Below are positions 1 to 34,923 of a DNA stretch of 34,923 nt, piece by piece (the stretch's first letter is position 1; each line of letters begins with the position of its first letter). The translations under genes were made by a program, and so were the position numbers. The stretch comes from Anaerolineae bacterium (lineage in GTDB: Bacteria; Chloroflexota; Anaerolineae; Aggregatilineales; Phototrophicaceae). Under the pieces are notes generated by a model that ran no database searches, was not told where the DNA came from, and saw only the letters and a list, made by a program, of their open reading frames with translations. The stretch covers positions 33,970 through 68,892 of the forward strand of contig JALHNB010000035.1 of assembly GCA_022843745.1 (NCBI GenBank). The letters are read 5' to 3'.

Positions 1-2436
1 GCCACCCTTATTGACGACGATGCTGATGAACTTGATACGGGCGAAGTCGTGAATATGCACACATTATTTGCACCGGAGCAGCGTTTTGGCGGGCAGATCA
101 AGCCGTTAATCGAGCAGTTGCGCAAAATGCGACGTGACCAGGGGCGCGTCATCGTCGTCACAGCGCAAGCACCGCGCTTGACCGAAATGTGGCACGAGCA
201 GGATACTTTTATCCCAACGCTTCACGATATTCTTGAGACTCCCAACCCGCAAACGCTGTTATTCGTTGGCGGTGCGTTGCAAGAAGGCTGGCGCTTGCGC
301 ACCGAAAGCGGAGACACTCATCTGCTCACCGATTCGGAAATTTTCGGCTGGAGCAGACCAGAGCCGCGCCGCCGCAAAACGACTCACCACTCGAAATTAC
401 CCGAATCGAGCTATGCCGACCTGCATGACGGCGATTATGTCGTGCATGTTGATTACGGGATCGGGCGTTTTGCCGGGATGCGCCGCCGCACTATTGAAGG
501 CAATGAGCGCGAATATCTGGTCATCGAGTATGCCGGAACGGATATGCTCTTTGTGCCGATTCATCAGGCAGATCGGCTTACACGCTATGTTGGCGCGGAT
601 GATAAAGCACCCACCGTCAGCCGTCTGGGAAAACCGGATTGGACAAAGGTCAAATCGCAGATCAAAAAGGCTGTCGAAGAAGAGGCCAAAGAACTCCTCG
701 CGCTTTATGCTGAACGCGCCAATGCGCTCGGACATGCTTTCAGCCCGGACTCGCCCTGGCAGCACGAACTGGAAGCCAATTTTCCCTTTGTCGAGACAGA
801 AGACCAGCTTCGCGCCGTCAGTGAAGTTAAAGCCGATATGGAACTTCCGCACCCGATGGATCGGCTGATCTGCGGTGATGTTGGCTACGGCAAGACCGAA
901 GTCGCGCTGCGGGCAGCATTTAAGGCCGTGATGGATGGCAAACAGGTCGCGATTCTCGTGCCGACAACCGTGCTGGCGCAGCAGCATTATGAAACCTTCA
1001 GCCAGCGGCTCGCGTCATTCCCAGTTAAAGTCGAAATGCTCTCTCGCTTCCGCACCAAAGAGGAGCAAAGCCGCCTGCTGCCCAAACTCGCTTCCGGCGA
1101 AATTGACATCATCATCGGCACACACCGTCTGCTTGGCGACGACGTGACCATGAAAGATTTGGGGCTGGTGATTATCGACGAGGAACAGCGTTTTGGCGTG
1201 ACACATAAAGAGCATTTCAAGCGTTTACGCACCCAGGTGGATGTGCTGACGCTGACCGCCACGCCGATCCCACGCACACTCTATATGAGCCTGGCCGGAG
1301 TCCGCGACATCAGCATGATCCAGACACCGCCGGAAGAACGCCTGCCGATCATCACCCATGTTGGGCCATATGACGAACGGTTGGTACGACAGGCTGTACT
1401 CCGTGAATTAGAGCGCGGTGGGCAGATTTTTTACGTTCATAATCGCGTTCAGTCGATTGATAACGCCCGCGAAAGGCTGGAGCGAGTCGTGCCAGAAGTG
1501 CGCACCATTGTCGGACATGGGCAGATGGACGAACGTACCCTGGAAAAAGTGATGGTTTCTTTCGGACATGGCAATTATGACGCGCTCGTCAGCACATCTA
1601 TCATCGAGAGTGGAATCGACATTCCCAACGCCAATACCCTGATCGTTGATCGCGCGGATTGGTTTGGCATGGCGCAGCTTTATCAGCTTCGTGGACGTGT
1701 GGGACGCAGTGCGCATCAGGCCTATGCCTATTTCTTCCACGCTGGCGATGGACGACTCAACGATGATGCGCGGGTGCGTCTGGAAACACTGGCGGAAAAC
1801 ACGGATTTGGGCGCCGGGCTTCAAATCGCCATGCGCGACCTGGAACTGCGCGGCGCGGGTGACATCCTCAGCACCCGTCAGACCGGCCATGTCGCGGCGA
1901 TAGGCTTGCACCTCTATACGCAGCTTCTGACACAGGCCATTCAACAGTTAAAGGGTGATTTTAAGCGCGAAACGGCCCCGGCAGCGGCTCTCAGTACCGT
2001 TACGATTGACCTTCCGCTTCCTGCATATCTGCCAACAGCCTGGATACCGGAAATGGCACAGCGTCTGCAAATTTACCGCCGCGTCGCCAGCCTTGCCAGC
2101 GCACAGGAGGTCGAGGTGATGCGCGACGAACTGCGAGATCGCTTCGGCCCGCTTCCATCTGCGGCGGAAAATCTGCTGTATCAGATCAATGTAAAGCTGC
2201 TGGCGCAAGCCGCGAATGCAACGGCTGTCATCGCCCCGGATGAGCATGTCGAGATCAAACTACCCTATCTGGCGGAGATCAACCGCGAAAAATTGCAGCG
2301 CGATCTGGGCGATAGAATCACTGTCACGCGCATAGCCGTACAGCTTCCACTAGACCGCGACAGCTGGCAGGTACGATTGCTGGATGTGCTGACGAAGCTG
2401 GCAAGCGCAGTCAATGTGTCTGAGGGCGGCTTATAG
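1..2436 (+). CDS. mfd: Transcription-repair coupling factor Mfd, 5' end missing
   Basis: Mfd is the ATP-driven DNA translocase that removes stalled RNA polymerase from damaged DNA and recruits the UvrA excision machinery. The reading frame is open from base 1, so the gene starts outside the window; about 811 residues are present against roughly 1100-1200 for the family, so the N-terminal UvrB-like part is missing. In order I see the RNA-polymerase-interacting (CarD-like) domain around 400-600 (DYVVHVDYGIGRF), a Walker A motif GDVGYGKTE near 870-900, the DEEQ box at 1177-1188, the TATPIPRTL motif near 1255, the STSIIESGIDIPNANT and QLRGRVGRS helicase motifs near 1590-1710, and a C-terminal TRCF domain. 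The GTG at 49 is an internal codon, not a start. It converges with the next gene, with only two bases between the stops. Confidence 0.96.
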   Translation, partial: ATLIDDDADELDTGEVVNMHTLFAPEQRFGGQIKPLIEQLRKMRRDQGRVIVVTAQAPRLTEMWHEQDTFIPTLHDILETPNPQTLLFVGGALQEGWRLRTESGDTHLLTDSEIFGWSRPEPRRRKTTHHSKLPESSYADLHDGDYVVHVDYGIGRFAGMRRRTIEGNEREYLVIEYAGTDMLFVPIHQADRLTRYVGADDKAPTVSRLGKPDWTKVKSQIKKAVEEEAKELLALYAERANALGHAFSPDSPWQHELEANFPFVETEDQLRAVSEVKADMELPHPMDRLICGDVGYGKTEVALRAAFKAVMDGKQVAILVPTTVLAQQHYETFSQRLASFPVKVEMLSRFRTKEEQSRLLPKLASGEIDIIIGTHRLLGDDVTMKDLGLVIIDEEQRFGVTHKEHFKRLRTQVDVLTLTATPIPRTLYMSLAGVRDISMIQTPPEERLPIITHVGPYDERLVRQAVLRELERGGQIFYVHNRVQSIDNARERLERVVPEVRTIVGHGQMDERTLEKVMVSFGHGNYDALVSTSIIESGIDIPNANTLIVDRADWFGMAQLYQLRGRVGRSAHQAYAYFFHAGDGRLNDDARVRLETLAENTDLGAGLQIAMRDLELRGAGDILSTRQTGHVAAIGLHLYTQLLTQAIQQLKGDFKRETAPAAALSTVTIDLPLPAYLPTAWIPEMAQRLQIYRRVASLASAQEVEVMRDELRDRFGPLPSAAENLLYQINVKLLAQAANATAVIAPDEHVEIKLPYLAEINREKLQRDLGDRITVTRIAVQLPLDRDSWQVRLLDVLTKLASAVNVSEGGL

Positions 2437-2438
2437 AG

Positions 2439-2930
2439 TTAGTCGCCCTTTGCCACGTCCGCAAACTGACCATGGGTGATTTGTTCAAGCTGGACGAGTG
2501 TAATCGGAAAAATAGCGTTATGCGCTCCCCCGGCGGCATAAAGCTGCTCATACCGCTTTAGCGAATCGTCGATGTAGATCGACAGGCCGGGTGTGCGATG
2601 TGCCAGCGGCGGTACGCCTCCCGGCGCGTAACCGTAAATCTCGATACACTGCTCCGGCGAGGCAGTTTTGACTTTCTTGCGCCCCACATTGTAGATAGCC
2701 GCAAGTTTTTTATCGTCCACACGTTGGTCGCCACTGGCAAGCACAATAATCGGCTTTTCGTCGATGATAAATGCCAGACTCTTGACAATCTGGCCGAGTT
2801 CACAGCCAATATTGTCGGCGGCCTGTTGGGAAGTTGCCGTTGAATTCTCAAAAAAGCGTATCTGAATGCCTGTGTTGAGTTGATCGAGTGCGGCCTGAAC
2901 ATCGGCGGGTGTTAATGGTTGCATGGTCAT
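2439..2930 (-). CDS. YbaK/EbsC-family aminoacyl-tRNA deacylase
   Basis: A 163-residue protein of the YbaK/ProX-like editing family, which hydrolyses mischarged aminoacyl-tRNAs (typically Cys- or Ala-tRNAPro) in the cytoplasm. The family look is clear: an N-terminal helix, the conserved VKSLAFI strand with its lysine, IVLASGDQRVDDKKLA, a Gly/Pro-rich APGGVPPLAH segment and a C-terminal HNAIFPIT strand. The full domain is present at normal length. The start could be either of two in-frame ATGs two codons apart (2930 or 2924). Which tRNA it edits cannot be read from sequence. It is alone on its strand, convergent with mfd and divergent from the macro-domain gene. Confidence 0.88.
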   Translation of the reverse strand: MTMQPLTPADVQAALDQLNTGIQIRFFENSTATSQQAADNIGCELGQIVKSLAFIIDEKPIIVLASGDQRVDDKKLAAIYNVGRKKVKTASPEQCIEIYGYAPGGVPPLAHRTPGLSIYIDDSLKRYEQLYAAGGAHNAIFPITLVQLEQITHGQFADVAKGD

Positions 2931-2994
2931 TTATCCTCTCAATGCTCGACAAAGATAGCATGTCTGAGTGGGTGGGGCAAGAGAGGCTGTATAT

Positions 2995-3000
2995 TATAAT
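2995..3000 (+). promoter_or_regulatory. Possible -10 element for the macro-domain gene
   Basis: A consensus TATAAT lies at 2995-3000, about 70 bases before the chosen start at 3070, in the short gap after the divergent YbaK-type gene. I see no convincing -35 hexamer at the usual distance, so this is only a candidate. Confidence 0.3.
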
Positions 3001-3069
3001 AGGTTTACTCGTGAAACCTTATCAACCAAAAATGGATCGCTATCCAGCCATTTGAATTTGGGGAGTCCA

Positions 3070-3633
3070 ATGAAAACAAACGCCCGTATCAACCAGACGA
3101 TCATCGAACTGATCCAAGGAGATATTACCCAACAGGACACCGATGCCATCGTCAATGCGGCCAATTCCTCGCTCCTCGGTGGTGGCGGCGTGGATGGCGC
3201 GATTCATCGAGCAGCCGGGCCGGAGCTTCTAGCTGAAACGCGAACGCTAGGGGGTTGTCTAACTGGGGATGCAAAAATCAGCAAGGGCTACCGTCTCAAG
3301 GCGCAATATGTCATTCACGCGGTTGGCCCTGTTTATAGTAGAGGGGATTCATCCGTTGCCGAGTTGCTGAAAAGTGCTTATCGTCGCAGCCTAGAAGTCG
3401 GTATCGAGAATCGGATACAGAGCATCGCCTTCCCGTCCATCAGTACAGGCGCATATGGTTATCCGCTTGAAGAAGCTGCACCGATTGCTTTAAGAACAAT
3501 TTGTGATTTCGTACAATCGAACGCCCAGCTAAAGCAAGTTCGTTTTGTATTGTTTGATGAGCAAACGCTGAAGATTTTCATAAACACGCTCGCCGTACTA
3601 TCGAAGCAGCACGGCGATTTGCGTTATGAATAG
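3070..3633 (+). CDS. Macro domain protein (ADP-ribose / O-acetyl-ADP-ribose hydrolase type)
   Basis: A 187-residue stand-alone macro domain. Proteins of this YmdB-like type bind ADP-ribose and commonly hydrolyse O-acetyl-ADP-ribose or mono-ADP-ribosylated substrates. The diagnostic pieces are QGDITQQDTDAIVNAAN, the glycine loop LLGGGGVDGAIHRAAG, YVIHAVGPVY and the second loop SISTGAYGYPLEEA. I place the start at ATG 3070, preceded at 3060-3065 by GGGGAG. A longer frame back to GTG 2968 would add 34 residues that look unlike the family and would place the TATAAT at 2995 inside the gene. It converges with the MarR gene, eight bases apart. The substrate is not known. Confidence 0.9.
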   Translation: MKTNARINQTIIELIQGDITQQDTDAIVNAANSSLLGGGGVDGAIHRAAGPELLAETRTLGGCLTGDAKISKGYRLKAQYVIHAVGPVYSRGDSSVAELLKSAYRRSLEVGIENRIQSIAFPSISTGAYGYPLEEAAPIALRTICDFVQSNAQLKQVRFVLFDEQTLKIFINTLAVLSKQHGDLRYE

Positions 3634-3641
3634 ACTCTATG

Positions 3642-4088
3642 CTAGTCGAGCGAAATGGTTTGCAAATTTGCGAGAATACTTTGGAATGACTCAAATTCAC
3701 CCTGGGGGAATATCTGAGCAATTCGCTTATCGATCTCGCTAATGCTGTCCATAACGGACTGTTTGCATTCATGTGCTTTATCGGTCAGGTAAATACGTAC
3801 CGCACGACGATCCGCCGGGTCTGCCCGACGCTCAACCAAGCCCTTATCTTGCAGCTTGTCGAGATTGGGTGTGAAAGATGTGGCGGCGCGTCCTACCGCG
3901 CGAGCCAGTTCGGAAGCATGTTGACCGTCGTGTTCGTACAAGGCACGGAGTATGTACCATTCGATTACTGTTAACCCTAATGGCTGTACTACTTGCCCAA
4001 AAACCTGATCGAGATTGCGCAACGCAATGTCTACGTTACACCAGATAGAGCCGTCGAAACGGAGCGTTGTTGTAATATTTTTGTTCAT
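3642..4088 (-). CDS. MarR-family transcriptional regulator
   Basis: A 148-residue winged helix-turn-helix repressor of the MarR type, which normally acts as a dimer on a palindromic operator near its own promoter. The order is an N-terminal dimerisation helix, the central LGLTVIEWYILRALYEHDG segment, the recognition region ASELARAVGRAATSFTPNLD, and the wing KGLVERRADPADRRAVRIYL with its conserved DRR. The start ATG lies only about ten bases downstream of a strong extended -10 element and has no recognisable ribosome binding site. No efflux or metabolic gene is directly linked; the neighbouring FHA gene is co-oriented upstream but 81 bases away. Target and ligand are unknown. Confidence 0.9.
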   Translation of the reverse strand: MNKNITTTLRFDGSIWCNVDIALRNLDQVFGQVVQPLGLTVIEWYILRALYEHDGQHASELARAVGRAATSFTPNLDKLQDKGLVERRADPADRRAVRIYLTDKAHECKQSVMDSISEIDKRIAQIFPQGEFESFQSILANLQTISLD

Positions 4089-4097
4089 AGTCCCACG

Positions 4098-4140
4098 ATT
4101 ATATCAGGTATGGTTAGCTTTGAATAGTACCATTGGCAAT
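4098..4140 (-). promoter_or_regulatory. Extended -10 promoter and possible operator of the MarR gene
   Basis: On the minus strand, TGATATAAT at 4098-4106 is a perfect extended -10 (TGnTATAAT). The expected -35 region at 4121-4126 reads only TATTCA. The -10 ends nine bases before the start codon, so the transcript would have almost no leader. A small palindrome ATTG-G-CAAT lies upstream at 4132-4140 and could be a repressor site, which is inference. Confidence 0.45.
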
Positions 4141-4169
4141 AAATTCATAGAACACTTAGTTTCTCTATT

Positions 4170-4535
4170 TTATTTTGCTTTAACGAAAGCAACGTTCAAA
4201 GTACCGAGGCGAAGATCGTCATCTGTGTTCAGAAGATAGGGAACATCGGGCTGGAGGCGCTCGCCATTGATGAACGTACCGTTCACGGAGTTCAGGTCAA
4301 GAATATGAATGAATCCCTGATAACGAACCAAGGCAGCATGTCGCCTAGAAACCCCTTTCTCTAACGCACTGCATACCGCTAGGTCAATATCTGGCCGATA
4401 GCTGCTGTTCACATCCGAGCGACCAATAATATATCCTTCAACAGCAGGCGCATCGATGCGAAACAGGTTCTTATCGACGATGATTTCAAATTGTCCCGCC
4501 GCTGGTATGCCGGGTTTAGGCGTTGATTTTTGCAT
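4170..4535 (-). CDS. FHA-domain protein
   Basis: A 121-residue protein made almost entirely of one forkhead-associated domain, which binds phosphothreonine peptides. Conserved positions are visible: GRSD near residue 39, SRRHA near 63, the DLNSVNGTFING stretch near 79-90 and a final LRLGTLNV strand. There is no transmembrane segment or attached enzyme, so it would act as a small soluble phospho-reader in a Ser/Thr kinase pathway, but no kinase gene is in the window. It lies between the MarR and Hsp20 genes on the same strand but is separated from Hsp20 by that gene's terminator, so it is probably transcribed on its own. Partner proteins are unknown. Confidence 0.9.
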   Translation of the reverse strand: MQKSTPKPGIPAAGQFEIIVDKNLFRIDAPAVEGYIIGRSDVNSSYRPDIDLAVCSALEKGVSRRHAALVRYQGFIHILDLNSVNGTFINGERLQPDVPYLLNTDDDLRLGTLNVAFVKAK

Positions 4536-4680
4536 CTACCTATTTTCCCATAAAACCGGACAAAAGAATAGATATTGAATCTTGATTCGAATATTTTTTA
4601 ATGAAGGACTCATTTAAAATTGCTTGCTCAATTTATCCTTCGAAAATCTCACGCAAGATTTTACCACTGCCCTTCATAAA

Positions 4681-4716
4681 ATAAAAAATTGGCGAGTACC
4701 ATTCAAGGCACTCGCC
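4681..4716 (-). terminator. Rho-independent terminator of the Hsp20 gene
   Basis: Read on the minus strand, GGCGAGTGCC pairs with GGTACTCGCC across a six-base loop, giving a 10-bp stem with a single G-U pair (4691-4716). It is followed by a T-rich run (AATTTTTTATTTTAT). It starts about ten bases after the Hsp20 stop codon. Confidence 0.9.
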
Positions 4717-4726
4717 ATGCTGAAAT

Positions 4727-5188
4727 TTACTTCTGTGAATTCCCAGCTTTTATCGGGATCATCTTAGGCTTTACAGCTTCAGATTTTGGAAGTGTCAGAT
4801 TCAACACCCCATCACGATAAACAGCTTCGATTTTGTCACTATCGACGGGCTGCGGCAGGCGGACTCGGCGGCTGAAGCTTCCATAACGGCGCTCTTTCAC
4901 CAACGAACGCACACCATCTTTTTCGACGACTTGCTCAGGGACTTCACCCTCAATTAACAAGTAATCACCATCAAGTTTGACCTGAATATTTTCCGCGGTG
5001 ACACCCGGCATCTCGGTACTAATCAGGAATGCCTGATCGTTTTCATGGACATCCAACGCCAGACTATTCAGGCCACTCAGCTCACCATCACCAAAATAAG
5101 GCCGCCAGGTTTCCTCAAAAATCCGATCCATTACGTTCTGCATATTTGCAAGTTCACGGAATGGACTACGACGAATAATGTTGCTCAT
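4727..5188 (-). CDS. Small heat-shock protein, Hsp20/alpha-crystallin family
   Basis: A 153-residue ATP-independent holdase chaperone. The N-terminal segment (PFRELANMQNVMDRIFEE) is the usual start of bacterial Hsp20 proteins; the alpha-crystallin domain runs from about residue 42 to 140, with DVHENDQAFLISTEMPGV, the ERRYGSFSRRVRLP strand and the GVLNLTLPK end motif. A C-terminal I-x-I-type tail (MIPIKAG) follows, which in the family docks into neighbouring subunits of the oligomer. A strong ribosome binding site (AGGAGG, about 5194-5199) sits six bases before the ATG. The gene has its own terminator. I looked for a CIRCE element upstream and saw none. Confidence 0.95.
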   Translation of the reverse strand: MSNIIRRSPFRELANMQNVMDRIFEETWRPYFGDGELSGLNSLALDVHENDQAFLISTEMPGVTAENIQVKLDGDYLLIEGEVPEQVVEKDGVRSLVKERRYGSFSRRVRLPQPVDSDKIEAVYRDGVLNLTLPKSEAVKPKMIPIKAGNSQK

Positions 5189-5318
5189 GTTTACCTCCTC
5201 ACATCATATTGCTAGTGAAGTTTGTCTACATCGTAATGCAAAAATATATGAAGAGGGTCGAAGCAATATATAAAAAATATTAGATTCAGCTTCGTTACGC
5301 CTGTGGCATTTATTAATT

Positions 5319-5864
5319 TCAGCTTCGTTGTGCTTGCCGCGCATGGAAAGATTCGCTGGGCTGCCACAGGTCAGAGTCCTGATGGGCAGCAGGCGCGAGG
5401 CTGAGTAGAACATTCACCTTAGCTTCCTTCAGATAGTAAACACTATAAGCCTCGTTAGGTCGGAGAACGGTGAATGGGGCAAGCCGCTTGCCAAAACGAA
5501 TCGACTCACCCGCTTCGGTATACAACACGTCTGCCTGCCAGAAAAGCCAGGGTGTTAGTGGATTGCCGCCTGCATATAAGGTTGCAAAGTGGATAGGTGC
5601 GCGGGCATAACGACGTGCTCGGAAAATCAAAGGTATAATCATCAGGATCACAATAACCACCCCAACAACCCACAGTACGCGCACCGTCATGCTGATTGCC
5701 AGGGGGCCAAAAAACAATACCGCTGGTACCATCAGCAGGAGCAATTTAATAATCGGTTCTGTGACCATATCTTTCCACTGGTCGGTGGTCAGCTTACCAT
5801 GTCGGTTCGTGAGCAATCGGGAGCGCATCTCCTTGGAAACCACTTCCCGTTTAGGCTTATCCAT
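5319..5864 (-). CDS. Small membrane protein of unknown function
   Basis: I do not recognise this 181-residue protein. It has a charged, probably cytoplasmic N-terminus (MDKPKREVVSKEMRSRLL), two hydrophobic helices at roughly residues 37-58 and 61-82, a basic RARRYAR stop-transfer segment, and a soluble C-terminal half of about 95 residues that looks like a small mixed alpha/beta domain. Both ends would be cytoplasmic by the positive-inside rule. No clear ribosome binding site precedes the ATG. A 12-base direct repeat (TTCAGCTTCGTT at 5285-5296 and 5318-5329) spans its stop codon and the flanking spacer. Codon use looks normal, so I take it as a real gene. Confidence 0.7.
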   Translation of the reverse strand: MDKPKREVVSKEMRSRLLTNRHGKLTTDQWKDMVTEPIIKLLLLMVPAVLFFGPLAISMTVRVLWVVGVVIVILMIIPLIFRARRYARAPIHFATLYAGGNPLTPWLFWQADVLYTEAGESIRFGKRLAPFTVLRPNEAYSVYYLKEAKVNVLLSLAPAAHQDSDLWQPSESFHARQAQRS

Positions 5865-5912
5865 AACTTTTCAATCCATCAAAAATATAACATCGGGCTG
5901 ATTGTATCATTT

Positions 5913-6833
5913 TTATGGGCTGACATCAGCGACAGCTTCAATCGAAGATGCGCCCGTCGAGCTTCGGCGTGGAATTTGAAGCAAAATCACGCTGACGAGA
6001 ATGAGCGCCCCGCCGACAAGCTGTAAAGGCTGCATCTGCTCACCCAGAAAAATCATCGCCAAAATTGTCGTCAGGACTGGCTCAACCGTGCTGACAATGG
6101 CCGCTTTTGCCGCCCCTAGCTTGCTCAGGCCAGTTGTCAGGCAAAATATTGGCATCACCGTGCTGACAAGCGCCAGCGCCAATAATAAGACCCAGGTTGA
6201 GGTTTCTGTCGGCCATGTTACAGGTCGGGCAAGCGAGAGGGTCAAAAAGACCAGAAATGATCCTGTGACTGACCATGCGCTGGCCTGGGCCATTGCGCTA
6301 TGCCCGCGCAAAAGTCGATTATTGAAAATGAAGTAGACCGAGACAATCAGCGCGTTGATAATCGCCAGCAGAACACCCATCGAATCATCCGCGCTCAGGC
6401 CGGAACTCAGATTGGGAACAGTCAGCGCCGTGCCAACCAGAGTTAACCCCAGCGCCAGCCAGCTTTGTGTTGAAAGTCGCTCACCTAGCAGCAGCGAAAG
6501 CAGCGCAACCATTGCCGGATAAGTATAAAACAGGATGATAAATGTCCCCGCAGGCAGCCGTTCCAGCCCCCAAAAAGCCGTAATCGTTGCGGATGTGAAT
6601 AACACGCCAAGCGCCAGAAGTCCAGCACGAGGCAGCGGTTTTGCAGGCGCGGGCGAACGACGCAGCACGATCATCAGCCAGAAAATGGGCATCGCAAATG
6701 TAAAGCGCCATGTCGCGATGTCCAGCGGCGGCAGCCCGGCATCGCGAATAAATTTTACTAAGATCGGCAAACAGGAGTAACCAGCCGCTGCGATCACAAC
6801 GAAAATCAAGCCGTCGCGTTGAGTGCGATTCAT
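5913..6833 (-). CDS. DMT-superfamily (EamA) transporter
   Basis: A 306-residue integral membrane protein with ten predicted helices arranged as two EamA repeats, the fold of drug/metabolite exporters. The first repeat starts at GLIFVVIAAAGYSCLPILVK and includes WRFTFAMPIF and the SATITAFWGLERLPAGTF signature; the second ends with LGAAKAAIVSTVEPVLTTIL and LGEQMQPLQLVGGALIL, both typical of the family. I choose ATG 6833 because GAAGG lies about eight bases upstream; an in-frame start at 6887 would add 18 residues outside the family pattern. Substrate cannot be predicted. It is divergent from the serine hydrolase gene. Confidence 0.9.
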   Translation of the reverse strand: MNRTQRDGLIFVVIAAAGYSCLPILVKFIRDAGLPPLDIATWRFTFAMPIFWLMIVLRRSPAPAKPLPRAGLLALGVLFTSATITAFWGLERLPAGTFIILFYTYPAMVALLSLLLGERLSTQSWLALGLTLVGTALTVPNLSSGLSADDSMGVLLAIINALIVSVYFIFNNRLLRGHSAMAQASAWSVTGSFLVFLTLSLARPVTWPTETSTWVLLLALALVSTVMPIFCLTTGLSKLGAAKAAIVSTVEPVLTTILAMIFLGEQMQPLQLVGGALILVSVILLQIPRRSSTGASSIEAVADVSP

Positions 6834-6979
6834 CAGTAAACCTTCAAAGTTGAACAGAACAGAGGCAATTATACCTTGTCGCGGCAATCGCGAATGAGGC
6901 CAGATCAGACGCGGTTATCGAAACTTTTTCCGTTAGATTTGCGTATAGCATATAAGTTTCTGTATATGAAGGTTTAAAA

Positions 6980-8956
6980 ATGAGCTTCAATAAAAGACAT
7001 AAAATTTATCGGCTGATGTTGATGATTGGGCTGATACTTTCATTCACGATTTTCCCGGCGCTTGCACAAGAGACAATGACTTATTCTGACCCAGGCGGGC
7101 AATTTACGGTTGAAATCCCTAATGGGTGGACAGATGCCAGCACTGACGATTATGGCTTATTTACGGCTGAGAACGGCGCGGAAATTTACCTTTTGTCCGT
7201 AGAGAGCGCGGAAGACGATGAGATTCAATCGGGGATCAACGCTGTCCTGGCTGAAATCGCGCCGGAATTAGCCGACACCGACCCGCTGCAATCAACCGAC
7301 ATCCCGGTTCCAAATGGCATATGGACGCAAAATATCTACTCCGTCGGGGACGATCTCGCCGTGATTATCGCGCAGGTCAAGGATGGCGTCACGTATGCCA
7401 TGTTTGTCCCGGCAACCAGCCTCGCCAATTTGCAGGCGATAACACCGGACATCAATGTGATGCTTCTGGGGTTCACGATTGGCGAACCGCTTGATCTGAC
7501 AGGTGTGCAGCCGATAGCACTCACAGAAGACATGCTGGCTGATTTAGAAACGCAAGTCTCAGATTTAATGGAACAACATCAGATTACGGGCGCATCAATT
7601 GCCATCGTTCAAAATAGCGAAATCATTTACACCAATGGTTTCGGTACACTGGGCCTCGATGATGACCAGCCTGTGACATCCGATACTCTTTTTATGATCG
7701 GCTCGACGACTAAATCCATGACGACCCTGATGATGGCATCACTCGTGGACGAGGGCCTACTGGATTGGGATACGCCCGTCATCGACATTTTGCCGGATTT
7801 CGCCCTTTCCGATCCGGCTGCAACGCCGCAAATCCGCGTGCGTGATCTGGTGAATAACAGCAGCGGTGTGCCACGCTATGACATTCCCCTGATACTGGAA
7901 TATCTGTCTCCCGAAGAAGGAATCGCGTGGCTGAAAGATATTCCGCTGGTTTCAGAACCTGGAGAAGAATTCCACTACAGCAATTTGATGGTTTCGGCGG
8001 GTGGTTGGGTCGCGGCGCTGGCATCAGGCGCAGAATATGACCAGAATATCGCCGATGCCTATTTTCAATTGATCCAGGAGCGCGTATTCGACCCGATTGG
8101 GATGACCAACAGCACCTTTGATATGGACGACGCGCTTGCAGACGATAATCACGCCAGCCCAATCACATTCAATTTCCAGACAAACGAATATGAGGCCGTT
8201 CCAATCGACTTCGAGCGTTTCGTTACTTCAGTTGCCCCGGCAGGTGCGGTCTGGTCAAATGCTGACGATATGGCACGGTACATGATTATGCAGCTTAATC
8301 GCGGCTTTGCACCAGATGGGACGCGCATTGTATCCCAGGAAAACCTGCTCGAAACGCAAACCATTAATATCTCCACAGGCGCAGGTGGCTACGGCATGGG
8401 CTGGTTTATCGACCAGTATCATGGCCTGGAGCAGATTTCACACGGCGGCAATACCAGCGGCTTTACGTCGGAATTTACCTTCCTGCCGGATGCCAATCTC
8501 GGTGTACTGGTTCTGGTGAATCGCTCACTCGGCAATAATTTCGGCGCATCCATACGCGAGTACGTGTTTGAGCAGGCGTTCGGCCTGGAACACGAATCTG
8601 GTGAGCGTTACCTGCTGGCGGAAAATCAATTTAACGACCTCCTGACAGCAATTATTGAGTCAATGGAAACCACTGATATTGCAGAAGACGCTGCTGCCGA
8701 TTATGTGGGCAGCTATGAACACAGTGTCGATGTCCGCTACAACGATGGCGCACTGATTGTTAAAACAGAGCTGATTGAAATGCAGATTTTATGGTCAGGT
8801 GAGGAAGGTCGCTTTTTCGGCGGTACAGGTGGTGAAGGTGTTGAGATACTCTTCAAGGAAAATGAGGATGGCAGGATGACTCTGACCGTCGGCAGCCTGC
8901 TGAGTGCTGTCACCGGCGAAGTCGCGCCGCCGCTGACACTCGAAAAATTGACGTAA
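6980..8956 (+). CDS. Secreted serine hydrolase, beta-lactamase/PBP fold, with N-terminal extra domain
   Basis: A 658-residue exported protein. Residues 1-29 form a signal peptide ending FPALAQ. Residues about 33-165 form a separate domain starting YSDPGGQFTVEIPNGW, which resembles the PsbP/DUF1795-like modules common in secreted proteins. The catalytic domain (about 190-535) has all three motifs of the family: Ser242-x-x-Lys245 (GSTTKS), Tyr333-Ser-Asn335 (HYSNL), and His488-Gly-Gly (HGGNTSGF). A C-terminal beta-rich domain of about 90 residues follows. Such proteins are usually D-amino-peptidases or esterases rather than true beta-lactamases; the substrate is not evident. GAAGG seven bases before the ATG supports the start. 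Confidence 0.9.
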   Translation: MSFNKRHKIYRLMLMIGLILSFTIFPALAQETMTYSDPGGQFTVEIPNGWTDASTDDYGLFTAENGAEIYLLSVESAEDDEIQSGINAVLAEIAPELADTDPLQSTDIPVPNGIWTQNIYSVGDDLAVIIAQVKDGVTYAMFVPATSLANLQAITPDINVMLLGFTIGEPLDLTGVQPIALTEDMLADLETQVSDLMEQHQITGASIAIVQNSEIIYTNGFGTLGLDDDQPVTSDTLFMIGSTTKSMTTLMMASLVDEGLLDWDTPVIDILPDFALSDPAATPQIRVRDLVNNSSGVPRYDIPLILEYLSPEEGIAWLKDIPLVSEPGEEFHYSNLMVSAGGWVAALASGAEYDQNIADAYFQLIQERVFDPIGMTNSTFDMDDALADDNHASPITFNFQTNEYEAVPIDFERFVTSVAPAGAVWSNADDMARYMIMQLNRGFAPDGTRIVSQENLLETQTINISTGAGGYGMGWFIDQYHGLEQISHGGNTSGFTSEFTFLPDANLGVLVLVNRSLGNNFGASIREYVFEQAFGLEHESGERYLLAENQFNDLLTAIIESMETTDIAEDAAADYVGSYEHSVDVRYNDGALIVKTELIEMQILWSGEEGRFFGGTGGEGVEILFKENEDGRMTLTVGSLLSAVTGEVAPPLTLEKLT

Positions 8957-8983
8957 ACTGATGGAGTTGGAGTAAGTTTCATA

Positions 8984-9006
8984 GGGGTCGATTTGAAATC
9001 GACCCC
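8984..9006 (+). terminator. Palindromic hairpin, probable terminator
   Basis: A perfect 11-bp inverted repeat around one base (GGGGTCGATTT / AAATCGACCCC) followed on the plus strand by AATTATTTTA. It lies in the gap between the serine hydrolase and the convergent nuoN stop and could end transcripts from both sides, although the T-rich tail favours the plus strand. Its arms resemble other GGGGC-armed palindromes inside the nuo operon. Confidence 0.65.
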
Positions 9007-9035
9007 AATTATTTTATGATTACAGCGAAATGTGC

Positions 9036-10547
9036 TTATGGCGCGATCACAGCCAGCGTGATCGGATTGGCGAGGTTGAGCATCAGGAATGGGAAAATGC
9101 CGAGCAGCACGGTTCCGGCAAACGACACATAGACCGCCCAATTGACGTACTGGGTTGCGCCTGCTGCGGGGTCGCCTTCACCATCTTTCAGGAACATATT
9201 GACGATGATTCGCACATAGTAGAACGCACTCGCGACGCTGGTCACGACACCAACAATCGCCAGCCCAACCAGGCCGGATTCCATCGTCGCCTGGAAAACC
9301 ATCCATTTGCCGATAAAACCTGAAGTCAGCGGAATCCCCGTCAGACTGAGCATAAACACAGTCATCATCAGTGCGAGCGCTGGCTTACTTTTCCCCAGGC
9401 CGACAAAATCGCTGATATTCGTGCCTGTACCGTCGTTCTTCTCAATCGCCAGCGCGACAGCAAACGCGCCCAGATTGGTGAACATATAGGACATCAGGTA
9501 AACGACTGCCGACTGCGCCGCTTTATCACCGATACCAAGTGTACCTGCCGCCGCGATTGCCATCAGAACATATCCGGCATGGGCGATAGACGAATACGCC
9601 AGCATACGCTTGATGTTGGTCTGCGCGATGGCAACCAGATTGCCGATAATGAGCGTAGCAGCGGCGATCAAAGCAATCGTTTGCTGCCACGCTGCTGTCG
9701 TCTGTCCATCCAATATCACCAGCATGGGAAGACCAACAATCAGAATGCGCAGAAGCGCGGCAAAACCGCCAATTTTCGCGCCGACGCTCATGAACGCCGT
9801 CACCGGAGTGGGAGCGCCTTCATAGACATCGGGTGTCCACATATGGAACGGCACAGCGGCGACCTTAAAGCCCAGGCCGACAATCGCTAACCCCGCCCCC
9901 ATGAGCAGGATCATCATGGACGAATTACCCTCTGTAGCAGTAATCACGCTCACAGACTGGAAAATCTCCGGCAGATTGGTCGTCCCGGTTGCGCCATAAA
10001 TCAGCGCCGAGCCGTACACGAAGAACGCGCTGGCAAACGCGCCGAGGATGAAGTATTTGATACCGCTTTCCTCAGATTTCAGGTCTGGGTAACGCAGCGC
10101 AGCCATGACATACAACGGGATACTGAGCAGTTCCAGGCCGACAAAAATCACGATCAGGTCGTTGGCGTGACCCATGAACATAATTCCGGTAGTCGTGAAC
10201 AGAATGAGTGGATAGAACTCACCGCGCTCAATCCCCGCACGCTTGAGATAATCAACGCTCAAAAGGATGCTGATGAACGCCGTCACCAGCGATATGATGT
10301 TCAAGAACGCGCTGAACGGGTCTGCCGTAAACATGCCGAAAAAGGCGCTGTCAACCGTGTTATAGGTCATCAGATTCAGCACAAAGCTGACGACGATGCC
10401 CGCAAGCGCCAGCCATGCTGTCCGAATTTTGTGTTCGCTAGGGATGAAAATATCCACTGCCAACAAAACCGTTGCATACAGCGCCAGAAAGACTGAGGGT
10501 AACGTCACCCCCAGATTGAGATCGGCTAAAACAGGTACTTCAAACAT
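9036..10547 (-). CDS. nuoN: NADH-quinone oxidoreductase subunit N
   Basis: A 503-residue antiporter-like membrane subunit of complex I, one of three proton-channel proteins in the membrane arm. About 14 hydrophobic helices are visible. Conserved segments include the glutamate helix VIFVGLELLSIPLYVMAAL, GIKYFILGAFASAFF, VAAVPFHMWTPDVYEGAPTP with the broken-helix proline, and NIKRMLAYSSIAHAGYVLM with its lysine. Length is normal for NuoN. It is the last gene of the operon, eleven bases after nuoM. Confidence 0.97.
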   Translation of the reverse strand: MFEVPVLADLNLGVTLPSVFLALYATVLLAVDIFIPSEHKIRTAWLALAGIVVSFVLNLMTYNTVDSAFFGMFTADPFSAFLNIISLVTAFISILLSVDYLKRAGIERGEFYPLILFTTTGIMFMGHANDLIVIFVGLELLSIPLYVMAALRYPDLKSEESGIKYFILGAFASAFFVYGSALIYGATGTTNLPEIFQSVSVITATEGNSSMMILLMGAGLAIVGLGFKVAAVPFHMWTPDVYEGAPTPVTAFMSVGAKIGGFAALLRILIVGLPMLVILDGQTTAAWQQTIALIAAATLIIGNLVAIAQTNIKRMLAYSSIAHAGYVLMAIAAAGTLGIGDKAAQSAVVYLMSYMFTNLGAFAVALAIEKNDGTGTNISDFVGLGKSKPALALMMTVFMLSLTGIPLTSGFIGKWMVFQATMESGLVGLAIVGVVTSVASAFYYVRIIVNMFLKDGEGDPAAGATQYVNWAVYVSFAGTVLLGIFPFLMLNLANPITLAVIAP

Positions 10548-10558
10548 ACCGTGTCCCT

Positions 10559-12145
10559 TTATTTCTCGCCCATACTCAGGGCAACTGTATCCGCATTTTC
10601 AGGAAAGTAAACTTCGACATCACGAACGACCTTGTTCACGCTGGCATCCATTGTGCTGAAGAACGGCGCGGGCTGTAAACCGATCCAGAAAATCGCGATC
10701 AAAATCGGGATCATCACGGCGATTTCCTGCCAGTGCAGCGGTTCGAGATTCTTATTTTCTTCTTTGTCCAGCTCGCCCATATAGACTTTCTGGAACATAT
10801 ACAGCATGTAGACCGCCGCCAGGATGACACCGAGCGTGGCGAACAGCGTGAAGAAGAAGCCGAGCACTTCGCTGCCGAACGAGCCGAGCAAAATCGTGAA
10901 CTCACCGACGAAGCCGTTCAGACCCGGCAAACCCATGCTGCTGAGTGTGACGATCAGGCTGATCGCGCCATACAGCGGCAGCGCCTTCCAGATACCGCCG
11001 AAAGCATCGAGTGCTTTGGTATGACGGCGTTCGTAGAGCATCCCGACGAGCAAGAACAGGCCACCCGTGCTGATACCATGATTCACCATTTGCAGGATAC
11101 CGCCCTGGATACCCGCCGCATTCAGCGCGAAGATGCCCAGAACGACGAAACCAAGATGGCTAACCGAGGAGTAGGCGACCAACTTTTTCACATCGGTTTG
11201 AGCGTAGCTGACCCACGCGCCATAGATGATGCCGATGACCGCCAGTAAAGCGACATAAGGTGCCCATGCGACACTGGCCTCCGGGAACAACGGCAGGCAG
11301 AAGCGCACAATGCCGTAAGTACCCATTTTCAGCAAAACGCCCGCCAGAATGACCGAGCCTGCTGTGGGGGCTTGCACGTGAGCATCCGGCAGCCAGCTAT
11401 GCAGCGGCCAGATCGGGACTTTGATAGCGAAGGCGATCAGGAAGCCCAGGAACAGGAACGATTGTACGCTGACAGGGTCGAGCGATAACAACCCGCTGAA
11501 CGGGAAAACGAGCGTCCCTGCGTTGACACCCGCGATAATCTCCGGCACAGCGAATGTCCCGGCAGCGGTACCAACGTACAAAATCGCCAGCAGCATCAGG
11601 ATCGAGCCAGCCATCGTGTACAGGAAGAACTTGACGGCGGCATAAACACGCTGTTCCGCGCCCCAGATACCGATCAGGAAATACATCGGCACGAGTGTGA
11701 CTTCCCAGAACACGTAGAAAATGAACAAGTCCTGCGCCACAAACACGCCGATCATCGCCCATTCCAGCAGGAGCATGAACATGAAATATAATTTCACGCG
11801 ACCACGTTCGTGGAGGACATGCGCACGGAATGAGGAGAGAATTGCCAGCGGCATGATAAATGTCGTCAGGATGACCAGCAGCAGGCTGAGGCCGTCAATG
11901 CCGACGTAATAACTGATGCCAAAGGTCGGCAAAAAGTCCAACCGCTGCACCATTTGCAGCCCCGGCTCGCTGTTGTCGAAACCGATCCACAGCAGCAGCG
12001 AGGCAATAAAGGTGGCGATGCTGAATCCAAATGCCGTCCATTTAATATTTTCGGCCTGTTCTTCGCGCATAAATAACAAAACGATAAGCCCGACCACTGG
12101 TAGAAACAGGACTACCGTGATGAGCGAGAGTGCAGAAGTATCCAT
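10559..12145 (-). CDS. nuoM: NADH-quinone oxidoreductase subunit M
   Basis: A 528-residue antiporter-like proton-channel subunit of complex I. Key family features: FYVFWEVTLVPMYFLIGIWG with the conserved glutamate, VKFFLYTMAGSILML with the channel lysine, FAIKVPIWPLHSWLPDAHVQAPTAGSVILAG (broken helix), and TDVKKLVAYSSVSHLGFVVLG. The C-terminus is the usual helix followed by a short hydrophilic tail. A good ribosome binding site (GAGGAGAG) lies in the 30-base gap after nuoL. Length is normal, so unlike NuoL and NuoJ it carries no extra domain. Confidence 0.97.
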   Translation of the reverse strand: MDTSALSLITVVLFLPVVGLIVLLFMREEQAENIKWTAFGFSIATFIASLLLWIGFDNSEPGLQMVQRLDFLPTFGISYYVGIDGLSLLLVILTTFIMPLAILSSFRAHVLHERGRVKLYFMFMLLLEWAMIGVFVAQDLFIFYVFWEVTLVPMYFLIGIWGAEQRVYAAVKFFLYTMAGSILMLLAILYVGTAAGTFAVPEIIAGVNAGTLVFPFSGLLSLDPVSVQSFLFLGFLIAFAIKVPIWPLHSWLPDAHVQAPTAGSVILAGVLLKMGTYGIVRFCLPLFPEASVAWAPYVALLAVIGIIYGAWVSYAQTDVKKLVAYSSVSHLGFVVLGIFALNAAGIQGGILQMVNHGISTGGLFLLVGMLYERRHTKALDAFGGIWKALPLYGAISLIVTLSSMGLPGLNGFVGEFTILLGSFGSEVLGFFFTLFATLGVILAAVYMLYMFQKVYMGELDKEENKNLEPLHWQEIAVMIPILIAIFWIGLQPAPFFSTMDASVNKVVRDVEVYFPENADTVALSMGEK

Positions 12146-12175
12146 AAGCAGAACTCTCTCCTCAATGATAAAGCT

Positions 12176-14758
12176 TTAGCCGTTGCGTTGCAGCATCGGC
12201 AGCAGCAAGACAATGATCACAAATACTACGCCCAGCAGCAGCGTGATCGCATAGGTGCGAACGTACCCGGTCTGTACCCGGCGCAAGCGTCCGCTAAATC
12301 CAGTGACAAGGCGACCAACCCCGTTGACCGCGCCGTCGATCAACCCCAAATCAACAGGCTGACTTAATAACCGACCAATCGCGTTGAAGCCTTTGGCGAT
12401 AACAACGTTATGGACATAATCGTGCCAGAAATCCCAATCGAGCGTGTCGGCCAGGAATTTTGACAGACGGTTGAATGGCCCTTCGAATAAACGATAGTAG
12501 GTTTCATCCCAGTACATACGCGCATTCGCCAGACTCCAGATCGCGCCCGTATCCGGGTTTGCGGCCAGCGGGTCCCGGCCTTGTGCCGTATTGGGGGTCA
12601 GCGCATGGCCGTGACCATAAATCGAACGCGCTAGGAAAATGGATGTCAGACCCAACGCAAGTGCGGCAAAACCAATGATCGGGTTAAAGATACCACCCAG
12701 CGGTGCATACGGATGGGCATTTTGCAGCGTGTATTCCAGGAAATGGATCATGTTGCCCTTGCCGAAAATATTCGACAATCCCAGGAATTCCGAGGGTGTG
12801 TTGATAAAGCCGATGAAAATGCTGAAAAAGCCCAGCACGACCAGCGGTATGGTCATGGCTGGCACACTTTCTTCAACCGCTTCGGCGGCTTCGGTGCGCG
12901 GCTTGCCGTAGAAGACCAGTTCCATCTGTCGCCACATGTAGAAGGCGGTGAACCCGGCGGCGGCGATCAACAGACCCAGGGCGATAAACCCGGAGAACTG
13001 CTGCAAGCCTGTCGTCCCGTATAGCCCTGCCAACCAGGAGTCTGCCAGAATTTCGTCTTTAGACCAGAACCCGGCGAAGGGTACGATACCCGCCAAGGCC
13101 AGTGTACCGAATAAATATGTCCAGTACGTGATCGGCATCTTGTTCCGCAGACCGCCCATATTGCGCATGTCCTGCGGGTCAAATTCTGCTTCATGGTGAT
13201 GGTCGTCATGGTCATCATGATAGTCATCGTGATGATCGTCATGGCGGTCATCATGCCCATGTGCGTGGCTGGCGTGGTGATGGCCGTGTTCCATGCCATG
13301 AATGACCGAGCCGCTGCCCAGGAACAGAAGCGCTTTGAAGAAAGCGTGTGTGACCATATGGAACATCGCTGCGCCATATGCACCAACGCCGACTGCCGCC
13401 ACCATAAAACCAAGCTGGCTGATCGTGCTGTAAGCCAGAACGCGCTTGATGTCCCACTGCCCCATCGCGATAAACCCGGCGATAATCGCAGTGGTCGCGC
13501 CAATCATCGTCACAATAAACGAGGTCAGCGGCGCATTCACAAACAAGACATTCGAGCGCACCATCATATAAACGCCCGCCGTAACCATCGTCGCGGCATG
13601 GATGAGCGCACTAACAGGTGTCGGGCCAGCCATCGCGTCCGGCAGCCAGACAAACAGTGGGATTTGCGCGGATTTACCCGTCGCACCCAGCAGCAGGAAC
13701 AGAGTAATCAGAATGATAACGGTTTTGATTGGCAGCTTGAATGGGCCAAAATCGACTTCACGGCCTTCTTCGATCATGCGCTCAGCCTGACCGAAAACGC
13801 CAAGCTGCGCGGTTTCAATGTGTTCGTTATTGGTATAGTGGGGAACTGCGGATTCGCCGTGCGCGTCTTCTTCGACATGTCCAGCAGCTTCGTCAACAAC
13901 GACTTCACTGTGTTCTTCGCCTTCAGTGGATTCCTCAGCAACCGCCTCGGCGTGTTCTTCACCCTCGACGACAGCAGCCTCGGTATGCTCTTCACCTTCG
14001 ACAACGGCTTCCGTATTGATTTCACCTTCGGAGACGACAACATCGCCCTCGGCGTGTTCGCCTTCGGCAGCGGCTTCGTGCGCTTGTTCTTCGGCCAGTT
14101 CAACATTGGCGATTTCACCCGGTCTGTAGTAGTCCAGTGTGCCAAATGTCCAGAAGATCAGGAAAATCGCCATCAACATGCCGAAATCACCGACGCGGTT
14201 GGCAATCATCGCCTTGCGTGCGGCGTTGCTGTTTTTCCAGCCGACACCATTCGGCTTATCGAACCAGAAGCCGATCAGCAGGAACGAGCAAACGCCCACG
14301 CCTTCCCAACCGACGAAAAGCATCAGATAATTATTGCCGGAGACCAGCACGAACATGAACGCCAGAAACATATTCAAGTAGGCGAAAAAGCGTGTAAAAC
14401 GCGGATCGCCGTGCATGTAGCCGCTGGCGTAGATGTGGATGAATGTCGCGACAAACGAGACAAACATCATCATCGTCACACTGAGCGTATCGACGCGCAT
14501 CTGCCAGGGGATTTCCACACTGGTACCGATGCGAATCCAGCCATCGAAAAACGCTGGATTGACGATCACGCCTTCATTATGATTATTCGTCAGGTAGCTA
14601 AACAGGAGAAACGCGACGACAAACGTCAAAGCCGAGGCAAAAATACCAATGCGGCTCGACCATTTCTCGCCGACACGTGCGCCCCAGAAAAAGTTAATGA
14701 ACGCCCCGATGGAGGGGATGAGGATCATTAACGGTACAAGCTGTGCATAAGTTTGCAT
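12176..14758 (-). CDS. nuoL: NADH-quinone oxidoreductase subunit L with acidic and His-rich inserts
   Basis: The distal proton-pumping subunit of complex I, with a C-terminal lateral helix bracing the membrane arm. The core is standard: MFVGWEGVGVCSFLLIGFW, AMIANRVGDFGML, GKSAQIPLFVWLPDAMAG, SALIHAATMVTAGVYM, DIKRVLAYSTISQLGFM and HAFFKALLFLGSG. At 860 residues it is longer than the usual 600-700. Two inserts explain this. Residues about 217-336 form an acidic, repeat-rich segment (units like VEGEEHTEA) between the helices ending FWTFGTL and starting IKTVIILI. Residues 487-522 form a His/Asp-rich loop (HDDHHDDYHDDHDDHHH) just before the conserved MRNMGGLRNKMP. Both are in frame and the flanking motifs are intact, so the gene looks functional. 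Confidence 0.96.
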   Translation of the reverse strand: MQTYAQLVPLMILIPSIGAFINFFWGARVGEKWSSRIGIFASALTFVVAFLLFSYLTNNHNEGVIVNPAFFDGWIRIGTSVEIPWQMRVDTLSVTMMMFVSFVATFIHIYASGYMHGDPRFTRFFAYLNMFLAFMFVLVSGNNYLMLFVGWEGVGVCSFLLIGFWFDKPNGVGWKNSNAARKAMIANRVGDFGMLMAIFLIFWTFGTLDYYRPGEIANVELAEEQAHEAAAEGEHAEGDVVVSEGEINTEAVVEGEEHTEAAVVEGEEHAEAVAEESTEGEEHSEVVVDEAAGHVEEDAHGESAVPHYTNNEHIETAQLGVFGQAERMIEEGREVDFGPFKLPIKTVIILITLFLLLGATGKSAQIPLFVWLPDAMAGPTPVSALIHAATMVTAGVYMMVRSNVLFVNAPLTSFIVTMIGATTAIIAGFIAMGQWDIKRVLAYSTISQLGFMVAAVGVGAYGAAMFHMVTHAFFKALLFLGSGSVIHGMEHGHHHASHAHGHDDRHDDHHDDYHDDHDDHHHEAEFDPQDMRNMGGLRNKMPITYWTYLFGTLALAGIVPFAGFWSKDEILADSWLAGLYGTTGLQQFSGFIALGLLIAAAGFTAFYMWRQMELVFYGKPRTEAAEAVEESVPAMTIPLVVLGFFSIFIGFINTPSEFLGLSNIFGKGNMIHFLEYTLQNAHPYAPLGGIFNPIIGFAALALGLTSIFLARSIYGHGHALTPNTAQGRDPLAANPDTGAIWSLANARMYWDETYYRLFEGPFNRLSKFLADTLDWDFWHDYVHNVVIAKGFNAIGRLLSQPVDLGLIDGAVNGVGRLVTGFSGRLRRVQTGYVRTYAITLLLGVVFVIIVLLLPMLQRNG

Positions 14759-14766
14759 GAAAACCT

Positions 14767-15069
14767 CTAGCCTTCCATCTGGTGCAGTTCGTCAATGTCG
14801 ATGCTCTTCTTGGTACGGAAGATGGCGACAATCAACGCCAGCCCAACCGCGACCTCGGCGGCAGCAACGGTGATAACGAAAAACACAAATAAGTGACCAT
14901 CCGACGCGCCCCACTGACGGGCAAACGCGACCAGCGCCAGATTTGCAGCGTTCAGCATCAACTCTACCGACATAAACACCAGGATAGCGTTGCGGCGCAA
15001 AAGAACGCCCATCGCGCCCAGGATAAACAGCACCATGCTTAAAACGACGTAGGCTTCAGTCCCAACCAT
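14767..15069 (-). CDS. nuoK: NADH-quinone oxidoreductase subunit K
   Basis: A 100-residue, three-helix proton-channel subunit. It has the two conserved membrane glutamates of the family in [18 protein letters not shown] and [19 protein letters not shown]. Length matches NuoK. GGGGAGAG about ten bases before the ATG serves as ribosome binding site. It is nine bases upstream of nuoL, while a 123-base gap holding two palindromes separates it from nuoJ. Confidence 0.97.
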
Positions 15070-15087
15070 CAGCCATTCTCTCCCCTA

Positions 15088-15115
15088 GTAGGGGCAAACC
15101 CGGTGGGTTGCCCTA
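15088..15115. repeat. GGGGC-armed palindrome, nuoJ-nuoK gap, copy 1
   Basis: A near-perfect inverted repeat beginning GTAGGGGCAAACCC and ending GGGTTGCCCTA, able to form a stem-loop in RNA from either strand. It sits just upstream of the nuoK ribosome binding site. It shares the GTAGGGGCA head with the copy at 15145-15170. Confidence 0.7.
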
Positions 15116-15144
15116 ATTCTTACAGCCGTTCCAAATTTGCTTCC

Positions 15145-15170
15145 GTAGGGGCAGGTCTAAGACCCGCCCT
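15145..15170. repeat. GGGGC-armed palindrome, nuoJ-nuoK gap, copy 2
   Basis: An imperfect inverted repeat, GTAGGGGCAGGTCT then AGACCCGCCCT, with one mismatch in the arms. It lies 22 bases after the nuoJ stop. No T-run follows on the minus strand, so it does not look like a strong terminator; it may be a mobile REP-like element or an mRNA-stabilising stem. Confidence 0.65.
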
Positions 15171-15192
15171 GATAAAAGCGATTTCGAAACGG

Positions 15193-16482
15193 TTAAACTT
15201 TCTCTTCTTCGCCCACTGCTTCCGGCAAAGCTTCTTCAGAAGCACCATTCGTATCCGGTACATAAACATCATGTCCGGTTTGCGCACTCAAAACACTAGT
15301 CAGCGGACGGCTGACTTTGCGGCGGCCCAGCACACGCCGTTCAATACTTGATACTTCCTTGGGCTTGTGAGTCAGCACAATCGCGCCGATCATCGCCACC
15401 AGAAGCAGCAAGGCGACCATCTGCATCGGCAGCAGATAGCGCGTAAAGAGCGCCTGCCCCATCGCCAGCGGCCCGCCAAAACTGGCTGATGTACTCGCAT
15501 CCAAAGCCACAGTCTGCGCCCGAAGCGTTCCATCGAGCTGCGGTTCGGTGGAAACAATCAGGAATTTCGAATTATCGCGCTCAATCTCATATGATTCCGG
15601 GTCACTCAAACGGAACAGGACATTATCCACGTTTCCGGCTTCGACCAGCGCCCAACTGCGCAAATCTGTCGTTTCCTTCACGATGATTGGCTCAGAAAGC
15701 GTATCCTGCGGGATTTCAGCGATAATCGTTTGCGTATCTTCCAGGTCATAATCGGAGCCAAAATCAACCAGGCTGATCGCTGGTACGCCGCTAAAACCGT
15801 TGAAAACTGTTACACGTCCGCTGCGCTCTGGCACAGTGCTTAAATCTTCACTCTCCAGCACAACCAACGGGACAGCATCAGTTCCATAAGCAATCGCCGT
15901 TCCCGTAAAACCGGAATCCAATGTGACGGTTGACGCTGTCAGCGCATCCTGTGTGCCTGCGTTAAACAAGGCAAGATTATATTCACCCGGTGGCAGTGTC
16001 ACAAAATCGGTACTATCGCGATATTCGACACTCGCCGCGATCAATTCCCCATTGGCATAGACATCCACATTGCCAACTTCGGGCGCAAAATGCGCGACAC
16101 GGAGGATTGGCTCGGCACTTGGCGCGGCACTCAGGTTAACCTGCCCCTGACCAATTGCTACACCAGCGGTAATCAGAAACAAAATCGACAGGAACACCGC
16201 GACTGGGGTGATCCAGCGTAATCTTGTCGAGCGTGTACCCAGTTTTTCCGCGCCGAGGAGCATAATCACAAATAAAAATAACACCATAATCGCCCCGGCA
16301 TAAACGGTGATCTGAACCATTGCCAGGAAGGGCGCATTGAGCATTAAGAACAGAAACGCGATACACACCATGATAAGAATCAGGAAAAGTGCGCTGTGTA
16401 CAGCATTTTCACTCAACAGCATCATCACAGCGGAAACGACGCTGATAATGCCTACTAAAAGAAACAAATTCACTTCTGTCAT
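15193..16482 (-). CDS. nuoJ: NADH-quinone oxidoreductase subunit J with inserted DUF4397-like domain
   Basis: The core is a five-helix complex I subunit: helices at about 5-25, 30-50, 54-77 (VQITVYAGAIMVLFLFVIML, containing the conserved TM3 glycine), 90-110 and 351-371 (LPMQMVALLLLVAMIGAIVL). NuoJ is normally about 165-200 residues; this one has 429. Between helices 4 and 5, residues about 115-337 form a soluble insert. Its first part reads ILRVAHFAPEVGNVDVYANG, then FVTLPPGEYNLALFNAG, which match the pattern of DUF4397 domains usually found in secreted proteins. By standard NuoJ topology this loop faces the outside. A ~58-residue charged tail (372-429) follows helix 5. Flanking NuoJ motifs (LFTRYLLP) are intact, so I read this as a true insertion. 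Confidence 0.93.
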   Translation of the reverse strand: MTEVNLFLLVGIISVVSAVMMLLSENAVHSALFLILIMVCIAFLFLMLNAPFLAMVQITVYAGAIMVLFLFVIMLLGAEKLGTRSTRLRWITPVAVFLSILFLITAGVAIGQGQVNLSAAPSAEPILRVAHFAPEVGNVDVYANGELIAASVEYRDSTDFVTLPPGEYNLALFNAGTQDALTASTVTLDSGFTGTAIAYGTDAVPLVVLESEDLSTVPERSGRVTVFNGFSGVPAISLVDFGSDYDLEDTQTIIAEIPQDTLSEPIIVKETTDLRSWALVEAGNVDNVLFRLSDPESYEIERDNSKFLIVSTEPQLDGTLRAQTVALDASTSASFGGPLAMGQALFTRYLLPMQMVALLLLVAMIGAIVLTHKPKEVSSIERRVLGRRKVSRPLTSVLSAQTGHDVYVPDTNGASEEALPEAVGEEEKV

Positions 16483-16597
16483 TGCGATAGTCCTAGATTA
16501 TGGGCGCTTGAAAATGACTTTGTGGATTTTAGCGCAAATAGCGCCAGAGTCAAACGTCCGGCGCTATAACTTCCCCCTCGAATTTTCAATCCACCCT

Positions 16598-17092
16598 TTA
16601 TTTCGGGTTTTCCATATCGGGAATTGGGCGGTTGAATTTTCCCGGCTCGACTTGCTGCGGCGATCCCTCTGTGCCTTCAGGCGGCGGCACGATCAACATA
16701 TCTTTGGTGTAGATCGCATCGCGACGATTGGTAAAGCTCAAACGATGTTCCTGTGTCAGCACAATCGCCTCCGTTGGGCAGGCATCTTCGCAGTAGCCAC
16801 AGAAAATACAGCGCAGCATGTTAATCTCATACGTCTTGGCATAGCGTTCGCCAGGGCTGTAGCGTTCTTCATCGGTATTTTCCGACGCTTCTACCCAGAT
16901 CGCGTCTGCGGGGCAGGCTGCTGCACAAAGCGAACACCCAATACATTTTTCCAGGCCATTATCATAGCGTTTTAATTCATGACGGCCCTTGAAACGTTCC
17001 TGAAATGGCTTTTCCTGCTCCGGGTATTGGATCGTGACCGGCTCTTGCAGAACATGCTTAAACGTCGTTCGAAATCCCTTAATTAAGTCCAT
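16598..17092 (-). CDS. nuoI: NADH-quinone oxidoreductase subunit I
   Basis: A 164-residue ferredoxin-like subunit of the peripheral arm carrying the two [4Fe-4S] clusters N6a and N6b that pass electrons to NuoB. The two binding motifs are complete: Cys50, 53, 56, 60 (CIGCSLCAAACP) and Cys95, 98, 101, 105 (CIFCGYCEDACP). The N-terminal GFRTTFKHVL amphipathic helix is as in the family, and a short Pro-rich tail follows. AAGGA nine bases before the ATG supports the start. A 115-base gap separates it from nuoJ downstream, in which I see no gene. Confidence 0.97.
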   Translation of the reverse strand: MDLIKGFRTTFKHVLQEPVTIQYPEQEKPFQERFKGRHELKRYDNGLEKCIGCSLCAAACPADAIWVEASENTDEERYSPGERYAKTYEINMLRCIFCGYCEDACPTEAIVLTQEHRLSFTNRRDAIYTKDMLIVPPPEGTEGSPQQVEPGKFNRPIPDMENPK

Positions 17093-17126
17093 AACTGAAA
17101 TCCTTCACACATTAATCCGCGCCAGA

Positions 17127-18815
17127 CTATTTCGTCTGCGATGGTTTATTGTCAGACGGCTTGACTTCTTCAATAGCTGTCGTCGAGGCTGGCGTACCAT
17201 CAGGGTCAGCGCCTGCCAGATCATCCAAAACTTTGAGCGTAAAGTTATAGATCACAAACGGCCCTGCCAGAATGCCGCCTACAACTTGGAGTGCGGCGTA
17301 GCCGATGCCTGAACGTTCTCCCGTGATCATCGGATCAAGTTCATCTTGGTCGGAGTCATCAGAGCGCCGCAGCAGGAGATATGCACCAATGATGACGAGG
17401 GCGAAAATGATTCCTGACACGAGGCTGTATACCCCTGTGCTTTGGAACACCTCACCGATAACCACTGATATGGCTGTCCAGCACACCGCCACCAGAGATA
17501 ACGGCAGCAAAACCTTCCATCCAAAGTGCATCAGACGATCATAACGAATGCGTGGCAGTGTTGCGCGTATCCAGATCATCGCCATCAGCGTCAGAACGAT
17601 CTTTCCAATGACGACCAGCGGCCCCAGGATCGGAACGCTATCGACAAGGCCAAAGCCGTCCTGATAACCACCAAAGAACATCGACACCGCGATCCAGCTC
17701 ACCGCGATCATGCCCAGGTATTCACCCATCATGAACATCGCGAATTTCATGCCGCTATATTCGGTCATAAACCCGGCGGTCAGTTCCTGCTCGGCTTCTG
17801 GCAGATCAAACGGTGCGCGATTAACTTCCGCCAGCAGCGCGATAAACAGAATACCGGCGGCCAGTGGATTCTGGAATACATACCATTCCCAGATCATTTT
17901 CTGTTGGCTGACAATATCCACGACACTCAGGCTGCCTGCCAGCAAAATCGGAACGGCAATTGCGAGGCCGAGGCTTAATTCGTAGCTAATCATTTGTGCG
18001 GAAGCACGGAGGCCGCCGAGCATGGCATATTTGTTATCGCTTGCCCATCCAGCCAGTGCCACGCCATATGTTCCGAGGCTGGTGATCGCCAACAGCCACA
18101 GTACGCCGACGTTGGGGTCAGACAGCGCGAGAGGAACGTTATACCACACGTCGCCTAGTGACGGTGCGAACCAGGGAATACGAATGTGCGGCCCCAGCGG
18201 TAAAACAGCCAGAATGACCAGCACAGGCACAGTCTTGAGCAGCGGTGCAATCAGATACACCGGACGATCAGCACCAGCAGGCATGATGTCTTCTTTAAAA
18301 ATCAGCTTCACGCCATCAGCGGCAGGTTGCAGGAAACCCTGCGGGCCAACGCGGTTCGGGCCAACGCGATTCTGGAAAAACGCCAGCAAACGCCGTTCGA
18401 GAAGCGTCGTGTAGGCGAAACTCGTGAGCACGATGAAAAACACCAATGCCGCGAAGACAATCGGATAGACGACGCTGCATCCGGGATCGGTGTAGCATTC
18501 CACAACATTCATCTGGCGCGTACCCGGCGCAAAGACCGTATTCAGCGCGCCATCGCCAAAGGCAAAAAGCGCAGGCCAGTTGACAATAACGATTAAAGCC
18601 ACAGAGAGCAATTGCAGCACAATAGAGGCAGGGAAAGCCCAGATTCTTCGAATGATCAGCACAAATGGGACTGCCAGGATCGCCAGAGCAACCCATTTGA
18701 CCAGCGCGTCAACTGGCGCACCCAAAACCGTGAGGGCAGCGAGAATGCCGAGGACAACCCCGGCGGCAATCGACCCAAGCACGAGCATACGGATTACAAT
18801 AGGGGGTATATTCAT
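17127..18815 (-). CDS. nuoH: NADH-quinone oxidoreductase subunit H, extended at both ends
   Basis: The membrane subunit that forms the quinone-binding chamber with NuoB and NuoD. The conserved core starts at about residue 117: TTLLERRLLAFFQNRVGPNR, then GFLQPAADGVKLIFKEDI, EVNRAPFDLPEAEQELTAGF with its acidic loop, and RATLPRIRYDRLMHFGWKVLLP. At 562 residues it exceeds the common 320-420. About 115 residues precede the core and contain three hydrophobic helices (roughly 6-30, 40-57, 62-82). After the core come extra hydrophobic stretches, one at SGIIFALVIIGAYLLL and one at ALQVVGGILAGPFVIYNF, then a polar Lys/Pro-rich tail. The start follows nuoG by five bases, with GAGGG inside the nuoG end as ribosome binding site. 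Confidence 0.95.
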   Translation of the reverse strand: MNIPPIVIRMLVLGSIAAGVVLGILAALTVLGAPVDALVKWVALAILAVPFVLIIRRIWAFPASIVLQLLSVALIVIVNWPALFAFGDGALNTVFAPGTRQMNVVECYTDPGCSVVYPIVFAALVFFIVLTSFAYTTLLERRLLAFFQNRVGPNRVGPQGFLQPAADGVKLIFKEDIMPAGADRPVYLIAPLLKTVPVLVILAVLPLGPHIRIPWFAPSLGDVWYNVPLALSDPNVGVLWLLAITSLGTYGVALAGWASDNKYAMLGGLRASAQMISYELSLGLAIAVPILLAGSLSVVDIVSQQKMIWEWYVFQNPLAAGILFIALLAEVNRAPFDLPEAEQELTAGFMTEYSGMKFAMFMMGEYLGMIAVSWIAVSMFFGGYQDGFGLVDSVPILGPLVVIGKIVLTLMAMIWIRATLPRIRYDRLMHFGWKVLLPLSLVAVCWTAISVVIGEVFQSTGVYSLVSGIIFALVIIGAYLLLRRSDDSDQDELDPMITGERSGIGYAALQVVGGILAGPFVIYNFTLKVLDDLAGADPDGTPASTTAIEEVKPSDNKPSQTK

Positions 18816-18820
18816 ATTTT

Positions 18821-21313
18821 CTAACCCTCAACTACAGCCGCTTGGCCGACTTTGCTGATGCTGCCCACCGTAGCGGTCAGCGGCACAGCGTTCGTCGCCA
18901 AATGACGTGGCAGAATAACGGCTCCCTTTGGCGCACGACCATCAACCTGAGCGCGAACACGGATCGCGGATGCTCCGGCAATGGCAATTTCGACCATATC
19001 GCCGTTGTTGATATTCAAGCGTTTTGCATCGGCACTGTTGATCTCGGCATACGGATCAGCCACACGCGGGTGCATCAATTCGCTGGATTGGAAAGTGCGC
19101 TCACGATTATAAAGCACTTGTGTCGGGATAATGAGCATTTTGCCCTTGCCGACTTTTGGTGTCTCCGGTACAAAGACCTCGCCAACGTTCAAGGTTTCAC
19201 CCTGATCGGCTGCGGTTGGAATTTGTACACCCAGGCCGCCTGTGTTTTCGTAGGCAGTCCCGCCGTAGTACACATCTTTCTGGATCATCGGGAACTGAGG
19301 TTCGACATGCGCCAGTTCTTTATAACGTGCGCCTTCAAATGCGGGGACGCTCTTGGTGATGTCCAGCATCACAGCGGCGGCAGACAGTTTTACCTTGCCC
19401 TGACCGAGCAGTTCGCCAATGCGTCCTGCAACTTGCCATGCCGGGGTCGCTTCACCAATCGGCCCCTGCGCAGTATAGAAACGCTGGACACGGCGTTCGC
19501 CATTGACGAATGTGCCGTCACGCTCCGCAAAACTCTGGATGGGCAGCGCAACCGTCGCCAATCCTGCCAACGCGTCATTGAACAGCGTCAGGCTGATAAT
19601 CGTTTCGACTTTTGTCAGCCATTCGCCAACAGACGGGTCATCGGCGATCAGATCAGACTGGGCGACGATCAAAACTTTGGGCGGCTTCTGCGCGATGTCG
19701 AGTGTCGCTTCGGGCGTGAAGCCCATGTAGTACAGACCCATCGCGTTCGAGCCAGGGAATGCCGACATCAGGCCGTTGTTAGCTTTGCCGATGTGTCCTG
19801 TTTTAATCAGGAAATTAGCGGCGGATTGCATCAAGGCACGGCTTTCGACCAGCGTCAGGCCGTCCGCGCCCGTCAGGATAATCAGGTTATTGGCAGCGGC
19901 TAATTTCTTGCCAAGGTCAGATGCCTCAATATCAGCCATGAATTTTGGCGCTTCGCCATATTCAAACGTCGCGGTTTCGCTGGCAAATTCGTCCATCTGG
20001 GTCTTGCGGGCGTTGGCGACGACGACAATTGCGCCGCGCTTCCGGGCCTGGTTGATACGCAGACGCCAGACGGGAGCTTCTTCTTCCAGGTCACTGGCGA
20101 TAATCAGCACCGCATCGCCCTTGCCGAGTGCGCTCAAATTCGTACCCTTGCCGACACCCACCTGGGCAACCAGATCAGCACCCGCGTGAGTCGGAGGCCA
20201 TGCCCCCAGGCGTTCACTGCCGAGGCCGTTGGCAAGCTGCTTGAGCGCCCACAGGTCTTCGTTGCTCATGCTGCTGCCAGCGATCACCGCGACATCACTG
20301 CCTGCGGCTTTCAGCTTGTCAGCGGCAACTTGCAGCGCACGGGTCAAGCTGGCGGGAGCATTACCTGTCATCGGAATTTGCAAACGATCTGCACCGCGCG
20401 AGAAATGATGACCGAAACGACCTTTGTCGCAAATCCAGATTTCGTTGACTTGTTCGTTCTGGCGCGGCATCACACGCTTGATGATCGCACGTCCACCAGC
20501 GTCACGATCCAGACGGGTGCTGAGGCTGGTATTGCAGCCCACAGGACATTGCGGGCAAATGCTTGGCACGTTGGTGAGTTCCCAGGGACGCGCACCAAAG
20601 CGGAAATCCGCCGTTGTCAGCGCACCAACTGGGCAAATATCGGTGGTGTTACCGGAGAAATACGAGTCAAAGCCGGGTTCGCTGTTGGTAATGATTTGCA
20701 GCGAACGTCCACGCTCGTGGAAAGCCAGCACATCGTCGCCAGCAACTTCATCCTGGAAACGGATGCAGCGGGCGCATTGGATGCAGCGTTCTTCATCGAG
20801 GAATATCAGATCACCCAGCGGGACATGCTTGTCCAGGTGCATCTTGTCCGCAAAATTCATGCGCGTCTTGCCAGGGCCATGCTCCATGGTCAAATTCTGA
20901 AGCGGGCATTCGCCGCCCTTGTCGCAAACCGGGCAGTCAAGCGGGTGGCTGGTCAGCAAAAATTCGACAACATTTTCACGTGCCTGGTCAACCTGCTTGG
21001 TGTTCGTGCGGACGGTCATGCCATCGCTGACATTGGTTGTACAAGCCGTTTGCAGCTTGGGGAACCAGCGAACTTTCGGCTGACCCTTGTCGTCCAGCAC
21101 GACCTCGCCCGTAGCACGATCTTTTTCGATACTGCCCAATTCCACCAGACACATGCGGCACATACCGACAGGTGACATCTTAGGATGGTAGCAGAACACC
21201 GGAATATCGTTGCCCAATGCTTTGGCGGCATCCACCAGATTTGCCCCAGCGGGAACCTGATAGGACACATCATCTATGTAAATCGTGACTGTTTTGGTTA
21301 TGTTCGTTACCAT
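18821..21313 (-). CDS. nuoG: NADH-quinone oxidoreductase subunit G
   Basis: The large Fe-S subunit of the NADH arm, about 830 residues. With numbering from the GTG three codons upstream (21322), I see the [2Fe-2S] ligands Cys44, 55, 58 and 94; the His126-x3-Cys130-x2-Cys133-x5-Cys139 motif of cluster N5; Cys180, 183, 186 and 230 for a [4Fe-4S] cluster; and an extra CPQC-x3-C set at 256-263 with a later WICDKG cysteine, the ligands of cluster N7 found in many bacterial NuoG. The remainder is a molybdopterin-oxidoreductase-like domain without evidence of cofactor binding, ending in a small beta domain. I prefer ATG 21313 as start. Confidence 0.96.
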   Translation of the reverse strand: MVTNITKTVTIYIDDVSYQVPAGANLVDAAKALGNDIPVFCYHPKMSPVGMCRMCLVELGSIEKDRATGEVVLDDKGQPKVRWFPKLQTACTTNVSDGMTVRTNTKQVDQARENVVEFLLTSHPLDCPVCDKGGECPLQNLTMEHGPGKTRMNFADKMHLDKHVPLGDLIFLDEERCIQCARCIRFQDEVAGDDVLAFHERGRSLQIITNSEPGFDSYFSGNTTDICPVGALTTADFRFGARPWELTNVPSICPQCPVGCNTSLSTRLDRDAGGRAIIKRVMPRQNEQVNEIWICDKGRFGHHFSRGADRLQIPMTGNAPASLTRALQVAADKLKAAGSDVAVIAGSSMSNEDLWALKQLANGLGSERLGAWPPTHAGADLVAQVGVGKGTNLSALGKGDAVLIIASDLEEEAPVWRLRINQARKRGAIVVVANARKTQMDEFASETATFEYGEAPKFMADIEASDLGKKLAAANNLIILTGADGLTLVESRALMQSAANFLIKTGHIGKANNGLMSAFPGSNAMGLYYMGFTPEATLDIAQKPPKVLIVAQSDLIADDPSVGEWLTKVETIISLTLFNDALAGLATVALPIQSFAERDGTFVNGERRVQRFYTAQGPIGEATPAWQVAGRIGELLGQGKVKLSAAAVMLDITKSVPAFEGARYKELAHVEPQFPMIQKDVYYGGTAYENTGGLGVQIPTAADQGETLNVGEVFVPETPKVGKGKMLIIPTQVLYNRERTFQSSELMHPRVADPYAEINSADAKRLNINNGDMVEIAIAGASAIRVRAQVDGRAPKGAVILPRHLATNAVPLTATVGSISKVGQAAVVEG

Positions 21314-21337
21314 CGCTCTCACTCGGTTCTATAAATT

Positions 21338-21754
21338 TTATGACCGTTTTTCAAGATGGCGTTTGGCTTGTGCCAAACCAATCAGGGCGCGATCTTGCAT
21401 CACCTGCGCGATCAGCCCCCAATTATCCACAGCTAAATGCTCGGATGCCAGTTTTTGCGCGATCTCGAAATCGGCCACCGCCAATTCGTATTCGCCCATT
21501 TGCAGATATAACTCACCCCGCAGCACATAATTGGCGGGAGAATCCGGGTTCGCTGCAATCGCCTTAAACAAATCTTCCAATCGCCGTTGGTGGCGATCAA
21601 CACCCCACCCTAAAAAGCTTCGAAAGCGATTCCAGAGGGATTCCGCTGGCTCACTCGCAGCTTCAGGTTGCAAGGTTTCGGCAGCAGTCGGTTCAACATC
21701 CGCCGGAATCTCGGAATACTCGTCTTCCGAAACCGGCGTACTATCACCTGACAT
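21338..21754 (-). CDS. Small TPR-type protein within the nuo operon
   Basis: A 138-residue soluble protein that is not one of the 14 complex I subunits. Residues 1-40 are acidic and low-complexity. Residues about 57-135 are helical, with a TPR-like unit at about 73-106 (YVLRGELYLQMGEYELAVADFEIAQ). No signal peptide or membrane helix. The start lies three bases after the nuoF stop, and nuoG begins 24 bases after its stop, so it must be co-transcribed and likely translationally coupled with nuoF. Placement suggests an assembly or scaffold role for the NADH arm, but that is inference from position only. Confidence 0.8.
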   Translation of the reverse strand: MSGDSTPVSEDEYSEIPADVEPTAAETLQPEAASEPAESLWNRFRSFLGWGVDRHQRRLEDLFKAIAANPDSPANYVLRGELYLQMGEYELAVADFEIAQKLASEHLAVDNWGLIAQVMQDRALIGLAQAKRHLEKRS

Positions 21755-21757
21755 CGC

Positions 21758-23101
21758 CTAATCCCCGGCCTGTGCCGCTGCTTCCTTACCACGACGCGGC
21801 GCTGGAGCAGCCTTCGCCGGGGCCGCTTTTTCTGCCGCAACTTCTTTCTTCTCGACGTGCGCCTTGAAATCCTCTGGGAAATTCTTGATCGTGTGGATGA
21901 TCGGGTTTGCGGCAAAATCGCCCAACGCGCACAGGGTTACGCCAGACATATTTTTGGCGATATTGTTAATCAGATCAACGTCTGATTCCTGACCTTTACC
22001 GGACAGAATACGGTCAACAACCTTATCCAGCCAGAAAGTTCCCTCACGGCATGGTGTACATTTGCCGCAGCTTTCATGTTTGAAGAACTTGATCGCTTTG
22101 GATGCAACCCAAACCATATCGACGGTTTCATCCATGACGATGATCGAGGCCGAGCCTAAGATTGTTCCGGCTTTTGCCATATCTTCATAGGACAGCTTGG
22201 TATCGAGAATCGGGTCGTCATTGCCATTGACGCGCATGATCGGGCCAGAGCCGCCGGAAGGCAGGATACCCTTAATCTGCTTGCCGTTGGCGATACCGCC
22301 CGCGTGGGTGTAAAGCAGTTCGCGGAAAGTCGTGCCAAGCGGCAGTTCATAATTGCCCGGTTTGTTAACGTGACCACTGACACAGAAAATCTTGTTGCCG
22401 GAGCTTTGTTCCGTACCAATTTTCTTATATTCATCCGGGCCGTTGACCAGAATCCAGGGGGCGTTGGTCAGCGTTTCGACGTTATTAACAACCGTCGCCT
22501 CTTTATACAGGCCGCCGCCTTTTTGCGCTGGGAATGGTGGACGGACGCGCGGCTGACCGAGCTTCCCTTCCAGACTTTCCAGCAGGGCGCTCTCTTCACC
22601 GCAGATATATGCGCCTGCACCGAGATGCGTATATACATTGCAGTTCCAACCGCTGCCAAGCACATTATCGCCTACGAACCCGGCCTTACGTGCTTCTGCA
22701 ATGCGTTCGTCGAGCGCATGAGCCACATCCCAGAACTCACCGCGCAGGTAAATGTAGACGGCTGTGGCCTGGATCGCCCAGGCGCAGATCATTGCGCCTT
22801 CGATCAACTGATGCGGGTTGGTTTCCAGAATCTCGCGATCTTTAAACGTCCCGGCCTCGCTCTCGTCGGCGTTCACGGCAACATACTTGATTGGCTCACT
22901 CTGTGGGATAAAGCTCCACTTCATGCCCGCCGAGAAGCCTGCGCCACCGCGACCACGCAGATTGGAAGCCTTCACCAGATCAATCACTTCCGACGGCTTC
23001 ATCGAGACGGCCTTTTTCAAGCCTTCATAGCCGCCATTGGCCGTGTAAACATCGAACTTATAAATATCGGAAATGTCTCTTCCGCGCAGCAAAATGTGCA
23101 T
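21758..23101 (-). CDS. nuoF: NADH-quinone oxidoreductase subunit F
   Basis: The NADH-binding flavoprotein of complex I (447 residues). FMN/NADH sites: GRGGAGFSAGMKW at 50-62 and GAGAYICGEESALLESLEGK at 161-180. The [4Fe-4S] N3 ligands are Cys345, 348, 351 (ESCGKCTPCREG) and Cys391. The start is ATG 23101, where the family N-terminus begins and AGAGG lies upstream; the frame stays open 26 codons further but those codons are the repeat element of the intergenic hairpin. A Lys/Ala/Pro-rich tail of about 30 residues follows the last helix and has no counterpart in standard NuoF. Confidence 0.97.
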   Translation of the reverse strand: MHILLRGRDISDIYKFDVYTANGGYEGLKKAVSMKPSEVIDLVKASNLRGRGGAGFSAGMKWSFIPQSEPIKYVAVNADESEAGTFKDREILETNPHQLIEGAMICAWAIQATAVYIYLRGEFWDVAHALDERIAEARKAGFVGDNVLGSGWNCNVYTHLGAGAYICGEESALLESLEGKLGQPRVRPPFPAQKGGGLYKEATVVNNVETLTNAPWILVNGPDEYKKIGTEQSSGNKIFCVSGHVNKPGNYELPLGTTFRELLYTHAGGIANGKQIKGILPSGGSGPIMRVNGNDDPILDTKLSYEDMAKAGTILGSASIIVMDETVDMVWVASKAIKFFKHESCGKCTPCREGTFWLDKVVDRILSGKGQESDVDLINNIAKNMSGVTLCALGDFAANPIIHTIKNFPEDFKAHVEKKEVAAEKAAPAKAAPAPRRGKEAAAQAGD

Positions 23102-23121
23102 TACATAATTCCTCTCAAGTA

Positions 23122-23190
23122 CCAAGTGCTGAGTACCGAGTGCTGAGTGGTTGGACTGTATATTCTCAGCACTTAGCACTCACAACTCGG
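23122..23190. repeat. Long GTGCTGAGT-based inverted repeat between nuoE and nuoF
   Basis: Two 26-base arms, 23122-23147 and 23165-23190, pair with three mismatches and a few G-U pairs around a 17-base loop. Each arm is itself built from repeats of a unit like AGTGCTGAGT. It lies between the nuoE stop and the nuoF ribosome binding site. No T-run follows, so it is not a typical terminator; it could be a processing or stabilising stem in the operon mRNA, or a mobile repeat. Confidence 0.75.
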
Positions 23191-23203
23191 CACTGAATGC
23201 TTA

Positions 23204-23698
23204 TTACTTCTTTTCCGCTTTGGCTTCCGCGCGCCACTGCTCGATCTGCGCCTTCATTTTTTCCATATCGAGATTCTCGACAAAATGAAAGTTGCATTGC
23301 AACATCGGCGCTTTGTCGCAGGCAGCCAGACACATCACATGCTCGACGGTAAACATCCCGTCAGCCGTTGTGCCGCCTTCCTCGACGTTCAGATATTCTT
23401 TCAACTGTTTGTGGAATTCATCCGCGCCGCGCAATGCACAGGGCAGATCATTGCAGACCTGAAGCCAGTATTTGCCTTTGGGCTGCTCGGAATACATGGT
23501 GTAGAACCCGGCGATGGACTTCACCTGAGTCGGATCCATGTCACAATACTGAGCCACTTCCTCGATACCTTCAGGGCTAACCCAGCCGTATTCCTCCTGG
23601 GCAATATACAGCAGGGGCATTACCGCCGAGCGTTTATCGGGATACTTGGCGAATGTGGCTTCAATGCGTTTGGCGTATTTTTCATCGTGAATCGACAT
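23204..23698 (-). CDS. nuoE: NADH-quinone oxidoreductase subunit E
   Basis: The 24-kDa-type subunit with the [2Fe-2S] cluster N1a, 164 residues. Ligands Cys82 and Cys87 (VCNDLPC) and Cys123 and Cys127 (MCLAACDKAP) are all present in a thioredoxin-like C-terminal half; the N-terminal helical half has the conserved LLYIAQEEYGWV. AAGGA precedes the ATG. It starts eleven bases after nuoD ends. A ~100-base gap with a long stem-loop follows before nuoF. Confidence 0.97.
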   Translation of the reverse strand: MSIHDEKYAKRIEATFAKYPDKRSAVMPLLYIAQEEYGWVSPEGIEEVAQYCDMDPTQVKSIAGFYTMYSEQPKGKYWLQVCNDLPCALRGADEFHKQLKEYLNVEEGGTTADGMFTVEHVMCLAACDKAPMLQCNFHFVENLDMEKMKAQIEQWRAEAKAEKK

Positions 23699-23709
23699 CT
23701 TTAATTTCC

Positions 23710-24978
23710 TTAACGGTCACAATCGCCCAGCACACAGTCAATACTACCGATAATCGCGACCAGATCGGCGATCAAATGGCCGTTGGTCATGACAGGCAGA
23801 GCACCGATGTGGATAAATGAAGGCGTCTTGAAATGTACGCGACGCGGTTTTGTGCCACCTGTGCCATGCAGATAGCAGCTAATTTCGCCGCGCGGGCTTT
23901 CGATGCTCACAAACACTTCTTCATCCGGCGCGGAGAAGCCTTCTGTCCACAACTTAAAGTGATGGATGACCGCTTCCATGCTCTGGCCCAATTCCGCACG
24001 GGGCGGTGGAACAAATTTGCGGTTATTCGAGCGGAATATTCCAGCAGGCTCTTTTAGCAGACGCGCATAGGCCTGTTCCAGAATCTTGACCGTTTCGCGC
24101 ATTTCGAGAATACGGCAGTAGAAACGATCATACACGTCGCCGTGTTCGCCCAGCGGCACATTAAATTCAAACTGCTCGTAACCGCTGTAGGGCATCGCCT
24201 TGCGAATATCCCAATTCACGCCGCTGCCACGAAGCGTCGGGCCGCTGAGACCCCAGGCCAGCGCGACTTCCGGCTCGACCACACCAATGCCTTGTGTGCG
24301 GTCAATCCAAAGCGGATTTCTGGTCAGCAGCGCTTCATAGTCATCAATTTTGGCAGGGATAATATCCAGAAAAGCGCGGAGTGTTGGCAAAAAGTCAGGT
24401 GTTATATCCCGCCAGACACCGCCGGGGCGGAAATAGCTGCCCATCATGCGTTGACCAGAGAGCATTTCCAACATTTCGAGAATTTTTTCACGTTCACGGA
24501 AGCAGTACAGGAACACGCTCATCGCACCCAGGTCAATCGCGTGAGTCCCCAACCAGACCAGATGGCTTGATAGGCGCTGCAATTCCAGGCAGGTCACGCG
24601 GATAAGCTGCGCACGGGCAGGCACGTCCAGATCGGTCAGCTTTTCAACCGCGAGGCAGAAAGCCATATTGTTGGAGATGGGCGAGAGGTAGTCCATCCGG
24701 TCAGTGAGCGTGACCGCTTTTTCGTAGGTTTTTGACTCGATATTTTTCTCAATGCCCGTGTGCAAAAAGCCAATATCGGGCATACAGGTGACGATTTCTT
24801 CGCCATCCAGTTCCAGCAGCAACCGCAGTACGCCGTGCGTGCTGGGGTGATGCGGCCCCATGTTGAGCAGCATCGTCTCGCCGGTCATCGCACGCTCAGA
24901 GACAAGCCCTTTTAGCTCATCGAGGCTGCCTTCCCATTTAAATTCCTGTGCTTCTGAATCGGGAATTTGAATTGCCAT
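23710..24978 (-). CDS. nuoD: NADH-quinone oxidoreductase subunit D
   Basis: The 49-kDa-type subunit that lines the quinone site, 422 residues. The quinone-site loop GPHHPSTHG is at 41-49 with the conserved histidines; LHTGIEKNIESKTYEKAV, YLSPISNNMAFCLAVEKL, GGVWRDI and the C-terminal DLVAIIGSIDCVLGDCDR are all as expected. It is separate from nuoC, unlike the fused nuoCD of enterobacteria. AGGAG lies before the ATG and the gene follows nuoC by 17 bases. Confidence 0.98.
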   Translation of the reverse strand: MAIQIPDSEAQEFKWEGSLDELKGLVSERAMTGETMLLNMGPHHPSTHGVLRLLLELDGEEIVTCMPDIGFLHTGIEKNIESKTYEKAVTLTDRMDYLSPISNNMAFCLAVEKLTDLDVPARAQLIRVTCLELQRLSSHLVWLGTHAIDLGAMSVFLYCFREREKILEMLEMLSGQRMMGSYFRPGGVWRDITPDFLPTLRAFLDIIPAKIDDYEALLTRNPLWIDRTQGIGVVEPEVALAWGLSGPTLRGSGVNWDIRKAMPYSGYEQFEFNVPLGEHGDVYDRFYCRILEMRETVKILEQAYARLLKEPAGIFRSNNRKFVPPPRAELGQSMEAVIHHFKLWTEGFSAPDEEVFVSIESPRGEISCYLHGTGGTKPRRVHFKTPSFIHIGALPVMTNGHLIADLVAIIGSIDCVLGDCDR

Positions 24979-24995
24979 AACTGTTTCTCCTGTCC

Positions 24996-25532
24996 CTATT
25001 CTTTAGCCAGCGGCTTGTGCTTGAGAATTTCTTCGATATTAAATGAGAACTGGATCGTCTCGTAGCCCAGCGGATAATCGCGGCGGTGCGGATGCCCGTC
25101 CCAATCGGCAGGCATGAGCAAACGGCGCATATCAGGATGCCCGCTGAACGTAATTCCCATCATGTCGAAAATTTCGCGCTCCAGCCAGTTCGCCACCGGC
25201 CATACCCCGGTCACAGTTGCAACAGTGGTATCATCTTCCGGCACAAAAACTTTCAAACGCAGTCGCCGATTATAAAGCAGCGAATAAATATGATACGAAA
25301 CACCAAAGCGTTCCGGGCGCGAAGCTTCGGGATAATAATCGACAGCGCTGATGTCAGACAAAAAGGTATAGATCAGACCTGGTGTGTCACGCACGTACTG
25401 CGCGACAGCGACGATATGTTCGCGATTGATAATCAGCGTGGTTTCGCCGCGAAATTCCTTTATATCGGCAATCGCATCCGGCAGCGCGGATTTTATAGCG
25501 ACTGCCGGATCAAGTGGTTTTGGAATCTGCAT
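24996..25532 (-). CDS. nuoC: NADH-quinone oxidoreductase subunit C
   Basis: The 30-kDa-type subunit of the connecting module, 178 residues. The family signature is intact near 117-130 (ANWLEREIFDMMGITFSGHP), followed by RRLLMPADWDGHPHRRDYPLGY. AGGA lies upstream of the ATG. Normal length for a stand-alone NuoC. It is preceded by an 86-base gap after nuoB that holds a stem-loop. Confidence 0.97.
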   Translation of the reverse strand: MQIPKPLDPAVAIKSALPDAIADIKEFRGETTLIINREHIVAVAQYVRDTPGLIYTFLSDISAVDYYPEASRPERFGVSYHIYSLLYNRRLRLKVFVPEDDTTVATVTGVWPVANWLEREIFDMMGITFSGHPDMRRLLMPADWDGHPHRRDYPLGYETIQFSFNIEEILKHKPLAKE

Positions 25533-25572
25533 GATATTTCCTAACGAACAGACATTTCTAAGACAAACGACA

Positions 25573-25595
25573 GGAGCAACTCAAAGAGCTGCCCC
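25573..25595 (-). repeat. Stem-loop between nuoB and nuoC
   Basis: On the minus strand GGGGCAGCTC pairs with GAGTTGCTCC across a three-base TTT loop, giving ten consecutive pairs (two of them G-U). It lies 24 bases past the nuoB stop. The downstream tail is only mildly T-rich, so it may be a weak attenuator or another member of the GGGGC-armed palindrome group. Confidence 0.6.
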
Positions 25596-25618
25596 AGGTG
25601 ATACTTCACCCCGATAAC

Positions 25619-26101
25619 CTATGCCCAATCCTTGATGGTTTCGCCATAGATTTTTTCCTGCAAGGTCAGGATGCCGTGCAGAAGTTGTTCCGGGCGGGGC
25701 GGGCAACCAGCGACATATACATCGACTGGGATAATTTCGTCCACACCCTGCACCACCGCATAGTTGTTATAGACACCACCGCAGGAAGCGCAGTCGCCCA
25801 TCGAAATCACCCACTTTGGCGAGGCCATTTGATCGTAAAGCTGGCGCACAACGGGGGCCATTTTGCGCGTCACACGCCCAGAGACGATAATCAAATCGGC
25901 CTGACGGGGTGTTGCACGATTAAGCTCCATGCCAAAGCGTGACAGATCGTAGCTCGAAGCCTGTGTGCTCATGTATTCAATCGCGCAGCAAGCCAGACCG
26001 AACAGCAGCGGCCACATCGCGCCATTTCGCGCCCAATTAATCGCTGTATCCAGCGTGGTCGTTACCACACCGAGATTACCGAGTTTCTGTGTTACTCCCA
26101 T
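25619..26101 (-). CDS. nuoB: NADH-quinone oxidoreductase subunit B
   Basis: The subunit holding the terminal [4Fe-4S] cluster N2 that reduces quinone. Counting from ATG 26101 (160 residues), the ligands are Cys38-Cys39 ([10 protein letters not shown]), Cys104 ([10 protein letters not shown]) and Cys133 ([14 protein letters not shown]); their spacings match the family. I favour ATG 26101 because CGGGAG lies about nine bases upstream; ATG 26122 would add seven residues and has no visible site. The start overlaps the end of nuoA by ten bases, indicating translational coupling. Confidence 0.97.
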
Positions 26102-26451
26102 TCCAATGCTCCCGACTTCCATTCATAGAGAAGTCCAACTGTCAGAATAAAAAGGAAAACGCCCATTGTTATCAGGCCGTAGATACCCAGATCGCGGAAC
26201 ACAACCGCCCAGGGCAGGAAAAAGATCACTTCAATGTCAAATAGGATGAACAAAACGGCGATCAGATAAAACTTGATGGGGAGGCGGCGAACGGCGGGGC
26301 CAATCGGTTTCATGCCGCTTTCATAGGGTGCGCGCTTGCGCGTGGTCGGGCGATGCGGGCCAAAAATCCGCGAAATCACCAGAATAATGAACGTAACCAG
26401 TACCGATATGACGAGTAACGCAGTGATCGGTGCAAATGTATCCAGAGCCAT
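26092..26451 (-). CDS. nuoA: NADH-quinone oxidoreductase subunit A
   Basis: A three-helix membrane subunit at the heel of complex I, 119 residues. The conserved [11 protein letters not shown] motif is in the loop after helix 1, and [18 protein letters not shown], with the conserved D-x-E, is in helix 2. ATG 26451 is chosen because AGGAG lies six bases upstream; an in-frame ATG at 26466 would overlap that site. It is the first gene of the nuo operon. Confidence 0.97.
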
Positions 26452-26502
26452 CAGCCACTCCTGCACGTCGATTGTTCAATTTGGAGCAAATAAACTAAGG
26501 CA

Positions 26503-26531
26503 AGATTAGCATATCTTAACCACTGAGTCAA
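26503..26531 (-). promoter_or_regulatory. Candidate promoter of the nuo operon
   Basis: On the minus strand TTGACT (26526-26531) and TAATCT (26503-26508) are 17 bases apart, about 52 bases before the nuoA start. The -35 is a five-of-six match; the -10 is weak. It sits in the only sizeable gap upstream of nuoA, shared with the divergent hydrolase gene. Confidence 0.4.
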
Positions 26532-26639
26532 ATATATCGTATTTGTGTTTTTTTACGAGGGATGTGCCATGTTTCCAGAGGCTAAATCCAGACTTTAGCG
26601 GTATATTCAAGCAGGTTAACACAGGTAAAAAATAGTGAG

Positions 26640-27335
26640 ATGGCGAATATGGAACTGGTTACGAAATCGGTCAGCATCCCTGGCGGCACACCCAGACTCA
26701 GCGGTTACTTTGCGCACCCCACGGGCGGCGAGTCGCTTCCCGCGCTAGTCATCATCCACGAAGCGTTCGGCCTCAACGACAACATTCGTCAGATCACAGA
26801 GCGATTCGCCAACGAAGGTTATGCGGCGCTGGCAGTTGACCTGTTCGCGGGGCGCAATCGTATGGTCTGTATGTTCCGCTTTTTCAGCGACATGTTTATG
26901 AATTCTCTCAATCACAACGGCATCCAGGATCTAAAAGTCGCGCTCACCCATCTGCAAGATCAGCCGATGGTCGATAAAAATCATGTGGGCGCTGTCGGCT
27001 TTTGTATGGGCGGCGGATTCGCGATTGCCTGGGCTTGCAGTGATGAACGCTTAAAAGTGATCGCGCCATTTTATGCGATGGCACCGCGCCCGATTGAAGC
27101 CGTTGCGCGTTCATGCGCTGTGGTCGGCTCATGGCCGGAAAAAGATTTCAGCACGGGTGGAGGTCATAACGTGGAAGCGCTATTGAGCAAAAACAACATT
27201 CCGCACGACATCAAATTTTATCCCGGCGCGACTCACTCATTCCTCAATAGTCGGCGCGATAGCAAACCGGAGAATCAAACGGCGGCGGCGGACTCATGGG
27301 AACGGATGATGGCGTTTTTCAAAGAACAGCTTTGA
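26640..27335 (+). CDS. Dienelactone hydrolase family protein
   Basis: A 231-residue cytoplasmic alpha/beta-hydrolase of the dienelactone hydrolase type. Visible signs: LPALVIIHEAFGLNDNIR (oxyanion strand and loop), the nucleophile elbow GFCMGGGFA with a cysteine as in true dienelactone hydrolases, an acidic residue in GSWPEKDF and the histidine in GATHSFLN. The domain is complete. No aromatic-degradation genes are nearby, so the natural substrate is open. Two in-frame ATGs (26640, 26649) are possible starts; neither has a strong ribosome binding site. It converges with the metallophosphoesterase gene, eleven bases apart. Confidence 0.88.
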   Translation: MANMELVTKSVSIPGGTPRLSGYFAHPTGGESLPALVIIHEAFGLNDNIRQITERFANEGYAALAVDLFAGRNRMVCMFRFFSDMFMNSLNHNGIQDLKVALTHLQDQPMVDKNHVGAVGFCMGGGFAIAWACSDERLKVIAPFYAMAPRPIEAVARSCAVVGSWPEKDFSTGGGHNVEALLSKNNIPHDIKFYPGATHSFLNSRRDSKPENQTAAADSWERMMAFFKEQL

Positions 27336-27346
27336 GCGCTTCAATC

Positions 27347-28210
27347 TTACAGGTACTGTGAAAAAGTTGACGACTCGCGTAGTTTTTCGATAACAACCTG
27401 CGGCAAATGATCGCTTTTTACCGCAGTCATGAGTTCATCTAATGTAAGTGGCTGCAATTCACCCGTCCAGCGCTTCCGCAGCAACGGCGTAAAAACTGCC
27501 AGCAGGGGTTCGGGCGCAAGTGGATAGACTTCTTTGATAATCCAATTAAGATGAGCTTGAAGATCAGCGGAAAGAACGGACTCCTGATAACGATCACGCG
27601 CCATCATAAAACCCGCGTCGAGATCAACTTCCGGCGTAAATTTCTTATTCTGCCCACTCAGATCAAAATGTTCCACGATAGGCGCGGCTTTAGATCGAAG
27701 CGTTAGTCGAGCAACGGACTGGATCGTCTGGCGTACAGGGAAACCACCAGAGGCAATCGCACCAGCGTTTATCAACAGCACACCATCATATTTCAGTGCC
27801 ATCGGAATATGCGTATGCCCATAAATAACGATTTGCGCGTCACTTCGTTTGCCGAAACTCGCCCATCGCGCCAATTTCGGATGCCAATTATCGTCTTTTC
27901 GGCGTTCCATTTCCTCATTGCGATCAGGGAAATGACCATGCGTAACGACGATGCGCTGTCCAGCCGCTACCAATGTGTGCTGGAACGGCAGAACTTGCTT
28001 GGCTTGTTCGCCTTCATCATTGCCATGCACAGCCACTACCGGGGCAATCTGGCTGAGTTTATCGAGTACCCACATCTCGCCGACATCACCTGCGTGGATA
28101 ATCAGGTCAACACCTGCAAAACACTCAAAAACAGCTTCGGGTATATCATCCCACCGAAATGGGATATGGGTGTCAGAAATGAGGCCGATGGTGACAGTAG
28201 CGTCGGGCAT
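27347..28210 (-). CDS. YfcE/MJ0936-type metallophosphoesterase with C-terminal extension
   Basis: A 287-residue calcineurin-like phosphodiesterase. All metal-ligand motifs are present in order: GLISDTHIP, IIHAGDVGE, VHGNDEGE, VVTHGHFPD and IYGHTHIP. The catalytic domain ends at about residue 185. The remaining ~100 residues are mostly helical and are not part of the usual small YfcE proteins (about 160-190 residues). It starts 17 bases after the Uma2 gene and is probably the last gene of the dnaG-rpoD transcript. Natural substrate unknown. Confidence 0.88.
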   Translation of the reverse strand: MPDATVTIGLISDTHIPFRWDDIPEAVFECFAGVDLIIHAGDVGEMWVLDKLSQIAPVVAVHGNDEGEQAKQVLPFQHTLVAAGQRIVVTHGHFPDRNEEMERRKDDNWHPKLARWASFGKRSDAQIVIYGHTHIPMALKYDGVLLINAGAIASGGFPVRQTIQSVARLTLRSKAAPIVEHFDLSGQNKKFTPEVDLDAGFMMARDRYQESVLSADLQAHLNWIIKEVYPLAPEPLLAVFTPLLRKRWTGELQPLTLDELMTAVKSDHLPQVVIEKLRESSTFSQYL

Positions 28211-28227
28211 TTTCAGTGACGATCAGA

Positions 28228-28809
28228 TCATTCAAAAATCGCCTTGACAGCGATCTCGAAACCGGGAAGCACATTTCCACCTGTCAGCGTATCCTTAACA
28301 GTGAATTTCGAGTAGGAGTTTTCGCTGCGAACCGTGACGGTTTTAGGTTTGGGGTCAAATACCCACACAATCTGTACACCATCTTCGAGGTAGCCATCTA
28401 CCTTCGCTTCGACCTCGGTGTATTTATCATTTTGTGAAATAACCTCAATCACAAGATCAGGCACTAAAATAAATGGCTTACGTCGCCAATCGGGATGCTC
28501 GGCTTTATAAGCTGCCAGCCGATCAGCGCGAAAAACCATCACATCCGGTGTTCGTGAGCCTTTTACCCAGTCAGTTGATTCCTCCATGACAAAAGCTGCT
28601 TCACTATGAACTGCATAGGCCACTTGCTCTGGATCATGTAGGAACAGAGCATCATAAACGACTTTAGCAACGCTATTGTGCCCTGCAACGGCTGGACTCA
28701 ATGGAATTCTCTCCCCATTAATCAACTCAAACGGCCCTTCGGTTTCATAGAGCCGGACAAATTCCTCAATGGTCATGAGTCCAGTTTGTTCGATTGGATG
28801 ATCGACCAT
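28228..28809 (-). CDS. Uma2-family (DUF820) putative endonuclease
   Basis: A 193-residue protein of the Uma2 family, a PD-(D/E)xK nuclease fold that is abundant in Cyanobacteria and Chloroflexota. The motif layout is visible: MTIEEFVRLYETEG and FELINGERIPLSP at the N-terminus, RTPDVMVFRADRL, PDLVIEVISQNDKYTEVEAKVDGYLEDGV style core (acidic residue, then the Glu-x-x-x-Lys region), and VWVFDPKPKTVTV near the end. Its ATG is three bases after the rpoD stop, with GGAG inside the end of rpoD as ribosome binding site. Biological role is unknown; many copies are thought to be linked to mobile DNA. Confidence 0.88.
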   Translation of the reverse strand: MVDHPIEQTGLMTIEEFVRLYETEGPFELINGERIPLSPAVAGHNSVAKVVYDALFLHDPEQVAYAVHSEAAFVMEESTDWVKGSRTPDVMVFRADRLAAYKAEHPDWRRKPFILVPDLVIEVISQNDKYTEVEAKVDGYLEDGVQIVWVFDPKPKTVTVRSENSYSKFTVKDTLTGGNVLPGFEIAVKAIFE

Positions 28810-28812
28810 CGC

Positions 28813-30480
<1,668 letters not shown>

Positions 30481-30543
30481 TCAACTATGAGAACAAACAG
30501 GAAAGGAGAGGCAATAGTCTCTCGGTGCGTGGATCAACAACTC

Positions 30544-32589
30544 TTAGTATAGTATTTTTGCCTGACGCTGCAATTCCGCGTCAATTAGCCCTCTGGCTTT
30601 GTTCGATAAATTCGCCCGGACATGCAGCTCAAACTGCTGAGAGGTTTCCATTTGCAGGTCTGCAATCAGAAACGACAAATCCGTGCGTTCCAGATCTAAA
30701 CGCCGCTTCCGCAGACTCAGTGCGTTTTCGATCAACTTGACTTTGAAGTCGGCCTCAGTATTGATCCGGGTCTGCTGTTTCAAATACATCGAGAGGTCAA
30801 TTGATAAACCATGACGCAGTTTGGGCCGGAGTGTTTCCAGATCATCAATCAAAATCTCGACGAGTTCCTGCCGCAATCCTTCGTCCAGATTCGCCTGCAA
30901 ATAATCCGCAGACTCCATTTCATCCTGCTCCATCGCTGCCTGGAACACCCGCATCAGCGCTCGGTAATCGCTGTGGCTGAAGTCTTCCATGCCAAAATCG
31001 CCCAGCGGCCCGTTTAGAAGTGTGCTGTCTCCCCCGGCAATTTCGCGGAATTTGCGGTTGATATGGTACAGCAAGTCCGGCTGTTGAAGCAGCGCCCGCA
31101 AACAATCCATTTCACGGCGAACACCTTCTCGTGTTTGAGCAACTTTCCGCGAGATCGAACGGAACGGCGCGTAATCTTCGGCATCCGGCGGAGCTTGCCC
31201 ATCCTCATAATTCTGAGGCGGGAAATCGGGCGGTTCGGCTTCGGCAGGCATCCGGCGCGGAGGTTTGGCGCGTTCGATGCGTTTCTGCTCCTCCGCCCAG
31301 CCTAACAAGTCTTTTTCATTAATATGAAGCTTCAGCGCGAGTTTTTGTAAGTTATCCTGTTTATACAGATTGCTTTCGGATGCCAGCAGAATGGGCAGCA
31401 AACGCCGCGCGACTGCTTCACGCTCCTGTAAACTGGCCTGCTGCGGCAGAGCAGAAACTTCGACCTCGATCACATAATCAGCTACTGGCATAGCAGAATC
31501 GACCAATTCCTGCCAGCGCTCCGGCGATTCACGGATCAGGTCATCAGGGTCTTTCGCGCCGGGAATTTGCAGCACGCGCATATCGACGGACAATTTCCCG
31601 CTGTAATCGGCCTGGAGCGCAGAACGCGCGACTTCCAGACTGCGCATGGTGGCGTTCTGTCCGGCGGCATCGGAATCCAGCGCAAGGATAATCTTTTTGG
31701 CATAACGTGGCGCGATCAGTTTCAACTGCGCTTCGGTGAGCGCCGTCCCCATCTGTGCGATCACATTAGTAAATCCGGCCTGATGTGCCTGAAGCGCATC
31801 CATGTAGCCTTCAACAATGACGGCGGTTTCCTGGTCACGGATCGTGCGTTTAGCCGCATCCAGCCCAAAAAGTGTGTGGCTTTTATCGAACAGCGGTGTC
31901 TGCGGGGAATTGAGATACTTGGGATTATCATCGGCAGCCAGCGCTCTTGCTCCAAAACCGATCACGCGCCCACGTTCGTCGCGAATCGGGATCATCAGGC
32001 GATTGCGAAAATAATCGTACACATGCCCTTTATCATTCTGGCGGGCAAGTCCGACTTCGATAATCTGCTTTTCGTCATAACCGATCAGCTTGAGGTGTTC
32101 AATCGCCATATCCCAGGGCGGAGGCAGCGGCGCGTAGCCGATCTGATATTGCCGCAGGGTTTCGTCGCTAAAGCCACGTTTGTGACGGGCATAAGCCAGT
32201 GCGGATTCATTTTCAAGCAAACGTTGGTGGTAATAATCAGCGGCAGCTTGCAGCAAACCTCGTAGTCCATCCAGTTTTTCGTCCTGCGCTTTTTGCACAG
32301 GAGTCTGCTGGCGGACTTCAATTCCCGCCTGCTTGCCGAGTTCACGGATGGCTTCACTAAAGGTCCAGCCGTGCATCTTCATGGCGAAATTAAAAATATC
32401 TCCACCTTCGGCACACGCGCCAAAACAGCGCCACGACTGCGTATCGGCATTGACAACAAAAGATGGGGATCGCTCAGAATGGAAAGGACAACAGGCTTTG
32501 TAAGTCCGACCTGCTTTTTTCAGCGGCGCATACTGCTGGATGTAGGACACGATGTCCAGTTTGGCTTTGATATCCTCAGCAACAGACAT
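30544..32589 (-). CDS. dnaG: DNA primase
   Basis: The replicative primase, 681 residues. Zinc-binding domain near residues 33-59: Cys34-x2-His37 (CCPFHSERSPSF) and CFGAC at 55-59, a C-x3-C spacing rather than the commoner C-x2-C. The RNA polymerase core domain and TOPRIM domain follow, with AVIVEGYMDALQAHQAG, the ILALDSDAAGQNA acidic motif and DPDDLI. The C-terminal ~200 residues would be the helicase-binding part. I choose ATG 32589, preceded by GAGGGG about ten bases upstream; a GTG three codons earlier is too close to that site. First gene of the dnaG-rpoD-Uma2-phosphoesterase run. Confidence 0.96.
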   Translation of the reverse strand: MSVAEDIKAKLDIVSYIQQYAPLKKAGRTYKACCPFHSERSPSFVVNADTQSWRCFGACAEGGDIFNFAMKMHGWTFSEAIRELGKQAGIEVRQQTPVQKAQDEKLDGLRGLLQAAADYYHQRLLENESALAYARHKRGFSDETLRQYQIGYAPLPPPWDMAIEHLKLIGYDEKQIIEVGLARQNDKGHVYDYFRNRLMIPIRDERGRVIGFGARALAADDNPKYLNSPQTPLFDKSHTLFGLDAAKRTIRDQETAVIVEGYMDALQAHQAGFTNVIAQMGTALTEAQLKLIAPRYAKKIILALDSDAAGQNATMRSLEVARSALQADYSGKLSVDMRVLQIPGAKDPDDLIRESPERWQELVDSAMPVADYVIEVEVSALPQQASLQEREAVARRLLPILLASESNLYKQDNLQKLALKLHINEKDLLGWAEEQKRIERAKPPRRMPAEAEPPDFPPQNYEDGQAPPDAEDYAPFRSISRKVAQTREGVRREMDCLRALLQQPDLLYHINRKFREIAGGDSTLLNGPLGDFGMEDFSHSDYRALMRVFQAAMEQDEMESADYLQANLDEGLRQELVEILIDDLETLRPKLRHGLSIDLSMYLKQQTRINTEADFKVKLIENALSLRKRRLDLERTDLSFLIADLQMETSQQFELHVRANLSNKARGLIDAELQRQAKILY
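30546..30573 (-). promoter_or_regulatory. Possible internal promoter for rpoD
   Basis: On the minus strand TTGCAG (30568-30573) and TATACT (30546-30551) are 16 bases apart, overlapping the last codons of dnaG. The -10 is a five-of-six match. It would give a leader of about 60 bases for rpoD. Confidence 0.3.
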
Positions 32590-32621
32590 TGCGGCCACAC
32601 CCCCTCAATGAAGATAAGCGC

Positions 32622-32650
32622 ATTATACATATGAGCGATTAGACATGCAA
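32622..32650 (-). promoter_or_regulatory. Promoter of the dnaG-rpoD operon
   Basis: On the minus strand TTGCAT (32645-32650) and a consensus TATAAT (32622-32627) are exactly 17 bases apart. Transcription would start near 32615, giving a ~26-base leader that contains the dnaG ribosome binding site. Confidence 0.6.
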
Positions 32651-32832
32651 CACAAAATGTTATGAAAAGCGTGTTTTCATGGAAATTTCAGAACAAATAT
32701 TTTACAAAATTGCCTCGTTTGCCGTCACCCTAACTTTGAGGGAGATTAAGCACAATACAATCATCTCAAAAGATTTACTCCTTTATAAATTTCATTTTAT
32801 GAAATTTACATCAATATTTACGGAACAACTAA

Positions 32833-32860
32833 CATATCATAAATACGGATATATGATGTG
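32833..32860. promoter_or_regulatory. Imperfect palindrome upstream of the helicase gene, possible operator
   Basis: CATATCAT and ATGATGTG form an 8-base inverted repeat with one mismatch and 12 bases between the arms, ending 34 bases before the start codon. The position fits an operator; no regulator gene is adjacent. Confidence 0.3.
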
Positions 32861-32894
32861 AATATGTTTACACGAAGATAGAGGAGTCTAAAAT

Positions 32895-34813
32895 ATGCCA
32901 ACTTATGGTGAAAAACTCGTTGCTGAATTAGTAAAAAGCCTGGATAGGAAAAAATACTATGGCATCCAAGAACCCACCATAACAGGTATCAAAAAAATAT
33001 CCGCCTATCGAAATCCTGATTTTGTTATTGTTGGTGTCTCGCTTGGTGTCATTATACTCGAAGTCAAAGATTGGGTGAAACTTCGGGGATATGATAAAGG
33101 AAAAGTAGAAATAGAACGACGTGATGGCACTATTGTTGCAGAAGACAATCCTCTCAAAATAGCCAGAGAATATGCACTTAATTTATCAGATCGTTTCAAA
33201 CAACTTGATGATCTGATATACATGCATCGTGGGCAAAAAAAGTTAAAATTTCCCTGGATGTACGCTGTAGCATTTCCTAATATCGAACAGAAAATCATTC
33301 AAAAATTTGTAGATCAAGGGGTATGGGATGAAGGGAGTATTTTAGCTAAAGAGCAACTAACTGAAGCAAAATTTGAACGCGCTTTACACAACATTCCAAG
33401 TGCATGGAAGCTAGATCATTTGATAAGTCCAAGCACCAGAGAAGTTATTCGCGCTGTTCTTGATCCTACTATTATCATTTCCGATATCGATGGGCAACCA
33501 CTAGGAGTGGAAACTGCTCCACAAACAATAATTATTCAAGAACCTCTCAAATCTCGTAACCCAAAACAGCCGACCTTGCTACCAATTGAGCTTCTAAATG
33601 AAAACGCACGTACTCTAGCCGAAAGCACCTCAGTACGCCTAGTTCGAGGTGTTGCAGGCAGCGGAAAGTCATTAGTTTTGGCCCGGCGTGCACAATATCT
33701 CGCAGAACAATATCCTGATCTACAGATTTTAGTATTAGCCTTTAACAGCGACTTGACTGCCGATCTTGAACGTCGTATTTCTACTTCACCCAATCTGAAA
33801 GTAACCAATTTTCACAAAATATGTTCACGAATTATGGGCAAAAAATGGCGTTCTCCTCAAAAAATTGAAGGTTGGCTGAACAATCGACTACCCGATTTTA
33901 TAGAGCAAAACCAGTTGACCACAGAGTTTGTAGCTGATGAGATCGAATGGCGTAAAGAACTGAAGATATACGACAACGACGAGTATTTAGAAATTGAGCG
34001 CGAAGGACGTGGAAGTTCTTTGAGGAGAGCGAAACGAGCGATCATCAACACTATTTTCGATCAATACATTAATTATCAAGAAGCAGAAAACACATTTGAT
34101 TGGTCGGATGTGCCTTTTTTGGCTTTAGCTGAACTAGAAAACGAACATCCATTGAAACATGCTTATGATGTGATACTGATTGATGAGGGGCAAGATTTTG
34201 CTCCATCATGGATTTCTGTTGTCAGGCATTTATTGAAACCGGGCGGGAATCTATTCATTTGCGATGACCCTACCCAAACTTTGTTTCGTTCTTTCTCTTG
34301 GAGGAGCAAAGGTGTTGAGGTTTCAGGTTATACGCGCGTTCTCCGCGTACCTTTCCGCTGCACCAGGGAAATCACACTTGCCGCACACAGTTTAATTAGC
34401 AGCGACAAAAATTTAAGTAGCTCTGAGGAAATTACTGAACCCGATCTCACATCTTATGAACTTATATCAGGCGAGATACCTAAAGCAATAAAATATCACG
34501 ATATTTATCAAGAGGTGAAATTCGTTGAGCAAAATGCACTCAACATGGTCAAATCAGGTATTCCGGCTAATCAGCCATCTTATGCCATAATAAGCGACTG
34601 GTAAGATATTGGGCGCATTTGAGAAATCAGGGGATGTATGTCGAAGCATTTAATAAAATGAAAGGGCTTGAATTTCGGGCTGTTTTGATACCACAAATCC
34701 AAACTGCATTTGAACAGCGTGATAGTTCCGCAGATGAATCAGAAATTAGCAAAAATCGACAAAGAATTTTTACGGCAATGACTCGCGCCCGGGAAACTCT
34801 TATACTGAACTGA
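32895..34813 (+). pseudogene. NERD nuclease-UvrD/Rep-like helicase, frameshifted
   Basis: The first frame (569 codons, to the stop at 34602-34604) encodes an N-terminal NERD domain with Asp42 and Glu56-x-Lys58 (ILEVKDW) as putative nuclease residues, then a superfamily 1 helicase: Walker A GVAGSGKS (Lys258), LVLAFNSDL, motif II DEGQD at 430-434, DDPTQTLF and RVLRVPFRCTREIT. The missing motifs V and VI are found in the -1 frame from 34601 to 34810: NKMKGLEFRAVLIPQ and FTAMTRARETLIL. The two parts join without loss if one G is restored in TGG at 34599-34601, giving ...SDWVRYWAHL... and about 639 residues. Either a real inactivating deletion or a base-call error. The gene is visibly more AT-rich than its neighbours, suggesting transfer. 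GAGGAG lies eight bases before the ATG. Confidence 0.88.
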
Positions 34814-34923
34814 TTCAAACTAATTTGCGAAAAGATGCCTGAGATTAATCATGGCAAATACAAGATGATGCCCGCCTAAGAAATAAGCATCTTTATGGTC
34901 ATCTCGTAATCTCAAAGCCCGAA
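34814..34923. other. Right-edge segment, no gene assigned
   Basis: These last 110 bases contain no complete gene. On the minus strand a frame of 33 codons is open from the window edge to a stop at 34820-34822 and reads like protein (RDDHKDAYFLGG, then HHLVFAMINLRHLF); on the plus strand a 24-codon frame runs off the edge. Neither is long enough to be significant. TGAGATTA at 34840-34847 and TAATCTCA at 34907-34914 form an inverted repeat. Confidence 0.3.

Follow-up and report, generated by a model that had tools for sequence, protein, structure and literature searches.

The window, by which we mean the whole stretch of 34,923 nucleotides that was analysed, contains a nuo cluster (Table 1) in which all 14 subunits (H-N and A-G) were identified with Pfam. 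Within this cluster, the gene for NuoJ encodes a protein enlarged by an insert at residues ~121-332, between transmembrane (TM) helices TM4 and TM5. Complex I core subunits are highly conserved, and what is added to the complex usually takes the form of separate accessory subunits or of short extensions. Examples of such additions are described in passages of PMC8762328 and PMC11522691. The cluster also holds a 138-residue ORF between nuoF and nuoG, for which no Pfam match was found at E up to 1e-5.

Table 1. Positions of the nuo cluster and of the parts of NuoJ in the window, with the basis of each assignment (aa, amino acids; D1 and D2, first and second domain of the insert).
Feature	Position	Strand	Basis and remarks
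nuoA-N cluster, complete, one strand	9036..26466	-	Pfam; from A (26092-26466) to N (9036-10547)
nuoJ with inserted ectodomain, complex I core subunit, 429 aa	15193..16482	-	PF00499, E 7.8e-37; PF14344, E 1.3e-17
TM helices 1-4 of the normal NuoJ core, aa 2-111	16150..16479	-	AlphaFold2 helices; alignment to solved NuoJ/ND6 chains
D1, first Ig-like beta-sandwich, DUF4397, aa 126-217	15832..16107	-	PF14344; 7 strands, pLDDT mostly >93
D2, second beta-sandwich, a diverged repeat resembling DUF4397, aa 218-332	15487..15831	-	hhalign; 8 strands
Pre-TM5 helix and TM5, aa 338-371	15370..15471	-	Helices 338-348 and 350-371; stretch common to insert-free NuoJ
NuoJ C-terminal tail, aa 372-429	15196..15369	-	Basic near TM5; low model confidence
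nuoL, 860 aa, long acidic TM6-7 loop	12176..14758	-	Pfam; loop extracytoplasmic by homology
nuoH, 562 aa, enlarged	17127-18815	-	Pfam; relatives' frames
Extra ORF between nuoF and nuoG, 138 aa	21338-21754	-	TPR-like by eye

The protein scored 126.7 bits against Pfam Oxidored_q3 (cut-off 33.2), with the best stretch at residues 17-120. The NCBIfam subunit-J equivalogs were matched in two stretches and below their cut-off (best 122.1 against 192 bits); because the match falls in two stretches, the insert may be what splits it. AlphaFold2 modelled the full-length protein with a mean pLDDT of 79.4 and a pTM of 0.66, the TM part scoring lower than the insert. The helices of this model span residues 2-23, 27-47, 51-80 and 91-111 (pLDDT 61-87 by blocks) and its strands run from 126 to 330, followed by the two helices at the TM5 end. 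Solved NuoJ/ND6 chains align to the model across the insert, as seen with Paracoccus 8qby_J (Z 11.3, model residues 2-374) and with 6khi_G (Z 12.4 over residues 1-376). The protein shares with NuoJ, Nqo10 and ND6 the five TM helices, the place in the nuo cluster and the invariant TM3 residues, and it is a genuine complex I NuoJ in which TM5 follows the long loop. It differs from the solved chains found by sequence, which are 145-252 residues long and none of which aligned over the insert itself, by approximately 210 additional folded residues. The C-terminal tail, cytoplasmic by homology, is longer in the alignment than that of short NuoJ. In many carriers of family f1 these long tails are basic with a motif resembling RR.VSRPLTSVI..Q.G (majority consensus of 20 sequences), which is reminiscent of the C-terminal extension of Paracoccus ND6 as described in excerpts of PMC11522691.

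A first-pass annotation of this DNA had placed the insert at residues 115-337 (nucleotides 15470-16140), and alignment to insert-free NuoJ confirmed this within a few residues. Relative to NuoJ proteins of the order that lack the insert, the added residues start after TM4 (around residue 115) and stop at approximately 336-338. The right edge of the insert lies directly ahead of a conserved FG[SG]P..G..LF..YLLP.. stretch that leads to TM5. D1 reached 64.9 bits against Pfam DUF4397 (cut-off 30.6, residues 127-237), and DUF4397 was matched at E up to 0.01 in 15 of the 25 members of alignment A2, which equals its number of long members and argues against a chance match. For D2 of the window there was no match to any Pfam family at E up to 1, nor was the DUF4397 gathering score reached. 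DUF4397 was matched in 2 of 13 D2 sequences (best E 2.7e-7), and a profile-profile comparison with hhalign matched D1 to D2 (probability 92, E 6.6e-7, 52 columns). The DUF4397-like character proposed in the first-pass annotation holds above the Pfam cut-off for D1, but the single domain that it had envisaged is replaced by two tandem domains on the basis of the AlphaFold2 model and the D1-D2 profile match. Among 20 sequences, R128 and G166 of the insert are invariant and D140, G200, R223, N228 and D240 nearly so; in our judgement these positions look like residues of the DUF4397 fold. A catalytic role was rejected because the insert has no conserved Cys and no enzyme family was matched on it in Pfam.

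Folded alone (AlphaFold2, 15 sequences), the insert gave two tandem beta-sandwiches with a mean pLDDT of 93.7 and a pTM of 0.89. The best solved match over the whole length of this model was the extracellular domain of PepT2 (5a9i; Z 17.0, 182 residues, 2.9 A, 12% identity), and Foldseek also listed PepT2 first (E 2.4e-7). Full PepT1 transporters gave Z scores of 14.7-15.9, and in the PepT1 domain crystal 5a9d only one domain was aligned (Z 10.8, 88 residues). Single-domain fold matches were seen with the lumenal domain of HGSNAT (Z 10.1-11.1) and with the C-terminal and N-terminal domains of AlgF (10.8 and 9.6), both from unrelated systems. Hydrazine dehydrogenase chain 6hif_Y gave Z 7.3. D1 also matched transthyretin-like and cytolysin domains, with background-level Z scores of 6.8-8.5. 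By sequence, a phmmer search with the insert returned no hits at E up to 1, and a profile search returned only AlgF (E 0.23) and a synthetase (E 0.66), the PepT domain not being found. According to excerpts of PMC4597091, the PepT domain consists of two immunoglobulin-like folds in tandem, inserted between TM9 and TM10, and its binding of the soluble partner trypsin was measured. PepT1 and PepT2 (SLC15) thus resemble this NuoJ as polytopic, ion-coupled transporters with a tandem Ig-like pair in an extracellular loop. They differ in that there is no sequence match and that the pair is hosted by an MFS transporter instead of complex I, and the resemblance is likely to be convergent or very remote.

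The side of the membrane on which the insert lies was assigned by homology with ND6. According to passages of PMC10036122 and PMC9977279, the TMH3-4 loop of ND6 contacts NDUFA9, which is bound to subunits of the hydrophilic arm in the account given in parts of PMC8762328. Because the TMH3-4 loop touches a protein of the hydrophilic-arm side, the TMH4-5 loop lies on the opposite side; excerpts of PMC8762328 show NDUFA1 with the ND6 TMH4-5 loop and place its meeting with ND6 in the intermembrane space. By homology, the insert in the TM4-5 loop of NuoJ should therefore face outward, on the extracytoplasmic side. The net charge of the TM3-4 loop in long NuoJ averages +0.8 (range -5 to +3), that of the first 40 residues of the C-terminal tail +4, and that of the insert -22.8 (range -42 to -6; 45 of 46 long NuoJ, with L038 missed by the motif). 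This pattern agrees with an outward insert weakly at the TM3-4 loop and better at the tail and the insert. These data fit the first-pass annotation, which had proposed a beta-sandwich on the extracytoplasmic side of the TM4-5 loop; the fold comes from AlphaFold2 and the side from homology. It had named the lack of a structural match to DUF4397 or any folded domain as grounds for dropping the idea, and the Pfam, AlphaFold2 and PepT2 results supply such matches.

We also looked at where else DUF4397 occurs in this genome. There were 22 matches, 19 of them above the cut-off, and nuoJ is one of the 19. Eleven other ORFs carry the domain. A search with the D1 profile recovered 10 of them, and in 9 of the 10 the N-terminus, judged by eye, is signal-like or has a lipobox. 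The family is common to D1 and to exported-looking proteins, the other ORFs examined being repeat proteins of this kind and not enzyme loops. Three of them (L001, L002, L010) contain Fasciclin domains and two contain bacterial SH3 domains (one at L188). The Fasciclin family is known from proteins of cell-surface adhesion. The exported-looking repeat proteins of this genome (G000) lie at L188, L001/L189, L002 and L010, and one is lipoprotein-like.

To describe how widely the insert occurs, we took a census of 133 genomes of the order that are at least 85% complete. A whole long NuoJ, with an open frame of 405-519 residues, was found in 115 of them, distributed by family as 85 of 89 in f1, 12 of 14 in f3, 3 of 3 in f4, 9 of 11 in f7 and 6 of 7 in f8. 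All 115 of these genes, each read individually, have D1 and D2 profile matches between TM4 and TM5; because the profiles were built from NuoJ inserts, some from the same genomes, these hits show that the domains are present and are not an independent family assignment. From the end of the TM1-4 match to the TM5 match, the 115 carriers have 212-299 residues compared with 20-37 in eight insert-free genes measured. Three further carriers (G056, G471, G058) have a NuoJ cut or split by contig ends, and nine genomes have a short, insert-free NuoJ (five in f2, one in f5, two in f6, and G466 of f3). The insert is thus kept in 118 of the 127 genomes where such a NuoJ was found. No such NuoJ was found in the other 6 of 133: G001 and G537 had no match at E 1e-18, and in G006, G010, G048 and G483 the best NuoJ matches were only 1.1e-19 to 6.4e-22 or weaker.

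An initial survey had given a match of some kind in 60 of 61 related genomes. Across the phylum 171 of 400 genomes were matched, and among the matches listed the insert occurred only in two genomes of the window's own family. At least five of the 14 named carriers overlap census genomes (L076/G008, L077/G036, L082/G015, L084/G054, L081/G465) and so are not independent of the census. An assembly chimera, the other possibility raised in the first-pass annotation, is ruled out by the order-wide census together with carrier G027 (L050), which is a single contig of 5.6 Mb. As a correction to the annotation, the insert is a trait of much of the order and not of one genome. An unrelated insert of ~115 residues occupies the same NuoJ loop in two genomes of Chloroflexota family f84 (G311, G353; L157, L158 / L182) and is an independent case of insertion at this place.

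Two changes of insert state are needed on trees from which NuoJ was left out, both with 44 rows (NuoF, G and I; the outgroup does not fall on one side of a branch) and with 50 rows (seven subunits; sparsely filled columns removed, rooted on one row). Both were quick searches under one model, with L182, which has the unrelated insert, coded as lacking the insert and L183, a cut gene, coded as having it. In the 50-row tree the base of f1, f3, f4, f7 and f8 (24 rows) has an SH-aLRT of 100, as does the f3 clade with G466. With two state changes and the outgroups outside, the history reads, as far as these sequence trees go, as a single acquisition at the base of f1, f3, f4, f7 and f8 and a single loss in G466 (L180) within f3. 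In the L180 NuoJ the loop is short (23 residues between the TM1-4 and TM5 matches), and the C-terminal tail is, by eye, like that of f3. Because the core of this NuoJ is intact after the loss, the insert behaves as a removable module.

Selection on the insert was estimated from close pairs. In 11 of 12 pairs the dN/dS of the insert was 0.053-0.278 compared with 0.008-0.104 for the core; the pairs are not independent, insert dS exceeds 1 in three of them, and dS was not estimable in the twelfth. These ratios show that the insert is under purifying selection. It is not more relaxed than the core in 2 of the 11 pairs (L048/L051 and L033/L035). Across 14 named relatives, identity to NuoJ of the window is 53-77% in TM1-4 and 19-43% in the insert. 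The insert is thus maintained but, as a rule, diverges faster than the core. Low dN/dS together with low identity suggests a domain that is retained with a drifting surface, which is what a peripheral contact module should show.

The neighbouring subunits are also enlarged. Passages of PMC11522691 place the TMH6-7 loop of Paracoccus ND5 in the periplasm, and the corresponding NuoL loop of the window has 119 residues as cut, with a net charge of -35. NuoL also has a His/Asp-rich loop at about residues 495-545. In the 27 loci measured outside the order (26 of the named collection and L182), two motifs of the TM6-7 region lie 48-68 residues apart. Within the order their spacing is 90-110 in six insert-free loci, 95-199 in 23 loci with the insert (two of which are the same locus from two collections) and 136 in the loss lineage L180; eight loci lacking a motif were dropped. 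By this measure, lineages that lack the NuoJ arm likewise have a partly enlarged outer face of complex I. NuoH has ~120 extra N-terminal residues, with hydrophobic stretches and then a two-Cys segment (CYTDPGC), as well as a C-terminal extension. These extensions are found in some relatives and missing in others: NuoH frames are 485-518 residues long in f5 and f6, which lack the insert, and 395 residues in L081, which has it. Strict co-evolution of the insert with a longer NuoH is ruled out because NuoH length does not track the insert.

The idea that the nuo cluster holds a gene for a dedicated partner was likewise rejected, since the ORFs in four extra gaps of relatives' clusters (L078, L079, L080, L087) differ by eye and nothing is shared. 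A small secreted-looking ORF lies between nuoJ and nuoK in the insert carrier L087 (10380-10890), and in L079 a secreted-looking ORF lies on the opposite strand between nuoL and nuoM. The genome of the window has a second nuo cluster (L067, G000:C3:105000-124999) with NuoA-H-J-K-L-M-M-N in a row and a NuoJ of 174 residues without the insert; a search for NuoF, NuoG and NuoI in this 20-kb stretch found none of them. As for alternative complex III as a partner, an NrfD search of the genome was empty and the control was positive in 4 of 14 genomes; NrfD_2 had no match in this genome nor in any of the 14 control genomes, and is hence uninformative. The genome does contain cytochrome b, COX1, a Rieske-like protein (by eye) and cox genes beside COX1, which makes an aerobic chain plausible. 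The cytochrome b at L192 (1567-3513, minus strand, G000:C3) has 648 residues with a long, partly acidic, Ala-rich C-terminal extension past its Pfam domains; its neighbours are a cytochrome c ORF and an ORF that looks Rieske-like by eye.

We tentatively propose, as a possibility somewhat short of probable, that the insert is an outward protein-contact arm that docks complex I to an extracytoplasmic partner. The extracytoplasmic TM4-5 loop of NuoJ would have received a tandem DUF4397 (Ig-like) pair, and the resulting two-domain arm would stand on the outer membrane face near the NuoH/NuoA/NuoJ/NuoK junction while leaving the proton pathway untouched. The putative partner would be a protein of the cell envelope or another respiratory complex nearby, and docking would be analogous to that of the PepT1/PepT2 ectodomain, which is proposed to dock trypsin. 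The first-pass annotation had suggested the cell wall, another respiratory complex or a substrate as possible contacts. We prefer docking over internal stabilisation because the insert, unlike the core, drifts and because it was lost without visible change in NuoJ. Docking is also preferred because the domain family is otherwise exported-looking in this genome, with Fasciclin in three cases, and because of the PepT precedent.

Against docking, the enlarged segments of NuoL and NuoH on the same face fit internal packing at least as well. Also to be counted against it are the most conserved insert positions, which look like residues of the fold, the two pairs in which the insert is not relaxed relative to the core, and the weak charge signal at the TM3-4 loop. 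If packing were the role, the arm would be a built-in accessory subunit on the outer 'sole' of the complex (the NuoH-NuoJ-NuoK-NuoN junction), where it would stabilise complex I or its assembly. Accessory subunits of the mitochondrial intermembrane space offer a parallel: in excerpts of PMC8762328, mammalian NDUFA1 interacts with ND1, ND6, NDUFA8, NDUFS5 and NDUFA13 in this space and is hypothesised to link two subassemblies. The longer NuoL TM6-7 spacing in the order also suggests an outer face that has grown as a whole. Yet the NuoL loop is long in insert-free lineages too, the length of NuoH varies independently of the insert, the insert diverges faster than the core on which it would have to pack, and its loss in L180 brought no visible compensation in NuoJ. 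We consider such a stabilising role somewhat less likely than docking, yet a serious rival to it.

The unrelated f84 insert marks the TM4-5 loop as a permissive site and, with the one clean loss, raises the thought that a surface domain landed once in a tolerant loop and has been carried along as a nearly neutral passenger. The low dN/dS of the insert (0.05-0.28 in 11 of 12 close pairs) speaks against this, although part of that signal could come from selection for folding alone, and so do its retention in 118 of 127 genomes and the two recognisable domains in 115 of 115 whole genes. A neutral history is improbable on these grounds.

The arm is tied to TM4 and TM5 beside TM3, and rotation of NuoJ TM3, which opens and closes the proton path, is central in a mechanism proposed in passages of PMC10212512. 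With few residues between the last strand (to 330) and the pre-TM5 helix (338) in the model, the arm might act as a regulator that responds to a signal from outside or limits the switch between the open and closed states. We regard this as very improbable: the position of ND6-TMH4 varies so much across species and states that the authors of PMC9977279, in the part concerned, suggest that it lacks functional importance, and the insert has no conserved Cys, 37 of 45 inserts having none at all. It is most improbable of all that the insert (mean net charge -22.8) and the NuoL loop (-35 over 119 residues) form a negative outer surface holding protons or cations at the exit side, as all 10 other DUF4397 ORFs measured in this genome are acidic (-2.5 to -9.9 per 100 residues over whole ORFs, compared with -11.4 for the NuoJ insert) and acidity may be generic for its outer proteins.

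As a comparison, excerpts of PMC11522691 describe lineage-specific additions to core subunits of Paracoccus complex I that include periplasmic loop insertions (an ND6 C-terminal extension, ND4/ND5). In those excerpts the additions are hairpins or disordered stretches, unlike the folded two-domain ectodomain of this NuoJ. Among the matches listed, open-licence PMC papers contained no report of a NuoJ with an insertion or an immunoglobulin-like domain; this is weak evidence, and it agrees with the remark in the first-pass annotation that no such NuoJ had been described. None of these papers had DUF4397 together with complex I. The passages that mention DUF4397 concern an Fn3-like domain of a chitinase and an archaellin compared with AlgF (in a table note), and in part of a phage nuclease paper the name is also used for a zinc-finger domain.

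The NuoJ ectodomain was apparently acquired a single time, has been cleanly lost in one lineage and is otherwise retained under selection; nature has in effect run a domain-insertion experiment on a proton pump. The outcome shows that the TM4-5 loop of NuoJ is able to carry more than 200 residues, in an architecture that parallels mammalian PepT. The insert-free relatives in f2, f5 and f6 and the loss in G466 provide ready-made controls, and the arm is a handle for purifying such complexes. At its widest, the docking proposal would make complex I of this Chloroflexota order a surface-docked machine that is tethered to an envelope or respiratory partner by an Ig-like arm carried in cis on a core subunit; taken as a whole, this is doubtful and would have to be called unlikely. 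In this organism and its relatives, a core proton-pump subunit has been given a built-in domain of a type used in protein contacts.
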